NCBI GenBank assembly: GCA_027021615.1 | Contig: JALUTY010000034.1 | Coordinates: 62,001 to 126,000 of the forward strand | Direction: 5' to 3' | DNA from: a bacterium | GTDB taxonomy: Bacteria > Desulfobacterota > Deferrisomatia > Deferrisomatales > Deferrisomataceae | Length of the DNA: 64,000 nt | Shown: positions 1 to 64,000 of the stretch, piece by piece | Position numbering within the stretch: the first letter of the stretch is position 1 | Layout: the number at the start of each line of letters is the position of its first letter | Translations under genes and position numbers: made by a program | The notes under the pieces: model-generated | The model's input: only the letters and a program-made list of their open reading frames with translations | What the model was told of the DNA's origin: nothing | Database searches by the model: none

Positions 1-468
1 CATGCCCTGCAACGACTGGCTCACCCCCACGATCGGGTCCAGCTGCTCCTGCTCGGCCAGCTGGCTGCGCAGCTCCCGGATCTCCTGGACCAGCCGCCGC
101 CGCTCCAGCGCCTTCTCCAGGGCCAGGTTCAGCTCGTCGGCCTCGAACGATTTGTCGATGTAGTCGTACGCGCCCGAACGCATGGCCTCCACCACCGTGG
201 CGGTGCGGCCCACCCCGGAGAGCATGATCACCGGCAGCTCGGGATCCCGGTCCCTCAGGTGGCGCAGGGTGGCCAGCCCGTCCATGCCGGGCATCATCAC
301 GTCCAGCACGACCACGTCCGGCCGCAGGCCGTTGTTCAGCCGGGCCAAAGCAGCTTCGCCGGTCTCCGCGGTGACGACCCGGTACCCCTGCAGGGACAGC
401 AGGCTGTCCAGATACGCCAAGATTCCCGGATCGTCGTCCACCACCAGAACCGTGTGACGATCGTCCAT
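1..468 (-). CDS. NtrC-family response regulator, N-terminal part (partial)
   Basis: Only the first 156 codons lie in the window; the gene runs off the left edge. The start ATG is at 466-468. The N-terminus is a receiver domain with the acidic cluster VVDDDPG, a phospho-acceptor Asp in VVVLDVMMPGMDG, the switch Thr/Ser region (VIMLSG) and the conserved Lys in DYIDKSF. A coiled linker (LEKALERRRLVQEIRELRSQL) follows, then DPIVGVSQSLQGM, which matches the first residues of a sigma-54 AAA+ domain. The full protein is therefore probably a sigma-54-dependent activator phosphorylated by an unseen kinase. Its target cannot be told from this fragment. It lies downstream of hypE in the same direction, but 692 bases of non-coding DNA separate them. 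Confidence 0.9.
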   Translation of the reverse strand, partial: MDDRHTVLVVDDDPGILAYLDSLLSLQGYRVVTAETGEAALARLNNGLRPDVVVLDVMMPGMDGLATLRHLRDRDPELPVIMLSGVGRTATVVEAMRSGAYDYIDKSFEADELNLALEKALERRRLVQEIRELRSQLAEQEQLDPIVGVSQSLQGM

Positions 469-1160
469 CGCCGACTCCCCTCGCCCCAGTCCAGGGACGA
501 ACGTCCCCCGGAGAAAAGCCCCCCTTGAGGTGCACGCAGAGACGCCTCCCCGTAACTTCCACTAGGAGGCTCAGAAGACTGAACCCCCTTTGATTCCAGC
601 GCCATAGCTTGGTCCCACCTAGCCCGCACTATTCATGAGCGTTGGTCGCGAAACCGTCGAGCGTGCGTCAGATCGGGGCAAGCGCAGCAACGAGGGGCGC
701 AGGCGTACGGGACGGTACGTCGAGCCCCGAGGCGCGAGCACGCCCCGAAATGGCGTGCGATCGGCGGTTGCAGCAGAAGGCTTCATGAATCATGCGGGTT
801 AGGGAAGCGGTTCCCGGGCCCGGCAGCCCCACACGCGGGCCTGTGCACCTGTTGGAGAGCCGGACGGGCCTCCTCCTGTCGCTGTATTCGCCACCCAGCG
901 ACCGCGCGTCCCGTCGGTTCTGCTTTGGGGCTATCTCCCCGAAGGAAACGCGCAGACGCTTCGTCATCCAGGCTGAGCGGCGGATACAACGCTCGCGCCC
1001 GCCCGAAGGTAGGCCCATCCCTCCCGGCAACCGACCCGGACGGTACCCGTTCCCTTACCCTTGTCGCCCGCCCTCGCAGGGGCGTGGGGCGTTTCCTAGT
1101 GCGAGATCCTAGCCGCCACGCCCGCCCCGTCAAGGGGGCTTTCCTCCTTCCGGGCCCGGT
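469..1160. other. Intergenic region with degenerate repeat fragment
   Basis: This 692-base gap between hypE and the response-regulator gene has no convincing gene; its open frames lack ribosome binding sites and recognisable protein character. Bases about 556-601 (CTAGGAGGCTCAGAAGACTG followed by AACCCCCTTTGATTCC) resemble the repeat blocks at 33571-33687 and 46241-46348. An imperfect GC-rich inverted repeat lies near 1079-1130 just past the hypE stop, but no T-tract follows in the hypE direction, so it is not called a terminator. The promoter of the leftmost gene should be here, but no clear box was found. Confidence 0.5.
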
Positions 1161-2159
1161 TCAGCAGATGCGCGGCAGCAGCTCCCCGGCCGGCTCGTCC
1201 ACCAGACGGGTTCCCCCCAGCCCGGTTCGGGCCAATACCCTGGCCGGCCCTTCCCGCACCTCCCCCACCACGGCTGCCCTGCGGCCCCGGGGGTGGGCCC
1301 GCAGGGCCTCCAGGGCCCGCGCGGCATCCCTGCCGGCCACGAGCGCCAGAGCGCATCCCTCGTTGGCCACCTCCAGCGGATCGTACCCCAGAAGATCGCA
1401 GGCGCTCCGGACCGCCGGGGCCACGGGCACGCGTGCCTCGTCAATCACGATCTCCACGGACGAGGCCGACGCGATCTCGTTGAGCGCACCGGCCACCCCG
1501 CCCCGGGTGGGGTCCCGCAGGACGTGCACCTCCGCGCCGCTGGCAAGGAGCGCCGCCACCAGCCCGTTCAACGGGGCCACGTCGCTCTCGATCTCCGCCT
1601 CGAACCCGATTCCCTCCCGGCAGGACAACACCGCGATCCCGTGACGGCCGACGTCCCCGGTCAGCACGACGGCGTCGCCCGGCCGGGCCGCCGATCCGCT
1701 GATGACCGGAGCTTCGGGCAGCGCGCCGATGCCGGCCGTGTTGACCACCGGGTCCCCGAACGGCACCACCTTGGTGTCGCCGGCCACGATCCGAACCCCG
1801 GCCTCCCGAGCCCGGTCGGCCATCCGCTCCACGATCTCCTCGAGATCCCGCAGGGGAAGCCCCTCGGGAAGCACGAACCCCGCGGTCAGGTATAGGGGGC
1901 GGGCGCCCACCATGGCCAGGTCGTTCACCGTGCCGCACACCGCCAGGTCCCCCAGGTTCCCGCCCGGAAACCGCCAGGGCTGCACCACGAACGAGTCCGT
2001 GGTCACCGCCAGCCGGCCGGCCGGCACCTCGACCCGCGCGGCGTCGTCCGAGCCCCCTCCCCCTGCATCGTCCAAGCCGGCGAGGAACACGTCCTGAATC
2101 AGCTCGTGCATCTCCCGGCCCCCGCCCCCGTGGGCCCGGGTCACCACCGGCTCAGCCAT
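1161..2159 (-). CDS. hypE: Hydrogenase expression/formation protein HypE
   Basis: HypE dehydrates the thiocarbamoyl group placed on its own C-terminal cysteine by HypF, giving the thiocyanate that becomes a CN ligand of the [NiFe]-hydrogenase active site. The 332-residue length is normal. The protein has the PurM-like glycine-rich N-terminus (HGGGGREM), the ATP-site segment GGGGSDDAA, DPTRGGVAGALNE in the C-terminal half, and ends in PRIC, whose final Cys carries the modification. Its ATG at 2157-2159 overlaps the end of hypD by 8 bases, so the two are translationally coupled. hypA, hypB, hypF and the hydrogenase structural genes are not in the window. Confidence 0.97.
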   Translation of the reverse strand: MAEPVVTRAHGGGGREMHELIQDVFLAGLDDAGGGGSDDAARVEVPAGRLAVTTDSFVVQPWRFPGGNLGDLAVCGTVNDLAMVGARPLYLTAGFVLPEGLPLRDLEEIVERMADRAREAGVRIVAGDTKVVPFGDPVVNTAGIGALPEAPVISGSAARPGDAVVLTGDVGRHGIAVLSCREGIGFEAEIESDVAPLNGLVAALLASGAEVHVLRDPTRGGVAGALNEIASASSVEIVIDEARVPVAPAVRSACDLLGYDPLEVANEGCALALVAGRDAARALEALRAHPRGRRAAVVGEVREGPARVLARTGLGGTRLVDEPAGELLPRIC

Positions 2160-3255
2160 CGGCCCGCCCTCGGTAGCGGTAGTGGGCGCCGCAGGCGCCC
2201 TCGGAACTCACCATACACGCCCCCACCGGCTGCTGGGGCGTGCACGTCCGGGCGAACAAGGGGCACTCGGGCGGTTCGATCCGGCCCCGAAGCACCTCTG
2301 CGCACCGGCACCCCGGGGGTTCCCAGCCCTCGAACCGTATCCCCTGGAGGAACCTCTTACGAGCGTCCCAAGGCGCGAACCCGGGCCGGAGGTCGTACCC
2401 GCTCCCGTCGATCTCTCCCAGCCCCCTCCATCGGGCGGGAACCCTCCGGAACACCCGCCCCAACGCCTCTTGGGCCGCGCGGTTTCCCGCGGCCGACACC
2501 GCCCGGGGATACGCGTTCTCCGCCCGGGCTTCTCCACGCTGCACCTGGTCGAGCAGGCGCAGCACCCCGACCAGTACATCCTCGGGCTCGAACCCTGCCA
2601 CACAGCATGGAACACCGTACCTTTCGGCAATCGGTGCGTAGGCTTTAGCCCCCAGCACCATGCTGGCGTGTCCCGGGCACAGGAACGCCCCGATCCGCAC
2701 CTCCGGATCCTGGAGCAGTGCCTCCATGGCCGGCAGGATCGCCTTGTGGGCCGAGAGCACCGAGAAGTTTTTCACCCCGTCCTGCCGGGCCCGGAGCAGC
2801 GCAGAGGCCACGGTGGGGGCTGTGGTCTCGAACCCCAGGCCCAGCAGCACCACCTCCCGGTCCGAGTTCCGTTCGGCCAGGGCCAGGGCATCCAGTGCCG
2901 AGTACACCACCCGCACGTCCGCTCCCTGGGAGCGGGCTCCACCCAGGGAGCCGTGGGTACCCGGCACCCGCACCGCGTCTCCGTAGGTGGCCAGGATCAC
3001 CCCTGCCTCTTGGGCTAGGTACAGGGCCTGGTCGAACAGGTCCACCGGTGTCACGCACACCGGGCAGCCCGGGCCCGACAGCAGCCGCACCCCGTCCGGC
3101 AGCAGGCTCCGGAGCCCCATTCGGGCCGCCGCCACCGTGTGGGTGCCGCACACCTCCATGATGGCCACGGGAGGCCCGCGGTAGGCCCGCAGCCGTGCCA
3201 CGAGCCCAGAGATGAGTTCGGGCCCTGACGGGCCCGAGTCACGAAGGAAGTTCAT
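2152..3255 (-). CDS. hypD: Hydrogenase maturation protein HypD
   Basis: HypD is the iron-sulfur scaffold that, with HypC, holds the Fe(CN)2CO unit while it is assembled. This 367-residue protein shows the family motifs: the Cys in MEVCGTHT, the redox CxxC in GPGCPVCVTP, GFETTAPT, and a C-terminal set of cysteines (CRCAEVLRG, CPLFARTC, ACMVSSEGACGAHY) that ligate the [4Fe-4S] cluster. It overlaps hypC upstream by 17 bases and hypE downstream by 8 bases, in the order hypC-hypD-hypE. Start ATG at 3253-3255. Confidence 0.97.
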   Translation of the reverse strand: MNFLRDSGPSGPELISGLVARLRAYRGPPVAIMEVCGTHTVAAARMGLRSLLPDGVRLLSGPGCPVCVTPVDLFDQALYLAQEAGVILATYGDAVRVPGTHGSLGGARSQGADVRVVYSALDALALAERNSDREVVLLGLGFETTAPTVASALLRARQDGVKNFSVLSAHKAILPAMEALLQDPEVRIGAFLCPGHASMVLGAKAYAPIAERYGVPCCVAGFEPEDVLVGVLRLLDQVQRGEARAENAYPRAVSAAGNRAAQEALGRVFRRVPARWRGLGEIDGSGYDLRPGFAPWDARKRFLQGIRFEGWEPPGCRCAEVLRGRIEPPECPLFARTCTPQQPVGACMVSSEGACGAHYRYRGRADG

Positions 3256-3466
3256 CCAGCACCTGCCGAAACAGCTCCTGGGTCTGCCGCGCCTCGTCCG
3301 GGTCGACCCGGTGCAAGGCGAACCCGGCGTGGACGATCACGAAATCGCCAGGCCGGACCTCTGGAACGAGGGCCGTGGAGACGACCCGCCGGACCCCGCC
3401 GAAATCCACCTCGGCGGTTCCGTCGTTCTCCACCCGCACGATCTCTCCCGGCACCGCTACGCACAT
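3239..3466 (-). CDS. hypC: Hydrogenase assembly chaperone HypC
   Basis: A 75-residue HypC/HupF-family chaperone. It begins MCVAVPGE; Cys2, exposed after Met removal, binds the Fe unit and contacts both HypD and the hydrogenase large-subunit precursor. The beta-barrel core includes EVDFGGVRR and VRPGDFVIVHAGFALHRVD, as expected for the family. It starts 25 bases after the stop of the HU/IHF gene in the same direction and overlaps hypD, so the hyp genes may be co-transcribed with the HU/IHF gene. No separate promoter is visible in the 25-base gap. Confidence 0.96.
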   Translation of the reverse strand: MCVAVPGEIVRVENDGTAEVDFGGVRRVVSTALVPEVRPGDFVIVHAGFALHRVDPDEARQTQELFRQVLDELPS

Positions 3467-3491
3467 GCCCGCCCCCCGAACCGGACGGCCT

Positions 3492-3767
3492 TCACGAGTC
3501 GATCCTCTCCTTGAGTTCCTTGCCGACCTTAAAGTAAGGAAGCCGCTTGGGCGGCACCTGGATCCGCTCCCCTGTCTTGGGGTTGCGCCCCACGTACGCC
3601 CCGTACTTTTTTACGCAGAAGCTGCCAAACCCCCGGATCTCGATCCGGTCCTCCCGGAGGATGGCCTCCTCCATGGCCGTGAAAAAGGCCTCCACGGCGG
3701 CCCGGGCCTCCTTCAGGGGCATGTCGCCCCGGTCGGACAGTGCCTTGATCAGGTCGGATTTGTTCAT
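3492..3767 (-). CDS. HU/IHF-family DNA-binding protein
   Basis: A 91-residue histone-like protein. MNKSDLIKALS starts the helical dimerisation region, IEIRGFGSFCVKKY is the family core signature, and GRNPKTGERIQVPPKRLPYFKVGKELKE contains the beta-arm with the Asn-Pro that intercalates at DNA bends. The chosen ATG at 3765-3767 follows an AGGAGA ribosome site; a longer frame upstream lacks family similarity and would run close to the tRNA. The sequence is closer to IHF subunits (the FKVGKELKE end) than to HU, but assigning alpha or beta is not safe. It lies just downstream of the tRNA-Arg gene on the same strand. Confidence 0.93.
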   Translation of the reverse strand: MNKSDLIKALSDRGDMPLKEARAAVEAFFTAMEEAILREDRIEIRGFGSFCVKKYGAYVGRNPKTGERIQVPPKRLPYFKVGKELKERIDS

Positions 3768-3892
3768 CTCGAACGTCTCCTGGCGAGGTTCCCCCACCAA
3801 CTCCCTCTCCTCCAGCAACCGGCCCCTCGTCTCCTTCGGCCGGCCGGGGAAGCCCGCTGGTCCTCGGGCCACCCCAGACCCGTACAGGAACA

Positions 3893-3969
3893 TGGTGCCC
3901 CCGGCAGGGCTCGAACCTGCGACTCCAGGATTAGGAATCCTGTGCTCTATCCAACTGAGCTACGGGGGC
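3893..3969 (-). tRNA. tRNA-Arg (anticodon CCU)
   Basis: A complete cloverleaf on the minus strand. The acceptor stem GCCCCCG pairs with CGGGGGC. The D-loop region is TAGCTCAGTTGGATAGAGC, the anticodon stem CAGGA/TCCTG carries loop TTCCTAA (anticodon CCT in DNA), and the T-arm is GCAGGTTCGAACCTGC. The discriminator is A and CCA is encoded (plus-strand TGG at 3893-3895). It reads the rare AGG arginine codon. A good sigma-70-type promoter lies immediately upstream. Confidence 0.97.
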
Positions 3970-3986
3970 GTGTCCGAAGGCAGCCG

Positions 3987-4015
3987 ATGCTAGATGCCCG
4001 TCCTCTGAAAGTCAA
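3987..4015 (-). promoter_or_regulatory. Sigma-70-type promoter of tRNA-Arg
   Basis: Read on the minus strand: -35 TTGACT (4010-4015), a 17-base spacer, -10 TAGCAT (3987-3992). The expected start near 3980 is about 11 bases before the tRNA 5' end at 3969. It may also supply the HU/IHF and hyp genes downstream by read-through, since no terminator is seen after the tRNA. Confidence 0.75.
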
Positions 4016-4109
4016 GGTGCTCAGAAGCCTACCGAAATCCCTTCGAAACCTTGACCCGAGACCCCGGGCCGCGTATATGAGCCGGTCCCCCTCCACAGGA
4101 GAACCCCCC

Positions 4110-4991
4110 ATGGTGGATCTGCATACCCACAGCACCGCCTCGGACGGCACATGGAGCCCCGGCCGCATCGTGGAGGAGGCCGTCCGGCTCGGCCTGCGCG
4201 CGGTGGGGCTCACCGATCACGACTCGGTGGACGGGAACGCCGAGCTGGTGGAGACCGGCCGCACCCTGGGGCTCCCAGTGGTCCCCGGAGTGGAGATCTC
4301 CACCCGGTGGAACGGCGTCACTTTCCATCTCCTCGGCTACGGCATCGATCCCCGTATCCCAGCGGTGAAGGCCGCTTTCGACCGGCTGGCCCGCAGCCGC
4401 GAAGCGCGGGCTCCGCGCATGCTTGCCCGGCTTCAGGACCTGGGGGTCCCGATCACGCTGGAGGAGGTTCGCGCCGAGGCCGGCACCGCCCTGGTGGGCC
4501 GGCCCCACGTGGCCCGGGTGCTCGTCCGAAAAGGGGTGGTGAGGGACGTGCAAGAAGCCTTCGACCGCCTCCTCGGCCGAGGCAGGCCGGCCTACGTGGA
4601 CAAGGATCGCCTGGACCCGGCCGAGGCCTGTCAAACGATTCGGCGAGCCGGGGGCGTGGCTGTCCTCGCCCACCCCGGCCTAATCGAGGAGGATGACCCC
4701 GCCCTGCTGCGCCCCCTTCTGGATCACCTGGTGGAACTCGGCCTAGAGGGGGTCGAGGCCTTCTACAGCCGGCACACCCGGGAGCAACAGGAGCGATACC
4801 GCTCCCTCGCGGTCCAGCGGAACCTTCTGGTGACCGGCGGAAGCGACTTCCACGAGCCCGGCTCCGGCGGCCCGGCCCTGGGCACGGGCTATGGTTCCCT
4901 CGAGGTGCCGGACGCCTGCTTCGAGGCCCTGGCGCGCCTGCTCAAGGAACGCCGGCCGGAGCTCGGCCCGGTCCTCAACCCCGGGCTATAG
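4110..4991 (+). CDS. PHP-domain phosphoesterase (RNase AM / TrpH-like)
   Basis: A 293-residue polymerase-and-histidinol-phosphatase domain protein. The metal-binding motifs are all present: DLHTHSTASDG, LTDHDSVDG, VVPGVEIST, VAVLAHPG and GGSDFHEPG. Family members such as E. coli RNase AM (YciV/TrpH) cut 5'-phosphorylated oligonucleotides or 3',5'-bisnucleotides. The start ATG at 4110 has an AGGAG 8 bases upstream; the open frame continues far upstream through the tRNA region and cannot be coding there. It stands alone on the plus strand, divergent from the tRNA, and its stop overlaps the 3' end of the dodecin gene by 6 bases. The exact substrate cannot be told from the sequence. Confidence 0.9.
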   Translation: MVDLHTHSTASDGTWSPGRIVEEAVRLGLRAVGLTDHDSVDGNAELVETGRTLGLPVVPGVEISTRWNGVTFHLLGYGIDPRIPAVKAAFDRLARSREARAPRMLARLQDLGVPITLEEVRAEAGTALVGRPHVARVLVRKGVVRDVQEAFDRLLGRGRPAYVDKDRLDPAEACQTIRRAGGVAVLAHPGLIEEDDPALLRPLLDHLVELGLEGVEAFYSRHTREQQERYRSLAVQRNLLVTGGSDFHEPGSGGPALGTGYGSLEVPDACFEALARLLKERRPELGPVLNPGL

Positions 4992-5195
4992 GGTGTCTTC
5001 CAGCAGGAACGTCACCCGCAAGGTCACCCGGTACTCTTGGATCGCCTCGTCCTTCACGCTGGCCCGCCACTCGGTGACGTGGAACCCCGTGATGTTCCGC
5101 AGCGTCTTGGCCGCCCGTTCGAACCCCTTGCGGATGGCGTCGTCGAAGCTCACCGGCGATGCCGCGATCAGTTCGGTAACCCGAGCCACTGCCAT
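4986..5195 (-). CDS. Dodecin-family flavin-binding protein
   Basis: A 69-residue protein beginning MAVARVTELIAASPVSFDDAI. It has the dodecin pattern of one beta-strand, a helix (FERAAKTLRNITGFHVTEW) and two more strands ending EYRVTLRVTFLLED. Dodecins form hollow dodecamers that store or buffer flavins. The ATG at 5193-5195 is preferred over that at 5199-5201 because AAAGGAGG sits about 6 bases before the former and touches the latter. It converges on the PHP gene with a 6-base overlap. Confidence 0.9.
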   Translation of the reverse strand: MAVARVTELIAASPVSFDDAIRKGFERAAKTLRNITGFHVTEWRASVKDEAIQEYRVTLRVTFLLEDTL

Positions 5196-5250
5196 GATCA
5201 TCCTCCTTTGTGTGTGGTTGTCGACCCTACGGGCCGGGGAAACCCCCCCG

Positions 5251-5282
5251 GGCCCCTGCGGGGCCGTCTAGAGACTAGAAAC
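5251..5282. repeat. Inverted copy of dispersed intergenic repeat block
   Basis: The block GGCCCCTGCGGGGCC followed by GTCTAGAGACTAGAAAC is the reverse complement, with minor changes, of the block at about 61189-61226 (TTTCTAGTCTCTAG...GACGGCCCC...GGGGCC). The first half is a small perfect hairpin, GGCCCC-TGC-GGGGCC. The rest of the gap (5196-5465) also holds, near 5368-5393, a reverse-strand GGGGGCATGGGGCC core shared with repeat copies at 28971, 33781 and 46384. No gene is seen in this gap. Confidence 0.6.
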
Positions 5283-5465
5283 CGGAGACGAAAAGCCGGA
5301 AGATCCGGACGCCCTTTGCGAGAGTGCTGAGTGCCGGACGCGCACGCGGCACCTCACCTGGCCCCATGCCCCCGGCCACCTCGGCATCCGGGGCATATGG
5401 GGCCAACGGCCCAAAGAGGTTTGGAGCATCCTGATCTCCCCGCATCCCAACGTCCTGGCGGTAAG

Positions 5466-6575
5466 TCAGTACCGGAGGGCCGCCGCCACCCCGCCGGCCG
5501 CCTCCAGCCCCTCGTGCCCGTCCAGGAACGCGACCTGCCCGTCCCTTGCCAGGACCCTACGCACCCACTCCTCCCCCAGCTCCACGGCCTCTACCGGCCG
5601 CTCGCACCGGGGGCACCCCAGGGGCACCCGCTCCCCGAGTTCCCCGCAGCTTGCACACGTCCAGCCGGACCGTCGGAACCCCTTGAGCAGGAACAGCTCG
5701 TGCACCCGGCCGTCCCGAACGGCCGTGCACACCGCACTGGTTCCCAGGGCCCGCCCGCCGTCCCGGTCCAGCACCCGTTGCAGGCGGCCGGAGGCCTCCT
5801 CGTCCCGGGCCTGGGCTAAGGCGACCAAGCCTCTATTCACGACCTCGGCCGGGCTGGCGTGGGGGTCCACCCGAAGCCGCGCTGCGAGGCGCTCCTGGAT
5901 TCGGCGGGGCACCTCCCGCTCGAACGCGGCCACGATCTCGTCGGGACCGGCCACGACCACCCGGCACCGGCCCCTCTCATCCACCCAGGCGGTCATGCGG
6001 TCGGCGAGCCGCCGGAGGTTGCGGTGGAGGTGGTCCTCCACGTGTCGTTGGTAGCGAGCCTGGCTCCACCCACCCTGCTCGTGGCGGCCGGGGAACTCCT
6101 CGTCCTCGAAGCGCCAGGTCCGCACCACCCCCCCCAGACGGAACTCATAGAGGGTGCCCCCCTCCGACCCCACGTGGGCCAGGATCCCTCGCTGGCCTTC
6201 CCACAGGTTCTCCACCGCTTGTTTGAGGAACGGCCGATCCGCACACTGCACCTCGTCCCGAAACGGGACGTAGCTGCGGACGATCCGGTACACCCCAAGC
6301 CCCGAGCACGCGAACAGGGCCACCCCGTTGTACTCCTCGTCCCACTCCCGGGCCACCAGCCCCTTCACGTAGTGCTCGATCTTCTCCCGGTCCGCCTCCC
6401 CCCCGGCCTCGGCCGGCTCCGATCCCAGGCACTCCCTCAGCCTCGACTTTACGAAGATTCGCACCCGTTCGCGCTCCCTCTCGGAGCTCCAACGGGTGTT
6501 CAGGTACACGGTGAAGAAGGGATGTTCCGTGCGGGCGAGACGGGCGAGACGGCGGATTTCCCGATCCAGGTCCAT
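5466..6575 (-). CDS. Bacterial archaeo-eukaryotic release factor (baeRF)-like protein
   Basis: A 369-residue protein resembling the bacterial eRF1-like families (baeRF, related to the Vms1/ANKZF1 peptidyl-tRNA hydrolase fold). The N-terminal domain starts near HPFFTVYLNTRW (residues 18-29). A GGWSQARYQRH segment (168-178) stands where eRF1-type proteins carry their catalytic GGQ-type loop. The C-terminal third has a Pelota-like domain with a zinc knuckle, CASC...CPRC (Cys307, 310, 321, 324). Family members are thought to act on stalled peptidyl-tRNA or in ribosome rescue; activity here is inference. It is a monocistronic gene on the minus strand, divergent from thiF by 147 bases. Baerf-type naming is tentative, but a housekeeping enzyme fold is not recognised otherwise. 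Confidence 0.7.
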   Translation of the reverse strand: MDLDREIRRLARLARTEHPFFTVYLNTRWSSERERERVRIFVKSRLRECLGSEPAEAGGEADREKIEHYVKGLVAREWDEEYNGVALFACSGLGVYRIVRSYVPFRDEVQCADRPFLKQAVENLWEGQRGILAHVGSEGGTLYEFRLGGVVRTWRFEDEEFPGRHEQGGWSQARYQRHVEDHLHRNLRRLADRMTAWVDERGRCRVVVAGPDEIVAAFEREVPRRIQERLAARLRVDPHASPAEVVNRGLVALAQARDEEASGRLQRVLDRDGGRALGTSAVCTAVRDGRVHELFLLKGFRRSGWTCASCGELGERVPLGCPRCERPVEAVELGEEWVRRVLARDGQVAFLDGHEGLEAAGGVAAALRY

Positions 6576-6722
6576 GACACCCTCCCGGCGTGGGTTCGAG
6601 CGGGGGGAACAACAGCGTGGACTTCGAGCCTAGCCCGGTTGCCGGCCCTGTCAAGACACGGGTTGCGAACCGGCCGGTCCGGTGCCACAATCGCCTGCAC
6701 ACGCTGTCCCAGGAGGTTCCTG

Positions 6723-7556
6723 GTGCTTCGGATCAGGGTCAATGAGCGGCCGGTGGAGGTGCCCGAGGGGTTGCGGATGGGGGACCTGTGCGACCGGTTC
6801 AAACCCGGGGCAGACGTGCTGGTGCGAAATGGGTTCCCGGCCCGGGCCGAGGAGCCGGTGCGGCCAGGGGACGAGATCGTCCTGATCCGCAGGGGAGAGG
6901 TTCCGTCCGCCGACGAGATGGAAGCCCTCTTGGTGGCCCGCCACACCCCAGGGGTCCACGATCGGGTGAAACGAGCCTGTGTGGGCATCGCCGGGTTGGG
7001 CGGCCTGGGAAGCCAGGTGGCCGTGGCCCTGGCCCGCACCGGGTTCGGTCGGCTGGTCCTGGCCGACTTCGACGTGGTGGAGCCCAGCAACCTCAACCGG
7101 CAGCAGTACTTCGTCGACCAGATCGGGCTACCCAAGGTGGAGGCCCTGGCCCACAACCTGCGCCGGATCAACCCGTACGTGGAGCTGGAGCTCCGATCGG
7201 TGCGGCTGACCCCGGTCAACGTGCCCGAGGTGTTCCAGGGCTGCGTAGCGGTGGTCGAGGCCTTCGATCGGGCCGACCAAAAGGCCATGCTGGTCGAGAC
7301 CGTGTTGGCGGAGATGCCGAGCACCTGGATCGTGGCGGCCTCGGGGCTTGCGGGATGCGGCCCCAGCGACGCGATCCGCACCCACCGGGTGGCCGACCGC
7401 CTATTCGTGGTGGGGGACCTGGAGTCCGAGGCCCGCCCCGGGGTGGGCCTCATGGCCCCCCGGGTGGGGGTGGCGGCCCACGCCCAGGCGAACCTGGTCC
7501 TGCGGCTCGTGCTCGGAGAGGAGAAGGCATCGGGTGGAAACCACGCGGCCCTATGA
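6723..7556 (+). CDS. thiF: ThiS-adenylyltransferase ThiF with N-terminal ThiS-like domain
   Basis: A 277-residue E1-like enzyme that would adenylate the C-terminus of a sulfur carrier for thiazole synthesis. Residues 1-60 look like a ThiS ubiquitin-fold domain (VNERPVEVPEG, PGDEIVLIRRGE) but lack the C-terminal Gly-Gly. The E1 domain follows with nucleotide loop GIAGLGGLGSQVA, the LADFDVVEPSNLNRQQYF segment and KVEALAHNLRRINPY. This matches the ThiF type that has a regulatory ThiS-like N-terminus. The GTG start at 6723 has AGGAGG six bases upstream. The gene overlaps the next one by 23 bases. No thiS, thiG or thiH is in the window and no TPP riboswitch motif is visible upstream. Confidence 0.85.
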   Translation: MLRIRVNERPVEVPEGLRMGDLCDRFKPGADVLVRNGFPARAEEPVRPGDEIVLIRRGEVPSADEMEALLVARHTPGVHDRVKRACVGIAGLGGLGSQVAVALARTGFGRLVLADFDVVEPSNLNRQQYFVDQIGLPKVEALAHNLRRINPYVELELRSVRLTPVNVPEVFQGCVAVVEAFDRADQKAMLVETVLAEMPSTWIVAASGLAGCGPSDAIRTHRVADRLFVVGDLESEARPGVGLMAPRVGVAAHAQANLVLRLVLGEEKASGGNHAAL

Positions 7557-9132
7557 CATTGCGGTCGTGGGGGGGGGGATCGTGGGAGCCGCGGCAGCCC
7601 GGGATGCGGCGCTCCGAGGGCTGCGGGTGGTGCTCCTCGAGCGGGGGGACTGGGCCTCGGGTACCACGGGACGCGCCGCGGGCCTGATCCACAGCGGGCT
7701 CCGGTTCGCCCGGGACCGGAAGTTCCACCTGGCCCTGGAGTGCCTTCGGGAACGAGAGATCCTCCACCGGATCGTGCCTCACCTCATCCGTCCCCTGCCG
7801 GTGATTGTGCCGGCCTATCGCGGGGGCTCCCTGACGCTGCGGCGGATCCGCTGGGGGTTCCGGTTCTACGACTGGCTCAGCATGGGGTCGGCCGACGCCG
7901 TCTGCCAGATCCTGTCCGAGCGCGAGACGCTGCGTCGGGCGCCCGTGCTGGCCGGCAAGAACCTCCTGGGAGCGGGGCTGTTCTACGACTTCCACTGCGC
8001 CCTTCCGTCCCGGTTGGTTCTCGAGCACGTGCTCTCGGCTCGGGAACGGGGCGCAGACTGCCGGAACTACCACGAGGTGGAGCGGATCCGACCGGGCCAG
8101 GGCTCGTTCCGCCTCGAGGTGCGCGAGGTCCAGACCGGCCGCCGGCACGTGCTGGAGGCCCGGACGGTGATCAATGCGGCCGGGGCGTGGGCCGACGAGC
8201 TGGGGCGCCGGGCCGGCCCGGGCTGGGCGACCCGGATCCGGATCCTGCAGGGGGCCCATCTGTGGATCGACGCGGATCTGGATACCGCCCTGTGGTGCGA
8301 GTCGTTCCCGCCGTGCTTCGCCGTACCTCGGGACGGCCACGTGGTGGCCGGGTGGCACCTGCGCGACCTCTCCGACCCGACCCAGGCCGCCCATCCCGAC
8401 GTGGACGGGCTGAGGGAGTGGGTGGGCCTGGCCCGGACGCGCATGCCGGGCCTGGCCCGGGACCGTTCCCAGCTTCTTTTGGCCGAGGCCGGCGCCTGGG
8501 CCGTACCCCGGGGGCAACAGGACCGGACCGGGGATCTGCCCTGCCGGTTCGAGGTGATCCCGCTTGGGGAGCCTCCCGGGTTCGTCACCCTGGCAGGCGG
8601 GAACCTGACCCTGTTTCGCCGGCTGGCAGAGTACGGCGTGGATACGGCGTGCCGGCACCTGGGCGCCACGATTCCCGGGACCACCGACCGAACCCCCCTC
8701 GTCGGCGGGGGGTTCGGAGACCAGGTCGTGTACCGGGAGAATCTGGTCGAGTGCACGGAGAACCTGCCCCACATCCCCCGGGAGGTGGTGGACCACCTGG
8801 TGAGCCTGTACGGCCGGAAGGCGTGCGACGTGATCGAGCTGGGCCTCGCCCGCGAGGAGCTGCGCGATCGTCTCGGCCCGGGATGCGACGACCGGAAGGC
8901 CCAGGTGGTCTACGCCGTACACCAGGAAGGGGCCCGGCACCTGGACGATGTGCTGCTGCGCCGGCTGGGCACGGGCCTGCGGCCCGACCGGGGGCTGGGG
9001 GTGGCCGAGGCGGTCTCCCGGCTCATGGCGCGGGAGCTGGGGTGGGACGAGCCCCGCCGGCGGCAGGAGCAGGAGCGGTTCGAGGAGCTGGTCTGGTCCC
9101 AGATCCGAACGGCCCAGGAGGTGTGGGGGTGA
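7534..9132 (+). CDS. glpD: FAD-dependent glycerol-3-phosphate dehydrogenase
   Basis: A 532-residue GlpA/GlpD-family flavoprotein that oxidises glycerol-3-phosphate to dihydroxyacetone phosphate and passes electrons to a membrane or soluble carrier. The N-terminal Rossmann motif is VVGGGIVGAAAARDAALRG, followed by LERGDWASGTTGRAAGLIHSG, the usual FAD and substrate region. The C-terminal all-helical DAO_C domain spans about residues 405-525. The GTG start at 7534 lies inside the end of thiF, with GAGGAG ten bases before it. It shares a 4-base GTGA overlap with the sirtuin gene. GlpB and GlpC partners are absent; the nearby ferredoxin could be an electron partner, which is inference. GlpA versus GlpD cannot be decided by eye. 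Confidence 0.88.
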   Translation: METTRPYDIAVVGGGIVGAAAARDAALRGLRVVLLERGDWASGTTGRAAGLIHSGLRFARDRKFHLALECLREREILHRIVPHLIRPLPVIVPAYRGGSLTLRRIRWGFRFYDWLSMGSADAVCQILSERETLRRAPVLAGKNLLGAGLFYDFHCALPSRLVLEHVLSARERGADCRNYHEVERIRPGQGSFRLEVREVQTGRRHVLEARTVINAAGAWADELGRRAGPGWATRIRILQGAHLWIDADLDTALWCESFPPCFAVPRDGHVVAGWHLRDLSDPTQAAHPDVDGLREWVGLARTRMPGLARDRSQLLLAEAGAWAVPRGQQDRTGDLPCRFEVIPLGEPPGFVTLAGGNLTLFRRLAEYGVDTACRHLGATIPGTTDRTPLVGGGFGDQVVYRENLVECTENLPHIPREVVDHLVSLYGRKACDVIELGLAREELRDRLGPGCDDRKAQVVYAVHQEGARHLDDVLLRRLGTGLRPDRGLGVAEAVSRLMARELGWDEPRRRQEQERFEELVWSQIRTAQEVWG

Positions 9133-9911
9133 GCGGCCGGGACGCGTTGGTCGAGCTGACCCGCCTGGTCCGGGAGGCCCGGCGCCCTGTGGTCCTCACC
9201 GGCGCCGGCGTGTCGGCGGAGAGCGGGGTGCCCACGTTCCGAGGTCCGGACGGGCTGTGGAAGCGCCATAGGCCCGAGGATCTGGCCACACCCGAGGCGT
9301 TTGCCCGCGACCCCGCGTTGGTGTGGGAGTGGTACAACTGGCGTAGGCAACGGATCGCCCCCGCCCGGCCCAACCCGGCCCATCGGTGGATTGCCGCCTA
9401 CGAACGAGCCAACCCCGAGTTCTTGCTGATCACCCAAAATGTGGACGGGCTCCACCGCCTGGCGGGCAGCCGCCGGCTGGTCGAGGTGCACGGCGACCTC
9501 TGGATGGTCCGTTGCACCTGCTGCGGCCGGGAGGACGAGGACCGACGGGTGCCCTTGCCCGTGCCGCCCCGGTGCCCCGAGTGCAACGGAATGCTGAGGC
9601 CAGGGGTGGTCTGGTTCGGGGAGCCCCTGCCCGCCGAGGCCCTGTCCCGAAGCGCGGAGGCGGTGCGGAAGGCGGACCTCCTCCTGGTGGTCGGTACCTC
9701 GGCCGTGGTCCAGCCGGTTGCCTCGTTTCCCCTGTTGGCTCGGGGAGCGGTGGTGGTGGAGATCAACCCGGCAGCCACCCCCCTCACCCCCTTCGTGGAC
9801 CTGAGCATCCGTTCCGCCGCCGGGGCCCTGCTCCAACGAATTCCCCTGCCGGGATCCCCCCCCGCGGGGACGAAAGCCCTTTCCCCCTCACGTCCGGGAG
9901 GAGCCCCATGA
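9129..9911 (+). CDS. cobB: NAD-dependent protein deacylase, Sir2 family
   Basis: A 260-residue sirtuin that removes acyl groups from lysines using NAD+. Motifs: GAGVSAESGVPTFRG (25-39), TQNVDGLH (102-109), catalytic His in VEVHGDLW (His121), zinc cysteines 129, 132, 149 and 152, and VVGTSAVVQPV. The segment EWYNWRR places Tyr69 and Arg72 in the YxxR arrangement that lets SIRT5 and E. coli CobB accept succinyl-lysine. It starts with GTG overlapping the stop of the dehydrogenase gene and ends in an ATGA overlap with the ferredoxin gene. Its C-terminal 20 residues are Pro/Gly/Ser-rich and not part of the fold. Confidence 0.93.
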   Translation: MSGRDALVELTRLVREARRPVVLTGAGVSAESGVPTFRGPDGLWKRHRPEDLATPEAFARDPALVWEWYNWRRQRIAPARPNPAHRWIAAYERANPEFLLITQNVDGLHRLAGSRRLVEVHGDLWMVRCTCCGREDEDRRVPLPVPPRCPECNGMLRPGVVWFGEPLPAEALSRSAEAVRKADLLLVVGTSAVVQPVASFPLLARGAVVVEINPAATPLTPFVDLSIRSAAGALLQRIPLPGSPPAGTKALSPSRPGGAP

Positions 9912-10093
9912 AAAAGGTCTGGATCGACGACGAGTGCATCGCCTGCGGAACCTGTGTGGACATCTGCCCCGAGGTGTTCGAGCTCGAGGGCGACGTGGCC
10001 ACGGTGCGCGCCGACGCCGACCTCTCCTTGGACGATCGGATCACTGAGGCGGCGGAGACGTGCCCGGTCGAGGCGATTCACTGCGAGTCCTGA
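9908..10093 (+). CDS. Monocluster [4Fe-4S] ferredoxin
   Basis: A 61-residue ferredoxin beginning MKKVWIDDECIACGTCVD. Three cluster cysteines come from the CIACGTC motif and the fourth from ETCPVEAI near the C-terminus. The extra Cys in the VDICPEVF segment is the one that in similar Desulfovibrio ferredoxins pairs with a structural partner or marks the lost second cluster. The length and motifs match single-cluster soluble ferredoxins. The ATG overlaps the sirtuin stop (ATGA), and GGAGGAG lies upstream, so it is the last gene of the thiF-glpD-cobB unit. Its electron partner is unknown. Confidence 0.93.
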   Translation: MKKVWIDDECIACGTCVDICPEVFELEGDVATVRADADLSLDDRITEAAETCPVEAIHCES

Positions 10094-10203
10094 CGGTTCC
10101 CTCCCCCCGGGCGGGGTCCGGCCCTACGGGCCTCCAGCCAGTAGATCCCGTAGATCCCGGCCAGGACCGCGATCAACACGGCGAACAGCACTTCGAGGCC
10201 CAT
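10078..10203 (-). CDS. Small single-pass membrane protein (hypothetical)
   Basis: A 41-residue frame starting MGLEVLFAVLIAVLAGIYG, with one predicted membrane helix (about residues 3-23) and a basic, glycine- and glutamine-rich tail (EARRAGPRPGGGNRQ). A strong GGAGGG site lies five bases before the ATG at 10201-10203, which is the main support for it being real. It converges on the ferredoxin gene with a 16-base overlap and has the CaiB gene 84 bases upstream. No family recognised. Confidence 0.55.
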   Translation of the reverse strand: MGLEVLFAVLIAVLAGIYGIYWLEARRAGPRPGGGNRQDSQ

Positions 10204-10287
10204 GGCATCCCTCCGGCGGTGTGGTTCCGAACGGTTGGATGCAGCTAACCCCGGATCGGTTTCCGGCGCCTTGACCGGGGTCAAGGA

Positions 10288-11463
10288 TCACGCGCCCGCC
10301 GCCCCTTCCGCCAGCAGGGAGCGAATCTCACCGTCTGACAGCCCGGCTTCGGTCAGCACCTCTCGGGTGTGCTCCCCCAGGCCGGGCGGGGGTCTGCGAA
10401 CCGATGCAGGGGTGACGGAGAGCTGAACCGGGAACCCCAGGGCCCGCAGCACCCCCCACCCGGGGATCTCCACCGGCCGGACCAGCTCCCTCTCCCTCCA
10501 GTGGGGATCGTCGGCCAGCTCGTCCACCTCCAGCACCGGTGAGGCGCAGCAGTCCACCGGCTCGAGCTCCCGGACCCACTCGTCTCGGGTGCGGCGGCGA
10601 AACAGCGATCGCAGCTCGTCGAAGATCCGGTCCCGCTCCTCCTCGCCGGCGAACTGGGCCCGGATCCACTCGGGCCGGCCGATGTGGCGGCAGAACCGCT
10701 CCCAGAACTGGGGCTCCAGGGCCGCCAGCACCACGAAACGGCCGTCGGCCGTCTCGTACACCGCGTAACACGGGTATCTGCCCCCGAGATGGAGATCCCG
10801 TTCCGGGGTGCCCACCTCCCGGTGGGCCCACCGGTAGGTGAGCCAGGTAGCCACACCGTCCACCATGGCGGCATCCACGACCTGCCCCCGGCCGGTGCGT
10901 TCCCGGGCCACCAAGGCCAGCAGGATGCCGATGCACGCATTGAGCGCTCCGCCCCCCACGTCCCCGATCTGGAAGTGGGGCAGCACGGGCCGGCCCCCGG
11001 CGTCCCGGTTGAGCGCCAAGGCGCCCGCCACCCCCAGGTAGTTGGCGTCGTGGCCGGCCCGGTGGGCGTAGGGTCCGGTGCGACCGTATCCGGTGACCGC
11101 GCAGTAGATCAGCCGGGGGTTGCGTGCCAGGAGGTCGTTCGGACCGAGACCGAGCCGCTCCATGACCCCCGGACGAAACGACTCCACCACCACGTCGGCC
11201 GCGCCCACCAAGCGCAGCAGGGCATCCCGGCCCCGGGGATGCTTCAGGTCCAGGGCCACGCTTCGCTTGTTGCGGTTCAGGTTCAGGAAGAACAGGCTCT
11301 CGCCCCGCACCATGGGGGCGAACCCCCGCATGTAGTCGCCCCGGCCCGGCTGCTCCACCTTGATCACGTCCGCGCCAAAGTCCGCCAGGAGCTGGGTGGC
11401 GAACGGCCCCGGGAACAAACGGGACAGGTCCACCACCCGGACCCTTTCCAACGCTCCTTCCAT
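10288..11463 (-). CDS. CaiB/BaiF-family CoA-transferase or alpha-methylacyl-CoA racemase
   Basis: A 391-residue family III CoA-transferase fold protein. The N-terminus VVDLSRLFPGPFATQLLAD is the usual opening, and KVEQPGRGD and NRNKRSVALDLKHP follow. AGHDANYLGVAGAL carries the His and the context typical of alpha-methylacyl-CoA racemases, and FQIGDVGGG provides the paired Asp; in CoA-transferases proper a different Asp forms the acyl anhydride. Racemase activity is therefore slightly favoured, but neither is proven. The ATG at 11461-11463 has GGGAGG seven bases upstream. It is a single gene divergent from the 11714 gene. Confidence 0.85.
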   Translation of the reverse strand: MEGALERVRVVDLSRLFPGPFATQLLADFGADVIKVEQPGRGDYMRGFAPMVRGESLFFLNLNRNKRSVALDLKHPRGRDALLRLVGAADVVVESFRPGVMERLGLGPNDLLARNPRLIYCAVTGYGRTGPYAHRAGHDANYLGVAGALALNRDAGGRPVLPHFQIGDVGGGALNACIGILLALVARERTGRGQVVDAAMVDGVATWLTYRWAHREVGTPERDLHLGGRYPCYAVYETADGRFVVLAALEPQFWERFCRHIGRPEWIRAQFAGEEERDRIFDELRSLFRRRTRDEWVRELEPVDCCASPVLEVDELADDPHWRERELVRPVEIPGWGVLRALGFPVQLSVTPASVRRPPPGLGEHTREVLTEAGLSDGEIRSLLAEGAAGA

Positions 11464-11550
11464 CGGGTACCTCCCTCGTGTCGGTTCCTGGACAATCGGA
11501 AAATCTGGAGTAGGGTAACGTCTTTCGACGCCCCGGAAAAGGTGGGCGGG

Positions 11551-11579
11551 TTGCAAATGATTACCTTGTTCGTTATGTT
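11551..11579 (+). promoter_or_regulatory. Candidate sigma-70 promoter for the 11714 gene and minor pilins
   Basis: TTGCAA (11551-11556), a 17-base spacer and TATGTT (11574-11579), in an unusually A/T-rich stretch of an otherwise GC-rich window. It would give a leader of about 130 bases before the ATG at 11714. Confidence 0.5.
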
Positions 11580-11713
11580 TTGGATCGCCGGTTCGCCGTT
11601 GGAACACACTCGTTTCTCCGGAGGCAGGGCCCCTGCCCTTCGGTCGGGGAGGGGGTTGCGTCTGCTTAGCCGCCGGTTTCATAACGACCCTCATACAAAG
11701 GAGAGAGCTTGTC

Positions 11714-12169
11714 ATGTGTCAGAGCTACCGCAAACCCTGTGCCTGCGGACAACGTTCGGCCGAGCTGTTCTTCGGCCAGATGGTCCTCGACGAGGCGGCC
11801 GTGCGCGCCGTGTACTGCCCCGAGTGCGCGGCCACGGTGGAGCCGGACCCGGCGGCCACGGTCCAGGACAACGGTTGGATCCTGGAGCTCGACATGGACG
11901 TCCTGCGGGCCTACGCCCCTCGCATGAACATGACCCCCGACGAGGTCACCGCCGAGAAGGTGTTCGACGGCGACTTCGTGACCTGGGTTGGGTTCAGCCC
12001 AGAGGACAACATCCAACGGGTGCGGGAACGCCGGGAGATCGAGCAACGTTGTTCCGGGGACGTGAAGGCCCATTTCGAGGCTCTGAAGAAGTGGGCCCTG
12101 GAGCGGGAACGAAGGTTCTACGCCGAGGGGTGGCGCAAGGCCCAGCGGAAGAAGGCTGCCTACGGCTGA
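11714..12169 (+). CDS. Hypothetical protein with zinc-ribbon-like cysteines
   Basis: A 151-residue protein of no family I recognise. The N-terminus has CQSYRKPCACG and, 25 residues later, YCPEC, a plausible two-knuckle zinc or iron site. The middle is acidic with NMTPDEVTAEKVFDGDFVTWVGF. The C-terminus (from about residue 105) is a basic, charged helix ending in RKAQRKKAAYG. AAAGGAG lies 12 bases before the ATG. It directly precedes two prepilin genes and overlaps the reading frame of the first, which suggests coupled expression; whether it works in pilus assembly is unknown. Confidence 0.75.
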   Translation: MCQSYRKPCACGQRSAELFFGQMVLDEAAVRAVYCPECAATVEPDPAATVQDNGWILELDMDVLRAYAPRMNMTPDEVTAEKVFDGDFVTWVGFSPEDNIQRVRERREIEQRCSGDVKAHFEALKKWALERERRFYAEGWRKAQRKKAAYG

Positions 12170-12681
12170 TCCGAGGGCTGACCCTCCTGGAGCTCGTCCT
12201 GGTCCTGGTGATCCTGGCCGTGGCCGGGGCGGTGGCCACGCCTTACTACCTCGCTTCCCTGCCGAACCGACGCGCCGCCGCCGCCGCCCGCCAGGTGGTG
12301 GCCGACCTCCGAAGGGCCCGCACCCTGGCCGTGGAGTCGGGGCAGCCCGTCTACGTCGTGTTCGACGCGGCCGCCTCTTCCTATCGAGTCGTCCGCGATA
12401 CCGACGGGGTGGCCGGCCCCAGCGCCGGTGACGAGACGGACCGGGAGGTCGCCGTGACGGGCCAGTTTCCGGGCGTGGTCCTTGGGTCTGCCGTGGTGGC
12501 GGATGCGATCACGTTTCAGGACGATGTGGCCGTGTTCCGGCCCCGTGGCACGTCCAACGGCGGCAGCGTGGTCCTTCGGGTGCCCGGCCGGGCGACCCCA
12601 GAGCGCAAGGTCGCCGTGCTGTCCACGACCGGTCGGGTACGAGCGTACACCTGGAACCCGGGGACCGGGAGATGGGAATGA
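12130..12681 (+). CDS. Type IV minor prepilin, GspH/FimT-like
   Basis: The protein has the prepilin N-terminal signal RGLTLLELVLVLVILAVAG: a basic leader, Gly at -1, hydrophobic +1 (Leu instead of the usual Phe/Met) and Glu at +5, followed by a membrane helix. The rest (QVVADLRRARTLAVESGQPV and a beta-rich tail) fits the GspH/FimT fold of minor pilins that prime pilus assembly. The start is uncertain. No ATG is in frame; GTG at 12130 gives a 16-residue leader, while CTG at 12166, just after GGAAGAAGG and overlapping the previous stop, would give the more usual four-residue leader. It overlaps the next gene by 4 bases or 10 bases depending on that start. Confidence 0.82.
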   Translation: MAQGPAEEGCLRLIRGLTLLELVLVLVILAVAGAVATPYYLASLPNRRAAAAARQVVADLRRARTLAVESGQPVYVVFDAAASSYRVVRDTDGVAGPSAGDETDREVAVTGQFPGVVLGSAVVADAITFQDDVAVFRPRGTSNGGSVVLRVPGRATPERKVAVLSTTGRVRAYTWNPGTGRWE

Positions 12682-13055
12682 TCCGTAGGGGGTTCACCCT
12701 GGTGGAGCTGCTGGTGGCTTTGGCGTTGTTTGCCCTGGGGGTGGCCGCCCTGCTGCCCATGGCGGTGGCCAACCTCCGGGCGGTGGACGTGGCCGGTGTG
12801 CGCACCCAAGCCGTGGCCCTGGCCCAGGCGAAGGCCGAGGAGCTGCGCACGCTCCCGTTCGACGACCTACCCCTTCGGGTGCCCGGCTCCGACGCTCCGC
12901 CGGGGGGGTTCACCCGGGAGTGGGAGTTCGCCGCGGTCCCCGCCCTGCCCGGCGACGCGGGGGACCTGAGGCGGATCGTGGTGAGGGTGAGCTGGGACCT
13001 GCCCGGCCGGGGTTCGGGCGCGGTCACCCTACCCCTGGCCCGCAGCCGATACTGA
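12678..13055 (+). CDS. Type IV prepilin, PilV-like minor pilin
   Basis: A 125-residue protein beginning MIRRGFTLVELLVALALFALG, a textbook type III signal (cleavage between Gly5 and Phe6, Glu at +5) and membrane helix. AQAKAEELRTLPFDDL and the WDLPGRGSGA end match PilV/GspI-type minor pilins. ATG at 12678 is chosen because GGGAG lies six bases before it; an in-frame ATG at 12672 would add two residues. Its 3' end overlaps the convergent queA gene by 27 bases. pilW, pilX and pilY1, which usually follow, are missing here. Confidence 0.85.
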   Translation: MIRRGFTLVELLVALALFALGVAALLPMAVANLRAVDVAGVRTQAVALAQAKAEELRTLPFDDLPLRVPGSDAPPGGFTREWEFAAVPALPGDAGDLRRIVVRVSWDLPGRGSGAVTLPLARSRY

Positions 13056-14090
13056 CCGGGGCCTCCCCAGCACCAGCATGGCGTCCCCGTAGGAGTAGAA
13101 TCGGTACCCCGAGCGCACCGCGTGGCGGTACGCGGCGAGGATCCGATCCGTTCCCCCGAACGCGCACACCAACACCAGCAGGGTCGAACGGGGCAGGTGG
13201 AAGTTGGTCACCAGGGCCGACACCACCCGGAACCCGTGACCCGGTCGGATGAACAGGTCGGTCCATCCGGTCTCGGGCTCCACCCGGCCGGAGCGGCCCA
13301 CGTGCTCGAGCACCCGGGTCACGGTGGTGCCCACCGCTACGACCCGGCCGCCCCGCTCCAGCGTCCGGTTCACCGCCCGGGCCGTGTCCGCCGGCACCTC
13401 GAACCACTCCCGGTGCATGCGGTGCTCGTCCAGATCCTCGACCCGCACCGGCAGGAACGTTCCCAACCCCACGTGCAATGTCACGCTGGCCCGCGCCACC
13501 CCCCTCCGCTCCAGCTCCTCCAGGACCCAGGGGGTGAAGTGGAGCCCGGCGGTGGGTGCTGCCGCCGAGCCCGCCCGGTCGGCTCGCGCGAACAGGGTCT
13601 GGTACCACGAGCGGTCCCGTGCGTCCGGAGCCTCCCGCCGGATGTAAGGGGGCAGGGGCATCCCGCCCACCCGATCGAGCCACGATTCGACCGCTTCGGG
13701 CGCCTCGATCCGGACCCGGTGCCGACCATCCCCCAGGGGCTCGAGCACCCGTACCCCGCCGTCCGCCACCCCGATCCGAACCCCGGCCCGCACCGGCTTG
13801 GAAGCCCGCACCAGGGCCTCCCACTCTCCTCGGCCCAGCCGGGTCAGCAGCAGCACCTCGGCCCGACCGCCCGTGGGCTTGCGGCCCAGCAGGCGGGCCG
13901 GCAGGACTCGGGTGTCGTTCACCACCAGCAGGTCCCCCGGCTCCAGCAGGCCTGGCAGGTCCCGAAACCGCGCGTCCTCGAACGTCCCCGTCGGCCGTAC
14001 CACCAGCAGGCGGGAGGCGTCCCGCGGGTCCACCGGAAACTGGGCGATGCGTTCGGGGGGGAGCTCGTAGGTAAAGTCCCCGATCCTCAC
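13029..14090 (-). CDS. queA: tRNA preQ1-34 S-adenosylmethionine ribosyltransferase-isomerase QueA
   Basis: QueA moves the ribosyl part of SAM onto preQ1 at tRNA position 34 to make epoxyqueuosine. The 353-residue length is standard. Family segments include IGDFTYELPPERIAQFPVDPRD, LLVVNDTRVLPARL, YIRREAPDARD, TAGLHFTPWVLEEL, LHVGLGTFLPV and TNFHLPRSTLLVLV. It follows hflC with a 4-base ATGA overlap, so it is probably translated from the hflK-hflC message. Confidence 0.97.
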   Translation of the reverse strand: MRIGDFTYELPPERIAQFPVDPRDASRLLVVRPTGTFEDARFRDLPGLLEPGDLLVVNDTRVLPARLLGRKPTGGRAEVLLLTRLGRGEWEALVRASKPVRAGVRIGVADGGVRVLEPLGDGRHRVRIEAPEAVESWLDRVGGMPLPPYIRREAPDARDRSWYQTLFARADRAGSAAAPTAGLHFTPWVLEELERRGVARASVTLHVGLGTFLPVRVEDLDEHRMHREWFEVPADTARAVNRTLERGGRVVAVGTTVTRVLEHVGRSGRVEPETGWTDLFIRPGHGFRVVSALVTNFHLPRSTLLVLVCAFGGTDRILAAYRHAVRSGYRFYSYGDAMLVLGRPRSVSAAGQG

Positions 14091-14953
14091 GGCCCCGAGC
14101 CCACCGGCGCCAGGTATCGGAACAGCTGGCTCGTGGGGGACAGGAGCAGCACGTCGCCCTTCTTGATCCCCTGTCGGTAGATCTCAAGGCTTCGCGTGAA
14201 GTCGTAGAACTCCGGGTCCTGCCCGAACGCCTCGGCAAAGATCCGGGTGGCCTCTGCGTCCCCCTCGCCCCGGATCTCCTGGGCCTTGCGGTACGCCTCG
14301 GCCAGCAGGATCGCCTTCTCCTTGTCGGCCTGGGAGCGCACCTCCCTGGCCGCCTCCTCGCCCTCGGCGCGGTACCGGTGGGCCTGGCGCTTGCGCTCGG
14401 CCTGCATCCGGGCGTACACGGCCTTCTCGTTGGCCGGGGGCAGGTCCGCGCGTTTGATCCGCACGTCCACCACGGCGATGCCGAACTCGGCAGCCGCTTC
14501 CCGGGTGCGCTCCGTCACCTCGGCCATGATCTCGGAGCGCTTCTCGGCCACGATCTCGAGCAGGGTGTACTTGCCCAGCTGCTCCCGCACTTGGGAGTAG
14601 ATGATGTCGTCGAGCCGGGACTGGGCCCCGCGCTCGTCCCGCACGGTCTGGTAGAACTTGAGCGGGTCCACGATCTGCCACCGGGCATAGTTGTCCACCT
14701 TGAGGTTCTTCTTGTCCTTGCTGATCACCTCCCTGGCCTCGGCGTCGTACTCCAGTTGGCGGGCGTCGTACACCACCACACTCTCCACCAGCGGGATGCG
14801 CACGTGCAGACCCGGCGACCGGGGTCCGCCCACCGGCTTTCCGAGCCGAAGCACGATGGCCACCTGGGTCTGGTCCACCGTGAACAGCACGGTTCCCCAG
14901 GCGAGCGCACCGAGCGCGAACAGGATTCCGAGAATTCGAAAGATGCGTCCCAT
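14087..14953 (-). CDS. hflC: Membrane protease modulator HflC
   Basis: A 288-residue band-7/SPFH protein with an N-terminal membrane anchor (ILGILFALGALAWGTVLFTV) and a large periplasmic part. With HflK it forms the cage that surrounds FtsH and controls its proteolysis of membrane proteins. VDNYARWQIVDPLKFYQTV, IYSQVREQLGKY and IKRADLPPANEKAVYARMQAER are characteristic of HflC, and the charged coiled region near residues 180-235 builds the cage wall. It starts one base after the hflK stop. Confidence 0.95.
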   Translation of the reverse strand: MGRIFRILGILFALGALAWGTVLFTVDQTQVAIVLRLGKPVGGPRSPGLHVRIPLVESVVVYDARQLEYDAEAREVISKDKKNLKVDNYARWQIVDPLKFYQTVRDERGAQSRLDDIIYSQVREQLGKYTLLEIVAEKRSEIMAEVTERTREAAAEFGIAVVDVRIKRADLPPANEKAVYARMQAERKRQAHRYRAEGEEAAREVRSQADKEKAILLAEAYRKAQEIRGEGDAEATRIFAEAFGQDPEFYDFTRSLEIYRQGIKKGDVLLLSPTSQLFRYLAPVGSGP

Positions 14954-14954
14954 C

Positions 14955-15968
14955 TCAGTTTTTCTCCCCGGTGTCGAGGGGGCTCAGGGGCAGCAGGGGC
15001 AGCACCCCGGAGGCGCCCTGGGGCTCCAGCAGCACCAGCTTGGCGTTGGCCAGGATGTCGCGCATGGCGTCCAGGTACAGCCGCTTGCGGGTCACGTCCC
15101 GCGCCCGGCGGTACTCCTTCAGCAGGGCCAGGAACCGGGCCGCGTCCCCCTGGGCCTGCTTGATCTGGGTCTCCCGATAGGCCTGGGCCTCGTTGACCAC
15201 CTTCTTGGCCTCGCCCCGGGCCTTGGGCAGCACGTCGTTCGCGTAGGCCTCGGCCTCGTTCCGGAGTCGCTCCCGGTCCTCCCGGGCACTGGCCACGTCC
15301 CGGAACGCGTCGATCACCTGGGACGGCGGGTACACGTCCTGGAGCTTCACATACTCCACGGACACGCCGGTCTTGTAGGAGTCCAGGATCCGCTGGAGGG
15401 TCTCACGGGCCTCCACCTGGATCTTGTCCTTCTGCTCGGTGAGCACGTCGTCCACGGTGTGACGGCCCACCACCTCACGCATGGTCGCCTCGGCCGCGTC
15501 CCGCACCGCGCCCTCGGGATCGCGCACGTTGAACAGGAACTCCACGGGATCGCGCACCCGGTACTGGACGATAAACTCGGTGGACACGATGTTCTCGTCC
15601 CCGGTCAGCATAAGCGCCTCCGCCGGTACCTTCTGGTACCGGGCCGGGGGGCCCACGGTGATGGTGCGGAACCCCACCTCGATCCTCCGCACCTGGGTGA
15701 CCTTGGGCCGGAGCACCGACTCGATGGGGTACGGCAAGCGCCAATGGGGACCCGGCCCCACCGTGTAGGAGAACTGACCGAACCGCTTTACCACACCCAC
15801 CTCGTCGGGGTTCACGATGTAAAACCCCGTGGCCGCCCATCCCAGCAGCACCACGGCGACCACCACCGCAGCCAGCCCTCCCCCGACCCCCCCCCCGAAC
15901 CGCTCCCGCAGCTCCGCTACGATCTCTCCGGGGCTCTTGGGGTTGCCCATGTCGTCTTGCCAGTCCAT
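14955..15968 (-). CDS. hflK: Membrane protease modulator HflK
   Basis: A 337-residue SPFH protein, partner of HflC. MDWQDDMGNPKSPGEIVAEL and a glycine-rich run (GGGVGGGL) precede the membrane helix AAVVVAVVLLGWAATGFYIV; VNPDEVGVVKRFGQF opens the SPFH domain, and VEYVKLQDVYPPSQVIDAF is a strong HflK match. The ATG at 15966-15968 has GGAG seven bases upstream; an upstream extension in frame has no family similarity. It heads the hflK-hflC-queA unit. Confidence 0.95.
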   Translation of the reverse strand: MDWQDDMGNPKSPGEIVAELRERFGGGVGGGLAAVVVAVVLLGWAATGFYIVNPDEVGVVKRFGQFSYTVGPGPHWRLPYPIESVLRPKVTQVRRIEVGFRTITVGPPARYQKVPAEALMLTGDENIVSTEFIVQYRVRDPVEFLFNVRDPEGAVRDAAEATMREVVGRHTVDDVLTEQKDKIQVEARETLQRILDSYKTGVSVEYVKLQDVYPPSQVIDAFRDVASAREDRERLRNEAEAYANDVLPKARGEAKKVVNEAQAYRETQIKQAQGDAARFLALLKEYRRARDVTRKRLYLDAMRDILANAKLVLLEPQGASGVLPLLPLSPLDTGEKN

Positions 15969-16061
15969 CGGTTTCTCCTCTCTGCCGCGCCCGGCCTTCG
16001 CCTCTCGCAGACACCTTAGCCGGTTCGGCCGGTTCGTCAAACCCGGGGGAGCCGGGGCGGC

Positions 16062-16727
16062 TCACCCCGCCAGGAGGCGTCCCACGGTCTTCAGGTCCTC
16101 CCAAGCCTGGCGCTTGAACCTGGGCTGGCGCAGCAGGAACGCCGGATGGTAGGTGGGCACCACGGTCCACGGTCCCACGGGCTGGGCCTTGCCCCGCAGC
16201 CCCGAGATCGATCCCGTGGTCCCCAGCAGGGCTCGGGCCGCGTGGGCCCCGAGGGCACAGATCACCCGCGGGCGGATCGCCTCGATCTGGGCCCAAAGGA
16301 ACGCCACGCAGGTTTTCACCTCGTCCGCCAGGGGATCGCGGTTGTCCGGAGGCCGGCACTTGAGCACGTTGGCAATGTACACCCGGCCGCGGTTCATGCC
16401 CAGGGCCGCGAGCATCCGGTCCAAGAGCTGTCCGGCCCGCCCAACAAAGGGCTCGCCCCGCAGGTCCTCCTGGAACCCCGGAGCCTCCCCCACGAACACG
16501 ACCGGCGCACGCTCGTTCCCTACCCCGAACACGATCCGGGTTCGGGTCTGCCACAGCCGACACCGGCGGCACTCTCCCAGCTCCTGCCGCACCTCGGCCA
16601 GGTCCGACGCGGTGGGCCGGGAGGACGCTGGGATCCCGGCCACCAGCCAGGTCCCCGAGCTCGCGGCGAACCGGAGGGTTTCGAGAAGGCGCGGTTCCAG
16701 GGGGGACCGGTATGTTCGCAAGGGCAC
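16062..16727 (-). CDS. Family 4 uracil-DNA glycosylase
   Basis: Removes uracil from deaminated DNA and carries an iron-sulfur cluster. Motifs: CRRC (cluster ligands), VFVGEAPGFQEDLRGEPFVG (catalytic motif GEAPG), VLKCRPPDNRDP, the second ligand pair ending DEVKTC, and the HPAFLLRQP motif. The start is uncertain. GTG at 16727 gives 221 residues, typical for the family; a frame to 16838 would add 37 residues without family similarity. It is a single gene, divergent from the VanZ-like gene. Confidence 0.9.
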   Translation of the reverse strand: MPLRTYRSPLEPRLLETLRFAASSGTWLVAGIPASSRPTASDLAEVRQELGECRRCRLWQTRTRIVFGVGNERAPVVFVGEAPGFQEDLRGEPFVGRAGQLLDRMLAALGMNRGRVYIANVLKCRPPDNRDPLADEVKTCVAFLWAQIEAIRPRVICALGAHAARALLGTTGSISGLRGKAQPVGPWTVVPTYHPAFLLRQPRFKRQAWEDLKTVGRLLAG

Positions 16728-16849
16728 GGAGTTCCCGGCAAGGGGTGGATGGGCCGCGGGGGTGCCCCGCCGGTTGCATTCTAGGGTCCGCCGTGCGTAC
16801 TCTGCAAGCCGATGGCCGCTTGGGGTCCCGGTTTGCATCCGAGGAGATC

Positions 16850-17392
16850 ATGCCCGCCCGGGTTCGTTCGCTGCTTTGGCGATTCGGTCCGCCGGTCCTG
16901 TACATGGCCGCGGTGTTCGGTCTGTCCAACTCGTCGCACCCCCCCCTGCCCCGTTTCGTGTGGGTGTTGGGTGACAAGCCCCTGCACGCCCTGGAGTACG
17001 TGCCGATGGGGTACCTGTGGGCCCGGGCGTTGGGGGTCCGGGGCCGCCGGGGGCTCGTGTGGGGGCTCCTGGCCGCGGCCGCGTTCGGCGCGACCGACGA
17101 GGTGCACCAGTGGTTCGTGCCCCGCCGCCAGCCCAGCTGGCTCGACTGGGTGGCGGACCTGGTGGGGGCTTCGGTGGGGGTGGGGCTGTGGGCCGCTGTG
17201 CGGGGCCTGCTGCCGACAGGAAGGGGTCGGCCGCCGCCCCGGGCCCAGCCCCCAGCCCCGTGGCCGGCGGCAAAGACCGCAGCCGACCCCCTTTCGAGTG
17301 CTGCTGACGCCGCTCCACCGTCCGCGGAATCTGCGACCCTTTCCTCGGGGAGTACGGGGGGGAAGCGCCGGGCGTCGAGATTCGCCATGTAG
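16850..17392 (+). CDS. VanZ-like membrane protein with low-complexity C-terminal tail
   Basis: Residues 1-115 have the VanZ fold: four hydrophobic helices, KPLHALEYVPMGYLWARAL with the family His, and ATDEVHQWFVPRRQPSWLDWVADLVGA with the conserved DExxQ-like and DW residues. The ATG at 16850 follows GAGGAG. VanZ-type proteins are usually about 120-130 residues. The remaining 50-55 residues are Pro/Ala/Ser-rich, and the end of the frame (GKRRASRFAM) reads straight into a dispersed intergenic repeat block at about 17364-17412. The tail may therefore be a repeat-derived extension. The molecular function of VanZ-like proteins outside vancomycin clusters is not established. Confidence 0.8.
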   Translation: MPARVRSLLWRFGPPVLYMAAVFGLSNSSHPPLPRFVWVLGDKPLHALEYVPMGYLWARALGVRGRRGLVWGLLAAAAFGATDEVHQWFVPRRQPSWLDWVADLVGASVGVGLWAAVRGLLPTGRGRPPPRAQPPAPWPAAKTAADPLSSAADAAPPSAESATLSSGSTGGKRRASRFAM

Positions 17393-17741
17393 GCACGGAA
17401 CAGGGAAGTTGGTTTCGTTCCAACTCCTATAGAATACATACTAAGGCGTACGAAGGTATTGCCGGATGCGGGTGGGGGACTGGCTCCGGCCGGGCGCGAG
17501 TGCGGCACCCTTTTCGCCGCGCCTTCGCATGCCGTTGTCAGCCCGGTGGGCCGGGGCGCCGGTGGCGGAAGTTCCGGAACTTCCAAGGCGATTCAGGCTT
17601 GGTGAGGGCGCGGCGACGTGAGGGGCTGCGCCCGGCTTGCTCTTCGGCAGATCCCTTCCACCCCGATTAGGGGGGAGGGAGCCTCTATTTTGCCGCCGGC
17701 TCAAGAGTCCGGGCGCCGACTCGACGACGGAGGGACGGACC
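17393..17741. other. Intergenic region: repeat fragment, palindrome, likely promoter of the two-component operon
   Basis: The gap begins inside a repeat block shared with 33810-33865 (GCCGGGC.TTGAGATTCGCC...GGCACGG). An A/T-richer patch at 17409-17450 includes TATAGAATACATACT and is the likely promoter area, though no box pair with good spacing stands out. A perfect palindrome lies at 17567-17584. No gene is seen. Confidence 0.5.
17567..17584. promoter_or_regulatory. 18-bp perfect palindrome, candidate operator
   Basis: GGAAGTTCCGGAACTTCC is its own reverse complement. It stands 158 bases before the GTG of the OmpR-type regulator gene. There is no T-tract, so a terminator role is unlikely; a dimeric regulator binding site is the simplest reading, perhaps autoregulation. 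This is inference. Confidence 0.4.
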
Positions 17742-18416
17742 GTGCGCATCCTGGTGGTGGAAGACGAAGAGAAGGTGGCCTCGTTCATCCGCAAGGGCCT
17801 CGAGGAGGAGCGCTATGCCGTGGACGTGGCGCTGGACGGGGAGGAAGGGCTCGAGCTTGCCGAGCTCAATCCCTATGATCTGATCGTGCTCGACCTGATG
17901 CTTCCGGGGCTCGACGGCTTTCGGTTCATCCAGAGGCTCCGGGCCCAGGGCGTGCACACCCCGATCCTGGTGCTCACCGCCCGGGACTCGGTGGGTGACA
18001 AGGTCAAGGGGCTCGACCTGGGGGCCGACGACTACCTGACCAAGCCGTTCGCCTTCGCCGAGCTCCTCGCCCGGATCCGGGCCCTGCTGAGGCGGGGCGC
18101 ACCCCAGGCGCCGCCGGTGCTGCAGGTGGCCGACCTCACCCTGGACCCGGCGGCCCGGCGGGTGACCCGGGCCGGGAGGCCCATCGAGCTCACGGCCAAG
18201 GAGTTCGCCCTGCTCGAGTACTTCATGCGCCACGCCGGCCGGGTCCTCACCCGGACCATGATCCTTGAGCACGTGTGGGATCAGTCGTTCGACTCGTACA
18301 CCAACGTGGTGGACGTGTACGTAAACTACCTGCGCAAGAAGGTGGACCAGGGGTTCGAGCCCAGGCTGATCCACACGGTGCGGGGCGTGGGCTACGTGCT
18401 TCGGGAGGAGCCGTGA
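17742..18416 (+). CDS. OmpR/PhoB-family response regulator
   Basis: A 224-residue two-domain regulator. The receiver domain begins MRILVVEDEEKVA, with the acceptor Asp in LIVLDLMLPGLDG, the switch Thr in VLTARDS and Lys in DYLTKPF. The C-terminal winged helix includes ELTAKEFALLEYFM and the recognition segment VDVYVNYLRKKVD...IHTVRGVGYVLRE. The layout and sequence resemble CusR/CopR-type metal or envelope regulators, but the signal is unknown. GTG start at 17742 with GGAGGG upstream; the stop overlaps the kinase start (GTGA). Confidence 0.95.
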   Translation: MRILVVEDEEKVASFIRKGLEEERYAVDVALDGEEGLELAELNPYDLIVLDLMLPGLDGFRFIQRLRAQGVHTPILVLTARDSVGDKVKGLDLGADDYLTKPFAFAELLARIRALLRRGAPQAPPVLQVADLTLDPAARRVTRAGRPIELTAKEFALLEYFMRHAGRVLTRTMILEHVWDQSFDSYTNVVDVYVNYLRKKVDQGFEPRLIHTVRGVGYVLREEP

Positions 18417-19831
18417 GCCCCCAGACCCTCCGGGGACGCCTCACCCTGTGGTACGGAGCGCTGCTCACCGCCGTGCTCCTCCTGTTCGGGGTGGGGTTCT
18501 ACGCAGCCCTGGCTCGGAGCCTGTACCGAGGGGTGGACCAGAAGCTGCTGGCCCTGGCCGAGGTGGTGGCGGAGTCGAGCGTCCGCAACTTCCTGAGGCC
18601 CGGGTACACCAACTTCGCACGGCTTCTCGAGGAGTTTTTCGGCGTTCCGGCAGCGGGGCAGTTCATCCAGGTGCTCGACCCCTCGGGCAAGGTGGGTGCC
18701 CGCAGCCAAAACCTGATTCTGCGCAACCTCCCGGTCTCCCGCGAGGCCCTGCGGCGGGCGGTCCACGGCGAACGGGTGTTCGAGACCGTGTCCGACCCCC
18801 ATGCGCCGCTTCGGGTGCTGACCTACCCCGTCATTGTCCGGGGTCGGGTGCGCAACGTGGTTCAGGTGGCAACCAGCCTGGAGTCGGTGGTCACCACCCT
18901 GCGCCAGGTGCTGCTGGCCCTGGCGGTGGGAATCCCCCTGACCCTCTTCCTGGTCCTGTGGGGGGGGTGGTTCCTGGCGGGCCGGGCTCTGCGGCCCTTG
19001 GACGGCCTGGTGGCGTCCCTGCGCCGCCTCGACGCCGACCGGCTGGCCGCCCGGCTCCCGGAGGACGAGGGCACCGAAGAGGTGCGGGAGCTGGCCCGGA
19101 GCATCAACGGGCTGCTGCACCGGCTGGCCGACGCGTTCCGGAGAGTGAGGGAGTTCACGGCCGATGCAAGTCACGAGCTGCGCACCCCCCTCACGGTCCT
19201 GCGGGGGGAGGCCGAGGTGGCCCTGCGCCACCCCCGCACGGCCGAGGAGTACCAGCAGGTGCTCGCCTCCAGCTTGGAGGAGATCCATCGCATGGGGCGG
19301 ATCGTCGAGGACCTGCTCCTCCTGGCCAAGGGGGATCTGGGCGAGGCGCCCGTGGAGAAGGTGCTGCTGCGGCTGGAGGAGGTGCTGGGGGAGCTGGCCG
19401 GCCGGGCCGCCGTGCTGGCCGAGGCCAAGGGGCTGGAGTTCACCTGGGCAGGGGGCCCCCCCCTCTGGGTGGAGGCGGACCCCCTGCGGCTCCGACAGCT
19501 GGTCTGGAACCTGCTGGACAACGCCCTGAAGTACACCCCCAAGGGGGGAAAGGTGTTTCTGAGTCACGCCCGGTCGGGGCCGGGATGGGCCCGGATCACC
19601 GTGAAGGACACCGGCATCGGCATCCCCCCAGAGCACCAGGCCAAGATCTTCGAGCGGTTCTACCGGGTCGACAAGCACCGGTCCCGAGCCCAAGGGGGCA
19701 GCGGCCTGGGGCTTGCCATCTGCCGTTGGATCGCCGTGGTCCACGGTGGGCGCATCGAGGTCCGGAGCCAGCCCGGTCGGGGCAGCTCGTTCATCGTTCA
19801 CCTCCCTGAGGCGCCGGAGCCCGGCGCGTGA
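18413..19831 (+). CDS. Sensor histidine kinase (HAMP-HisKA-HATPase)
   Basis: A 472-residue kinase paired with the upstream regulator. A membrane helix near residues 12-34 and a second near 162-184 enclose a periplasmic sensor of about 125 residues; a HAMP linker (GRALRPLDGL) follows. The phosphorylated His is in ASHELRTPL. ATP-binding boxes are LLDNALKYTPKGG (N), VKDTGIGIPPEHQ (G1), FERFYRVDKHRS (F) and GGSGLGLAIC (G2). The organisation matches CusS-type kinases. GTG start overlaps the regulator stop, and its last 34 bases overlap the convergent flhB2-like gene. Confidence 0.94.
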   Translation: MSPQTLRGRLTLWYGALLTAVLLLFGVGFYAALARSLYRGVDQKLLALAEVVAESSVRNFLRPGYTNFARLLEEFFGVPAAGQFIQVLDPSGKVGARSQNLILRNLPVSREALRRAVHGERVFETVSDPHAPLRVLTYPVIVRGRVRNVVQVATSLESVVTTLRQVLLALAVGIPLTLFLVLWGGWFLAGRALRPLDGLVASLRRLDADRLAARLPEDEGTEEVRELARSINGLLHRLADAFRRVREFTADASHELRTPLTVLRGEAEVALRHPRTAEEYQQVLASSLEEIHRMGRIVEDLLLLAKGDLGEAPVEKVLLRLEEVLGELAGRAAVLAEAKGLEFTWAGGPPLWVEADPLRLRQLVWNLLDNALKYTPKGGKVFLSHARSGPGWARITVKDTGIGIPPEHQAKIFERFYRVDKHRSRAQGGSGLGLAICRWIAVVHGGRIEVRSQPGRGSSFIVHLPEAPEPGA

Positions 19832-20136
19832 TCCCGGCCGGGCCGCCCTTTCCCAGCCCTTTCCTGGTCTCCCATCGCCTTCTCCCCATCCAGCCGGTAC
19901 AGGAACGCCAGGACCTCGGCCACGGCCCGGTACGTCTCGGGGGGGATCTCCTCGCCTGGGTCCAGCCGCGATAGAATCTCGGCAAGGGCGGGATCGTGCC
20001 GGATCGGAATCCCGGCCTGCCGGGCCACCTCCAGGATCCGCTCCGCCACCCTCCCCTGGCCGGAGGCCGTGACCCGGGGCGCCTGGTCGGCGCCCGGCCG
20101 GTAGGCGAGGCTCGCTGCTTTGGGCCGGCCCTTCAC
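19798..20136 (-). CDS. Stand-alone FlhB C-terminal domain protein (FlhB2/FlhX-like)
   Basis: A 112-residue protein aligned by eye with the cytoplasmic end of FlhB encoded at 29009: AYRPGADQAPRVTASGQGRVAERILEVARQAGIPI matches that protein's RYVPGEMEAPQVTAKGADRVAEKILDLAREHGVPV, and the YRAVAEVLAFLYRL end also matches. It starts just after the point where the NPTH autocleavage motif would be, so it mimics the cleaved C-domain and has no membrane segments. Such proteins can partly replace the FlhB C-domain in switching export specificity. GTG start at 20136 overlaps the stop of the FliK-like gene by four bases. It is the last gene of the chemotaxis operon. Confidence 0.8.
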   Translation of the reverse strand: MKGRPKAASLAYRPGADQAPRVTASGQGRVAERILEVARQAGIPIRHDPALAEILSRLDPGEEIPPETYRAVAEVLAFLYRLDGEKAMGDQERAGKGRPGRDHAPGSGASGR

Positions 20137-21089
20137 GCCCGAACCTCCAGGACCGAAGGGTCCTCTGCCGCAGGTGGCCGAAGGGCTTCTACAGCCAAGC
20201 CCACGAGCCGCACCCCGGCGTCCCGGACCAGGGCCCGGCGCAGCCGATCCAGCCGTCCCCGCACCAACGGCAGCACCTCCGCACGGGCAGCCAGGCCCAG
20301 CCGCACGCCCTCGGGGAACCAGGCCACCCGGACCCCCACCGGCCCCAGGGCGGGGAGATCCAGGCGGATCCGCAGGGTGCGGTACCGCGACCCCGCCCCC
20401 CCCCGGTTCTCCCGGTCGGGCTCCAAAGCGATCTCGCCGTGCACGGGCCCGCCCGGCCAGGGCAGGACCAGGGGGATCACCGGCTCGCCCGTGAGAGCAC
20501 CCCGCGCCTGGTGGGCCTCCGTGTGACGTACCAGGCCCTCCACGGCCTCGCGCACCGGCCCCTCGCCGAGCCTCCCCAGGAGACGGACGGCGAGGGTCTT
20601 CAGGTCCTCGGGCACCTCCCCCCGGGCCAGGGCCGACTCGTGGAACACCCCGCTCCCCCGCACCCACCGGGCCAGGTGTGAGGCCAAGGCCCGTGGCTCG
20701 GGGGGCAGCCGGAGCAGCCGGGCCAGCGGAGCCAGGTCCGAGTCGGCGCCGGCAGCCTCCAGGATCCGCACCACCGCACGCGCCAGGGGCTCCCGGGGGG
20801 GCACGGCCAATCGGGCCGCATCCGCCTCGGGGGGCTTCAGGAGCCGCAGCACCAGGGGCGGGCCCCCGGCCTCGACCTGGGCCTGGAACCGCGCTCCTTG
20901 AGGAAGCTCCGCCGGAAACCGGGCGTTCAGCACCCACCGCCCCACAGCCACCTTGCCCAGTCCCGGCTGGATCGACTCCAGGATTCGGGCCTCGACCACG
21001 GTGCCGGGTGCCAGCCGAGCCCCCTCCGCCGGCCCCGTCGCGGTGGGGGTCGGCAGGGCCCCGCGCTCTACGGCTCCAACTTGAGACAC
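20133..21089 (-). CDS. FliK-like flagellar hook-length control protein
   Basis: A 318-residue protein rich in Ala, Pro, Arg and Leu. An N-terminal beta-domain (PGTVVEARILESIQPGLGKVAVGRW) is followed by a helical middle. The C-terminal part, about residues 205-315, resembles the FliK hook-length domain: RYRTLRIRLDLPALGPVGVRV and RGRLDRLRRALVRDAGVRL. Placement next to a FlhB C-domain gene supports a role in export-specificity switching, because FliK acts through FlhB. A second, more conventional fliK is at 36240, so this one may be a paralogue serving another state or simply auxiliary. Confidence 0.65.
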   Translation of the reverse strand: MSQVGAVERGALPTPTATGPAEGARLAPGTVVEARILESIQPGLGKVAVGRWVLNARFPAELPQGARFQAQVEAGGPPLVLRLLKPPEADAARLAVPPREPLARAVVRILEAAGADSDLAPLARLLRLPPEPRALASHLARWVRGSGVFHESALARGEVPEDLKTLAVRLLGRLGEGPVREAVEGLVRHTEAHQARGALTGEPVIPLVLPWPGGPVHGEIALEPDRENRGGAGSRYRTLRIRLDLPALGPVGVRVAWFPEGVRLGLAARAEVLPLVRGRLDRLRRALVRDAGVRLVGLAVEALRPPAAEDPSVLEVRA

Positions 21090-21535
21090 AGCTCCACCCG
21101 GAACGTCCCCCCGTCTGTGTCGAAGGGGATCTCGATACAGGGAATTCCTCGGGGTCTCGAAACGGTGTGATCCCGGCCCACCACCACGGTGGGGATGGAG
21201 ATCTTCAGGTCATAGCCCTGCTCCGCCAGCACCCGTTTGGCGCCCCCAGCCACGATGTTGGCCAGCTCGCCCACGGCGTCGCGCACCTGGGCGTTCGCCT
21301 GCTGCACCGGCTCTCCCAGAAACCGCCCCACCACATAGAACGCGGCGGGCTCCCGGAAGCTCAAGGCCACGTACCCCTGCACCTGCCCGCTGAGACCCAC
21401 CAGGCCCGAGATGTCGAACGAGGGCTCCCCCGCACCCTTGATCCGGGGGGCTCCCCGGCGGGCCTCGACCCCGGCCATGGTGCGCAGCACGTCCACGGTG
21501 GCATGCAAGAACGGATTCACGATCTCGGCTTTCAC
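21068..21535 (-). CDS. cheX: CheX-family CheY-P phosphatase
   Basis: A 155-residue CheC/CheX/FliY-type phosphatase. The catalytic Glu and Asn stand in VGELANIVAGGAK (ExxN), and VVGRDHTVSRPRG and the closing beta-strands match the CheX fold. It removes phosphate from CheY to end the chemotactic signal. MKAEIVNPFLHATVDVLRTM is the usual opening. It overlaps cheW by 4 bases upstream and the FliK-like gene by 22 bases downstream. A second copy is encoded at 53956-54432 beside cheY. Confidence 0.9.
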   Translation of the reverse strand: MKAEIVNPFLHATVDVLRTMAGVEARRGAPRIKGAGEPSFDISGLVGLSGQVQGYVALSFREPAAFYVVGRFLGEPVQQANAQVRDAVGELANIVAGGAKRVLAEQGYDLKISIPTVVVGRDHTVSRPRGIPCIEIPFDTDGGTFRVELCLKLEP

Positions 21536-22014
21536 GGCTCGAACTCCCGGAGCTCCTCCGACTCGTCGGTGCCGAGGAGCTTGTGAAGGTTCAGCAGGAT
21601 GAGCAGCCGGTCCTCCAGCTTGACCACCCCCTCGATGTACTGCCGGTCCACGCTTCCCACGATGGGCGGCGGGGGCTCGACCAGGCTCGAGGGTACCCGC
21701 AGCACCTCGTTCACCGCATCCACGATGAAACCTACGACCTTGTCGGTCAGCTCCACCACCACGATCCGAGTGTTTCGATCGTGTTCCCGGGCCGGCAGCC
21801 CAAACCGCTTCCGCAGGTCCACCACCGGGATCACCTGGCCTCGCAGGTTCACGACCCCCTCGACAAACCCTGGGGCGTGGGGCACCCGGGTGACCTCCAT
21901 CATCCGGTTGATCTCGCGGACTTCCAGGATGGCCACGCCGAACTCCTCTTCGTCGATACGGAAGGTGACGAGCTGCAGAATCTCCTGGTCCAGAGTGTTC
22001 GCGTTGTCAGACAT
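21532..22014 (-). CDS. cheW: Chemotaxis coupling protein CheW
   Basis: A 160-residue adaptor that links chemoreceptors to CheA. LQLVTFRIDEEEFGV opens the fold; ILEVREINRMMEVTRVPHAP, VVNLRGQVIPVVDLRKRFG and FIVDAVNEVLRVP are diagnostic. The ATG at 22012-22014 is preceded by GGAGGAG. It overlaps the end of cheR by 8 bases. No chemoreceptor gene is in the window, so the receptors it couples lie elsewhere. Confidence 0.96.
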   Translation of the reverse strand: MSDNANTLDQEILQLVTFRIDEEEFGVAILEVREINRMMEVTRVPHAPGFVEGVVNLRGQVIPVVDLRKRFGLPAREHDRNTRIVVVELTDKVVGFIVDAVNEVLRVPSSLVEPPPPIVGSVDRQYIEGVVKLEDRLLILLNLHKLLGTDESEELREFEP

Positions 22015-22867
22015 GGCTCCTCCACCCGAATGGGGAAACCTCGGGTTCATCCTCTTCCTTCTCCGGCAACCGGTACACCACGACCCCGCCCCTATGCAAC
22101 GGGGGTGGGGCCTCGGGTACGTTCAGCAACGACTCCGAACGCCCCACCACCAGCACCCCACCTGGCCGCAGGCTGGCCACCAGCCGTCCCACGACCCGGC
22201 GTTTGGCCTCCAGATCGAAGTAGATCAGAACGTTGCGGCAAAACACCGCGTGGAACCGACCCGGGGGGGTCCACGGCCCGGGCCCGGCCAGGTTGATCCG
22301 CTGGAACCGCACCATGGACCGGACCGAAGGGGCCAGGTGAAACCGGGCTCCCTCGGCCCGGAAGTACCGCTGCCGGTAGTACTCGGGCGTGTTTCGGAGG
22401 GCGAACTCGGTGTACACCCCCTCCCGGGCCTCGCCCAGGACGCGGATGCTCACGTCGCTCGCCAGGATGTCCACCCCTTCGTGCCAACCACGCTCCCGCA
22501 GAAGCATACCCAGAGTGTAGGGCTCGCACCCCGTGGAACAGGCTGCGCTCCAGACCCCGATCCCCCCTCCCTCCCGCCATCGGGGCCAAAACTCGTCCAA
22601 TAGCACCTGGAAGTGCTCCGGCTCCCGGAAAAAGAACGTCTCGTTGACCGTCAACAGGTCCACGAGCCGCTCGAACTCCTCCGGATCGATGCCGAGCGCC
22701 AGCCGGTCCAGATACGCGTCCACGTCGCCGTGGCCGGCCTCGGCCGCCCGCCGTTCCACCCGTTTGCGAAACAGGTGGGCCTGCCCGCCCTCGAACACCA
22801 GGCCGCACCGGCGGTACAGCTCCTGAGCCAGGGGCCCGAACCGGGGGTCCTGCCACAGCCGGCTCAA
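22007..22867 (-). CDS. cheR: CheR chemoreceptor methyltransferase (copy 1)
   Basis: A 286-residue SAM-dependent methyltransferase that methylates receptor glutamates. An N-terminal helical domain (RLVDLLTVNETFFFREPEHF) precedes the SAM fold with VWSAACSTGCEPYTLGM, ILASDVS, and the FCRNVLIYFD motif. The usual GEEPY motif reads GCEPY here, losing one Glu that helps bind SAM. The start is TTG at 22867, overlapping the previous stop (TTGA) with GGAGG seven bases before it; no ATG is suitably placed. A second cheR is two genes upstream at 26037. The substitution suggests altered but not necessarily lost activity. Confidence 0.9.
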   Translation of the reverse strand: MSRLWQDPRFGPLAQELYRRCGLVFEGGQAHLFRKRVERRAAEAGHGDVDAYLDRLALGIDPEEFERLVDLLTVNETFFFREPEHFQVLLDEFWPRWREGGGIGVWSAACSTGCEPYTLGMLLRERGWHEGVDILASDVSIRVLGEAREGVYTEFALRNTPEYYRQRYFRAEGARFHLAPSVRSMVRFQRINLAGPGPWTPPGRFHAVFCRNVLIYFDLEAKRRVVGRLVASLRPGGVLVVGRSESLLNVPEAPPPLHRGGVVVYRLPEKEEDEPEVSPFGWRSHV

Positions 22868-23733
22868 CCTCGCCTCCCGCCGGCCCGAAACGCGTGGGGC
22901 CGGATCCCTGTGCGACCCATCAGGATGTAGAAGTCCTTCCGGGCCTTCCCCGCCAGGCGCGCGGCACGGGCCACGTTGCCCCGGGTCACCAGCAGCAGAC
23001 GCGCCACGTAGTCGCGCTCGAACCTCCGCTTGGCCTCGCCAAAGGGGAGGATCCCCGGCCGGTCCGCCCCCGGCCGCGTGGCCGGGGGCGGGGGCCACGG
23101 CTGGCCCGGCTCGGGGGGGAAGCTGCCCAGCAGGAGCAGCTCCAGCTCCCGCACGTTGCCCGGCCAGGGATACAGGGCGGCCTCTTCCAAGAACGTGGGG
23201 CTCAGACCAGGAAACTCTCGGCCCGGGGCGTGCCGGGCCACCAGGGCCTCGGCCAAGGCTGGCAGGTCTTCCAGACGCTCCCGCAACGGGGGAACGAGTA
23301 AGGGAAACCCTCCGATCAGGTAGTACAGATCCGACCGGAACCGCCCTTCCTCCACCCGGCCCTCCAGATCCGTACGAGCCGTGAACACCCACCGCCAGGG
23401 TCCTTCGTCCCCCCAGGTCTCCAACCATCCCAAGATCCGGGCCTGGGCCGCTGCCGAAGCCTCGTCGACGCCGGTCACCGCCACCGTGCCACCTCGCCCC
23501 TCCCGATCGAGCCTGGCCAGGGAGGCCTCGTCCCTCCCGCTGGCCCACCTCAGCTCGCCTCGGTGCCCCGAAAGCTTGTGGAGGATCCGAGCGGCCAGCT
23601 TCTTGCCTGTGCCGGTCTCCCCGTACAGGAGCACCGGCAGGCGGGTGCGGGCCACCCGGGCCAGGGCCCGACGCAGGGCCTCGACCGCGGCGCTGGTGCC
23701 CACGATGCCTGGCGCGGTCCGGTCGTATCCCAT
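22864..23733 (-). CDS. AAA+ enhancer-binding-like protein without GAFTGA loop
   Basis: A 289-residue protein with the sigma-54 activator layout but no receiver domain. Walker A is GETGTGKKLAARILH (residues 38-52). The insertion that carries the sigma-54-contacting GAFTGA motif is missing: only about 36 residues separate Walker A from the GGTVAVTGVDEAS segment that stands in for Walker B, roughly half the usual distance, and its acidic pair is shifted. FRSDLYYLIGGFPLLVPPLRER and YPWPGNVREL (sensor II) are kept. The C-terminus is a Fis-type helix-turn-helix (VTRGNVARAARLAGKARKDFY). It should bind DNA and perhaps nucleotide but probably cannot open sigma-54 promoters. It lies between cheA and cheR; GGAGG precedes the ATG at 23733. 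Confidence 0.8.
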   Translation of the reverse strand: MGYDRTAPGIVGTSAAVEALRRALARVARTRLPVLLYGETGTGKKLAARILHKLSGHRGELRWASGRDEASLARLDREGRGGTVAVTGVDEASAAAQARILGWLETWGDEGPWRWVFTARTDLEGRVEEGRFRSDLYYLIGGFPLLVPPLRERLEDLPALAEALVARHAPGREFPGLSPTFLEEAALYPWPGNVRELELLLLGSFPPEPGQPWPPPPATRPGADRPGILPFGEAKRRFERDYVARLLLVTRGNVARAARLAGKARKDFYILMGRTGIRPHAFRAGGRRG

Positions 23734-23769
23734 GGGGACCTCCATGTCCCGCGGCACTCCAAGGGCGGG

Positions 23770-26016
23770 TCAGGCTGCGGCCCGGGGCGGCGCGGTCTTG
23801 CCCGCCAGCTCCAGAACCTGGTTCACATCGAGGATCAGGGTCACTCGGCCGTCGCCCAGGATCGTGGCCCCGGCCACCGCGGGGGTCTCCGACAGATATC
23901 CCCCCAGGCTCTTGATCACCACCTCCTCTTCCCCCAGGAGACCGTCCACCACCACACCAACGCGTTTCTCGGCGAGCCCGATCACCACCACGTACTCCCG
24001 GGGCGACCGGTCGTGGGGAGGCACGGCCAGCAGCCGGCCCAGGTACACCAAGGGCACCACCTGCTCCCGCAGCCGGAGCACGGGCACCCCGTCCAGGGGC
24101 TTCACCTGCTCCGGTTCCACCCGCACGGTCTCCACCACGCTTACCAAAGGGATCGCGTACACCTCGGGTCCGCAACGGACGAGGAGGGCTTGGATGATGG
24201 CAAGGGTCAGCGGGATCCTGAGCTCCACCTTCGTCCCCTGCCCGGGCTCCGAGGTGATCTCGATCAGGCCGTTGAGCTGCTGGATGTTCGTGCGCACCAC
24301 GTCCATGCCCACGCCCCGGCCGCTTACGTTCGACACCTTCTCTGCCGTGGAGAAGCCCGGGGCAAACACGAGGTTGAACGCCTCCTTGGGCGACAACGCG
24401 GCCGCGTCCTGGGCGCTGAGCACTCCTCTCTCTACGGCCTTGGCCTTCAGCCGCTCCGGGTCCATGCCCCGCCCGTCGTCGGCCACCTCCACCACGATGT
24501 GGTTCCCCTCGTGGCGGGCCGACAGCCGGATCACCCCGTCTCGGGGCTTCCCGGCCCGCTCCCGCTCTTCCGGTGCCTCCACCCCGTGGTCCGCCGCGTT
24601 GCGGATCAGGTGGACCAGCGGATCCCCGATCACCTCCACCACCGACTTGTCCAGCTCGGTGCCCTCGCCCTCCACCTCCAGACGGAGCCCTTTGCCCAGG
24701 CTGCGTGCAAGGTCGCGCACCATCCGGGGAAACTTTCGGAACACCTTTCCGATCGGCACCAACCGGGTCTTCATGACCGCCAGCTGGAGGTCCGACGCCA
24801 CCAGGTCCACCTGGGCGGAGGTCTCCGCCAGGGCCTCGACCAGCTTCTCTCCCGACCACCGCTCCTCGGCCTCGGCCCGGAGCCGGGCCAGACGGTTTTT
24901 CGCCAGCACCAGCTCCCCCACCAGGTTCATCAGGGTGTCCAGGCGTTCCACGTCCACCCGCACGGTCTGCTCGGGGGCCGCCCTGCGCATCTGCCTCTGG
25001 CGGGCCAATCCCCGCTCCACCACCTCCGAAGAAACCGCCTTCTGCTCCACCAGCACCTGTCCCAGAGGCTTTCCCTCCTTCTGGCTTTCCAGCGCCTTCT
25101 CCACCGCCTCCGGTGGAACCCCCTCCTGCTCCACCAGGATCTCCCCGAGCCTTTTGGGCCGGCCGGTTTCCAGGGCCTCGGACAGGACCCTTAACACGTC
25201 GTCCACGGCCGGGCCGGGCCGGCCCGCCTGGGCCGCCTCCAGGAGCCTGCGAAGCCGGTCCACGGCCTCCAGGACCACGTCCATCACCTCGCCCGAGGCC
25301 ACGGTCTCGCCTCGACGCAGCTTGTTGAACACATCCTCAATTCGGTGGGTTACCCGGCTGATGGCGTCAAACCCGAGAAACGAGCTGGATCCCTTAAGGG
25401 TGTGGGCCGCCCGGAAGATCTTGTTGAGCAGCTCTGTGTCGTCCGGAGACTCCTCCAAGGACACCAGGTCCTGCTCCAGCTCCTCCATCAGCTCCCACGC
25501 CTCGACGAAGAACTCCTGTATCACCTCGTCGTCCCCTGCCCCGGATCCGTCGGAAGGCGGGGCAGAAGGCTCTGCCGGCGAAGGGGCCGGCTCTGTCTCG
25601 GCCGGACCCGGTTCTTCGCCCCGCGCGGCCCCCTCCAAGGCGTTGATGGCGGGCCCCGGGTCGGTACGGGTCTGTCCGTCCGCCTCCAGCTCGTTGATCA
25701 GGGTCGCGATCACGTCGTGGGCCCGAAGGAGGCCCGCGGCCAGGGCCGGGGTGAACGGCCGTTCTCCCCGCTTCACCGGCCCCAGGGCGGTCTCGGCCGC
25801 GTGGGTCACCGCCTCCACGGTCCGAAACCCCATCAGACCCGCCCCCCCCTTGATCACGTGCATCTGTCGGTACAGGTCGGACCGTAGCTCGGGGTCGTCC
25901 TCTCCCCGCTCGAGGGCGAGGAGGATCTCGGCGGCGCGCTCCAGGCACTCTCGGGCGTCGGCCACGTAGTCCGGAAGAAGCTCGGCTACCTCCGGGGACA
26001 CTCGGTCGGGTTCCAT
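23770..26016 (-). CDS. cheA: Chemotaxis histidine kinase CheA with two HPt domains and MshEN-like repeats
   Basis: A 748-residue kinase that phosphorylates CheY and CheB. HPt1 has its His at residue 53 (MHVIKGGAG) and HPt2 at residue 205 (AHTLKGSSSFLG). Residues about 288-342 contain two similar units, GEILVEQEGVPPEAVEKAL and GQVLVEQKAVSSEVVERGL, resembling the GspE/MshE N-terminal repeat. The dimerisation helices, the ATPase domain (HLIRNAADHGVE, VADDGRGMD, GRGVGMDVV) and the CheW-like P5 domain (IPLTLAIIQALLV to the end) follow. There is no clear CheY-binding P2 domain. ATG at 26016 with GGAGG six bases upstream. The two HPt domains may pass phosphate to different partners. Confidence 0.95.
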   Translation of the reverse strand: MEPDRVSPEVAELLPDYVADARECLERAAEILLALERGEDDPELRSDLYRQMHVIKGGAGLMGFRTVEAVTHAAETALGPVKRGERPFTPALAAGLLRAHDVIATLINELEADGQTRTDPGPAINALEGAARGEEPGPAETEPAPSPAEPSAPPSDGSGAGDDEVIQEFFVEAWELMEELEQDLVSLEESPDDTELLNKIFRAAHTLKGSSSFLGFDAISRVTHRIEDVFNKLRRGETVASGEVMDVVLEAVDRLRRLLEAAQAGRPGPAVDDVLRVLSEALETGRPKRLGEILVEQEGVPPEAVEKALESQKEGKPLGQVLVEQKAVSSEVVERGLARQRQMRRAAPEQTVRVDVERLDTLMNLVGELVLAKNRLARLRAEAEERWSGEKLVEALAETSAQVDLVASDLQLAVMKTRLVPIGKVFRKFPRMVRDLARSLGKGLRLEVEGEGTELDKSVVEVIGDPLVHLIRNAADHGVEAPEERERAGKPRDGVIRLSARHEGNHIVVEVADDGRGMDPERLKAKAVERGVLSAQDAAALSPKEAFNLVFAPGFSTAEKVSNVSGRGVGMDVVRTNIQQLNGLIEITSEPGQGTKVELRIPLTLAIIQALLVRCGPEVYAIPLVSVVETVRVEPEQVKPLDGVPVLRLREQVVPLVYLGRLLAVPPHDRSPREYVVVIGLAEKRVGVVVDGLLGEEEVVIKSLGGYLSETPAVAGATILGDGRVTLILDVNQVLELAGKTAPPRAAA

Positions 26017-26036
26017 GGACACCTCCTGGACAGACC

Positions 26037-26915
26037 TCACGGAACGGACGGCTTCAAGTAGCCCATCGCCCCGGGGAAATGGACCAGCTTGAACTCGTCG
26101 GTGACGCCGTGGAGCGACTCGCTGTGACCCACGAACAGGTACCCACCCGGGTCCAGGGCCCGGTAGAAGTGGGCCACGAACTTTCTCTTGGCCGGCTTGT
26201 CGAAGTAGATGAGGGCGTTGCGACAAAAGATCGTCTGGAACCCCCTCATACGGCTCATGCGCAGGTCGTCCGCAAAGTTGAGCAGACCGAACTCCACCAG
26301 CTCCCGCACCTCCTCCTTTACGCGGAAGCGATCCGGCCCCAACACCTCGAAGTACTTCTGCGCGTAGTACGCTGGTGTGCCCCGAAACGAGTACCGCGTG
26401 TACTCCGCTCCCCGCGCCTTCTGGATCATGGAGTGGGCCACGTCCGTGCCGTAGATGCGCACGTTCCACCCACCCAGGCCGGGCCCCAGGGTCTCGAGGA
26501 TCAGCATGGCTAGGGTGTAGGGTTCCTCCCCCGAGGAGCATGCCGCGCTCCACAGCCGCAGGCTCCGCCGGCCGCGCCCCTTCAGATCCTCGATCAGCCG
26601 TGGCAGCACCTGTCTCTGGAACGCCTCCAGCTGGGCCCGGTGCCGGAAGAAGGAGGTCTCATGGGTGGTCACCGCGTCGAGCAGGGTCATGAGAGCCGGT
26701 CGTCCCCGGGTGGGGGAGCGGAGCAGGGTCAGGTACTGGGTCACGGTCTCGGCCCCTGCCTGCTCCATGCACCGACCCAGGCGGTTTTCGAGGAGGTACT
26801 TCTTGTTCTCCGCGAAAAACAGCCCGCTGCGTTCGTACAGGAAGTCCCGGAGGATCCGGAACTCCTCGGGCGACAAGTCCACCGCGCCCTGGCGCAGGCC
26901 GGCGAGCCCGGTCAC
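26037..26915 (-). CDS. cheR: CheR chemoreceptor methyltransferase (copy 2)
   Basis: A 292-residue CheR. The N-terminal domain includes SPEEFRILRDFLYERSGLFF and HETSFFRH; the SAM-binding motif is WSAACSSGEEPYTLAM (intact GEEPY), followed by YGTDVAHSMIQKARG and the FCRNALIYFDKPAK motif. GTG start at 26915 overlaps the stop of the HDOD gene (GTGA) with GGAGGG upstream. Unlike the copy at 22007 all SAM-site residues look normal, so this is probably the main receptor methyltransferase, opposed by CheB. Confidence 0.93.
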   Translation of the reverse strand: MTGLAGLRQGAVDLSPEEFRILRDFLYERSGLFFAENKKYLLENRLGRCMEQAGAETVTQYLTLLRSPTRGRPALMTLLDAVTTHETSFFRHRAQLEAFQRQVLPRLIEDLKGRGRRSLRLWSAACSSGEEPYTLAMLILETLGPGLGGWNVRIYGTDVAHSMIQKARGAEYTRYSFRGTPAYYAQKYFEVLGPDRFRVKEEVRELVEFGLLNFADDLRMSRMRGFQTIFCRNALIYFDKPAKRKFVAHFYRALDPGGYLFVGHSESLHGVTDEFKLVHFPGAMGYLKPSVP

Positions 26916-27790
26916 GGCTCCCTCCCCAGCTTCGCCAGGGCCCGAGCCATCTCGACCTCCTGATCCAGCTGCAGCGTGAACCGGGCCAGATCCAAGTTTC
27001 CCAGATGGGACCGACGTCCCTCCAGTAAGGCCCAGGCGGGGTCGTCTGTGAAGCACACCGCCACCCGGTCTCCCCCGAACCCGATCTGCTTGACCTTGGC
27101 GAACAGGTCGGCCAGGTGCACCACGGCAGCCACCCACTGCTGCCCCGCGTCGGTGGGCTCGTGGTGGTACCGGATGGCCTCTCGGAGCGGGGTCGGAAAC
27201 CCCCAGCGCTCGGCGATCCACCCCCCCAGCTCCGCATGGTGGGTGCCGAACACCTCCGGCTCTACCTCCCGCAGGGAGGCCTGGCGCCGAGCCGCCAGGT
27301 CCAGACACCGGGCAAACTCCTGCGGAAAATGGTGTCCTAGCAGGATCTTGCCCACGTCATGGAGCAGACCGGCCGCGTACTCGGTGCCCGACATCGGCAG
27401 CTTGAGCAGGCGGATCATGGTCTCCGCGATCACAGCCACCCCAGCCGAGTGCTCCCAGAACCGATCCCACCGAAAGGTCTCGCCGCCGTAGGAGCCCGAG
27501 AAGTCCCGGATCACAGACAGCGAAAGGGCGATGTTGCGGACCTGGGCCATGCCCAGGAGAGCCACTGCTCGCTCCACCGAGGACACCTCACCTCGGAGCC
27601 CGTAGAACGGGGAGTTGGCCAACCTCAGCACCTTGGCGGCGAGGGACGGGTCGTTCTCCACCGCTGCCGCAACCTTTCCAAAGTCTGCCGAAGGGTCCCC
27701 TGCCAGGCGCACCACCTCTGTCGCCACCCCCCCGATGGTGGGGAGCTCTCCGGATCGCTCGATCACCTCCACCACCCGTTCCAAGCTCAC
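26912..27790 (-). CDS. HDOD-domain signalling protein
   Basis: A 292-residue HDOD protein (PTIGGVATEVVRLAGDP, VLRLANSPFYGLRGEVSSVERAVALLG) with the HD-like part LLHDVGKILLGHHFP and a second YHHEP segment. HDOD proteins share the HD fold but usually lack phosphodiesterase activity; several act in chemotaxis and c-di-GMP-linked control by protein contacts. GTG start overlapping the cheB stop and GTGA overlap with cheR place it as the second gene of the chemotaxis operon. The binding partner is unknown. Confidence 0.9.
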   Translation of the reverse strand: MSLERVVEVIERSGELPTIGGVATEVVRLAGDPSADFGKVAAAVENDPSLAAKVLRLANSPFYGLRGEVSSVERAVALLGMAQVRNIALSLSVIRDFSGSYGGETFRWDRFWEHSAGVAVIAETMIRLLKLPMSGTEYAAGLLHDVGKILLGHHFPQEFARCLDLAARRQASLREVEPEVFGTHHAELGGWIAERWGFPTPLREAIRYHHEPTDAGQQWVAAVVHLADLFAKVKQIGFGGDRVAVCFTDDPAWALLEGRRSHLGNLDLARFTLQLDQEVEMARALAKLGREP

Positions 27791-28806
27791 GACGCCGCCT
27801 CTTGGATCGCGGGCGCGATGCGGTCGATGGGAAGAACCGCATCGGCCACACCCGCCTCGACCACGGCCCGGGGCATCCCGTACACCACACAGGTCTCGGG
27901 GCTCTGGGCCACCACGGTCCCGCCCCGGGCCTTGATCGCCGCCGCGCCTTGGGCACCGTCCGACCCCATGCCGGTCAGGACCACCGCCAGGGCGTCCGGC
28001 ACAGGAACCTCGGCCACCGAGCCAAAGGTCACGTCCACACTGGGCCGGTGCAGGGTGTCCGTCGGGCGCTCCGTAACCTGGAGCACCAGGCCTCGGCCGT
28101 CCCGGTGGACCACCACATGCCGTCCCCCCGGCGCCACGAAGGCCTGGCCGGCCTCCAGGCGGTCCCCGGTCTCGGCCTCCTTCACCGCCAAGGGACCCAT
28201 CGCGTCCAGGCGCTTTGCGAACGCCTTCGTAAACGCCCTAGGCATGTGCTGGACCACGACGACCGGTGCCCGAAACCCCTCCGTAAGCCCAGAGAACACC
28301 TTCTGTAACGCCGGGGGCCCACCGGTGGACGCGCCGATTGCTACCAGCCGGGCCGGCCCCAGCCGGGTCGGCCGGGGGGAGCCGGGTGCGAAGGCCGGCC
28401 TCGGGGCCGTACGGCGGCGGGCCACCGCCTTCACCTTCTCGCACAGGGTCTTCCGGATCTTCACCACCTCGAGGGGGTTCGATCCGATGCTCTTGGGAAC
28501 GTAGTCCACAGCGCCCATGTCCAAGGCCCTCAGGGTTACCTCGGCACCCTCCTCGGTCAGGCTGGACACCATGATCACCGGCCTCGGCGAGCTCTCCATG
28601 ATCCGCGCGAGGGTTTCGAGCCCGTCCATCCGGGGCATCTCCACGTCCAGGGTCACCAGATCCGGGTCCAGCTCCTGCACCTTCTCCAGGGCCTCGTACC
28701 CATCCCGGGCGCTGCCCACCACCCGGATTTCGGGATCGTCCCCCAGCAGTCTCGAAAGGGCCTTGCGCATGAACGCCGAGTCGTCCACCACCAACACCCG
28801 GATCAC
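27787..28806 (-). CDS. cheB: Chemotaxis glutamate methylesterase CheB
   Basis: A 339-residue two-domain protein. The receiver domain has VVDDSAFMRKAL, acceptor Asp in LVTLDVEMPRMDG and the Lys in DYVPKS. The C-terminal methylesterase has the Ser in IGASTGGPPAL, the His in VQHMP and the Asp in LTGMGSDGA. Once phosphorylated by CheA it demethylates receptors and so adapts the signal. GTG start at 28806 with AAAGGAG six bases upstream. It is the first gene of the operon running leftward to 19798, with a sigma-28-like promoter upstream at 28870-28897. Confidence 0.96.
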   Translation of the reverse strand: MIRVLVVDDSAFMRKALSRLLGDDPEIRVVGSARDGYEALEKVQELDPDLVTLDVEMPRMDGLETLARIMESSPRPVIMVSSLTEEGAEVTLRALDMGAVDYVPKSIGSNPLEVVKIRKTLCEKVKAVARRRTAPRPAFAPGSPRPTRLGPARLVAIGASTGGPPALQKVFSGLTEGFRAPVVVVQHMPRAFTKAFAKRLDAMGPLAVKEAETGDRLEAGQAFVAPGGRHVVVHRDGRGLVLQVTERPTDTLHRPSVDVTFGSVAEVPVPDALAVVLTGMGSDGAQGAAAIKARGGTVVAQSPETCVVYGMPRAVVEAGVADAVLPIDRIAPAIQEAAS

Positions 28807-28869
28807 ATCCGCTCCTTTCCACGACCGTTGGCCAACGGCCGGCCCCCGTCCCGGGGCCGTTCGGCATAC

Positions 28870-28897
28870 CCATCGGCACCGGCCGAAAAGAACTTGA
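28870..28897 (-). promoter_or_regulatory. Candidate sigma-28 (FliA) promoter of the chemotaxis operon
   Basis: On the minus strand, TCAAGTT (28891-28897) and GCCGATGG (28870-28877) separated by 13 bases, close to FliA-type -35 and -10 elements though one base wider than the canonical spacing. It stands 64 bases before the cheB GTG. A CCGTTGGCCAACGG palindrome (28825-28838) lies in the leader. The rest of this gap, 28967-29008, is a repeat block that runs to the flhB stop. Confidence 0.5.
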
Positions 28898-28966
28898 CCC
28901 GTTTTGGGGGACACCGGACTCCCCCCTCCCTGGCTGGGCCACGGGGCTCCGGGAGCGTGGCCAGCG

Positions 28967-29011
28967 GTGGGGGCATGGGGCCTGCTTCCGGCCGCGCGAA
29001 GCCGGGCGTCA
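28967..29011. repeat. Dispersed repeat block (GGGGCATGGGG core) overlapping flhB stop
   Basis: GGTGGGGGCATGGGGCCTGC and TTCCGGCCGCGCGAAGCCGG follow each other here and match 33777-33815 almost base for base; an inverted copy is at 46361-46395. The block reaches the flhB stop codon at 29009-29011, so the last bases of flhB may have been fixed by the repeat. Confidence 0.65.
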
Positions 29012-30115
29012 GGCTCCGGAGGTGGGAGGGGGCTGCGCGGGTACGCCGCCGGGGATCCGCCCGGTCAGACGGTAGACGTGGGCCAGGATCTCGGCAACCG
29101 CCTGGAACAGGTCCGCGGGAACCCGGTCGCCCGGCTCGGCCTGACGGTACAGGGCCCGGGCCACCGGCGGATCCTCCACCACGGGCACCCCGTGCTCCCG
29201 GGCCAGGTCGAGGATCTTCTCGGCCACCCGATCCGCGCCCTTGGCGGTCACCTGGGGCGCCTCCATCTCCCCTGGTACGTAGCGTAAGGCCACAGCGAAG
29301 TGGGTTGGGTTCGTAACCACCACGTCGGACCGGGGCACCTCGGCCATCATCCGGCGCCGGGCCATCTCACGCTGCAGGCTCCGGATGCGGCTCCGGATCA
29401 GGGGGTCGCCCTCGGTCTCCTTGTGTTCGTCCTTGATCTCCTGTTTGGTCATCCGGATCTTCTTCTCGAACTGCCACCGCTGGAACGCATAGTCCAGCAG
29501 CGCGATCGCCACATACACGAGCAGCACGTTGCGCAGGATCGGGAAGGCCACTTTGACCAGCATGAACTCCAGCAGGGTCCGAGGAGGAACCCCTGCCAGA
29601 GCCGGGAACTCCCACAGCCGGTCCCGCAGGGCGAGGTAGGCGGCCCAACCCACGGCCACCACCTTCAGCACGTCCTTGGCCAGATCCACCACCTTGGCCC
29701 ATTGGAACAGGTTGCCGAGCCCCGAGATGGGGTTGAGGCGGTCTGGGTTGGGCTCGATGGCCTTGAACGAGACCAGAAACCCCACCTGGACCACGTTGCC
29801 CGCCACGCCCCCCACCAACGCCGCCAAGAACACGGGGACGAGGCCGCTGATGAGGGCCCGGAACACCCGCAACGCCACGGCAGTCGCCGCATCCGGCCGC
29901 AGATCAAGGCGCCCCCCCAGGCGGATCACGTCCACGGTGAGCCCTGCCAGCTCCCGGTACAGGTGGTCTGCCCCCACCCACACTCCGAGCACCCCCGCCC
30001 CCAGCACGAACGCGGTGAGAACCTCCGGGCTGCGGGCAACCTGCCCCTCCTCCCGGGCCTCCCTCCGGCGTTTCGGGGTTGCGGCTTCGGTTCGCTCCTG
30101 ATCGTCCGCGGCCAC
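29009..30115 (-). CDS. flhB: Flagellar export switch protein FlhB
   Basis: A 368-residue membrane protein. Four hydrophobic segments lie between about residues 30 and 210; ERTEAATPKRRREAREEGQVARS is the typical N-terminus, and MTKQEIKDEHKETEGDPLIR the linker. The autocleavage site NPTH (VVVTNPTHFAVALRY) separates the export-specificity C-domain, which contacts FliK. The last 20 residues are Pro/Gly-rich. It is the last gene of fliL-fliN-fliO-fliP-fliQ-fliR-flhB. Three bases separate it from fliR. Confidence 0.96.
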   Translation of the reverse strand: MAADDQERTEAATPKRRREAREEGQVARSPEVLTAFVLGAGVLGVWVGADHLYRELAGLTVDVIRLGGRLDLRPDAATAVALRVFRALISGLVPVFLAALVGGVAGNVVQVGFLVSFKAIEPNPDRLNPISGLGNLFQWAKVVDLAKDVLKVVAVGWAAYLALRDRLWEFPALAGVPPRTLLEFMLVKVAFPILRNVLLVYVAIALLDYAFQRWQFEKKIRMTKQEIKDEHKETEGDPLIRSRIRSLQREMARRRMMAEVPRSDVVVTNPTHFAVALRYVPGEMEAPQVTAKGADRVAEKILDLAREHGVPVVEDPPVARALYRQAEPGDRVPADLFQAVAEILAHVYRLTGRIPGGVPAQPPPTSGA

Positions 30116-30118
30116 GGG

Positions 30119-30892
30119 TTACCCCCAGAGTCTGCCGAGCGCCTCGAGCGCCCGGAGGCTGTCCTGGAGCGCCCACAGGAACGCCCGGCCCCAGTGACGC
30201 AGGGACAGCCCCAGCACGGTGAACCCCACCAGGATCTGCAGGGGAAACCCCAGGATGAGCATGTTCATCTGGGGTACCGCCCGGGCGAACACCCCCAGAA
30301 TCACGTGGGCTGCGAACAGGGCGGCGATCACGGGTGCGGCCAGGGCCACCCCCAGGCGAAACACCTCGCCCGACAGGCGTACCAGTACCTCCATCACGGC
30401 GGGCGAGTCCCACCACCCCCCCGGCGGCACGGTTCCCAGGCTGGACACGAACGCCTCCACCAATAGCCGATCCCCCCCGACCGACAGGAACAGAAGCAAT
30501 GCCAGGATGAACTCCAGCTGGCTCACCACTGAGATCTGGGTCTCGAACTGGGGATCCATGACGCTCACAATCCCCAGCCCCATCTGGAACCCCACCAGCT
30601 GCCCCCCGAACTGCACGGCCGCGAACACCAACCGGGCCACAAACCCCGCCAGCAGTCCCACCACGACCTCGCTGCCGGCCATCGCGGCCACACCCGCCGC
30701 CGTGGGAGGCACCGCCACGGCCGGGGCGAGCCCCAGCCCCGTGAGACCCACGCTCAGCCCCAGGACCGCTGCCGCCTTGACCTGGACCGGCACGAACGGG
30801 CTTGAGAACACCGGCGCGAACGAGAACAACGACGCGGTGCGAAGAAGGACCAGCAGGAAGCCGAAGAACTGGACGTCGGTGATCCCGAACAT
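30119..30892 (-). CDS. fliR: Flagellar export protein FliR
   Basis: A 257-residue integral membrane protein with about six hydrophobic segments, beginning MFGITDVQFFGFLLVLLRTA. The family segments APVFSSPFVPVQVKA and VGFQMGLGIVSVMDPQFE are present. With FliP and FliQ it forms the export-gate spiral at the centre of the basal body. It follows fliQ by 14 bases. Confidence 0.95.
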   Translation of the reverse strand: MFGITDVQFFGFLLVLLRTASLFSFAPVFSSPFVPVQVKAAAVLGLSVGLTGLGLAPAVAVPPTAAGVAAMAGSEVVVGLLAGFVARLVFAAVQFGGQLVGFQMGLGIVSVMDPQFETQISVVSQLEFILALLLFLSVGGDRLLVEAFVSSLGTVPPGGWWDSPAVMEVLVRLSGEVFRLGVALAAPVIAALFAAHVILGVFARAVPQMNMLILGFPLQILVGFTVLGLSLRHWGRAFLWALQDSLRALEALGRLWG

Positions 30893-30906
30893 GGGAGGAT
30901 GGCGGC

Positions 30907-31176
30907 CTACCCCGCGAAACGATGGAAGCTCAGGAACAGCTCGGTGGCGTAACCCAGCATGAGGTTCATGGCCCAGGGGAGCATCAGCAGGAACACGAGC
31001 ACGATGGCCAGGAACTTGGGCACGAAGGACAGGGTCTGCTCCTGGATCTGGGTGACCGCCTGCAGGAGGCTAATGATCATCCCCACCACCAGGGAGACCA
31101 GGAGAAGGGGGGCTGAGAGCATCAGCGTGATCTCCACCGCCCTTCGGGCCAGGGCCAGAACGTCGTCGGGGGTCAT
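30907..31176 (-). CDS. fliQ: Flagellar export protein FliQ
   Basis: An 89-residue, two-helix membrane protein: [20 protein letters not shown], then [20 protein letters not shown], the family signature. It wraps around the FliP-FliR gate. AGGAG is nine bases before the ATG at 31174-31176, and the gene overlaps the end of fliP by four bases. Confidence 0.96.
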
Positions 31177-31916
31177 CCCAGTATGCTCCTCGCCAGGCTC
31201 CCGACCACCAGGTTCCACCCGTCCACAAGGACGAAGAAGATGATCTTGAACGGGAGGCTCACCATCATGGGGGGCAGCATGAACATGCCCATGCTCATGA
31301 GCACACTGGCCACTACCAGATCGATCACCACGAACGGGATATATAGGAGGAACCCGATCGTGAACGCGGTGCGCAGCTCGCTGATCACGAAGGCCGGCAC
31401 CAGGGCCGCGAACGGCACCTCTTCGGGGCTGCGGGGCCGGGGCCCCTGCCCCAAGCGAACGAACAGGGCGATGTCCTTCTCCCGGGTGTGCTCCAGCAGG
31501 AACCCCCGGACCGGGGGCTCGGCCCGTTCCAGTGCCTCGGCCTGGGAGATCCTGCCGTCCAGGTACGGCCGCAAGGCCCCACTGTACACCTGGTTCCAGG
31601 TGGGGGTCATTACGAAGAATGTCAGGAACAGGGCCAGCCCCACGAGGACCTGGTTCGGCGGCATGGCCTGGGTACCCAGGGCGTTGCGCAGGAACGACAG
31701 GACCACGATGATCCGGGTGAAGGAGGTGAGCAGGATGAGGATCGCCGGTGCCAGGGTGAGCACCGTGAGCAGGAACACGATCTGGAGGGTGAGGCTGACG
31801 TCCTGGGGACCGGTCGCCCGGTCGATGCCAAACCGCAGGGCCGGAAGCACCGCCTCTTGGGCGTGGGCGGCGCCTGCCCAGATCACAAGAGCGGCAGCGG
31901 CCGCCAGCCTTCTCAC
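31173..31916 (-). CDS. fliP: Flagellar export protein FliP
   Basis: A 247-residue protein with a cleavable signal peptide ending AGAAHAQ and four membrane helices. [21 protein letters not shown] and [18 protein letters not shown] are the family signatures. Five copies form the core of the export gate. GTG start overlapping the fliO stop (GTGA). Confidence 0.97.
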
Positions 31917-32806
31917 GTGGGGTCACCCGGTCGCGGCCGCCGCCGCAGGGCGGCCAGCCGCTCCTCAGGGGTGGGTCCGCCCGCCTCCGGAGTGGGCTCG
32001 GGGGGCGGGCTCCCCTCGGACTCCAGGTCCACCTGCTTTCGGAGCTCCGCCTCGAACGGGCTCTCCAGAAACCCGTACCGCTCGTTGAGGCGTTTGAGCG
32101 CGTCCGCGTCCCGGATCTCGGCGATGGGGCGCACCCCCTCAGGCCCCTGGGCCAACAGCCACACCAGCCCCCCCGCCTCCACGAGCAGCAGCCCCTGACG
32201 GGGGCCCAAGGGCCGCGTGGCGAGAACCCGGATCCCCCCCGAAGCCCTGCCCAGGCCGGGGCGCCGGGCCAGCACCATCCGCACCACCCAGACCGCCCCC
32301 CCGATCAGGGCGAGCACCAGGAACAGGCCCGACAGGATCTGGAGCCATGCACCATCGGGACGGCTGGGCTCCGGCTGCGGGCGATCCAAGTACTCGGCCA
32401 GGTAACTGCCGCCGGCCTCCCGGGCGGGGGGCTCGACCCGAGGCGGGGGCGGCGCCGGCTCCTCCTGCACCTGCGCCGGGGGAGCCACGGCTTGGAGCTC
32501 GGCCGCGGCAGGCGCCTCCTGGGCAGCCGGCTGAGAGGAGGGCTCCCGGGCCGGGGGGGGCTCCACGGACCGGAGGCTCCGAGCCACCACCCATCCGTCC
32601 CGGCCGTCGTACCGGATGTGCACCCATTTCCCCCGGCTCTCCAGGGTCTCCACCCGTGCGCCCCGGTCCAACCGGTCTACCTTGCGGCCGTCGGGTGCGG
32701 AGCGCACGTTCACGTACCCGTACTCCCACTGCACCACGGCCTGGCCCGCAGCGGCCGGGCCCGCCAGAAGGAGCAGGGCCGCCACCCACGGCAGCAGCAT
32801 CCTCAC
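31913..32806 (-). CDS. fliO: FliO-like export-gate assembly protein with N-terminal SH3-like domain
   Basis: A 297-residue protein in the fliO position. A signal peptide ([18 protein letters not shown]) precedes a bacterial SH3-type domain, about residues 28-75 ([39 protein letters not shown]). A Pro/Glu/Ala-rich linker to about 155 leads to one membrane helix ([19 protein letters not shown]), and then the FliO beta domain ([21 protein letters not shown]). Ordinary FliO has only the membrane helix and cytoplasmic domain. The SH3-like part should be periplasmic and may hold peptidoglycan or basal-body rings. GTG start overlaps the fliN stop. Confidence 0.85.
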
Positions 32807-33090
32807 CGATCCCCTCCCACGATCTTGGTGAGCCGGGCCCAGAGCCGGTCCTTGATGATGATCACCTCGGCCCGCGCAAAGATCTGTCCGTCCAGGCTCA
32901 GGTCCATGGGCTCGCCCGACAGCTTCTGGGTCACCACGAGGGCCCCCTCTTCCAGGGCCAGGACGTCCCGAATCCGCATCTGGGCCCGCCCCACCTCGAC
33001 GTTCAGCCGGAGGGGGACGTCGCGCAGCACCCCCCAGTCCCGTTGGTACCGGGCCGCCTCTTCGTCGATATCGACCTTGGAGCGGGGCAT
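32803..33090 (-). CDS. fliN: Flagellar motor switch protein FliN
   Basis: A 95-residue C-ring protein consisting of little more than the SpoA domain: VLRDVPLRLNVEVGRAQMRI, VLALEEGALVVTQKLSGEPMD and FARAEVIIIKDRLWARLTKI. In most flagellar operons fliM comes between fliL and fliN; here fliN follows fliL after only 8 bases, and no fliM is found in the window. FliN alone cannot bind CheY-P as FliM does. Confidence 0.94.
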   Translation of the reverse strand: MPRSKVDIDEEAARYQRDWGVLRDVPLRLNVEVGRAQMRIRDVLALEEGALVVTQKLSGEPMDLSLDGQIFARAEVIIIKDRLWARLTKIVGGDR

Positions 33091-33098
33091 GGGCCTCC

Positions 33099-33554
33099 CT
33101 ACTGCACCACGAACTCACTGAAGTACACCTCCACCACCTTGCCCGTCCCGAGGAACGAGTTCAGCCGGTGAAGGATCTCGTTGCGGAGCTTCTCCTTGTC
33201 GGCCACGGTCACGAGGTCGGCCGAGCTCTTGCTCGAGAGCAGGGTCAGGAGCGCATCCCGAACCTTCGGACGCAGGGTGTCCAGCTCTGAGCTCACGGCC
33301 TCCCCGTCCAGTTCCAGCTCCATGACCACCTTCAGGAACCGAGGCCGGCCTGGGTCGGCGAGGTTCACCAGAAACGGATCCAGTGGGTAGATCGGCCCCA
33401 GCGTCACCTTCGGCTGGGGCGGCTCAGGGGCTTTCTCCGCCTCTTCGGGGGGCGGCGCCGCGAAGAAGGTCTTGTAGGCGAAAAAGCCTCCACCCGCAAG
33501 ACCCAGCAGCAGCACGAGGCCGCCCACGATGAAGATGAGCTTCTTCTTGTTCAT
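33099..33554 (-). CDS. fliL: Flagellar basal body-associated protein FliL
   Basis: A 151-residue protein: a short cytoplasmic end (MNKKKLIF), a membrane helix (GGLVLLLGLAGGGFFAYKTFF), a Pro/Glu-rich linker and the periplasmic FliL domain (YPLDPFLVNLADPGRPRFLKVVMELEL) ending YFSEFVVQ. FliL surrounds the stator units and supports torque. It is the first gene of the export operon; 716 bases of non-coding DNA lie upstream before the flgE stop. Confidence 0.95.
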   Translation of the reverse strand: MNKKKLIFIVGGLVLLLGLAGGGFFAYKTFFAAPPPEEAEKAPEPPQPKVTLGPIYPLDPFLVNLADPGRPRFLKVVMELELDGEAVSSELDTLRPKVRDALLTLLSSKSSADLVTVADKEKLRNEILHRLNSFLGTGKVVEVYFSEFVVQ

Positions 33555-34204
33555 GGCGCCCTTTCCAGCGACTTCGGCTAGGAGGTTAGGAGGCTCGGAG
33601 GCCAGGAGGCTCGAAAACCTCTTTGATATCCAAGTGTTCTCGACACAACCGGCCTCTACGCCACCACCTCACGCCCCGGGGGCATAGGTTTCAGGGGCCA
33701 GACTTCAGCTCCAGTAGACCGCGAGGCGGCCTGTTTGCGAAGAAATAACTCGAACCGACCCCCGCACAGTTTCGGCGGTGGGGCATGGGGTCCGCTTCCG
33801 GCCGCGCGCGAAGCCGGGCATTGAGATTCGCCGCGCTGGCACGGGGCACCAACGGTGGTTTCATGGCAGTCCGGGCCCCCCGAGACCACGAGGTGGCCCC
33901 AAAAAGGCGGGGCCATGTTTGGAACCCTCTGGAATCAACTAGGTTTTCACGCGTCCCAGCATCCTAGCGGAAGGTACTTGGAAGAAGCCGGTGGACAGGG
34001 AGAAGGCTCTTCGATGCCCCGAGAGGATCCCCCCGGGAACCCGAACTACTTTTCGGGATTTCCTGCCTCCTGTCCGCTGAATTCCGGTTTCTGAAATCCA
34101 TGCCCTGCTGCCGGCAACGGCCCCGGACCCGACCCGGTTCCCGTCCCTTGTTGCCCTGCCCGCCAGGGGCCTGAGAGGCCTCTCCTTTACCATGGTCTCC
34201 GAAG
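33555..34204. repeat. Intergenic region built from dispersed repeat blocks
   Basis: No gene is supported here. Bases 33571-33687 (TAGGAGGCTCGG units, then CTCTTTGATATCC, GACACAACC and CACCTCACGCCCCGGGGGC) match 46241-46348 in the same orientation. Bases 33777-33853 (GGGGCATGGGGTCCGCTTCC, GCCGCGCGCGAAGCCGGG, TTGAGATTCGCC, GGCACGG) match 28967-29008, 17364-17400 and, inverted, 46361-46395. Near 34168 GGGGCCTGAGAGGC recalls 61035-61048. The promoter for fliL should be in or upstream of this gap. Confidence 0.6.
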
Positions 34205-34244
34205 CCAAACAAGACGAGAGGGGGCGGGTAGTTCCCGCCCCCTC
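34205..34244 (-). terminator. Rho-independent terminator of the flgB-flgE operon
   Basis: On the minus strand the perfect 11-bp stem GAGGGGGCGGG / CCCGCCCCCTC (34218-34244) with loop AACTA is followed by a T-rich run TCGTCTTGTTT. It starts about 27 bases past the flgE stop. A sigma-28-like element at 34247-34273 would start transcription inside the stem. Confidence 0.85.
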
Positions 34245-34270
34245 CCTGATCGCCCGATCCGGGGGAAACT

Positions 34271-35743
34271 TTACCGTTTTAGGGCCAGGAGGTCCTGGAG
34301 CATCTCGTCGCTGGTGGTGATGATCCGGGAGTTGGCCTGGAACCCCCGCTGGGTCACGATCATGTCGGTGAACTCCCGCGTCAGGTCCACGTTGGACATC
34401 TCGAGGAACCCAGAGGCCACGGTGCCCGCCCCCCCGCTGCCCGGCATCACCGGCGGGAACCCGGAGCCCGACGTGGGCGACTCGGCAAACTTCCCGCCCC
34501 CCATCGCCAGCAGCCCCTGGGGGTTCGGCACGAGTCCCAGGGCCACCCGGGCGATCTCCTCGGTCGTGCCGTTCTCGAAGATCCCGATGATCGCGCCGTC
34601 TCGGCTCACGGTCAGGTTCTCCAGGGCGGCCCCCCCTGGCGCGGTGGTGGTCAGCGTGAAGTAGTCCCCTTGGTTCGGCCCGCTCCCCCCTTGGAGGTAA
34701 CGGTCGATGGTGGCCTCGGCCGCTGAGGTGCCGCCCCCGCTGGCCTCCACCATGTCCCGTGCCTGGGGATGGCTGTTGATGGCATCCACCACCTCCTCCT
34801 CGGTGCTCGTTACGCGGCCGAGGTTGTCGGTGCCCAGGCTCACCGTGATCTTGGTTCCGCTGACGCTCACCCCCAGGCTGCGGTTGGGGCCCTCGTTCAC
34901 CAGCTCCACGTGGATGTCGTTCCCGCCGGCACCGTAGTCGACGGCCGTCAGGACGATGGCGGTTCCGTCGCCGTTGCTGTCGAGCGACAAGCTGGCTCTT
35001 GCCGGCGTTCCCCCGTTCACCACGAAGGTGCCCAGGTCCGGATCCGTGAAGGTCTCCCCCACCCGCACCGTTCCCTGGATCCCGCTGCGAGCCCCCGTCA
35101 CCGTGAACTCACCGGTGGAGGCGTCGGTGCACTCGACTCGCCACTCGTCCGTCACGGTGGTAGGGAATGTGGTCACCGGCCCGAGGGAGGCATCTCCCAG
35201 GTTGGGACCGTTCACCGCCGGGGTGGCGCTGGCGAGAACGTTGGTGATCTGCCCGTCCCCCCGGCGATCCAGGTTGATGAACCCGAGCACGTCCCGCTCC
35301 GGATCCACCACTCCGTTCTGGTCGCTGTCGATCCACCCGAACACCCGGTCTCCGGTGTTCGTCACCAGGTTGAACTCGTCGTCCACCTGAAACGCACCGG
35401 CTCGGGTGTAGAAGTAGTTGTCCCCCTGCCCGACGATGAAAAACCCCTGGCCCTCGATGGCCAAGTCCAGGTTGTTTCCCGTGGACTGGAGCGCCCCCTG
35501 GCTCATGTTTTTGTCGACGGCCGCCACGGTCATGCCCAACCCGATCTGGACGGGGTTGCGCCCTCCCAACGCGCTCGAAGCCTCCCGCGCCCCTTGGAGG
35601 GTCTGGCTCAACGCCTCCATAAACGTGGTCCGGCTCCCTTTGAAACCCGGGGTGTTCACGTTGGCGATGTTGTTCCCGATTACGTCCATGGCCTCCTGGT
35701 GGTTCCGGAGGCCCGCAATACCGGAGTAAAAAGAGCGAAGCAT
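34271..35743 (-). CDS. flgE: Flagellar hook protein FlgE
   Basis: A 490-residue hook monomer. The N-terminal rod/hook signature is MLRSFYSGIAGLRNHQEAMD with VIGNNIANVNTPGFKGSR, then the LDLAIEGQGFFIV motif. The middle is the variable outer domain, rich in Gly, Thr, Asn and Asp. The C-terminus (FLEMSNVDLTREFTDMIVTQ and RGFQANSRIITTSDEMLQ) is the coiled-coil region. It is exported through the flagellar apparatus and polymerises on the FlgD cap. As last gene of the operon it is followed by a strong terminator. Confidence 0.95.
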   Translation of the reverse strand: MLRSFYSGIAGLRNHQEAMDVIGNNIANVNTPGFKGSRTTFMEALSQTLQGAREASSALGGRNPVQIGLGMTVAAVDKNMSQGALQSTGNNLDLAIEGQGFFIVGQGDNYFYTRAGAFQVDDEFNLVTNTGDRVFGWIDSDQNGVVDPERDVLGFINLDRRGDGQITNVLASATPAVNGPNLGDASLGPVTTFPTTVTDEWRVECTDASTGEFTVTGARSGIQGTVRVGETFTDPDLGTFVVNGGTPARASLSLDSNGDGTAIVLTAVDYGAGGNDIHVELVNEGPNRSLGVSVSGTKITVSLGTDNLGRVTSTEEEVVDAINSHPQARDMVEASGGGTSAAEATIDRYLQGGSGPNQGDYFTLTTTAPGGAALENLTVSRDGAIIGIFENGTTEEIARVALGLVPNPQGLLAMGGGKFAESPTSGSGFPPVMPGSGGAGTVASGFLEMSNVDLTREFTDMIVTQRGFQANSRIITTSDEMLQDLLALKR

Positions 35744-35776
35744 GGATTCACCTCCTGTGTGTGAGGATCCAAACGG

Positions 35777-36217
35777 TCATCCGCTGGCCACATGCACCAC
35801 ATCGCCCAGCGGTACCTCCTGCCCGTCGTCCAGGCCGAGCAGCACGGCCCCGTCATCCGCAAACTCGATGCCGGTCACCCGCCCCGTGATCTGTGTGTCC
35901 CCCTCCTGCCCGGAGATCGAGGCGGTCACCGTGCGGCCCAGGTATGCCGCCGCGGTGGCCCGTCGGAGCACCTCGCCCCCTTGGATCGCTGCCTCGGCCC
36001 TCCGGTTCAGGTTCACCAGCTGCTCCACGGTGGAGAACTGGGCCGTCTCGGCCAGGAACTCCTCGCCCCCCGTGGGGCTCAAGGGGTCCTGGTACTTCAG
36101 CTGGGACACGAACAGCTTCAGGAAGTCCTGAAAGTCTGCAATGGGTTGGGCGTTTCGGTCGGTTTCGGTGCCGGCCGGCACGACGCCGGCCGGGCTCGAT
36201 ACGGTGGTGACGTCCAT
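35777..36217 (-). CDS. flgD: Hook-capping protein FlgD (short form)
   Basis: A 146-residue FlgD. The N-terminal motif FLKLFVSQLKYQDPLSP and the ETAQFSTVEQLVNLN segment are typical. A Tudor-like beta part (AAYLGRTVTASI to VHVASG) closes the protein. Larger FlgDs carry an inserted FnIII domain of about 70-80 residues that is lacking here. ATG at 36215-36217 with GGAGG eight bases upstream. It caps the growing hook and is needed for FlgE assembly. Confidence 0.93.
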   Translation of the reverse strand: MDVTTVSSPAGVVPAGTETDRNAQPIADFQDFLKLFVSQLKYQDPLSPTGGEEFLAETAQFSTVEQLVNLNRRAEAAIQGGEVLRRATAAAYLGRTVTASISGQEGDTQITGRVTGIEFADDGAVLLGLDDGQEVPLGDVVHVASG

Positions 36218-36239
36218 GGTACCAACCTCCGAAGGAGCT

Positions 36240-37514
36240 TTAGATTCTTGCCTCGAACCCCCAAGGCATCCAAGCGGTTCCGACCGAAACATCTTCCTCG
36301 GCAGTCTCGGCCCCAGCCGCTCGGCGGTGCCGCCGTCGCGGTCCGGAATCCCCCCCCTCCCCCCGCCCCTGCCCCTGATCCAGCTCCACGGTCACATGGA
36401 TCAGCGGGACCTGACGGGCCTCGGCTGCCGCACGCAGGGCTGGCAGCTCCGCCGCGAGCAGCTGGTGCGCCTGGGGGGTCTCCACCCGGATCTGGGCCGA
36501 CAGACCGCCTCCCTCGCGCACCACCTCCACATGAACCCGCCCCAGGCGCTTGGGTTCCAGCTGAACCGTGACCCGCTCCCCGCCCCGGTGGACCGCCAGC
36601 CGCACGGCCTGGGCCGTCTGCTCCACCGGACGGCCGGCGTGGGGACGCGAGACCTCGGGGGAACCGGAAGCCGGGGCCGAGGCTCGTCCCGGGGAGACCT
36701 CCGTCGCTCCAGGACTCGGCGTCCCTCCTCTGGCCTCCTTGGGGTCCCTCCCCGTTCCGGCGGCCTCCCGGCGGTCGGGCGGGGTGGCCACCGACAGGGG
36801 ACCGGGGGTCTCGCCCAAGGGGCGGTTTCTGTCGAACGGACGGATTCCCGTGGAGTCCGGCTCCACCCCTGTCTCCTGCTCCAGAGGGTTGCCCTGGCTC
36901 GTGCGAACCCCCGGCTCGCCGCCCTTGCCCCTTCGGGCCCAGAACCCCCACAGCCGCTCGGCCCGGCTGCGGTCGCCCATCGGCCTCGCCCCGGGCGGAC
37001 TCTCCGGGACGTGTCGAAGCGTGGCACCAGCCGCGTTAGACGTCTGCATCCCCACTTCCCCGTCTGGTAGCCGGCCCGTTGTCAAGACCTGCAGGGGGCT
37101 CGAGACCCCCACCGCCCCCTCCTCCTCGGCGACATCCCCCCTCTCCGGCGCCGTATCCCGGGAGGATGACGATGGGGACTCCTTGCTCCCCGGCTCCGTC
37201 GGCGCGCGGCCGGAAGAACCGGCCGGAACCGCGACCACGACCCATGCCGACGTCTCCCCGCTCCCCCCTCCTTTCTCTTCGTCGTCGAGGACGGCCGTCC
37301 CCTGCTCGGCGGGCGCCTCGACCGGAGGCTCACCGTGCGGGGGGCCGAACCTCCCTTGAACCGGGTCCACCGGGACCGGGCCTGGTGACGCAGCACCGGC
37401 CAGGCTCTCCGCTAGGGCAGTCCAGAACGTGTCGGTCCCTTGGGGGGAGGCTCCGGCCCCTGCCTTCTCGTCGGCCGCCGGAAACGGACCCACGGCCACC
37501 GGTGCGACTTCCAT
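36240..37514 (-). CDS. fliK: Flagellar hook-length control protein FliK
   Basis: A 424-residue protein. About 295 residues of low-complexity Gly/Pro/Ser/Glu sequence form the ruler part. The C-terminal hook domain starts near AVRLAVHRGGERVTVQLEPK, with LGRVHVEVVREGGGLSAQIRV, QLLAAELPALRAA and IHVTVELDQGQG. FliK measures hook length and then signals FlhB to change substrate. ATG at 37514 follows AAAGGA; a GTG six bases upstream is too close to that site. It precedes flgD and flgE, as in many operons. Confidence 0.9.
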   Translation of the reverse strand: MEVAPVAVGPFPAADEKAGAGASPQGTDTFWTALAESLAGAASPGPVPVDPVQGRFGPPHGEPPVEAPAEQGTAVLDDEEKGGGSGETSAWVVVAVPAGSSGRAPTEPGSKESPSSSSRDTAPERGDVAEEEGAVGVSSPLQVLTTGRLPDGEVGMQTSNAAGATLRHVPESPPGARPMGDRSRAERLWGFWARRGKGGEPGVRTSQGNPLEQETGVEPDSTGIRPFDRNRPLGETPGPLSVATPPDRREAAGTGRDPKEARGGTPSPGATEVSPGRASAPASGSPEVSRPHAGRPVEQTAQAVRLAVHRGGERVTVQLEPKRLGRVHVEVVREGGGLSAQIRVETPQAHQLLAAELPALRAAAEARQVPLIHVTVELDQGQGRGEGGDSGPRRRHRRAAGAETAEEDVSVGTAWMPWGFEARI

Positions 37515-37668
37515 GGGCACTCCTTTGCCGTCTCGGGTGTGTGTTTGCCCGGAAAAGGGGCCCGTCGTTTCCCCTCAACCGGTCGCAGAGAGGTGTGGGC
37601 GGTCGCCGGGTTCCAGGTCGCCAAGGGAAAAAGGCGAGGATCGCGCCTCGTCGGGCACAGGGGGAGGG

Positions 37669-38217
37669 CTAACGTGAGGGGACGGGTGGGGAGGGGGATC
37701 GTCCCTCCTCCAGGCGGCGGGTCAGCTCTCGGACCCGGGCCTTGTCCATGAGGTCGAAGATCTTCCCCACGGCCCGGCCGGGCAAGCGCTCCAGGATCGC
37801 CACCGCCATGTCGTCCCCCAGGCCCTCCAGGGCCTGGGCAGCCTCCCGGGGCTTCATGGCCCCGTAGACCTTGGCGATCTGGTCGAGCCGGGCGTCCTCC
37901 GCCTTCTGACGGCGGGCGATGGCCTGCTCGACCTCCTGTTTCAGGGCCTCGAGCCGCTCCGCCTCACCGGCCAGGGCCTGGCGGGCAGCCTCGATCGCCC
38001 TACGGAGCGCCTCCAAGGACTCCTCCTGCTGCGCGAGCTCCCGGCGGCGCCCTTCGATTCGCCGATCCAGCTCCTGCAAGAGGCGGGCCTTAGCCTGGAG
38101 GGTCTGGGGGGATTCTTGTTCCTTCGCGGGGTTCTGCGGTTGGTCGGCGGCAGGGGCGGCCACCGCCAGGGTCAATCCCAGGACCAGGGGGGCCAAAAAC
38201 CGGACCTCACTGGCCAT
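37669..38217 (-). CDS. motE: Flagellar motility protein MotE-like (MgtE_N domain)
   Basis: A 182-residue protein: signal peptide (FLAPLVLGLTLAVAAPAA), a long coiled coil from about residue 45 to 115 (LLQELDRRIEGRRRELAQQE and on), then an MgtE N-terminal-like segment (IAKVYGAMKPREAAQALEGL, VAILERLPGRAVGKIFDLMD). This matches MotE-type chaperones and flagellar proteins found between fliJ and fliK; in Sinorhizobium MotE helps the periplasmic motor protein MotC. Its exact role here is inference. ATG at 38217 with GGAGGAG; the first 11 bases overlap the end of fliJ. Confidence 0.82.
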   Translation of the reverse strand: MASEVRFLAPLVLGLTLAVAAPAADQPQNPAKEQESPQTLQAKARLLQELDRRIEGRRRELAQQEESLEALRRAIEAARQALAGEAERLEALKQEVEQAIARRQKAEDARLDQIAKVYGAMKPREAAQALEGLGDDMAVAILERLPGRAVGKIFDLMDKARVRELTRRLEEGRSPSPPVPSR

Positions 38218-38668
38218 GGCGCTCCTCCTCCCCGGCCGAGCGGCGGCTGAGGGCGATCTCGTCCAGAACCCGGGTCTCCCTTCGGCGCTCGGCCTCGCGC
38301 CATCGGGTCTCCTCCCGCTCCCGGAGCTTCTCCAACGCCTCCCGAGCCTGGTGGGCCTCCAGCAACGCCTGATGGGTCTCCTGGACCCGGGCATCCGCGG
38401 TCCGCACCTCCTGGCCTGCCTCCTCCACCCGTCGTCGGAGCCCGGCCACGTGGCTCGCGTGGAGGTACAGGTCCTCCGAGGTGAGCTCGCCGCTGCGCTT
38501 CAGGTCGTCGAGCCGCTCGTGGGCCCGGACCAAGGCCGCCCGAGCCCGTTCCAAGACCGCCACCGCCCGGGCCCGCGCCTGGCGGGCCTCGGCGTGGCGG
38601 CGCTCGGCCTCCTCCTCCTCGCTGCGTCGCACCGACAGCACCCGCTCCAGGCGGAACCGAAACGCCAT
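38207..38668 (-). CDS. fliJ: Flagellar export chaperone FliJ
   Basis: A 153-residue protein, almost entirely an antiparallel coiled coil of Arg/Glu/Ala heptads. MAFRFRLERVLSVRRSEEEE is a typical FliJ start. FliJ is the central stalk of the FliI ATPase ring and links it to FlhA. It begins one base after the fliI stop and precedes motE. Confidence 0.9.
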   Translation of the reverse strand: MAFRFRLERVLSVRRSEEEEAERRHAEARQARARAVAVLERARAALVRAHERLDDLKRSGELTSEDLYLHASHVAGLRRRVEEAGQEVRTADARVQETHQALLEAHQAREALEKLREREETRWREAERRRETRVLDEIALSRRSAGEEERHGQ

Positions 38669-38669
38669 C

Positions 38670-40007
38670 CTACATCACCTCGGGGAACATCTCGACCAGA
38701 CGGCCCACCGCCTGCTCCAGGGTCCATGACTCCTCGATGCCCTGGGTCAGAAACTCACGCATGGCCTCACGCTTCTCCAAGGCCTCGTCCACGAGCGGGT
38801 TCGAGCCTTCCCGGTAGGCCCCGATGTTGATCAGGTCCTCGGCCTCCCGGTATGCGGCCAACAGGCCTTTCATGCGGGCGACGGCCTGGCGGTGGCGAGG
38901 GGACGCCACCTCCATCATCAGCCGGCTGGCCGAGGCGAGCACGTCAATGGGGGGATAGTGGTTGCGGGCCGCCAGATCTCGCGACAGCACCACGTGGCCG
39001 TCCAAGATTGAGCGCACGGTGTCTGCCACGGGGTCGTTCATGTCGTCCCCCTCCACCAGAACCGTGTACAGCCCGGTGATCGAGCCTTTCCCCCCCTCCC
39101 CCATCCCGGCCCGCTCCATCAGCCGGGGCAGGGCCGCGAACACGCTGGGCGTGTAGCCTTTGGTGGTGGGAGGCTCTCCGATGGCCAGCCCCACCTCCCG
39201 CAGGGCCATGGCGAACCGGGTCACCGAGTCCATCAGCAGGAGCACGTCCATCCCCTGGTCCCGGAAGTACTCGGCGACCGTGGTGGCCACCAGGGCCCCC
39301 CGAGCCTTGACCAACGGGGACTTCTCCGAGGTGCTCACCACCACCACCGATCGGCGAAGCCCCTCCTCCCCTAGGTCCCGCTCGATGAACTCCCGCACCT
39401 CGCGGCCCCGCTCGCCGATCAGGGCGATCACGTTCACGTCGGCCGAGGTGTTGCGGGCGATGATGCCAAGCGTGACGCTCTTTCCCACCCCGCTTCCGGC
39501 AAAGATGCCCATACGCTGGCCCTTGCCCAGGGTGAGCAGCCCATCGATTGCCTTGATCCCGGTGGACAGCGGGTCCTGGATCCGGGCCCGGGTGATGGGG
39601 TTGATGTCCCGGCCGTACAGAGGGTACTTCCGACGGCACCGGGCCGGTCCCTTTCCGTCGATGGGGTTTCCGGTGCCGTCAATGACCCGGCCGAGAAGCT
39701 CCTCTCCCACCTGGCACAGGCTCTGGGTGCGGGTGGCCACCACCCGGCTTCCCGGCTGGATGCCCCGCATCTCTCCGTAGGGCATCAGCAGGATCCGCCC
39801 CTCCCGAAACCCCACCACCTCGCACGGGATCGCCCGATCCCGCTCCAGCCCCCCCTGCTCCGGATACACGAGGCAGATGTCCCCCACCGGCGCCGCCGGC
39901 CCGGACGCCTCCACCACCATGCCCACCACCTGCAACACCTTGCCGTAGGGGCGCAGAAGGTCCGCCTCCCGGACCGCCTCGACCTGGGCCGCGAAGTCCA
40001 GCCCCAT
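38670..40007 (-). CDS. fliI: Flagellum-specific ATPase FliI
   Basis: A 445-residue F1-beta-like ATPase that powers and prepares substrates for export. Walker A is [46 protein letters not shown] and [20 protein letters not shown] are family signatures. The start is ATG at 40007 in a TGATG overlap with fliH; a GTG at 40010 is an alternative three bases from the GAAGGG site. Confidence 0.97.
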
Positions 40008-40753
40008 CACACGCCCTTCAGGACACGGACCAGCTCTTCCAGCTGGGTGTCCAGCCTCGCGTCGATCTCCGCCGTGGGCGTCTGAACCCGGCACCCTCCT
40101 CGGCCCACCGACGGATCCTCCACCACCGTGAGCTGGCGAATCCCGTCCACAGCTTCCAGCAAGGTGGGCTTGGCCTCCACTGCCACCTCTAGGTCGGCAG
40201 GGTGGACCCGTACCGTGACCTGCTCCCGATCGGCCAAGGCCTGTAGGGCCCGCCCCACCACGTGCACCACCGCCCCCTCACACTGCTCGGCGAGCGGCCC
40301 CAGCATCTTTCGTACCAGCTCCAGCACCAGATCCAGCACCTGGGCCCGTGCCTCTTCATACAGCCGGGGCTTCCATTCGGCCAGCTCCCGCAGCAGGGTC
40401 TCCAGGGCCTCGGTCCGCCCGGCCGCCTCTGCCAGGGCCTCCTCCCGGCCCTGTCGGGTTCCCTCCTCTCGGGCGGCCGCCCGGATCCTGCCGGCCTCCT
40501 CCCGGGCCCTCCGCAGAATCTGCTCGGCCTCCTCCTGGGCCCGTGACCGGGGGTCGGGAGGGGCAGGCCCCTCGGCCGGCTCCTGGGGATCGGCCACGAC
40601 CTTTGCGCCTTGGGGCTCGTCGGGGAGATCTTCGAAGGCCTGAGGCTCGAACCGGCGCACCCCCTCTCCTCCACCGGCCTGCGCCCCTCGGGCTCCGGGG
40701 TCCAGATCGGCCCATCGAAACGGTCGAATCGGGGGGGAGGACTTCTCGCCCAT
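40007..40753 (-). CDS. fliH: Flagellar assembly protein FliH
   Basis: A 248-residue peripheral stator of the FliI ATPase. The N-terminal half is Pro/Glu-rich; residues about 70-120 form an Arg/Glu/Ala coil ([20 protein letters not shown] with GxxxG-like spacing). The C-terminal V-type E-subunit-like domain includes [29 protein letters not shown] and [16 protein letters not shown] at 40753; 116 bases separate it from fliG, in which no gene is seen. Confidence 0.92.
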
Positions 40754-40869
40754 GGAAACCGATCCTTTTTTGCGAGGGGGCTGAACCAGTCGAAAAAAGG
40801 GCGGCGAGCCTCCCCCTCAAAGGGAGGGCGCGCCCGGAGAGTTCCCGCGGAGAGCCCTGTTGCCCCGCC

Positions 40870-41880
40870 TCAGATGTACTCGTCCTCGTCGCCCCCGGCG
40901 AGCACGACCACCCCCTCCTCTTCGAGCTGGCGTACGATCTCGGTGATCGTGGACTGGGCCTCGGTGACCTCGCTCACCCGGACCGGGCCCAGAAAGGACA
41001 TCTCCTCCTTGAGGGTCTCCACGGCTCGTGAGCTCATGTTCCGGAAGAACTTCTCCTGGAGGTCGGGGCTCGCGCCCTTCAGGGCCACCACCAGGGCGTT
41101 CTTGTCGACCCGCTTCAGGATCTCCTGGATCGCCTTGTCGGGCAGGTACTGGATGTCGTCGAACACGAACATGAGCTGTCGGATGTGGGCGGCGAGCTCC
41201 GGGTTCTCCTGCTCCATGCGGTCCAGAATGTTCTTGGACTCGGTGCGGCCCATCCGGTTCAGGATCTCGGCCACGGTCTTTACCCCCTGGACCTCAATGG
41301 AGGAGCCGGCCATGGATGCGATCTTTTTGTCCAGGATCTCGGAGACCTTCTTCACCACCTCCGGGCTGATCTCCTCCAGGCTCGCCATCCTCCGGGCCAC
41401 CTCTACCTGCAGCTCGCTCGGCAGGCTCGAGATGGCGTGGGCGGCCTTGGCCGCGTCCAGGTGGGACAAGATGAACGCGATGGTCTGGGGGTGCTCCTTC
41501 TGGATGATCTTGCTGAGCAGGCGTGGGTCCGCCTTGCGCAGGTTCTGGAAGCCCGGGCCCTGGTCCAGGTACTTCACCAACCGCTCCAGGATCTCCCGGC
41601 ATCTCTCGGGGGGCAGGCTCTTACGCAGGATCTTCTTGGCGAACTCCACCCCCCCTTGGAGAACGTAAGACCGGGCCAGGGCGAGGGTGTGGAACTCCTC
41701 GATCACCGCCTCCGCCTCTTCCGGGCTGGCCTTCTCGAGCACGGCCACCTCCCGGGTGATTTCCTGGATCTCCTCGTCCCGCAGGTGCGGGAACAGGGCC
41801 TCCGAGGCCTCCTCCCCCAGGGCCACCAGGAGGATCGCCGCCTTGCGCAGCCCCGGGATCTCTTGGACGTCCTGCGCCAA
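40870..41880 (-). CDS. fliG: Flagellar motor switch protein FliG
   Basis: A 336-residue rotor protein. The N-terminal FliF-binding domain (GLRKAAILLVALGEEASEAL), middle domain with HPQTIAFILSHLDAAKAA, and C-terminal torque domain (MFVFDDIQYLPDKAIQEIL, VALKGASPDLQEKFFRNMS) are complete, including the charged residues that meet the stator. It follows fliF by three bases. Confidence 0.97.
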   Translation of the reverse strand: MAQDVQEIPGLRKAAILLVALGEEASEALFPHLRDEEIQEITREVAVLEKASPEEAEAVIEEFHTLALARSYVLQGGVEFAKKILRKSLPPERCREILERLVKYLDQGPGFQNLRKADPRLLSKIIQKEHPQTIAFILSHLDAAKAAHAISSLPSELQVEVARRMASLEEISPEVVKKVSEILDKKIASMAGSSIEVQGVKTVAEILNRMGRTESKNILDRMEQENPELAAHIRQLMFVFDDIQYLPDKAIQEILKRVDKNALVVALKGASPDLQEKFFRNMSSRAVETLKEEMSFLGPVRVSEVTEAQSTITEIVRQLEEEGVVVLAGGDEDEYI

Positions 41881-41883
41881 CGC

Positions 41884-43482
41884 TCACTCCTCCGTCAGCC
41901 AGCTTCGGATCAGCTGAGCCGCCACCTCGGGCTCACGCCGGATCATCTCCACCAGACGCTGCTTCAGCAGCTCGCGGCGCACCGCCTCGGTGGGGGTCTT
42001 CTCTTCGATGTGGACCTCTTCCTCCTCGGCCTCCCCTTCGAGGCGTTTCTCCATCTCGGCTACGGTGACCGGTTCTGTGATCTCGGGCGCCTCGGGCGCA
42101 CGGGTAAGCCACCGCACCAACGGTTTGAGCACCCCAAACACGATGAGCACGGCCAGCACGAGAATCAGGCCGTAACGCATGTACGGAAGGAGGTCGGGTG
42201 AGGTCCACCACGGACCGGCCCGGGCCACCTCCACCTCCCCCGGCTGGAACGGGATACTGGTCACCTCGACCGCATCCCCCCTCTGGGGATCGACTCCCAC
42301 CGCCTTCTCCACCAGAGCCTTGAGCCGTGAGAGTTCCTCGTCCGACCGGGGCACGAACTCCCGTCCGTTCTCCCCCTCCCGGTACGTGCCGTCCACGGCC
42401 ACGGCCACCGACAGACGTTTCAGGTTGCCAGGCCCCCTCTCCAGCCGGGTAATCCGCTTCGAGACCTCGTAGTTGACCGTCTCGGTCTCCCGGCTCGATG
42501 CGCCTCCTTTGCCCGTCGCCTGACCGGCGGTCCCCTGGCCCACGTTGGAGGCCACCCCCGGAACCCCCGCAGGCCCGGCCGGGCCCGTGGTGGTCTCGCT
42601 CACTCGCTCCTCGCTCCGGACCGCCACCCCCTCGGGGTCGTAGGTCTCGGCCGTCTCCTCCACCCGGGAGAAGTCGAACTCAGCCGCCACCTGAACCACC
42701 GCGCTGCCCGCGCCCAGCATCCGCTCCAGCAGGGCCCGCACCCGGCGTTCCACGTCCTTTTCGAACGCCCGTTTGTACTCCAGCTGGCTTGCGGCCAGGA
42801 ACCCGGGCTCGTCCCCCTCCTGCCGGTACAGCACATTGCCCCGGGTGTCGACCACGGTGACCCTCTCCGGCGACAGTCCCTCCACGCTCGACGACACCAG
42901 GTACACTACGCCGCGGACCTGCTTCGCGGTGAGGGATCGGCCGGGAGCCAACTGGAGCACCACCGAGGCCGAGGCGGGCTCTGCCTCGGTCTCGAACAGC
43001 TTCTTTTCGGGGAGCACCAGGTGGACCCGCGCTCCCTGCACCCCCTCCATGTGGCGGATGGTGCGAGTGAGCTCCCCCTCCAGCGCCCGGCCGTAGTTGA
43101 CCTTCTGGGCAAAGTCGGTCATGCCGAAGCTCGACCGGTCGAAGATCTCGTACCCCACCAGGCCTCCCTGGGGGATCCCCTCGCCGGCCAGCTGGAGCCG
43201 GATCTCGTACACCCGGTCCGAGGGTACGAACACGGCTGTCCCCCCCGCCTCGAGACGGTAGGGGACTCCCTCGGCCTTCAGCTTTTCCACGACTTGGTAG
43301 GCGTCTTCGGGGGCGAGTCGACTAAACAGGAGGGTGTACTCAGGCGTACCGGCCCACAGCACCAAGGCTGTGAGGCCGGCCAGGAGGACAGCGGTCACCC
43401 CTACGAGGGTGAGGCGCTGGGTTAGGGTGAGCCTGCCCCACAGCTCCCGTGCTTGGGCCAGGCTGGCGTCCCCAAAGGCCAT
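41884..43482 (-). CDS. fliF: Flagellar M-ring protein FliF
   Basis: A 532-residue protein that forms the MS ring. The first membrane helix (LVGVTAVLLAGLTALVLW) is followed by YTLLFSRLAPEDAYQVVEKL and the ring-building domain (GLVGYEIFDRSSFGMTDFAQ). The large periplasmic domain holds VEDTRG-like VVDTRGNVLY and YKRAFEKDVERRV. A second helix (YMRYGLILVLAVLIVFGVL) precedes the cytoplasmic FliG-binding tail. It is preceded by 107 bases of non-coding DNA after fliE. Confidence 0.97.
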   Translation of the reverse strand: MAFGDASLAQARELWGRLTLTQRLTLVGVTAVLLAGLTALVLWAGTPEYTLLFSRLAPEDAYQVVEKLKAEGVPYRLEAGGTAVFVPSDRVYEIRLQLAGEGIPQGGLVGYEIFDRSSFGMTDFAQKVNYGRALEGELTRTIRHMEGVQGARVHLVLPEKKLFETEAEPASASVVLQLAPGRSLTAKQVRGVVYLVSSSVEGLSPERVTVVDTRGNVLYRQEGDEPGFLAASQLEYKRAFEKDVERRVRALLERMLGAGSAVVQVAAEFDFSRVEETAETYDPEGVAVRSEERVSETTTGPAGPAGVPGVASNVGQGTAGQATGKGGASSRETETVNYEVSKRITRLERGPGNLKRLSVAVAVDGTYREGENGREFVPRSDEELSRLKALVEKAVGVDPQRGDAVEVTSIPFQPGEVEVARAGPWWTSPDLLPYMRYGLILVLAVLIVFGVLKPLVRWLTRAPEAPEITEPVTVAEMEKRLEGEAEEEEVHIEEKTPTEAVRRELLKQRLVEMIRREPEVAAQLIRSWLTEE

Positions 43483-43589
43483 GGACTAGGCTCTCATCCG
43501 GATTTCTGGGTTCGGTTCGGTCTCCTCCCCCTTAGTTTCCGGGTTCTGCGGCCGAATTTCCAGTGGCAATTGCGCCCTCCCCGGGCCGG

Positions 43590-43874
43590 CTATACCTGCA
43601 TCCGCATGATCTCCTGGTAGGCGTCCAGGATCTTCTGGCGCACCTCCATCATCAGCTTGAACGCCACGTCGGCCTTTTCCACCGCCACCATGGCCTCCTG
43701 GATGTCCCCCCCGCCCTGGGCGGCGCGGGTCACGGCCGCGTCCGCCTCCTGCTGAAGGGTGTCGACCTTCTCCAGGCTCTCGGCCAAAAACTCGCCGAAG
43801 TCCTTGGACGGCTTGGCCGAGGCCTTGGCCCCGGGGGCCTGGGGCAGGCCGACCCCTGCGATCTCCTTCACCAT
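43590..43874 (-). CDS. fliE: Flagellar rod-MS ring junction protein FliE
   Basis: A 94-residue protein. FGEFLAESLEKVDTLQQEAD, MVAVEKADVAFKLMMEVRQK and ILDAYQEIMRMQV at the end are diagnostic. FliE links the MS ring to the rod. Two ATGs are possible; 43874 has a better distance from the GGGAGGGAG site than 43880. Confidence 0.95.
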   Translation of the reverse strand: MVKEIAGVGLPQAPGAKASAKPSKDFGEFLAESLEKVDTLQQEADAAVTRAAQGGGDIQEAMVAVEKADVAFKLMMEVRQKILDAYQEIMRMQV

Positions 43875-43900
43875 GGCCATCTCCCTCCCGGGCCGTCCGG

Positions 43901-44326
43901 TCAGATCTCCAGGGCCCGCAGCAGCATGTTCTTGGTGGCCTCGATCACGGTCACGTTCGCCTCGTAGGAGCGGGCTGCGCTCAGAAGGTTCACCATCTCC
44001 ACGGGAACCTCCACGTTGGGGTAGGCCACGAACCCCTGGGTATCGGCGTCGGGGTGCCCCGGCTCGTAGCGTAGCCGCGGGGGGCTCGGGTCCTCCACAA
44101 CGTCTGCCACCCGAACCCCCCGTACGGCCCCGGCCAACACGTCGTCAAAGGCACGAGCCACCGGGGTGGCCTCGAACACCACGTCCCGCCGGCGGTACGG
44201 TCCCCCTTCGGGGGTACGCGTGGTCTGGGCGTTGGCCAGGTTCGACGCCACGGCCTCCATGCGGGATCTCTGCGCCGCGAGGGCCGAAGCGGACACGTCC
44301 ATCACTCGGAACCACCCGCTGTTCAT
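43901..44326 (-). CDS. flgC: Flagellar basal-body rod protein FlgC
   Basis: A 141-residue proximal rod protein. RMEAVASNLANAQTTRTPEG is the rod signature near the N-terminus; GFVAYPNVEVPVEMVNLLSA with ARSYEANVTVIEATKNML forms the C-terminal helix. ATG at 44326 overlaps the flgB stop (ATGA). Confidence 0.96.
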   Translation of the reverse strand: MNSGWFRVMDVSASALAAQRSRMEAVASNLANAQTTRTPEGGPYRRRDVVFEATPVARAFDDVLAGAVRGVRVADVVEDPSPPRLRYEPGHPDADTQGFVAYPNVEVPVEMVNLLSAARSYEANVTVIEATKNMLLRALEI

Positions 44327-44718
44327 GGTGTGGGCCTCCCTGTGATCGCTTCCTTGAGCTTGCGGAACCGGCTGCCAAGCACTCGCGTCAGGAACTGGTA
44401 CTCGATCTGGTTCTGCGCGATCTTGGCCATCTCTCGGTCGATATCCACGTCGTTCCCGTCGCGTCGCGGCGTTCCTCCCGCCGCTACCACCGTCTGCCGG
44501 CCGGCACCCCTGGTGCCCCCGAGATGGCGCGGATCGGTGGCGGCCAACCGCAACCCCTGACGAGCCATGGCCCGATCGAACCGAACGTCCAGGGCTTGGT
44601 ATCCCGGCGTGTCCGCGTTGGCCACGTTGGCCGCCAGCACCGCCTGCCTGCGCTGACGGTAGCGCAGCTCCTCCACCAGCGGCCCCACGACCCCTTCCAT
44701 CGCTCGAAGAAACCCCAC
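44323..44718 (-). CDS. flgB: Flagellar basal-body rod protein FlgB
   Basis: A 131-residue rod protein. RQRRQAVLAANVANADTPGY is the rod signature, and DREMAKIAQNQIEYQFLTRV the C-terminal helix. GTG at 44718 is chosen over ATG at 44700 because GGAGGAGAGG lies just before it and the resulting spacing to the rod signature is normal for FlgB. It is the first gene of the flgB-to-flgE operon, 45 bases after the expected start of a sigma-54 promoter. Confidence 0.94.
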   Translation of the reverse strand: MGFLRAMEGVVGPLVEELRYRQRRQAVLAANVANADTPGYQALDVRFDRAMARQGLRLAATDPRHLGGTRGAGRQTVVAAGGTPRRDGNDVDIDREMAKIAQNQIEYQFLTRVLGSRFRKLKEAITGRPTP

Positions 44719-44772
44719 CTCGCCTCTCCTCCGTGCCCGTCGCCTCTTCCGGTCGCTCCGGGTCGAGACCCT

Positions 44773-44789
44773 TGCAAGGACGAGGCCAG
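44773..44789 (-). promoter_or_regulatory. Sigma-54 promoter of the flgB-flgE operon
   Basis: On the minus strand CTGGCCTCGTCCTTGCA has the invariant GG and GC ten bases apart, with TGGC at -24 and TTGCA at -12. The start of transcription should be near 44761, leaving about 43 bases to the flgB GTG. The -12 box lies within CCTTGCAAGG, and a second CTTGCAAGG is 57 bases upstream (44828-44836), also with a GG ten bases before its GC. The FleR-like activator gene is just upstream. Confidence 0.75.
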
Positions 44790-44877
44790 CCACCCCGTCC
44801 CGCCCGGTTGTCCGAGCTTTCGTGCTTCTTGCAAGGCCGTCTCCCCCCACAGGTCCGGTTTCTCCCCCCCGGGAGGG

Positions 44878-46218
44878 TCAGCCCTCTCCCCCCGGATCGG
44901 TCCCTTCCACCCCGTAGGTCTTGAGCTTGGCCCGCAGGGTCTTCACGTTGATGCCCAGGGCCCGGGCCGTGGCCTTCTTGTTGTGACCGTGCTGGGCATA
45001 CGCGGCCAGGATGATCTTTCGTTCCATCTCGTCTAAAGTCCCGTCGACCCGGATCCCGCCCTCCGGGCGGAGAGCGGCCTCCTCCAGGAACAGGTGCTCC
45101 GGCCCCACCTGCCCGCCCCGGCAGATCACGGCCGCCCTCTCCACCGCGTTCTGCAGCTCCCGGACGTTGCCCGGCCAGTCGTGGGCCAGCAGGACCTTCT
45201 CCGCGGCCGACGTGAGGGTGGCCTCCCCCAACCCATACGCCCGACAGGCAGCGGCCAGGAAATGCCTCGCCAGGGGGAGGATGTCCCTGCGACGCCCCCG
45301 GAGGGGCGGCACCTGGATCGGGATCACCTGGAGCCGGTAGTACAGATCCTCCCGGAACCGACCCCGGCGCACCTCCTCGGGCAGGTCCCGGTTCGTTGTG
45401 GCCACCACCCGGAGCTCCAGCGGAATCGTCCTGCGTCCCCCCACCCGCTCCACCTCCCGCTCCTGGAGCACCCGAAGGAGCTTGGCCTGCAGCGCCGGCT
45501 CCATCTCACTCACCTCGTCCAGCAGCAGGGTTCCCCCCTGGGCCTGCTCGAACCGGCCCGGCCGGGCCTCGGAGGCCCCGGTGAACGCGCCCTTCTCGTG
45601 GCCGAACAGCTCGCTTTCCATGAGATTGGCCGGGATCGCCGCGCAGTTTACCCCCACGAACGGCCCCTCGGCCCACGGGGAGAGCTCGTGGATTCTGCGG
45701 GCCACCACCTCTTTCCCCGTCCCGCTCTCACCGGTGATCAGCACGGTGGCCCTGGTGGCCGCGGCCGCATCCACCAGGCCCAGCACCCGCTCCATGGCCG
45801 GGTCCTCGGCCACGAACGGTGTTCGAGGCCTTCCCCTCCGAGGGGCCGCCGGCCGCCCCAGCACCGCGGACACCTTGGCGAGCAGCACGTCCGGGCCAAA
45901 CGGCTTCTGCAGAAAATCCACGGCGCCCCGCTTCATACTCTCCACGGCCGCGTCCACGGAGCCGTGGGCCGTGATCACCAGGGCGGGGGTGTGGGGCGCG
46001 GCCGCGCTCATCCGCTCCAGCAGCTCGATCCCCCCCACCCGGGGCATGCGCAGATCGGTCACCACCAGATCGAACCCCTGCCGCCGCACCAAGTCCAACG
46101 CCTCCTGCCCGTCCGCGGCCAGGGTGCATTGGTACCCGGCCTTGCGCAGGGTGAGCTCCAGCGCCAGGCGCATGTCCGGGTCGTCGTCCACCACCAGCAG
46201 ATGCCTTGCGTTGCTCAC
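44878..46218 (-). CDS. fleR: FleR/FlgR-like sigma-54-dependent response regulator
   Basis: A 446-residue NtrC-type activator. The receiver domain (VVDDDPDMRLALELTL, Asp in LVVTDLRMPRVGG, Lys in DFLQKPFG) leads to an AAA+ domain with ITGESGTGKEVVARRIHELS, the GHEKGAFTGASE loop, TLLLDEVSEM, REDLYYRLQVIPIQVPPLRGR and DWPGNVRELQNAVE. The C-terminus is a Fis-like helix-turn-helix (HGHNKKATARALGINVKTL). It probably switches on flagellar sigma-54 promoters such as that before flgB, in response to the kinase encoded at 46433. The kinase gene is upstream on the same strand, separated by a repeat-filled gap. Confidence 0.9.
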   Translation of the reverse strand: MSNARHLLVVDDDPDMRLALELTLRKAGYQCTLAADGQEALDLVRRQGFDLVVTDLRMPRVGGIELLERMSAAAPHTPALVITAHGSVDAAVESMKRGAVDFLQKPFGPDVLLAKVSAVLGRPAAPRRGRPRTPFVAEDPAMERVLGLVDAAAATRATVLITGESGTGKEVVARRIHELSPWAEGPFVGVNCAAIPANLMESELFGHEKGAFTGASEARPGRFEQAQGGTLLLDEVSEMEPALQAKLLRVLQEREVERVGGRRTIPLELRVVATTNRDLPEEVRRGRFREDLYYRLQVIPIQVPPLRGRRRDILPLARHFLAAACRAYGLGEATLTSAAEKVLLAHDWPGNVRELQNAVERAAVICRGGQVGPEHLFLEEAALRPEGGIRVDGTLDEMERKIILAAYAQHGHNKKATARALGINVKTLRAKLKTYGVEGTDPGGEG

Positions 46219-46240
46219 CGAGCAATCTCCGTTCGGGAAC

Positions 46241-46395
46241 TGGGAAGCTAGAAAGCTGGGAGGCTAGGAAGCCCAAACCCTCTTTGCTGCCTGAGCGTTC
46301 CAGACACAACCACGCCTCTGGGCCACCCTCTCACGCTCCGGGGGCACGAGGTCTGTGGGAGAGCCGCGCGCGGCCGGAAGCGGGCCCCATGCCCC
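46241..46395. repeat. Repeat blocks between fleS and fleR
   Basis: Bases 46241-46348 (GCTAGAAAGCTGGGAGGCTA, then CCTCTTTGC, GACACAACC, CACCCTCTCACGCTCCGGGG) match 33571-33687 in the same orientation. Bases 46361-46395 (GCCGCGCGCGGCCGGAAGCG, then GGCCCCATGCCCC) are an inverted copy of 28971-29000 and 33781-33812. The remaining bases to 46432 show no gene. The insertion splits what is normally an adjoining kinase-regulator pair. Confidence 0.65.
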
Positions 46396-46432
46396 GTCCG
46401 ACGAGAACTCTCGGTTTGAACGCGACTCGGTA

Positions 46433-47650
46433 TCACGGTTCGGGGGGCGTGGCCCTCAGCCGGTCCGCCGGGAACGACAGGGTGAACCGGGCTCCTCCCC
46501 AGGGGGAGCCGTCCACTGCCACCCAGCCGCCGTGGGCCGCCACGATCCGCTGGACGATGGCGAGCCCCAGCCCCACCCCCCGGGCCCGGGTGGTGTAGAA
46601 CGGGTCGAAGATCCGCTCCCGCTCCTCCTCCGGCACTCCCGGGCCGTTGTCCCACACGCACACCCGCGCCGCCGCAGGCTCCTCGGAGCCCCCCGACGCG
46701 CACTCCACCCGAACCCTCCCTCCCGCTTCCACGGCCTGGGCCGCGTTGAGCATAACGTTCAGCAGGGCCTGGCGGACCAGGTCCGGGTCCACCCGCACCG
46801 GCGCCGGACAAAGGTCCTCCTCCAGGATCGCCCCCTTGGCTCGGATCGCTGACCGAGCGTAGACAGCCGCCTCGGCCACCACCTCACTCAGGTCGACCGC
46901 TTGACACCGCGGCTCAACCTGCCGCGCAAACAGAAGCAGGTTCCCCGTGATCCGGGAGAGGTTTTGGAGCCCCTTGAGCACCTGACCCGCGAGGTCCTCG
47001 TGGGCTGTGCCCCGCAGCTCCCCCACCAGGTGGTGGGCGAACAGCTCCAGGCTGCCCAGTGGGTTCCGGATCTCGTGGGCGATGCCGGCGGCCATCTGGC
47101 CCATGGCCACCAAGCGCCGGTTCCGCTCCTCCTGCTCCTCGAGCAGCCGCAGGCGGGTCACATCCTGGAACACCACCACCCGTCCCAGCACCTCCCCGAC
47201 CTCCCCGCGGAGAGGCGACACCCGAAGCCCCAACAACACCCTGCGGCCGTCACCCCGGTTCAGGGTGACGACCGGCCTCGAAACGGCCTCCAGCGCGTCG
47301 AGATCGGCCTCGGCCGGGTCCTCGAACCGGAACACCTGGGAGAACGGCTTCCCCACGGCCTCCGGTCCGAACCCCGTGATCTCCTGGGCAGCCCGGTTCA
47401 GAGTCGAGATCCGGCCCTCCGGGTCCACGGCCACCACCCCGCTGGGCACGCTCTCCAACAGGTGCTCCAGATAGCTCGTGAGGCGGGCCCTCTCCGTCAG
47501 GGAGCGGTCCAGCTCCCGGTCCTTCGCCTCCAAGCGCCTGCGGAGCTCTCGCACCTCGTCCTGGAGCCTGGCGTACGATCCCTGGAGCCGTTCGGTGGCC
47601 TCTTGGAACCTCAGCATTGCCTCCCGAAGCTCCTCGGGGATCGCGGTCAC
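46433..47650 (-). CDS. fleS: FleS-like PAS histidine kinase
   Basis: A 405-residue soluble kinase without membrane segments. A coiled coil (about residues 8-60) precedes a PAS domain (LLESVPSGVVAVDPEGRIST...NRAAQEITGFGPEAVGKPFS). The HisKA motif is AAGIAHEIRNPLGSLELF, and ATPase boxes are LLNVMLNAAQAVEAGG, VWDNGPGVPEEE, FDPFYTTRARG and VGLGLAIVQRI. It is closest to FleS/AtoS-type kinases working with NtrC-like partners, here the FleR-like regulator. GTG start overlaps the TPR gene stop (GTGA). Confidence 0.88.
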   Translation of the reverse strand: MTAIPEELREAMLRFQEATERLQGSYARLQDEVRELRRRLEAKDRELDRSLTERARLTSYLEHLLESVPSGVVAVDPEGRISTLNRAAQEITGFGPEAVGKPFSQVFRFEDPAEADLDALEAVSRPVVTLNRGDGRRVLLGLRVSPLRGEVGEVLGRVVVFQDVTRLRLLEEQEERNRRLVAMGQMAAGIAHEIRNPLGSLELFAHHLVGELRGTAHEDLAGQVLKGLQNLSRITGNLLLFARQVEPRCQAVDLSEVVAEAAVYARSAIRAKGAILEEDLCPAPVRVDPDLVRQALLNVMLNAAQAVEAGGRVRVECASGGSEEPAAARVCVWDNGPGVPEEERERIFDPFYTTRARGVGLGLAIVQRIVAAHGGWVAVDGSPWGGARFTLSFPADRLRATPPEP

Positions 47651-49668
47651 CGCCGTCCCTCCCGAATCAGGAGTGCCTCGGCCCCTGCCAGGGCCCGAGC
47701 CGCGCCGGACACCACCGCATCCCGCGTCTCGGCCAGCTCGGCCCAGGCGGCCCGAGCCCCCTGCCCGTCGCCGCTTGCCATGGCCGCCATCGACCGAAAC
47801 AGCCGGTCCACCGGTTCGCCCCCCTCCGCCGGCATCAGGCTCAAGGCTTCCGCGTAGCGGCCCAGGGCAAAGGCCAAGCGCGCCCCTGCTACCCTGCTGG
47901 GAGCGGGAAGGCCGCGCCTCCGGTCGGCGCCCAGGCTCCTCCACAGCTCCTGCCGGACCCGCCAGGCCCGGAGCAGGTCCTGGGTCCGCGCTTCGCGCCT
48001 CCCCACCCGGTCCATCTCGATCCGCAGCGCGTATCGGGTGGCAGCGTCCGGCGCCAATGCCAGCGCCTGCCGGAACGCCTTCAGGGCTGCGGACCGGTCC
48101 TCCTGGGCCTCCTGCACCCGAGCCAGGGCCAGCCAGGCCCGCCAGTCCCTGGGCCGCTCGGCAGCCCAGCGGGCCACCGCCGCCGGGTCCCCCTCCCGGG
48201 CTCGGAGGCGCAGCGCCGCAACCTCGGCCCGCTGGGCCGGCACAGCCCGGCTCCCCATGGCCTTCACCTCACCATAAAGCTCCAGCGCCCGGTCCCAGGC
48301 ACCCAGCGCCTCGGCCGCCCGGGCCGCCTCCCAGACCAAGGCCCCGAGGTCCCGGGTGGGCACCCATGCGGCGGCACCCCGAAATCGTTCGAACAGCAGG
48401 ATCCCGGCCGCCGGGTCCCCGTCCCGAACGAGGGCCGCCAGCCGGGCTTCCAACAGCGACACGAACGCCTCGTAGGCTCGGCCGGACTCGGGGCTCTCCG
48501 GATAGTCTCGGAACACCCGTTCCAAGAACCCGAGGGCTGCTTCCGCGTCCCCCTCGGACCGGGCCAGCTCGGCCAGCCCTTGCAGGGCCCGCTGGGCCGT
48601 CAGGGGGTCTCGACCCCCGGCCAGCTCCTCCAGCACCGGTCGCGGGCGGTAGAACCACCGGTACGCCGGGTACGGCTCGGTCAGCTCCACCCGGTCGGCG
48701 AACCGAACCCCCAACAGAGCCAGCCGAAGCCGGGCCTCCCGGGCCGCCTCGGCCGGAGCCGGGCCGTCCAGCAGACGCGCGTAGGCGGCCGCTGCCCGGC
48801 TCACCCGTCCCTCCTTCGTCCATAGGGCTCCAACGGCCAGGAGGGCCTCCGCACCCTCGGCCGTGCCCGGGTGCACCCGGGCCAGCGACTCCAGAACCTC
48901 TGCCGCAGTATCCGCATCACCCGCCGCCTGAAACGCCTCGGCCATCGCCCGGGCCGTGTCGCTCCGGACCCGCCACGCGTCCGGGTCGAGCCTGCGAGCC
49001 TCCCGGAACCGCGCCAGGGCGTCGGCAGTGGCTCCCGCCCGCCACAGGCTCTCCCCCCACAGGTACAGGGCCACCACCCGACCGGGCGCCCGTGGATACG
49101 CGCGGACCCAGGCCTCCCAGGCCGCGACCGCCTCTGGGGTCCGGCCCGCCTCCAGCGCCAGGGCCGCCTGGTCGAACCGTAGCGCCCGCCGCCACGGCTC
49201 CCGGCTGCTCGGCGTGGCCTGCTCATACGAGGTGATCGCCGCCTCCGGAAACCCCTGGATCCACTGCACGCTCCCCAGCTGGAACCAGCACCAAGCCGTC
49301 TGCTCGGGGGACAGCTTTTCCTTCACAAGGGTCCGATACAGCCGCTCCGCCTGCCACAGGGTGTCCTGTCCGGCCAGATAGAGGGCGTCGGCCCACAGCC
49401 CCCGCAGCCGCGCCGGAGCCCCTACCGCACCGGCCGCCTTTCCCAACACCCGGGCCACCCGCGCCGGGTCCTTCTCCAAGGTGCGGCCTGCCTCGGCCCA
49501 CAGAGCCTCCCGTCCCGGGGGCGGGCCGGCTCGCAGGAACGGGCTCCACCCGGGCTCCACCCGGGCGAGCACCACCGCCCGGCTCGGCAAGGCTGCCCCC
49601 AGCACGGCCGAGACGGCCAGGGCCAAGGCAAGCCGGCCGCGACCCGCCCGGCCCCGTCCTGCGATCAT
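47647..49668 (-). CDS. Large TPR-repeat protein in flagellar cluster
   Basis: A 673-residue protein with a signal-like N-terminus (LALALAVSAVLGAALPSRA) and then many TPR-like helical pairs, for example AERLYRTLVKEKLSPEQTAW, EAAITSYEQATPSSREPWRR, ADALARFREARRLDPDAWRV, and AALGFLERVFRDYPESPESG. No enzymatic domain is seen. It is probably periplasmic. Its position between flhG and fleS, with an ATGA overlap to flhG and GTGA overlap to fleS, ties it to flagellar assembly or sensing, perhaps as a scaffold for outer rings or as input to FleS. The role is inference. Confidence 0.75.
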   Translation of the reverse strand: MIAGRGRAGRGRLALALAVSAVLGAALPSRAVVLARVEPGWSPFLRAGPPPGREALWAEAGRTLEKDPARVARVLGKAAGAVGAPARLRGLWADALYLAGQDTLWQAERLYRTLVKEKLSPEQTAWCWFQLGSVQWIQGFPEAAITSYEQATPSSREPWRRALRFDQAALALEAGRTPEAVAAWEAWVRAYPRAPGRVVALYLWGESLWRAGATADALARFREARRLDPDAWRVRSDTARAMAEAFQAAGDADTAAEVLESLARVHPGTAEGAEALLAVGALWTKEGRVSRAAAAYARLLDGPAPAEAAREARLRLALLGVRFADRVELTEPYPAYRWFYRPRPVLEELAGGRDPLTAQRALQGLAELARSEGDAEAALGFLERVFRDYPESPESGRAYEAFVSLLEARLAALVRDGDPAAGILLFERFRGAAAWVPTRDLGALVWEAARAAEALGAWDRALELYGEVKAMGSRAVPAQRAEVAALRLRAREGDPAAVARWAAERPRDWRAWLALARVQEAQEDRSAALKAFRQALALAPDAATRYALRIEMDRVGRREARTQDLLRAWRVRQELWRSLGADRRRGLPAPSRVAGARLAFALGRYAEALSLMPAEGGEPVDRLFRSMAAMASGDGQGARAAWAELAETRDAVVSGAARALAGAEALLIREGRR

Positions 49669-50531
49669 CGCGACCCCCCAGCCGTGAGCCGTTGCCAGAA
49701 CCGGGCAACCCCTCTGCCTCCCCCTCCTTTTCCCCCCAGCAGCGCGTCGGCCAAAGCCGCCACGCACCGCGATGCCGGGCAGCGGGGGTACGCCGACACG
49801 AACGCCACCTGGCGCAGGGCGGCGCGCCGCACGTGGTCGTCCTGAACTACAAACCCGGCCCAGTCCACCCTCCGGCCTAAAAAACGCTGGACCACCCGGT
49901 CGAGCCGATCGTGGATCGCCCGGGCCGCCGCCTCGTCCCCCGCGCCGTTCACCACCGCAGCCACCCGGGCGTCCGGATCCCGGCTCCACAGCACCTTGAT
50001 CAACCCGTAGGCGTCGGTGAGCGCCGTGGGCTCTGCGTTGGTCACCACCCACACCTCCCCTGCCGCCGCGCACAGATCCACCACGTTTCGCCCGATGCCG
50101 GCCGCCGTGTCGATCAGAAAGAACTCGGTCCCCTCGGCCAGGCGGCCCGCCTCGTGCACCAGCCTCGCCCGTTGGGCCGGGTCCAGATCGGCCATCTCCC
50201 CCACTCCCGAGGCGCCCGGGATGATTCGGAGCCCCGGTACCACCTCCACCGGGATCTCCTCGGCCGGGGCCTCCCCCCGCAGCAGGTGCCCCAGGTTCCG
50301 AGGGGGGTTGAGGTTCAGCAGGATGTCCAGGTTGGCCAGCCCGAAGTCCGCGTCCAGCACGGCGACCGAGCGGCCTCGGCCCGCGAGCGAGACGGCCAGG
50401 TTGGCCACCAGGCTCGTCTTCCCCACCCCTCCCTTCCCGCTGGTCACGGCCAGGACCCGGGCGCCGTCCGTGGGGGCGGGACCGGCCTGCTCGGTGACCA
50501 TCTGGCGGAGCCGGTGCGCCTGGTCCCTCAC
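49665..50531 (-). CDS. flhG: MinD-like ATPase FlhG/FleN
   Basis: A 288-residue P-loop ATPase that limits flagellar number, often together with FlhF. The deviant Walker A is VTSGKGGVGKTSLVANLAVS; VLDADFGLANLDILL, LIDTAAGIGRNVVD and VTNAEPTALTDAYGLIK are typical of the FleN/YlxH branch. FleN also restrains FleQ-type activators, which here might be the FleR-like protein. It overlaps flhF by four bases upstream and the TPR gene downstream. Confidence 0.95.
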   Translation of the reverse strand: MRDQAHRLRQMVTEQAGPAPTDGARVLAVTSGKGGVGKTSLVANLAVSLAGRGRSVAVLDADFGLANLDILLNLNPPRNLGHLLRGEAPAEEIPVEVVPGLRIIPGASGVGEMADLDPAQRARLVHEAGRLAEGTEFFLIDTAAGIGRNVVDLCAAAGEVWVVTNAEPTALTDAYGLIKVLWSRDPDARVAAVVNGAGDEAAARAIHDRLDRVVQRFLGRRVDWAGFVVQDDHVRRAALRQVAFVSAYPRCPASRCVAALADALLGGKGGGGRGVARFWQRLTAGGSR

Positions 50532-51763
50532 GATGCCCCCTCCAGCCCCCGCACCAGGTACGCCGCCACGCCGACGGGGGTGGCCTCTTCGATGTCGTCG
50601 GGCACGTTCTGCCCCGTCGTCAGGTAGCTCAGGGGGAGTCGGGAGACCAGCGGCAGCCCCAGGAGCGGCCCGTGGCAGTCGGTCTCGTCCAGCTTGGTGA
50701 GCAGAAGCCGGGCCGGCTCGAGCAGCGCATAGTGGCGCAGGATCCGCGCCAGGTCCTGGCCCCGGGTCGTGACCGCCAACACCAGGTACACCTCGATCTC
50801 CACGTCGGGGGGAAACAGCCCCAGCAGCTCGGCCAAGCTCTCCTCGTCCCGGGGGCTCTGACCCGCGGTGTCCACGAGCACAAGCTCCCGGTCCGAAAAC
50901 CCCTCGACCGCGTCCAGAAACGATCCCCGGTCCAGGGCCACCCGCAGCGGCACCCCCATGATGTTTGCGTAGGTCTTGAGCTGCTCCACGGCCGCGATCC
51001 GAAAGGTGTCCACCGTCAGCAGGCCCACCCGACGCCCGTCCTGCAGGGCGAACCGAGCCGCCAGCTTGGCCACGGTGGTGGTCTTTCCCACCCCGGTAGG
51101 GCCCACGAACACAGCCACCCGGGGCCGCCCGTTGCCGGGACGCAACGGGCCCGACACCCGGACCGTCCGGGCCACCAGCTCCCGGAACGCGGCCACCTCC
51201 CGGCCGGCCGGCACCGCCCCTTGGTCCACTTTCTGCTGAAGGAACCCCAGCACCCGGGCGGTCAGGGCCGGATCCACGTCGATGGCTTCCAAGTGATCGT
51301 GGATGCGCCGCAGCCCGGGAGCCAAGCGGAGCCGCTCGAACCGGGCCGTCTCCTCCAGCAGCCGCTCCACCTTGGCCACCAGGCCCCGCACCTCGGAGGC
51401 CACCCCGTCCACGGGCGTACGACGAGGTCGGCGGGCAAGGAGGTCAAGCTCCTCCCTGAGGCTGTCGATGTCGGCCTGGAGGGCCAGGATTACCCCCGAG
51501 TCGGCGCCGCCCCCCCGGATGTCAGGGTCCCGCCGGGGGGGCTCGGCTGGGCCCGGGGCGCCGGTCGGCGCGGCCTTGCGCGACAGGCCACCCAGGTCGG
51601 CCGCGGCCGTCACCTCCAGAATCGGACGACCCAACAGGCCGAACACCCCTTTGCCCGGCTTGATCTGCCGGGTCGACAGGATCACGGCGTCCGGCCCGAG
51701 CTCCTCCTTGATCTTGCGGAGGGCCTCGGCCATGTCCACGGCCTGGAACTTCCTAACCTTCAA
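50528..51763 (-). CDS. flhF: Flagellar SRP-like GTPase FlhF
   Basis: A 411-residue protein that fixes the polar position of the flagellum. KVRKFQAVDMAEALRKIKEE is the family N-terminus, followed by a B domain (Gly/Pro/Arg-rich) and N domain. The GTPase motifs are VFVGPTGVGKTTTVAKLAAR, LLTVDTFRIAAVEQLKTYA, LVDTAGQSPRDEES and LTKLDETD. It overlaps the end of flhA by 11 bases. Confidence 0.96.
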   Translation of the reverse strand: MKVRKFQAVDMAEALRKIKEELGPDAVILSTRQIKPGKGVFGLLGRPILEVTAAADLGGLSRKAAPTGAPGPAEPPRRDPDIRGGGADSGVILALQADIDSLREELDLLARRPRRTPVDGVASEVRGLVAKVERLLEETARFERLRLAPGLRRIHDHLEAIDVDPALTARVLGFLQQKVDQGAVPAGREVAAFRELVARTVRVSGPLRPGNGRPRVAVFVGPTGVGKTTTVAKLAARFALQDGRRVGLLTVDTFRIAAVEQLKTYANIMGVPLRVALDRGSFLDAVEGFSDRELVLVDTAGQSPRDEESLAELLGLFPPDVEIEVYLVLAVTTRGQDLARILRHYALLEPARLLLTKLDETDCHGPLLGLPLVSRLPLSYLTTGQNVPDDIEEATPVGVAAYLVRGLEGAS

Positions 51764-53849
51764 GGCTCACCATCCGGATCGTTCGGATTGGACCCTCCAC
51801 CTCGTTGTGACTCAGCACCACCAGGCTCGGCAGTACCCGCTCGGTGAGCTTGCGCAGCGGCAACCTCAGGGCCGGAGAGGTCAGCACCACCGGTGTCAGG
51901 TTCTCCAGGGTGGCGGCCTCGGCCGCACGGCCGAGGGCCGTGAGCACCTGCTGGGCCACCGTCGGCTCCAGCGACAGGAACGACCCGTGCTCGGTCCTCT
52001 GTACCGCCGCCAGCAGGGTCTCTTCGAGCCGGTGATCCAGGGCGATGACGGGGAGCTTCCCTTCGGCATCCTGGTACTGCTTGGTGATGGCCCGCCGCAA
52101 GGCGGCGCGGACGTACTCGGTGAGGGGCTCTGGGTTCTTCGTAACGGACGCGTAGTCGGCCAGGGTCTCGAGGATGGTGCGCAGGTCGCGGACGCTCACC
52201 CGCTCCCGCAGCAGGTTCTGGAGCACCTTCTGCACCACCCCCAGGGGCAACAGCCCCGGCACCAGCTCCTCCACCAGGGCCGGGGCCTGCTCCTTGACCA
52301 CGTTCAACAGGTTCTGGGTCTCCTGGCGCCCCAGCAGCTCGTGGGCGTTCTGTTTGATGATCTCGGTCAGGTGGGTGGCGATGACGGTGGAGTGGTCCAC
52401 CACCGTGTACCCCTTGATCTGGGCCTCCTCCCGGAGCTCCTCGCGGATCCACAGGGCGTCCAGCCCAAAGGCGGGCTCCTTGGTGGGAATGCCCTCGAGC
52501 CCAGCCTCCCCCAGCCCCGGGTTCATGGCGAGGAGGTACCCTTCCTTCAGCTCCGCCCGGGCCACCTCGATCCCCTTGATCAGGATCATATACTCCCCCG
52601 GTCGCAGCTGAAGGTTGTCGCGAATGCGGATCGGGGGCACCACGATGCCCGCTTCTAGGGCGATCTGCCGCCGGATCGAGCGGATCCGCTCCAGCAGGTC
52701 CCCCCCCTGGGCCGCATCCACCAGGTGCAGGAGGCCGTACCCCACCTCCAGCTCCAGCACGTCCACCTGGAGCAGGGGGGTCACGTCCTCCGGGCCAGGG
52801 GGGGCTGCCGGTGCCTTCTCCGCTTCCTGGCGCGCCACCTCCTCCTTCCGACGGGTCTCGGCCTCACGCACCCTCTTCAGGCTGTAGGCCGTACCCCCCA
52901 GCACCGCGGCCAGCACCGCGAACGGAAAGAACGGCAGGCCGGGCACCACCCCCAGCACCAGCAGCACCCCGCCCGCCACCCCCAGAGCCTCGGGCACCTG
53001 CCCCAGCTGACGGGGAAGAACCTCGCCCAGGTTCGACTGGCTCCCGGCACGGGTGACCAGGATGCCCGCGGCCGTGGAGATGATTAGGGCGGGCATCTGG
53101 CTCACCAGGCCGTCCCCCACGGTCATGGTGGTGTAGGTACGTACCGCCCGGTCCAAGGGCATGCCCAGCTGGAGCACCCCGATCACCAGCCCACCCAGGA
53201 TGTTGATGCCCGTGATCACCAGGCCCGCGATGGCATCTCCCCGAACGAACTTGCTCGCCCCGTCCATGGCGCCGTAGAAGTCCGCCTCCCGGGCGATCTC
53301 CTCGCGACGGTTCCGCGCCTCGGTCTCGTCGATCAGGCCCGCGTTCAGATCGGCGTCGATCGCCATCTGCTTGCCCGGCATCGAGTCCAGGGTGAACCGG
53401 GCGCTCACCTCCGCGATTCGGGTCGCTCCCTTCGTGATCACCACGAAGTTGATCACCACCAGGATCAAGAAGATGACGATCCCCACCACGAAGTTGCCGC
53501 CCACCACGAACGACCCAAACGCTGCGATGATCCTGCCGGCGCCCTCGATCCCCTTGTCCCCCTCGGTCAGGATCAGACGGGTCGACGAGATGTTGAGGGC
53601 GAGACGAAACAACGTGGTAATCAGCAGCACGCTGGGGAACAGGGAGAAATCCAGCGGCCGTTCGGTGTACATGGCGAGGAGAAAGATCAGGACCGAGAAG
53701 CTGATGTTGAGGGCCAGCAGAAGGTCCAGCACGGCCCTCGGCAGGGGGAGGATCATGAGGAAGACGATGCTCATGACCCCGGCCGCCACCAGCACTCCGC
53801 TGTGGCGGTTCAGCAAGCCGGGTACCGACAGGGTGGCTCCTCGGTCCAT
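51753..53849 (-). CDS. flhA: Flagellar export gate protein FlhA
   Basis: A 698-residue protein with about eight membrane helices in the first half and a large cytoplasmic domain. The FHIPEP signature region FRLALNISSTRLIL, then FVVGGNFVVGIVIFLILVVI, SARFTLDSMPGKQMAIDADL and FYGAMDGASKFVRGDAIAG are all family hallmarks. The nonameric cytoplasmic ring binds chaperone-substrate complexes. ATG at 53849 has a distant GGAGG only, so initiation could rely on coupling. cheX starts 107 bases upstream. Confidence 0.97.
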   Translation of the reverse strand: MDRGATLSVPGLLNRHSGVLVAAGVMSIVFLMILPLPRAVLDLLLALNISFSVLIFLLAMYTERPLDFSLFPSVLLITTLFRLALNISSTRLILTEGDKGIEGAGRIIAAFGSFVVGGNFVVGIVIFLILVVINFVVITKGATRIAEVSARFTLDSMPGKQMAIDADLNAGLIDETEARNRREEIAREADFYGAMDGASKFVRGDAIAGLVITGINILGGLVIGVLQLGMPLDRAVRTYTTMTVGDGLVSQMPALIISTAAGILVTRAGSQSNLGEVLPRQLGQVPEALGVAGGVLLVLGVVPGLPFFPFAVLAAVLGGTAYSLKRVREAETRRKEEVARQEAEKAPAAPPGPEDVTPLLQVDVLELEVGYGLLHLVDAAQGGDLLERIRSIRRQIALEAGIVVPPIRIRDNLQLRPGEYMILIKGIEVARAELKEGYLLAMNPGLGEAGLEGIPTKEPAFGLDALWIREELREEAQIKGYTVVDHSTVIATHLTEIIKQNAHELLGRQETQNLLNVVKEQAPALVEELVPGLLPLGVVQKVLQNLLRERVSVRDLRTILETLADYASVTKNPEPLTEYVRAALRRAITKQYQDAEGKLPVIALDHRLEETLLAAVQRTEHGSFLSLEPTVAQQVLTALGRAAEAATLENLTPVVLTSPALRLPLRKLTERVLPSLVVLSHNEVEGPIRTIRMVSLEG

Positions 53850-53955
53850 GGGTCGCGGGGCGCGCCTCCGAAGGCGGGGGGAGGGATCCGCTCGCAGCGG
53901 CCCGAATGTATCACACACACCGGGCGGATGGCAGACCCCGGCGGCGCCTGTCGGC

Positions 53956-54432
53956 CTACGCCTCCCGGCCGGGTAGGAAGCTCACCTCCACCCAGAACGT
54001 CTCCCCGTCCATCTCGAACGGCACCACCAGGCACGGCCCCTGCCCCTTGTGCTCAATGGTGTGGTTCTTCCCCACCACGATCGTGGGGATGGCGATGCGG
54101 AACTGGTACCCCTCCTTCGTCAGCGCGGCCTTGGCTCCGCCGGCGATCATGTTGGCGATCTCTCCCACGGCGTCCCGAACGTCGTCGTTCAGCCCCCGTG
54201 CCTCTTCACCAACCATCGCCTCGTACACCTTGAGGGCCAGGTTCTCCGGGAAGGTCACGGCCACCGAGCCCACGGCTTCGCCGGCCAACCCGATCACCCC
54301 GCTGATGTCGCCGGCCGCTACGTGATCTGTTTTCACGAACGGCTTTCCCCGTTCTGGCTTCATCCCGGCCATGACCTCCAGGGCCTGCACCGTGGCCGCG
54401 ATGAACGGATTGATGTACTCCACGCTGTACAT
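53956..54432 (-). CDS. cheX: CheX-family CheY-P phosphatase (second copy)
   Basis: A 158-residue phosphatase, paralogue of the protein encoded at 21068. The catalytic motif is VGEIANMIAGGAKAAL, and IPTIVVGKNHTIEHKGQG and FEMDGETFWVEV follow. It lies 15 bases after cheY, so the kinase output and its dephosphorylation are made together. Both copies keep the ExxN residues. Confidence 0.92.
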   Translation of the reverse strand: MYSVEYINPFIAATVQALEVMAGMKPERGKPFVKTDHVAAGDISGVIGLAGEAVGSVAVTFPENLALKVYEAMVGEEARGLNDDVRDAVGEIANMIAGGAKAALTKEGYQFRIAIPTIVVGKNHTIEHKGQGPCLVVPFEMDGETFWVEVSFLPGREA

Positions 54433-54447
54433 GGGAGATCCTCGAGA

Positions 54448-54807
54448 TCAGGCCGCCAATACTCGTTCGATCTTCTCTTTCAACGTGTCGGGGGTGAACG
54501 GCTTCACGATGTAGTCCGTGACCCCCGCCTTGATCGCCTCCAGAATCTCCTTCTTGGCGGCCTCGGTGGTCACCATGATGATCGGGATCTCCTTATACTG
54601 GGGGTTGGACCGGAGGGCCTTGACGAAGGTCAAACCGTCCATCTCCGGCATGTTCCAATCGGTCAGCACCAGCCCCACACCCGCCATCTTCGCCAGACCG
54701 TCCACCCCATCCTCCGCCTCGACCACGTCCGTGTAACCGAGGCGGTTCAGGGTGTTCTTGATGATGCGCCGCATGGTCGAGGAATCGTCAACCGTGAGGA
54801 TCTTCAC
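54448..54807 (-). CDS. cheY: Chemotaxis response regulator CheY
   Basis: A 119-residue single-domain receiver. VDDSSTMRRIIKNTLNRLGY carries the acidic pair; the acceptor Asp is in LVLTDWNMPEMDG, the switch Thr in VTTEAAK, and the Lys in DYIVKPFTPDTL. When phosphorylated by CheA it would bind the motor switch. GTG start with AGGAGG seven bases upstream. A near-consensus sigma-28 promoter stands 48 bases before the start and may also drive cheX and flhA. Confidence 0.96.
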   Translation of the reverse strand: MKILTVDDSSTMRRIIKNTLNRLGYTDVVEAEDGVDGLAKMAGVGLVLTDWNMPEMDGLTFVKALRSNPQYKEIPIIMVTTEAAKKEILEAIKAGVTDYIVKPFTPDTLKEKIERVLAA

Positions 54808-54854
54808 CGTCCAAACCTCCTACTTGGAACTGGGTGTGTGCGAGTTGGTCCTAC

Positions 54855-54881
54855 TGATCGGCCCCCCGAACCGAAACTTTA
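54855..54881 (-). promoter_or_regulatory. Sigma-28 (FliA) promoter of cheY
   Basis: On the minus strand the -35 is TAAAGTTT (54874-54881), the spacer is exactly 11 bases, and the -10 is GCCGATCA (54855-54862). This differs by one base from the enterobacterial FliA consensus (TAAAGTTT-N11-GCCGATAA). The expected start is near 54848, about 40 bases before the cheY GTG at 54807. Confidence 0.85.
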
Positions 54882-54999
54882 GGTCCCCGCGCCCCTGCTC
54901 CCGGTTTGTGCCCCGAGGTCGGTTCCGGTACATTCTCCGGCCTTCGGCGCCGCCCGAACCCCACGGCACCCATCCCGATCTCCGGAGGGAATGGCACCC

Positions 55000-55470
55000 A
55001 TGGACCGCTCCTACCCCTTAAACGTCCGGTTCCTCCGGCGCGTGCTCATCGCGGCCGACGATCTGGCCCACTTCGCCGTGGCCCTGGTGCTGCTGGTCTG
55101 CGCCGGGGTCGTGCTCGTCCGGGCCGTCCTACAACTGGGAGACCCGAGCTTGGCCTCTGTGCTCGAGGTCCTCAACGACCTGCTCCTGGCTCTCATCATC
55201 ATGGAGCTCCTGTGGCCCGTGGTGCGGTTCCTGAAGCGGGAGCCGTTCAGCCTGAGCCCATTCCTGTACGTGGGCATCATCTCGAGCACCCGGCGCATCC
55301 TCCTGATCGAAGCCGAGAGCTCCCTGGCCTCCCGCGCCCACGGGGGGGAGTGGAGCACCCTCTGGCCCCCGCTGGTGGAGATCGGGGGCAACGTGGCGGT
55401 GATCTTTGTGCTGGCCGTGGCGCTCCGTATCATCTCGGGACCCCGGCCCTCCTCCGCGGACCCGGCATGA
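55000..55470 (+). CDS. PsiE-like phosphate-starvation-inducible membrane protein
   Basis: A 156-residue membrane protein with four hydrophobic helices (VALVLLVCAGVVLVRAVLQL, LNDLLLALIIMELLWPVV and others). It resembles the PsiE family, of unknown biochemical function. ATG at 55000 is preferred because GGAGG at 54984-54988 is too close to the ATG at 54991. It is followed 92 bases later by the GT2 gene and may or may not be co-transcribed. Confidence 0.75.
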   Translation: MDRSYPLNVRFLRRVLIAADDLAHFAVALVLLVCAGVVLVRAVLQLGDPSLASVLEVLNDLLLALIIMELLWPVVRFLKREPFSLSPFLYVGIISSTRRILLIEAESSLASRAHGGEWSTLWPPLVEIGGNVAVIFVLAVALRIISGPRPSSADPA

Positions 55471-55562
55471 CCCCCACGGCAAGGGCTGGCGCCGGGGTTT
55501 CCCCCTCCCCCTGCCGACACGTATACTCGCCGGGCCGGCCCGAATCAGCCCCGGAGACGGCC

Positions 55563-56282
55563 ATGCGGCTCTCGATCGTGCTGCCCGTATACAACGAGGA
55601 GGAGAACCTCCTGCTGCTGGCCGAGGAGCTCCAGGAGGTGGTCGCCGGCCTGGGTCCCACCTGGCAGGTGGAGTGTGTGTTCGTGGACGACGGATCCACC
55701 GACCGTAGCCGCGAGCGGATGATCGAGATCCGGGAGCGCTACCCCTTGCTGGGCGTGCGCGTGGTGGCCCTGGACCGGAACTGGGGCCTCACGGCCGCCA
55801 TGGACGCCGGTTTTCGGACCGCCCGGGGCGAGGTGGTGGCCACCCTCGACACCGACCTCCAGAACGACCCCCGCGACATCCCGCGCCTGTTGGAGTACCT
55901 GGACCGGGCCGACGTAGTGGTGGGGGTGCGCGCCCGACGCAGGGATCCGATCGTAAAGAGAGTGAGCTCGCGTATCGCCAACGCCATTCGCAACCGGGTC
56001 ACCCACGACAACATCGTGGACACGGGGTGCTCGCTCAAGGTGTACCGGAGGGAGTACCTGGACCGGCTGAAGCTGTTCAACGGGCTCCACCGCTTCCTCC
56101 CCACCCTCCTCAAGATGGAGGGAGCCCGGGTGGTGCAGGTGCCCGTAAACCACCGACCTCGGCGGTACGGCGCGGCCAAGTACCACCTCTGGAACCGGCT
56201 CGTGGGCCCCCTGATGGACCTGTTTGCGGTACGGTGGATGCAGAGACGCCACCTGGGTTACCGGTGGGAGGAGATCCGGTGA
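55563..56282 (+). CDS. Family 2 glycosyltransferase, polyprenyl-phosphate sugar transferase type
   Basis: A 239-residue GT2 enzyme. LSIVLPVYNEEENLLLLAEE, VFVDDGSTDRSRE, DTDLQNDPRDIPRLL and CSLKVYRREYLDRL match the dolichol/undecaprenyl-phosphate mannosyltransferase branch, such as DPM1 and ArnC. It has no C-terminal membrane helices, unlike ArnC. It would load a sugar onto undecaprenyl phosphate for the ArnT-like transferase encoded two genes downstream. The stop overlaps the next start (GTGA). Confidence 0.88.
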   Translation: MRLSIVLPVYNEEENLLLLAEELQEVVAGLGPTWQVECVFVDDGSTDRSRERMIEIRERYPLLGVRVVALDRNWGLTAAMDAGFRTARGEVVATLDTDLQNDPRDIPRLLEYLDRADVVVGVRARRRDPIVKRVSSRIANAIRNRVTHDNIVDTGCSLKVYRREYLDRLKLFNGLHRFLPTLLKMEGARVVQVPVNHRPRRYGAAKYHLWNRLVGPLMDLFAVRWMQRRHLGYRWEEIR

Positions 56283-56554
56283 CCTGGGACCCTTGGCTCG
56301 TCGTGGGATTCGGGGCCCAGGCCTTGTTCTCGGGCCGGATGCTGGTGCAGTGGATCGTCACCGAGCGCAAGCGGCGCAGCACCGTGCCCAAGGTGTTTTG
56401 GTACCTGTCGCTGGGGGGAAGCCTGCTCCTGCTCGCCTACGCCATCCACCGCCGCGACCCCGTGTTCATCCTGGGCCAGGCGTTCGGGTCGGTGGTGTAT
56501 GTGCGAAACCTCATGTTGTGGAAGGACGATCCCCCGAATGCCCAGAGCGCGTGA
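56279..56554 (+). CDS. LAB_N-domain (lipid-A-disaccharide synthase N-terminal-like) membrane protein
   Basis: A 91-residue protein of the LAB_N family: VGFGAQALFSGRMLVQWIVT, ERKRRSTVPKVFWYLSLGGS, LLLLAYAIHRRDPVFILGQ, and FGSVVYVRNLMLW. Three membrane helices. Despite the name it lacks the glycosyltransferase part of LpxB. It is regularly found between GT2 and ArnT-like genes in lipid A modification clusters, possibly as a flippase or anchor subunit. GTG start overlapping the GT2 stop. Confidence 0.88.
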   Translation: MTWDPWLVVGFGAQALFSGRMLVQWIVTERKRRSTVPKVFWYLSLGGSLLLLAYAIHRRDPVFILGQAFGSVVYVRNLMLWKDDPPNAQSA

Positions 56555-58145
56555 CCTCGGTGCGTTTGCCCTGGCCGCGGTCTCCCTGTGGGTGGGCCTG
56601 GGCTCCTACGGCCTGGTCGAGCCGTCCGACGCCCGCTACGCCGAGATCGCTCGGGAGATGTGGGCCTCGGGGGACTGGGTGTTCCCCCGGCTCCTGGGAA
56701 TCCATCACTTCCACAAGCCTCCTCTCATCTACTGGGTCACCTCCCTGGGTTATGCTGCGCTGGGACCCACCGAGTGGGGCGCCCGCGCCGGCCAAGGCGT
56801 GCTCGCGGCGACCCTGGTCCTGGTGCTGTGGCGGTTCGCCCGCCGGCACCTAGGGGAGGCCGCCGGCACGTGGGCGGTGGCGCTGGCGGCCACCACGCCG
56901 GCAGTGGTGGGGGCCGAGCGTATGCTCACCACCGACCTCCTGCTCTGCCTGTGCCAGACCCTGGTAATCACCAGCGCCTACGACATCTGGAGCGGAAAGG
57001 GGCAGAAGTCGGCCCGGATCGTCCTGTACCTCTCCCTGGGCCTGGCGTTTCTCACCAAGGGCCCCGTGGGCTGGGTCGTGCCCCTGCTCGTGCTCGGCCC
57101 GTTCCTGGTGTTTCACCGGGGACGAGGGGGCCGGGGCCGGCCTTGGGGCATCGCCTGGGGCGTCCCCCTGGCCCTTGCCGTGGCCCTGCCCTGGTTCGCC
57201 TATGTGGTCGCCGCGACGCCGGGGCTGCTCGACTACTTCCTGGGCGGCCAGATCGTGAGTCGCCTCCGAAGCGGCGGCATGGGCCACCCCCACCCTTGGC
57301 ATTACTACCTCGTGGTCTTTCCCGCCCTGGGCCTTCCCTGGATCCTTCTTGCGCCGGCCGGCCGCAGGGTTGCGGCCGGCCGCTCGCCCCCCCTCGCCTC
57401 GCTGCTGGTCCTGTGGGCTCTGGTGCCCCCGGCGTTCTTCAGCCTGCCGGCGACGAAGCTCCCCCTGTACGTGCTGGCCGCCTACCCGGCGGTATGCCTG
57501 CTGGGGGCCGGGGCCCTGGCCGGTGCCCCCCAAGAGACCCGGACACCGCTGCGCTGGTGCGGGGGGGTCACCCTGCTGTTGGCCGGGGCCGCGCTCGTGG
57601 TGGGCCTGGGCGTGGTACCGATTAAAGGCGGGGACCTGGCTGCCGTCCCCCCCGGCCGGATCGGGGAGCTGTTCCTTCCCCTGGCCGCCGTGCTCGGCCT
57701 CGCCGGAGCCGGGGCCCTGGCCTGGACGGCACGGACCGGGGCGCGGCCGGGGGCGGCCGCAGCCTGTCTGGCCGTGGCCCTGGCCGCCACCACCGCCTGG
57801 GCGTTCTCCCGGGGCGACGCCCTGCCCCTGCGCACGGCCCGCCCCGTGGGCCGGGCGGCGCTGGCCCTCTGGGAGCCGGGAACGGTGTTGGCCGAGTACC
57901 GGAGCTTGTCCGCCGGGTTCGCGTTCTACACAGGCCGGCTGCCCGTGCTCGGGGGAATCCGCCGGGAGCTGGTCTTCGAGGGCCCCCCCGTCAAGGCGCG
58001 GGTGCTGGATCGGAAAGCGTTTCTGGAGCTTTGGGCCGGCCCCCGGCGGGTGTTGGCCCTGACCCGCCCCAAACGCCTCTCGGAGCTTCCCGGCGCGAAG
58101 GAGATCGCCAGGGGGGGAGGGTACGTCCTGGTGGAGAACCGATGA
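56538..58145 (+). CDS. ArnT-like family 39 glycosyltransferase
   Basis: A 535-residue polytopic membrane enzyme. The luminal catalytic loop after helix 1 has [20 protein letters not shown], with the acidic residues required in ArnT/PMT enzymes, and [13 protein letters not shown]. About eleven more hydrophobic helices follow and a soluble C-terminal end. It would move a sugar from undecaprenyl phosphate onto lipid A or another envelope acceptor. ATG at 56538 overlaps the LAB_N gene by 17 bases; the ribosome site is weak, suggesting coupling. Confidence 0.88.
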
Positions 58146-58765
58146 TGCGGCTGCTGCACGAGGCGGTGCTGTGGATCCTGGCCACGGTGGGGAGGCTCGG
58201 GTACCCCGGCATCGTGGCCCTGATGTTCCTGGAGAGCTCGTTCTTCCCCTTTCCCAGCGAGGTGGTGATCCCTCCGGCGGGGTACCTGGCCAGCCGCGGG
58301 GAGATGAGCCTTCCCTGGGTGATCTTCGCCGGAGTCCTGGGAAGCCTGCTCGGGGCCCTGTTCAACTATGGCCTGGCCGTGTGGTTGGGCCGGCCGTTCC
58401 TGCACCGATACGGTCGGTACGTGGGGCTCACTCCCCGGGCTTTGGAGCGGGTGGAGGGGTTCTTCCGGCGCCACGGCGAGATCAGCACCTTCGTGGGGCG
58501 GCTCGTGCCCGGGGTACGCCAGTACATCTCGTTTCCCGCGGGGCTCGCTCGGATGCGGTTGGTGCCGTTCTGCCTGTACACCTGCCTGGGCGCCGGCGTG
58601 TGGGTGGTGGTGCTGGCAGCGATCGGCTATTTCGTGGGGAACAACCAGGACCTGGTGGTGACATACTCCCGCCGGGCGTTTTGGTACCTGGCCCCGGCCC
58701 TGGCCCTCTTGTGCGGGGTGTACGCCTGGCGTAACCGCCGCCGTGCCGGCGCCCCTCCTGGCTAA
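58142..58765 (+). CDS. DedA-family membrane protein
   Basis: A 207-residue SNARE-associated/DedA protein. [40 protein letters not shown] and [20 protein letters not shown] include the family residues: Glu near the first motif and GRxxPxxR. DedA proteins recycle undecaprenyl phosphate or flip lipids, which fits the preceding polyprenyl-sugar genes. ATG in an ATGA overlap with the GT39 stop; GGAG six bases before it. A TCTCGGCGCCGAGA palindrome (58790-58803) follows, without T-tract. Confidence 0.93.
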
Positions 58766-58857
58766 TCCGGCGGCGAACCAAACCCGTCTTCTCGGCGCCG
58801 AGAGCATGGGGCCCGCCCTCCGAGGTCGCCAGAGGGATAAAGGAATGAGGGCCTGCC

Positions 58858-59037
58858 GTGAGCCGCCCACCCTGCCCGCGCTGCCGCCAGTCTTACGTGA
58901 CCTGGGACCCCCGGGCCCCCTACGGATGCCGGGCCCTGGGGTTCAAGACCCGTTCCGTGCCCAGCGACGACGTGCGCCGAATCTCGGGTCAGGACTGCCT
59001 GTTCTTCGAGAAGAAGGCTCCCTGCCGAGGAGCATGA
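58858..59037 (+). CDS. Small cysteine-rich protein (59 aa), conserved type
   Basis: A 59-residue frame: Met-Ser-Arg-Pro-Pro, then CPRCRQSYVTWDPRAPYGCR, ALGFKTRSVPSDDVRR, and a last part with QDCLFFEKK and a final Cys. The four or five cysteines with the VTWDP and PYGCRALGFK segments resemble a family of short uncharacterised proteobacterial proteins with this signature. GTG start; the ribosome site (GAGGGCC) is weak. It lies 92 bases after the DedA gene and converges on the isochorismatase-like gene. Function unknown; metal binding is likely. Confidence 0.7.
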   Translation: MSRPPCPRCRQSYVTWDPRAPYGCRALGFKTRSVPSDDVRRISGQDCLFFEKKAPCRGA

Positions 59038-59046
59038 CTCGCGGAG

Positions 59047-59598
59047 CTACGCTCCCTTCACCAGGGGCAGGCACGCCCGGAATTCTCCTGTGCCGGCCCG
59101 TTCTAGCAGCTCGTACAGGGCCGACTCCCAGCACGTGATCACCCCCCCCGCCGCCTCGATCCGCCGCAGGGCCAGGTCCCGGTGGAAGGGATTCCGGGAG
59201 GCCACGGCATCGGCAGCCACGTGCACCCCGTAGCCCGCACGGAGGGCCTGGAGGGCGGTCTGGGCAACGCAGATGTGGGCCTCGATCCCCACCAGGAGCA
59301 GGGTTCCGCAGCCCGTGGCCTGGACGGCCGGGGGAAAGCCGGGGCACCCGAAGCATCCGAAGTGGATCTTCCGCATCGGTTGCCAGCCCGCCAGGGCCTC
59401 AGTCACCCGGGGGTCCGTGGGGCCGAGATTCTCCTGCTCGGTCCACAGGATCGGCAGGTCCAGCATCCGCGCGGCCCGCACCAGCCGCACCGCCCGGTCC
59501 ACGACAACGTCGGCGTCGGGAATGTGCGTAAGGAGGCGGCCCTGCAGATCCACGACCACCAGGACCGTGTTGGTGCGATCCAGCAACAGGGACGTCAC
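59047..59598 (-). CDS. Isochorismatase-like cysteine hydrolase
   Basis: A 183-residue hydrolase. The catalytic triad is visible as Asp in VLVVVDLQGRL, Lys in MRKIHFGCFG and Cys in VGIEAHICVAQT, with ILWTEQENLGPT between. Family members cleave amides or vinyl ethers, such as nicotinamide, or have unassigned substrates; YcaC-type proteins are the nearest in size. GTG at 59598 has GGAGGG six bases before. It is transcribed away from the genes upstream on its strand at 59643-60733. Confidence 0.88.
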   Translation of the reverse strand: MTSLLLDRTNTVLVVVDLQGRLLTHIPDADVVVDRAVRLVRAARMLDLPILWTEQENLGPTDPRVTEALAGWQPMRKIHFGCFGCPGFPPAVQATGCGTLLLVGIEAHICVAQTALQALRAGYGVHVAADAVASRNPFHRDLALRRIEAAGGVITCWESALYELLERAGTGEFRACLPLVKGA

Positions 59599-59642
59599 GG
59601 GAAACCCTCCGGGGGAAAGGGGGAGCCTCACCCGGCTCGGGG

Positions 59643-60116
59643 TCAACGGCGGAACAGGGTCCTCAACCCAGATCCCGCGGCTGGGGGCGAGGGGCACACC
59701 GTCACCGTAAGCGGCGGGGTCGGCCTGCGGGCCTCGATCTCTACCAGCCAGGTGCGGACCAGGCAGTCCAGGGCCCGGGTCATGGGCCGCGGCACGTGCA
59801 GGATGAGCCGCTCCCCCTCGGCGGTGGCTTCGAGGAAACATCCCCAGACCCAGGGGTAGGCCAAGGCCCGGTCCACGAACTCCGCGACCACGCGACGAAG
59901 GTCGGGGGCCAGGTCCCCCATCCGGGCCAGGAGCACCGGTCCGGCGTCCCGACCCATGCGGGACACCGGCAGGCCCCGGCGGCGGTGGGCAGCGCGCTGG
60001 CGGGCTTTTCGAAGACGGTGGAAGGAGCTGGTTCGGTCCATGGTCTCCAGGCTACCGCGATCCGCCGCCTGTGCAAGCGCCCGCACGGTCTCCGGCTCAC
60101 CGGGCCTGTCCTTCAT
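59643..60116 (-). CDS. Hypothetical protein
   Basis: A 157-residue basic protein with no family I recognise. The N-terminal 60 residues are rich in Arg; the C-terminal half looks globular (LRRVVAEFVDRALAYPWVWG, RLILHVPRPMTRALDCLVRT, WLVEIEARRP), with alternating strands and a helix. ATG at 60116 overlaps the marC stop (ATGA), the pattern used for coupled genes here. ATGs at 60125 and 60041 are alternatives; the latter has GGAG four bases before it. Confidence 0.6.
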   Translation of the reverse strand: MKDRPGEPETVRALAQAADRGSLETMDRTSSFHRLRKARQRAAHRRRGLPVSRMGRDAGPVLLARMGDLAPDLRRVVAEFVDRALAYPWVWGCFLEATAEGERLILHVPRPMTRALDCLVRTWLVEIEARRPTPPLTVTVCPSPPAAGSGLRTLFRR

Positions 60117-60733
60117 CCGGTCCATATCTCCTGCACCCCTTTGATCACGAACTGGATCGCCAGTGAGACGAGCAGCAGACCCATCAACCGGGTCACCAAC
60201 CGCTCCCCGGTGGCTCCCATCCACCGCGACAGCGGCTCCGCCAGGCGGAACGCCGCGAACACCAGGGCGGCGTTGGCCGCCACGGCCGCCCACACCATGG
60301 CCGTTTCCATGAGCCCGTGGCCGGCATCGGTGAGCATCAGCACGGCCGAGATCGCCCCCGGCCCGGCCAGCATGGGGACGGCCAGGGGGATCAGGGAGAC
60401 GTCCTCCTTCTCCCGAGCCGCGGCCTCCTCCTCGTCGGTGCGCTTCATGCGGTTGTCCCGGGCCTCGAGCATGTCGAACCCCACCTTCAGCAGGATCAGT
60501 CCCCCCGTGACCCGGAACGCGGCCAGGGTCACCCCGAACAGCCCGAAGATGAACCGGCCCGCCAGGGAGAAGAACAGGAGCACGGCCACCATGTACACCG
60601 TGGCCCGCAGGGCCACCCCCCGCCGGGTTTGGGCCGACAGGTTCGCGGTAAGGGCCAGAAAGACCGGCGTGTTGCCCAGCGGGTCCAGAATGGCGAACAG
60701 GGTGACGAACGCCTGAAGAAACGTGGCTGACAC
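60113..60733 (-). CDS. MarC-family (UPF0056) membrane protein
   Basis: A 206-residue protein with six membrane helices: FVTLFAILDPLGNTPVFLAL, FSLAGRFIFGLFGVTLAAF, ITVGL-like RVTGGLILLKVGFDML, then the loop RMKRTDEEEAAAREKEDVSL, and IPLAVPMLAGPGAISAVLML. The family has no established transport function. GTG at 60733 has GGAGGG five bases upstream; a TTG at 60748 would place that site inside the gene. Confidence 0.92.
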   Translation of the reverse strand: MSATFLQAFVTLFAILDPLGNTPVFLALTANLSAQTRRGVALRATVYMVAVLLFFSLAGRFIFGLFGVTLAAFRVTGGLILLKVGFDMLEARDNRMKRTDEEEAAAREKEDVSLIPLAVPMLAGPGAISAVLMLTDAGHGLMETAMVWAAVAANAALVFAAFRLAEPLSRWMGATGERLVTRLMGLLLVSLAIQFVIKGVQEIWTG

Positions 60734-61273
60734 CGAACCCTCCGGCAAAGGACTCGCGAGCCGCCCTTCCTAACCCAAACGAGGGCGTTTCGCAACCCCT
60801 GTTCCCGTGTCGGCCCGGCTCCGGCCGGCACGGTTGCCCGGAGGCGGGCCCACGCCGTATGCTTCCAGGTAACTTCGGTCGTTGGTCGTCAGTCGTTGGT
60901 CGTCGGTCGGGGGCCTTCGGCCCGCTAGGCGGCTAGGCTGCTAGGCCGCTAGGCGGCCGGGCCGCTTCCCTGAACCGCCGCCGGCGATGGTTCTGGAGCA
61001 ACGAACGTTACCCTCCCCGTTGTACAGCCCCGTAGGGGGCCTGAGAGACTTCCAGGTAACTTCGGTCTACGGTCGTCGGTCGAAGGTCTTCGGTCGAAAG
61101 CTCGTCCCGATATCGGAGCCGGGGGGCATGGGGGCTGGTGGAGCGTCCGCCTGCCCCACAGGCCGAGGTTCCAAAGATTTTTCTAGTTTCTAGTCTCTAG
61201 TCTCTAGACGGCCCCGTAGGGGCCTGAGGGGGCTTCCCAGTCTCTTCAGCCTAAATCCAGAAAGGAGCGACCC
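60734..61273. repeat. Intergenic repeat array upstream of the uridylyltransferase gene
   Basis: No gene is seen. The segment TTCCAGGTAACTTCGGTC occurs exactly at 60863-60880 and 61050-61067, each followed by short GGTCGTCGGTCG-type units. GCTAGGC units repeat at 60928-60957. CCCCGTAGGGGCCTGAG-like blocks occur at 61028-61045 and 61212-61228, containing GGCCCC/GGGGCC hairpins. TCTAGT units fill 61182-61210, and an inverted relative lies at 5251-5282. GGGGGGCATGGGGG near 61119-61132 resembles the cores at 28971 and 33781. AAAGGAG at about 61261 belongs to the next gene. Confidence 0.7.
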
Positions 61274-62659
61274 ATGATGCTGCCGGTGGAAGAGGCGTTG
61301 GAGATCTTTCGCGGCATGTTTCAGGACGCCGGCGAGCCGCCAGAGGCGTTCGAGACCTTCGGCCGCCTGTATCGACGGTACCGATCCGGCGAGACCGGCG
61401 CCGTGCGCTGGCCCGAGATCGCGCCGGCCGGAGCCGAAAGGATGGTTCCCCAGGAGGAGCTGGACACCCCGGAGCTCCGCCGGGAGGGGGAGGCCCGGTG
61501 GTCCCAGCTCGCTTGGATCGTGCTGAACGGGGGGCTCGGCACCTCCATGCGCATGGACCGGGCCAAGAGCCTGGTGCCGGTCAAACAGGGGCGCACCTTC
61601 CTGGATCTGTTGGTGGCCCACGTGCTCCGGATGCGCAAGCGTACCCGCGCGGACCTGCCGGTGGTGTTCATGAACTCCTTCGCCACCCGCGACGACACCT
61701 TGCGGGCCCTGCCCGTGGACGAGCTGCGGGCGCGGGGGCTGCCGGTGGACTTCGTGCAGCACCGGTTTCCCCGGATCCGGGTGGACGACGGCGGGCCGCT
61801 GGCCGGGGCGGACCACAAGGAGGCCTGGGCCCCTCCCGGTCACGGCAACCTGTACGCGGCCCTGGCCGGCTCGGGCCTGCTGGAAAGGTTGCTGGCATCG
61901 GGAATCCGCTGGGCTTTCGTGTCCAACGCGGACAACCTCGGGGCCAGCCCCCATCCCGCGTTCCTGGGGCTCATGGCCCGCCAGGGGCTGTCGTTTGCCC
62001 TGGAGGTGACCCCCAAGACCCCGGCGGATGTCAAGGGCGGCACCCTGGTCGTGCGGCAAGGCCGCCTGGAGCTGCTGGAGATCGCCCAGGTCCCCCCGGA
62101 GCACGCGGACGAGTTCCAGGACACCGGCCGGTTCCCGGTGTTCAACACGAACAACCTCTGGCTCGACCTGCACGCCGTGCGCGAGCAGCTGAACGACGGC
62201 GGGTTGGACCTTCCTCTGATCGTCAACCGGAAGGAGGTGGAAGGGCTCGACGTGGTCCAGCTGGAAACCGCCATGGGCGCGGCCATCGGTGCTTTCGACC
62301 GGTCGGTGGGGGTGGTGGTGGACCGCCGCCGTTTCGCTCCGGTCAAGACCACGGACGACCTGCTGGTCCGCCGCAGCGACGCCTACGTCCTGGGAGAGGA
62401 GAGCCCCCTGGTGCCCAACCCGGCCCGGGAGCCCGGCCTCGGCCCCCCCGTGGTCCGGTTGGACCCCCGGTACTATCGATCGGTGGCGGACCTGGACCTG
62501 CGCATCCCTGCCCCCCCCAGCCTGGTTCGGGCCCAATGGTTCGAGGTGCGCGGCGACGTGCGGTTCGGCGAAGGGGTCGTGGTGGAGGGCCGGGTCGTCG
62601 TGGCCCACGACGGGCCGGGCCACCTCACCGTTCCGGACGGGACGGTGCTACGGGGCTGA
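61274..62659 (+). CDS. UTP-glucose-1-phosphate uridylyltransferase (UDPGP family)
   Basis: A 461-residue pyrophosphorylase of the eukaryote-like UDPGP family rather than the bacterial GalU fold. The nucleotide loop is VLNGGLGTSMRMDRAKSLVP, followed by VVFMNSFATRDDT, KEAWAPPGHGNLYAAL, FVSNADNLGA, DVKGGTLVVR, and FNTNNLWLDLHAV. It makes UDP-glucose (or a similar UDP-sugar) for glycan synthesis. The C-terminal beta-helix-like end closes with VRFGEGVVVEGRVVVAHDGP. ATG at 61274 with AAAGGAG eight bases upstream; it converges on the next gene with a 12-base overlap. Confidence 0.93.
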   Translation: MMLPVEEALEIFRGMFQDAGEPPEAFETFGRLYRRYRSGETGAVRWPEIAPAGAERMVPQEELDTPELRREGEARWSQLAWIVLNGGLGTSMRMDRAKSLVPVKQGRTFLDLLVAHVLRMRKRTRADLPVVFMNSFATRDDTLRALPVDELRARGLPVDFVQHRFPRIRVDDGGPLAGADHKEAWAPPGHGNLYAALAGSGLLERLLASGIRWAFVSNADNLGASPHPAFLGLMARQGLSFALEVTPKTPADVKGGTLVVRQGRLELLEIAQVPPEHADEFQDTGRFPVFNTNNLWLDLHAVREQLNDGGLDLPLIVNRKEVEGLDVVQLETAMGAAIGAFDRSVGVVVDRRRFAPVKTTDDLLVRRSDAYVLGEESPLVPNPAREPGLGPPVVRLDPRYYRSVADLDLRIPAPPSLVRAQWFEVRGDVRFGEGVVVEGRVVVAHDGPGHLTVPDGTVLRG

Positions 62660-64000
62660 GTCGGTCACCATCTTCCGCAGGCAGGCCACCACGTCCGGGT
62701 CGAACGCCTCGGCCTCCAACCGGGCCACCGCCTCCCGGATCGGCACGGCCCCCCGGTAGGGCCGGGGGGAGGTCAACCCCACGAACGCCTCAGCCACGGC
62801 CACAATCTTGGCCGCCGGCGGGATCTGATCCCCCTTCCGGCCCATGTAACCGGAGCCGTCCTCCCGCTCGTGGTGGTACACGATGGCGTCCCGATCCAGA
62901 CCCTTCATGCCGAGGCTCTCCAAAAACCGCCACCCCAGCAGCGGATGCTCGGTCAGATCCCTGCGTTCCCGAGGGCCGAACGGCCGGGCCTCGGCCAGGC
63001 GGTGCACCCGAAAGCTCGCCTCCCCCAGGTCGTGGAACCGAGCGCTCGCAGCGATGCGTTCCACGACCTCCTCGTCCCATCCCAGGGCGCGGGCCAGACG
63101 GCCGGCCCACTGGGCCACGGTCAGGGAGTGCCCCCCCATTCCCGGTATCATATCCTCCACCATGTCCACCAGGTAGGCCAGCGACTCCCTCAGGAAGCCC
63201 TGGCGGTCCGACGAGAACCTTCGGCAGGATCGAAGCACCTGGGCGATCCGATCGGCCACCGGAAGGAACCGCTCCATGTCCTCACGGGTGAACACCCCCC
63301 CGTCCGATCGATTGCTGAAATGGACCACTCCTTCCAGGTCGCCCTCGGCGATCAGCGGGACGCTGAGGAACGAATCGCTCCGGTACCCCCCGACCCGGTT
63401 CGCCGGCACCTCCTCGATGGTGGTGTCGTCGGGAACCAGCAGGGGACGCCGGTGGCGGGCCACCCACCCCGATACGCTCTCCGAGTCCAGGGAAACCCGG
63501 GTGGTCCGGATGACCTGATCCCTCCCCTCGAACCCGAACGCCTCCTGAACCACCAGATGCCCGTCATCCCGCTCCATCAAAGAGACCCGGTCCGCCGGCA
63601 CCACCTCCCGACACAGCCGGGCGATCCACGCCAGCAGCACCCCCGGCTCCCCCGGCCGCCCCACCAGGCTCTGGGCCGCCAAGCGGTCCAGAAGGCGGTC
63701 GCCAGGGTCCTGCTCCGGGCGCGGCGGCGCGTAGTATCGCCGCCCGGACATCCCCCGGGCCTCCTCCAGGGACGCCAAGGCCCGCTTCCACAAGGTCTCG
63801 GCGGTGTCCCCGTGATCGGGCAGTACCGCCGCCCCCATGTGGGGGTTGACCCGGATCCCCCCCCCCGGCACGAGGTCAGGGATCAAGGGAGGCGCCAAGG
63901 CGCCGAACAGCCGACGCGCCAACACCGCCACATGGTCCTGCCCGGCGCCGGGCAGGATGATCGCGAACCGCTCCCGCTCGATACGGGCCAAGGTGTCGCT
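62648..64000 (-). CDS. Degenerate GGDEF - GAF - HD-GYP-like signalling protein (partial)
   Basis: The 450 C-terminal residues are in the window; the gene continues past the right edge. The first residues, TLARIERERFAIILPGAG, align with the usual diguanylate cyclase motif, but the GGDEF tetrad is replaced by ERERF. A GAF domain follows (about window residues 120-255; EVVPADRVSLMERDDGHLVV, SFLSVPLIAEGDLEGVVHFS). The C-terminus is an HD-GYP-like domain: FHDLGEASF, EHPLLGWRFLESLG, YHHEREDGSGYMGRKG and IPPAAKIVAVAEAF. GYP is GYM and the Asp of the VAD motif is Glu. It probably senses through GAF; cyclase activity is unlikely and c-di-GMP hydrolysis is uncertain. Confidence 0.88.
   Translation of the reverse strand, partial: SDTLARIERERFAIILPGAGQDHVAVLARRLFGALAPPLIPDLVPGGGIRVNPHMGAAVLPDHGDTAETLWKRALASLEEARGMSGRRYYAPPRPEQDPGDRLLDRLAAQSLVGRPGEPGVLLAWIARLCREVVPADRVSLMERDDGHLVVQEAFGFEGRDQVIRTTRVSLDSESVSGWVARHRRPLLVPDDTTIEEVPANRVGGYRSDSFLSVPLIAEGDLEGVVHFSNRSDGGVFTREDMERFLPVADRIAQVLRSCRRFSSDRQGFLRESLAYLVDMVEDMIPGMGGHSLTVAQWAGRLARALGWDEEVVERIAASARFHDLGEASFRVHRLAEARPFGPRERRDLTEHPLLGWRFLESLGMKGLDRDAIVYHHEREDGSGYMGRKGDQIPPAAKIVAVAEAFVGLTSPRPYRGAVPIREAVARLEAEAFDPDVVACLRKMVTDSAP

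Follow-up and report, generated by a model that had tools for sequence, protein, structure and literature searches.

A modular family of palindromic intergenic repeats with MITE-like features in a Deferrisomatales genome and its relatives

Repeat modules in the window

The stretch of DNA analysed here (64,000 nucleotides, hereafter the window) contains a gap between genes, at 33571-34180, in which a D1 module on the minus strand, a U2 module, a left arm with half of a type-A core, a second D1, a repeat X and a U1 fragment (the last two on the minus strand) follow one another. Parts of this series, and modules of the same family, were located in the window as follows.

5341..5372, plus strand: right-arm fragment (81% over 32 nt, E 9e-5)
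17367..17416, plus strand: fragment of a type-A core (76% over 50 nt; covariance model E 0.004)
17456..17664, plus strand: element of frame F5 with differing arm sequences and a type-B core (F5 left end 87% over 46 nt; core B 65.5% over 119 nt; covariance model E 0.001)
28970..28998, plus strand: truncated left arm with the first core bases, an arm stub (29/29 to the left-arm consensus)
33609..33679, minus strand: flanking module D1, the CTCTTTG...GACACAACC block (73.6% over 72 nt, E 6e-9)
33711..33779, plus strand: upstream module U2 (98.6% over 69 nt to other copies)
33780..33874, plus strand: left arm and 5' half of a type-A palindromic core, truncated
33880..33953, plus strand: downstream module D1 (87.8% over 74 nt, E 3e-21)
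33984..34129, minus strand: X repeat (33984-34074), then U1 fragment (34107-34129)
46275..46338, minus strand: D1 module beside the 55-bp form
46341..46395, minus strand: complete 55-bp internally deleted form, arm to arm (covariance model 48.2 bits, E 1e-7)
46409..46433, minus strand: U3 module, the terminal repeat of frame F3 (88% over 25 nt)
60862..61154, minus strand: composite of D2 and U1 with no palindromic core between them; right arm at 61123-61154

A preliminary description of the gap had named three shared cores, and all three are real: GGGGCATGGGG corresponds to the left arm, CGCGAAGCCGGGC to the beginning of core A, and CTCTTTG...GACACAACC to the flanking module D1, read on the reverse strand at 33609-33679 and 46275-46341. 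The unit drawn from them was however too small, since they are all parts of one larger composite. The copy placed at 17364-17412 is the type-A core fragment at 17367-17416; the partial copy near 5368-5393 is represented by the right-arm match at 5341-5372 only, and no probe matched the one placed at 556-601. The proposed modularity holds: a left module (U1 to U4, or none), a core (type A, B or C, or short) and a right module (D1 to D4, or none) are put together in many ways, and at some places, 60862-61154 included, U1 adjoins D2 without any core. Imperfect heptamer-like tandem tracts (TAGGCGG, GACCGAC, TCTAGTT and CAGAAGA types) regularly border the composites, for example at 60862-61238.

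It had been allowed that the copies might not exceed the similarity found by chance in shuffled sequence. Self-comparison of the window revealed three pairs (28964-29007/33775-33819 at 55.4 bits and, in inverted orientation, 33780-33810/46395-46365 at 52.7 bits and 28970-28998/46395-46367 at 49.1 bits) above the top score of 45.5 bits among 20 dinucleotide shuffles. In the source genome (G000; 4.25 Mb, GC 69.6%) the 22-mer core pattern GGGGCATGGGGYCYGCTTCCGG, searched with up to 3 mismatches, gave 175 matches (77 forward and 98 reverse) against 2 (1 + 1) for the reversed pattern used as a control. The earlier observation is confirmed, and the family is larger than was first seen. Chance similarity in a GC-rich genome, which the base composition and the closeness of some window-only matches to noise might suggest, is already refuted by the genome-wide counts and deserves practically no credit.

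The palindromic unit and its paired substitutions

The unit was derived from 30 loci read individually and then from 70 paired elements, the sequence basis being the stretches around copies together with a sparse sampling of the congener G006. It has a core between a left arm GGGGCATGGGGYCYGCTTCCGGCCGCGCGCG and a right arm CCGCACGCGGCTCTCCAGCAGRCCCCATGCCCC, and forms an imperfect palindrome over its full length of about 187 bp, in which the arms of the common palindrome, GGGGCATGGGGYCTGCT and AGCAGRCCCCATGCCCC, enclose a core of type A, B or C or a short one. Units with an A or B core measure 184-191 bp and those with a C core mostly 193-208 bp, and internally deleted forms of 55, about 77-86 and 119 bp were also found. 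Taken together, the elements are non-coding, occur in many copies and measure 55-346 bp with variable indels, below the limit of about 600 bp that applies to MITEs; the arms of the palindrome are complementary and, as in MITEs, inverted repeats are present, also at the ends of frame F3 (see below).

A closer inspection of the type-A consensus (58 copies) showed a single rod from end to end, with 39 pairs and 98.1% of the cells paired. Double changes were counted in 39 cells, against 7.9 +/- 2.5 in shuffled alignments (reached in 0/500), and the signal was destroyed when the partner was slid by 1-3 columns. In type C (12 copies) double changes affect 12 of the 54 pairs. Kinship among the copies inflates all these counts. 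Typical exchanges in the arms are T-A to A-T (GCATGG to GCAAGG), T-A to C-G and C-G to G-C, and the double changes are almost all complete Watson-Crick exchanges, with G-U intermediates scarce among the variant pairs. The variants GCATGG, GCAAGG, GCGTGG and GCAGGG are each accompanied by matching right arms; such independent variants are difficult to account for through descent alone. In frame F5 (17456-17664 in the window, and locus L018) the arm sequences are different and still pair. Folding of the blocks, as suggested earlier, gave a divided result: the 187-nt consensus as single-stranded DNA folds 3.3 standard deviations better than shuffled sequences (z -3.3), but the z-score of the 55-bp form of the window is not significant.

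Frame F3, species comparison and the search for a partner enzyme

The outer ends of frame F3 (modules U3 and D3) are the inverted repeats TACCAAGTTGCGTTCAAA...TTTGAACGCAACTTGGTA, also denoted TACCAAGTTG, with the terminal sequence TACCAAGTTGCG. This pair of ends gave 104 matches in G000 and 134 in G006, and none in the reversed control. An exact 3-bp flanking duplication is present in 25 of 40 non-redundant F3 copies, a length of 2 or 4 bp fitting only 1/40. The duplicated triplets, TCA (12), TGA (9), TAA (2), TTA (1) and TTT (1), are mostly TNA and, among the copies with TNA on both sides, the middle base agrees in 24 and differs in 4 (p 2e-11 against 1/4). Some F3 copies measure 77-114 bp, having lost internal sequence but neither of the ends. 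Together with the duplication this is the mark of cut-and-insert transposition. Of the features that the preliminary description wished to see defined, a unit, a copy number, ends and a target duplication have been obtained, the last in frame F3; no clear duplication was seen in the main U1/U2-D1/D2 frames, and the site at L005 is ambiguous because of the flanking AGAGTTCAG repeats.

The range of the family was assessed in two congeners (G006 and G007), in a member of another genus of the family (G008) and in eight other genomes of the order. Matches to GGGGCATGGGGYCYGCTTCCGG numbered 175 in G000, 202 and 158 in the congeners and 19 in the other genus, with no excess over the control in the eight other genomes. 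The covariance model, with at most 150 candidates scored per genome, gave at least 144, 147, 134 and 47 matches in the four genomes and 0 in the remaining eight; the repeat is thus very common, at well over 140 places in G000 and its close relatives. Named records with the core pattern are Deferrisomatales and deltaproteobacterial MAGs. The order U1-arm-short core-arm-D1 is the same in G008, so this frame predates the genus split.

G006 and the contig of the window are collinear (about 90% identity), and these repeats are where many of the interruptions of collinearity fall. Eighteen G000 sites were compared singly with their G006 orthologues: 8/18 show an unbroken alignment, two more (L006 and L029) have their breaks beyond the limits of the element, and the repeat is present in both species at 10 or more of the 18. 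Composites are missing from G006 at L022 (393 vs 8 bp), L004 (473 vs 31 bp) and L005, as is an F5 copy near L018 (271 bp), and the remaining sites show partial differences. At L016 a core A in G000 stands opposite a core S (also found in L025) in G006, in the same frame and site and with one arm lost: the core has been replaced in place. As for the copies of the window, the left half at 33780..33874 is also present at the orthologous G006 site, U2 with the left core half is multi-copy in G006 at about 95% identity, and the block 33984..34129 has many further copies in G006 and G007 and is found in G008 too. At the site of the stub at 28970..28998, G006 has a composite of about 420 bp, and the 55-bp form at 46341..46395 is absent from the corresponding G006 site.

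An unseen enzyme had been proposed as the mover, and no matching transposase came to light among the DDE families PF01609 and PF13586 and the Y1 family (PF01797), none of which supplied a gene bearing F3 or core ends or an autonomous transposon with matching ends. PF13586 has no matches in three congeners. The PF01609 loci lack F3 ends, except for one IS lying within a copy; seven identical PF01609 copies were counted in G006. The exception, an IS4-type IS between two F3 ends (L182/L209), was rejected as a partner, being inserted into a copy with the short repeat GACTTACGCC on both sides; in G006 it occupies L182:430-1920, within an F3/type-C copy. Two long F3 pairs, of 959 bp (L180) and 1178 bp (L181), had the look of autonomous elements; in L180 no transposase reading frame was recognised. 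The Y1/RAYT loci (3 in G000 and 16 in the three relatives) were likewise discarded as partners, as no locus of the four genomes has the repeat on both sides.

Strand bias, competing explanations and related systems

The preliminary description had placed all copies in gaps between genes, in agreement with the 64 of 66 complete copies found outside genes predicted with a home-made codon-usage model (2/66 overlap one). In tandem gaps the copies lie in sense orientation rather than antisense, 46 vs 9 in G000 and 36 vs 17 in G006. In G006 the copy strand is arranged in Mb-scale blocks (neighbour agreement 68/100 against 51 expected, p 0.0004), fits the replichores derived from dnaA in 69/100 copies (p 2e-4) and tracks GC skew (odds ratio 6.4, p 2e-4). 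A joint model, for which the block borders were chosen partly after the data had been seen, gave a likelihood ratio of 14.4 for the replichore term and 0.7 for gene strand. The copies are therefore likely to be biased to the leading replication strand, at about 70%. In one region of G006 (C1, about 2.1-3.06 Mb) nearly all copies are on the plus strand, though dnaA (3.127 Mb) implies the opposite replichore; GC skew there is near zero, and a recent large inversion is possible.

These data bear on several explanations. A structured RNA or cis-acting mRNA element, transcribed as a hairpin between co-directional genes and controlling their processing or stability, would account for the intergenic location, the sense orientation and the covarying stem. 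However, the G000 orientation bias as a sign of RNA function is weakened by G006, where the replichore explains it better than the flanking genes; G-U intermediates are scarce, the cores are freely deleted or exchanged, and a search of the window with Rfam 15 gave no RNA family for the repeat, the only match being a tRNA gene (3896-3969, minus strand). An RNA role is thus improbable. Elements of the REPIN/TIR type, single-stranded hairpins moved by a RAYT/TIRYT tyrosine (HUH/Y1) transposase that targets the lagging-strand template, agree with the replication-linked strand, and the full-length hairpin with compensatory changes is as described for REPINs (PMC3116915); Y1 genes are present, and families with long TIRs are known for RAYT-like genes (PMC3733652). 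Against this, the Y1 genes in G000, G006, G007 and G008 are unflanked by the repeat, and the single copy beside a RAYT gene (F5 type, in L036) was not found at the G006 orthologue. F3 has a 3-bp target duplication, which HUH transposition is not known to make. No GTAG or CGTC tag at the base of the hairpin was visible in a non-systematic inspection of the copies and alignments. This route is unlikely, and the preliminary label of REP-like stands for the general features of extragenic palindromes only, as the unit measures about 187 bp instead of 20-40 bp. A polar sequence marking replichore direction for chromosome organisation, which the Mb-scale strand blocks might suggest, is very improbable: polarity reaches only about 70%, decayed copies are tolerated, and the arms carry no direction because they are near-palindromic.

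The MITE-like label fares better, given the inverted-repeat transposon ends and 3-bp target duplication of frame F3. The family is probably an old and mosaic superfamily of MITE-like, non-autonomous elements whose movement in trans would be due, at least in part, to a TNA-duplicating (IS5/IS1031-like) transposase. The blocks of the window would be decayed and recombined copies of this genus-level superfamily, with the long imperfect palindrome as the common part, carried in several outer frames. A DDE transposase acting in trans would have cut at the F3 ends and, through staggered cutting, brought about the insertion of the element; it is the most likely agent there because the TACCAAGTTGCGTTCAAA inverted repeats are bordered by the 3-bp TNA duplication. 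The IS1031 group of the IS5 family has a stated target preference for TNA with a 3-bp repeat (PMC12016507). As no autonomous partner was found, it may have been lost or have gone unrecognised. The U1/U2 frames with D1/D2 are probably the outcome of insertions beside or inside other repeats and of recombination among hundreds of copies, which would also swap cores in place, and the pairing of the arms may be kept either through a need for the palindrome in movement or by the arms correcting each other. Against the MITE-like reading stand the missing partner transposase, the main frames without a clear target duplication, and the replication-strand bias, which is not usual for a simple DDE MITE. 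A more tentative possibility, rather unlikely on present data, is that the palindromic core, selected for pairing and not for sequence, serves as a chassis exchanged among unrelated frames and inserted in a replication-coupled manner on the leading strand, its parts recombining in place.

Bacterial MITEs such as ERIC/IRU, Correia/NEMIS, RUP and YPAL/RU-2 (PMC2229807) are likewise short, non-coding, intergenic and hairpin-forming, with inverted ends and no transposase of their own, and the target duplication has its counterpart here in frame F3; in contrast, the present family is GC-rich, has several unrelated outer frames around one palindromic core, and shows neither a TA-type duplication nor a partner IS. 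The nearest modular precedent is the BOX elements of Streptococcus (PMC3049150), composites of variable length with end modules around variable centres and with alternative end modules in S. suis, as here; the differences lie in the lack of tandem boxB arrays, the whole unit being one covarying palindrome, and the phylum and sequence. REPINs and RAYT/TIRYT-linked repeats (PMC3116915, PMC3733652) share the palindromic, extragenic nature, the compensatory changes, the hundreds of copies and the occurrence in genomes with Y1 genes, but differ from the present units in length, linkage to Y1 genes, the 3-bp duplication in F3 and the GTAG tag, not seen here. The IS1031 group (PMC12016507) has the same target preference and duplication length as F3, whereas TACCAAGTTGCG, at the termini of F3, does not resemble the GAACCTG end of its member ISLrh, and the models used revealed no such transposase in the genus (PF13586 absent). 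No paper on Deferrisoma repeats was found in the literature searched. As far as the searches reached (Rfam and literature), the family is new in sequence, although its kind, a MITE-like bacterial repeat, is already known.

The family offers a bacterial case of one palindromic core housed in several transposon frames; its copies show paired substitutions, one or more core replacements in place and a replication-strand bias. It makes testable whether the arm complementarity of small mobile palindromes is maintained by selection on the hairpin or by one arm correcting the other, and whether an exchange of termini can re-target non-autonomous elements. There is also a caution for Deferrisomatales genomes, in which repeats may lie behind intergenic 'genes' and breaks in the assembly.

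Two further repeats were met at these loci. Repeat Y, at 619-802 of the window, has the ends CTAGCCCGCA..ATTCATGA / TTCATGAATCATGCGGGTTAG, with more copies in C34 and L036; the window segment that holds it (537-1094) is absent from G006, and at L034:5297-5614 an IS200-type Y1 transposase gene is cut short where a Y repeat starts. Family Z (GGTGGGGCTGGGGGCCCCTCC..., about 150 bp) lies at L214 of G006, opposite L006 of G000, from which it is absent, and a related copy is present in L230.

Follow-up and report, generated by a model that had tools for sequence, protein, structure and literature searches.

The question raised by this locus is how far downstream a promoter for the flagellar sigma factor FliA (sigma-28) exerts its influence. 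In a 64-kb stretch of DNA (64,000 nucleotides, here called the window) from a member of the class Deferrisomatia, a preliminary description had noted a near-perfect sigma-28 promoter before cheY, which would place cheY, and perhaps cheX and the structural gene flhA downstream, in the late flagellar class, although flhA is normally an early gene. We favour a scheme, to which we assign a probability of about 0.82, in which cheY and cheX are transcribed from the FliA promoter, the unit headed by flhA is transcribed earlier from its own promoter, and a sigma-54 promoter operates at flgB. For a class that has been little studied, this would amount to a flagellar gene order open to testing: the flhA-flhF-flhG-regulator unit comes early, sigma-54 acts at flgB, and FliA serves cheY, motA and flagellin.

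On the minus strand, positions 54881-54855 read TAAAGTTT-CGGTTCGGGGG-GCCGATCA, that is, a -35 and a -10 element separated by 11 nt, and are followed by GTAGGACCAACTCGCACACACCCAGTTCCAAGTAGGAGGTTTGGACG and the GTG start codon of cheY at 54807, 47 nt from the box. Compared with the FliA consensus TAAAGTTT-N11-GCCGATAA there is a single mismatch (15 of 16 bases) and the spacing is exactly 11. When up to three mismatches are allowed the window contains two FliA sites where 0.01 are expected, and none of 100 shuffled sequences contained two; the whole genome gives 11 matches to the FliA pattern and 2 to a reversed control pattern. For a weight matrix, 11 other motility sites from this class served as training set, with the sites at cheY and those between flgE and fliL excluded. 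Genes at the three training sites from this genome were named by Pfam and those at the other eight by eye from translations, motA of G002 and G003 being named from an out-of-frame translation. The matrix places the cheY box at the top of the window with 28.3 bits, ahead of a second FliA-like site (23.9 bits) and the next position (16.0 bits), while among 200 simulated sequences of 64 kb, scored only at positions with a GT..CG core, the highest score was 18.5 bits. The near-perfect promoter is borne out by these values.

The preliminary description had named a genome without fliA as grounds for giving up this promoter. A fliA gene is present at C98:63111-63788 (L012), where the match to TIGR02479 (FliA_WhiG) scores 267.3 bits (cut-off 189.6), so that objection falls away. 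The best solved chains for the protein are 6pfj_A (198 bits, named only "RNA polymerase sigma factor"), FliA 6pmi_F (181 bits) and 1rp3_A (142 bits). The gene lies directly before fliM, away from the flhF-flhG cluster. FlgM scores above its cut-off at two places in the genome, and rpoN is also present. FliA boxes elsewhere in the genome precede genes for flagellin, a methyl-accepting chemotaxis protein (MCP) and motA, forming a coherent motility regulon, and another precedes a Polysacc_synt_2-family gene for polysaccharide synthesis. Three further boxes (L005, L007 and L008) precede genes for an ABC-substrate-binding/PAS protein, an AAA ATPase and a SpoIIE-type phosphatase; each has a counterpart in both G001 and G002, and these genes are possible additional members of the FliA regulon. 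Counterparts with at most three mismatches are found in G002 for 7 of the 11 sites, namely those of cheY, MCP, flgE-fliL, motA and the L005, L007 and L008 genes, while the flagellin and L010 sites have none within three mismatches in G001 or G002. Two of the 11 (L009 and L011) look like chance matches.

The gene behind the box, cheY (54448-54807, minus strand), has a GTG start and an AGGAGG ribosome site and matches Response_reg with an E value of 6.6e-29; its best CheY model, PRK10610, gives 133.5 bits, under the cut-off of 189. Downstream on that strand, after a gap of 15 nt, comes cheX (53956-54432), encoding a CheY-P phosphatase (NF041094 CheX, E 4.5e-23, under the curated cut-off), and the two very probably form one unit, in keeping with the proposal that both stand under a FliA-type promoter. 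On the plus strand, TACATT at 54929-54934 resembles the -10 element found before flhA; it lies upstream of a divergent PsiE-like gene (54991-55470) and may be the promoter of that gene.

To follow the box through relatives we used 12 genomes of the class, seven with flhA and five without. A box lies upstream of cheY in all seven flhA-bearing genomes, at 47 to 92 nt from the start codon (G000, the present genome, 47; G001 and G002, 48; G007, 52; G004, 76; G005, 81; G003, 92). The three sampled members of the genus (G000, G001 and G002) each show one mismatch, the boxes being TAAAGTTT/GCCGATCA in G000 and G001 and TAAAGTTT/GCCGATGA in G002. Four mismatches are found in G003 (TTTAGTTT/GCCGATCT), G007 (TCCAGTTT/GCCGATCT) and G005 (TCCAGTTT/ACCGATCA), and all six of these boxes have N11 spacing and share the core AGTTT-N11-CCGAT. 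The weakest site is that of G004, TCCAGTTC/GACGATCA, which has five mismatches and is seen at N12 spacing only. The near-perfect -35 is, from these sequences, a feature of this genus. The background, which includes some real sites, is approximately 0.004 sites per 200 nt at up to four mismatches and 0.01 N12 sites at up to five; the four-mismatch sites outside the genus, at variable distances from cheY, are not callable standing alone.

That the cheY box is a chance match is highly improbable. Such matches are no commoner than the reversed control in the five class genomes without flhA (128 against 154 at up to three mismatches), as would be expected of chance, but the seven with flhA contain 65 against 27, a comparison between groups whose base composition is unmatched; G005 taken by itself shows no enrichment (12 against 11). 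Against chance there is also the expectation of 0.01 for the window, in which this box is the best-scoring site, its position before a motility gene in a genome that encodes FliA, and its retention in relatives. The site is thus well supported, from sequence, as a FliA promoter for cheY-cheX, and an ordinary one, since cheY stands under FliA in E. coli too.

Whether flhA belongs with these two genes is a separate matter. flhA occupies 51753-53849 on the minus strand, with a start chosen by conservation, and its match to TIGR01398 (922.7 bits, above the cut-off) was obtained on the longer reading frame 51753-53918. The gap from cheX is 106 nt, with both genes on the same strand. A search for a further promoter between cheX and flhA, as the preliminary description had proposed, returned a candidate at 53915-53905, TGTGATACATT, which is the sole match to TGTGNTANNNT in the window. 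This pattern has 0.59 expected matches in 64 kb on both strands, and 42 of 100 shuffles contained one; a single match is therefore not rare, and it is place and conservation that carry the argument. TGTGnTAnnnT is kept in all six class genomes with a readable cheX-flhA gap, approximately 59-74 nt before flhA, as TGTGATACATT, TGTGGTACATT (twice), TGTGCTACATT, TGTGGTACAGT and TGTGGTAAGGT; the count leaves aside G005, where the flhA match is incomplete at its start. Extended -10 promoters of the sigma-70 type carry a TRTGnTATAAT-like motif, which this element resembles, and need no -35. A sigma-70 -35/-10 rule scan found no TTGACA at 16-18 nt in the gap and no matches across 51700-55200 or 33900-53899. 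Neither a sigma-54 promoter at up to two mismatches nor a terminator was found between cheX and flhA. In G004 these genes are 1.2 kb apart, with opposite-strand reading frames between them, that adjoining flhA being a pyridoxamine-oxidase-family gene, so dependence of flhA on the cheY promoter is improbable there. Judged on its sequence context, flhA very probably has a separate, earlier promoter, for which 53915-53905 is the candidate.

The short gaps on one strand and the lack of a terminator in the second of them would also suit a single long cheY-cheX-flhA-flhF-flhG unit with the FliA promoter as its main promoter and flhA as a late gene. A genome outside the class, G018 (L033), where a three-mismatch FliA-like box lies approximately 180 nt before flhA, can be cited in its favour. 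We nevertheless consider such a unit quite unlikely, given the extended -10 element in every readable gap and the separation of cheX and flhA in G004. In known systems FlgM holds FliA until the hook is complete, and with FlgM present here assembly could not begin if the export-gate and hook genes depended on FliA. In E. coli, where FliA-driven cheRBYZ lies before flhBA, neither RNA-seq nor RT-PCR pointed to cotranscription across the cheZ-flhB junction, and RT-PCR showed a slight increase there only when FliA was overexpressed (PMC4183435). The placing of flhA in the late class, as first stated, is thus unlikely, and a FliA box upstream of a cluster does not make all of its genes late. A variant compatible with our preferred reading is dual control, in which flhA has an early promoter and, as no terminator was found, would also receive FliA read-through that raises FlhA, FlhF and FlhG as filaments grow. 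Both promoter elements are there, and in E. coli the class 2 fliL operon responds to FlhDC and can also be driven by FliA (PMC4183435), but the coupling is lost in G004, so we hold dual control as a tentative reading, at clearly less than even odds.

The content of the flhA-headed unit bears on its place in the hierarchy. Behind flhA on the minus strand come flhF (50528-51763; TIGR03499, above cut-off), a gene for a MinD-like ATPase that is flhG by position (49665-50531; MinD models, under their cut-offs), a PAS/histidine kinase reading frame of uncertain start (46433-47944; AtoS-like, under cut-off) and a FleR/FlbD-like sigma-54 activator response regulator (44878-46218; NtrC/FlbD models, under their cut-offs). 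The unit also encodes a TPR protein and is followed by flgB. It looks early because it encodes FlhF, an FlhG-like protein and a sigma-54 activator, and we infer that it forms the top of the flagellar hierarchy. Beside the activator gene, a sigma-54-like -24/-12 element, TGGCCTCGTCCTTGCA (44773-44788, minus strand), lies approximately 55 nt before the likely GTG start of flgB (44718). GG-N10-GC precedes flgB in all four genomes examined, with scores of 10/12 in G002, 12/12 in G003, 11/12 in G007 and 9/12 here, the last being shared by many other positions in the window. Matches to the sigma-54 pattern number 16 in the window against 19.1 expected, which is no enrichment, so it is position and conservation only that speak for the sigma-54 assignments. 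Outside the window, an 11/12 sigma-54-like element (L231, C34:25529) lies just before a flgF-like match at C34:25142-25486, whose name and start are provisional.

In the scheme that we prefer, flhA, flhF, the flhG-like gene, the histidine kinase and the sigma-54 activator would be expressed earlier, from the extended -10 element whose conservation suggests this role, and a sigma-54 promoter before flgB would then serve the rod and hook genes. Once FlgM releases FliA, FliA-RNA polymerase would bind TAAAGTTT-N11-GCCGATCA and start transcription near 54848, so that cheY and cheX are transcribed after a leader of approximately 40 nt; the release step and the start point are modelled on the known FliA/FlgM system. 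Read-through from the cheY promoter would at most add to expression of the flhA unit.

The second FliA-like site of the window, detected by both pattern and matrix and supported by conservation, lies between flgE and fliL at 34247-34273 on the minus strand. It shares bases with the flgE stop codon, and a terminator-like hairpin of 13 pairs with a T-rich tail (34216-34246, minus strand) comes directly after it, with fliL approximately 650 nt beyond. The intervening 33560-34216 is a stretch without an assigned gene whose length varies within the genus; fliL is close behind the hairpin in G003, G004, G005 and G007. Box and hairpin occur together in all seven flagellated class members. The box begins with the TAA stop in four of them and is clear of the stop codon by 3, 3 and 10 nt in G001, G002 and G005, so the stop codon is no explanation there. 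At N11 spacing it has two mismatches in G000-G002; in the others it is found at N12 only, with three mismatches in G003, G005 and G007 and four in G004, and forcing these to N11 gives four to six. In G000-G004 the hairpin ends in a T-rich tail (CTTGTTTG); G005 and G007 have a weaker one (CTTGTG). A search of up to 700 nt beyond flgE gave no sigma-54 element scoring at least 10/12.

For folding the hairpin, FliA transcripts were taken to begin 7 nt after the box, a distance expected of such promoters. A start at this point would fall inside the 5' arm of the hairpin at which flgE transcripts would stop; FliA transcripts, missing a portion of the stem, would continue into fliL, fliO, fliP, fliQ and fliR (Bac_export_3, Bac_export_1) and on to flhB, cheB, cheR, cheA and cheW. 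The hairpin remaining after such a start has -10.2 to -25.4 kcal/mol compared with -26.5 to -32.6 kcal/mol for the whole, a loss of 44-62% in six of the seven genomes; escape is not an equally good explanation in all of them, because G007 loses only 19% (-25.4 of -31.4 kcal/mol). If true, and joined by read-through from cheY into flhA, this would give the export-gate genes on both units a late FliA boost. That FliA acts in this way on the export gate in flagellated Deferrisomatia, besides the late genes, seems to us rather improbable. A plain terminator beside a promoter that is weak or fortuitous would fit the same features, as would a short RNA dependent on FliA, of the kind described from E. 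coli untranslated regions (PMC10578931).

We also searched for flhA in 59 genomes, of which 34 were positive, and considered 30 loci, of which 23 belong to genomes outside the class. None of these 23 has a cheX or cheY match (E 1e-5) in flanks of up to approximately 1.5 kb, so in this sample the cheY-cheX-flhA arrangement seems confined to the class. The same does not hold for a FliA-like box upstream of flhA taken by itself: the G018 locus has one without cheY-cheX, and other outside-class loci have boxes with four mismatches. No paper on Deferrisoma flagella was evident by title among the matches listed, none of the papers that mention FliA, cheY, cheX, flhA and flhF together concerns this arrangement by its title, and a phrase search for promoters overlapping terminators returned no literature match.

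Several parts of the scheme have counterparts in known systems. The site before fliL resembles that of the class 2 fliLMNOPQR operon of E. coli, where, according to PMC4183435, a FliA site also precedes fliL and export genes and the fliL level is nearly equal without fliA (989 versus 980). Here, in contrast, a terminator-like hairpin directly follows the box and the unit runs on to flhB, cheB, cheR, cheA and cheW. In Geobacter sulfurreducens the flhA-flhF-(ParA)-fliA, flgB and fliL operons have predicted RpoN promoters (PMC2725144). The two share the grouping of flhA, flhF and a ParA/MinD-type gene and a sigma-54-type element before flgB, whereas here fliA is elsewhere, beside fliM, cheY-cheX precede flhA, and the search beyond flgE gave no sigma-54 element at the 10/12 threshold. 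A close likeness is to the tar-tap-cheRBYZ (meche) operon of E. coli, whose FliA box, TAAAGTTTCCCCCCTCCTTGCCGATAA in Table 2 of PMC4183435, is one base apart from the present one. There too cheY is under FliA and followed by a CheY-P phosphatase gene, cheZ, with flhBA downstream; in place of cheZ and flhBAE we find cheX and then flhA, flhF and the flhG-like gene, and the candidate extra promoter looks to be of the extended -10 type rather than FlhDC-activated.
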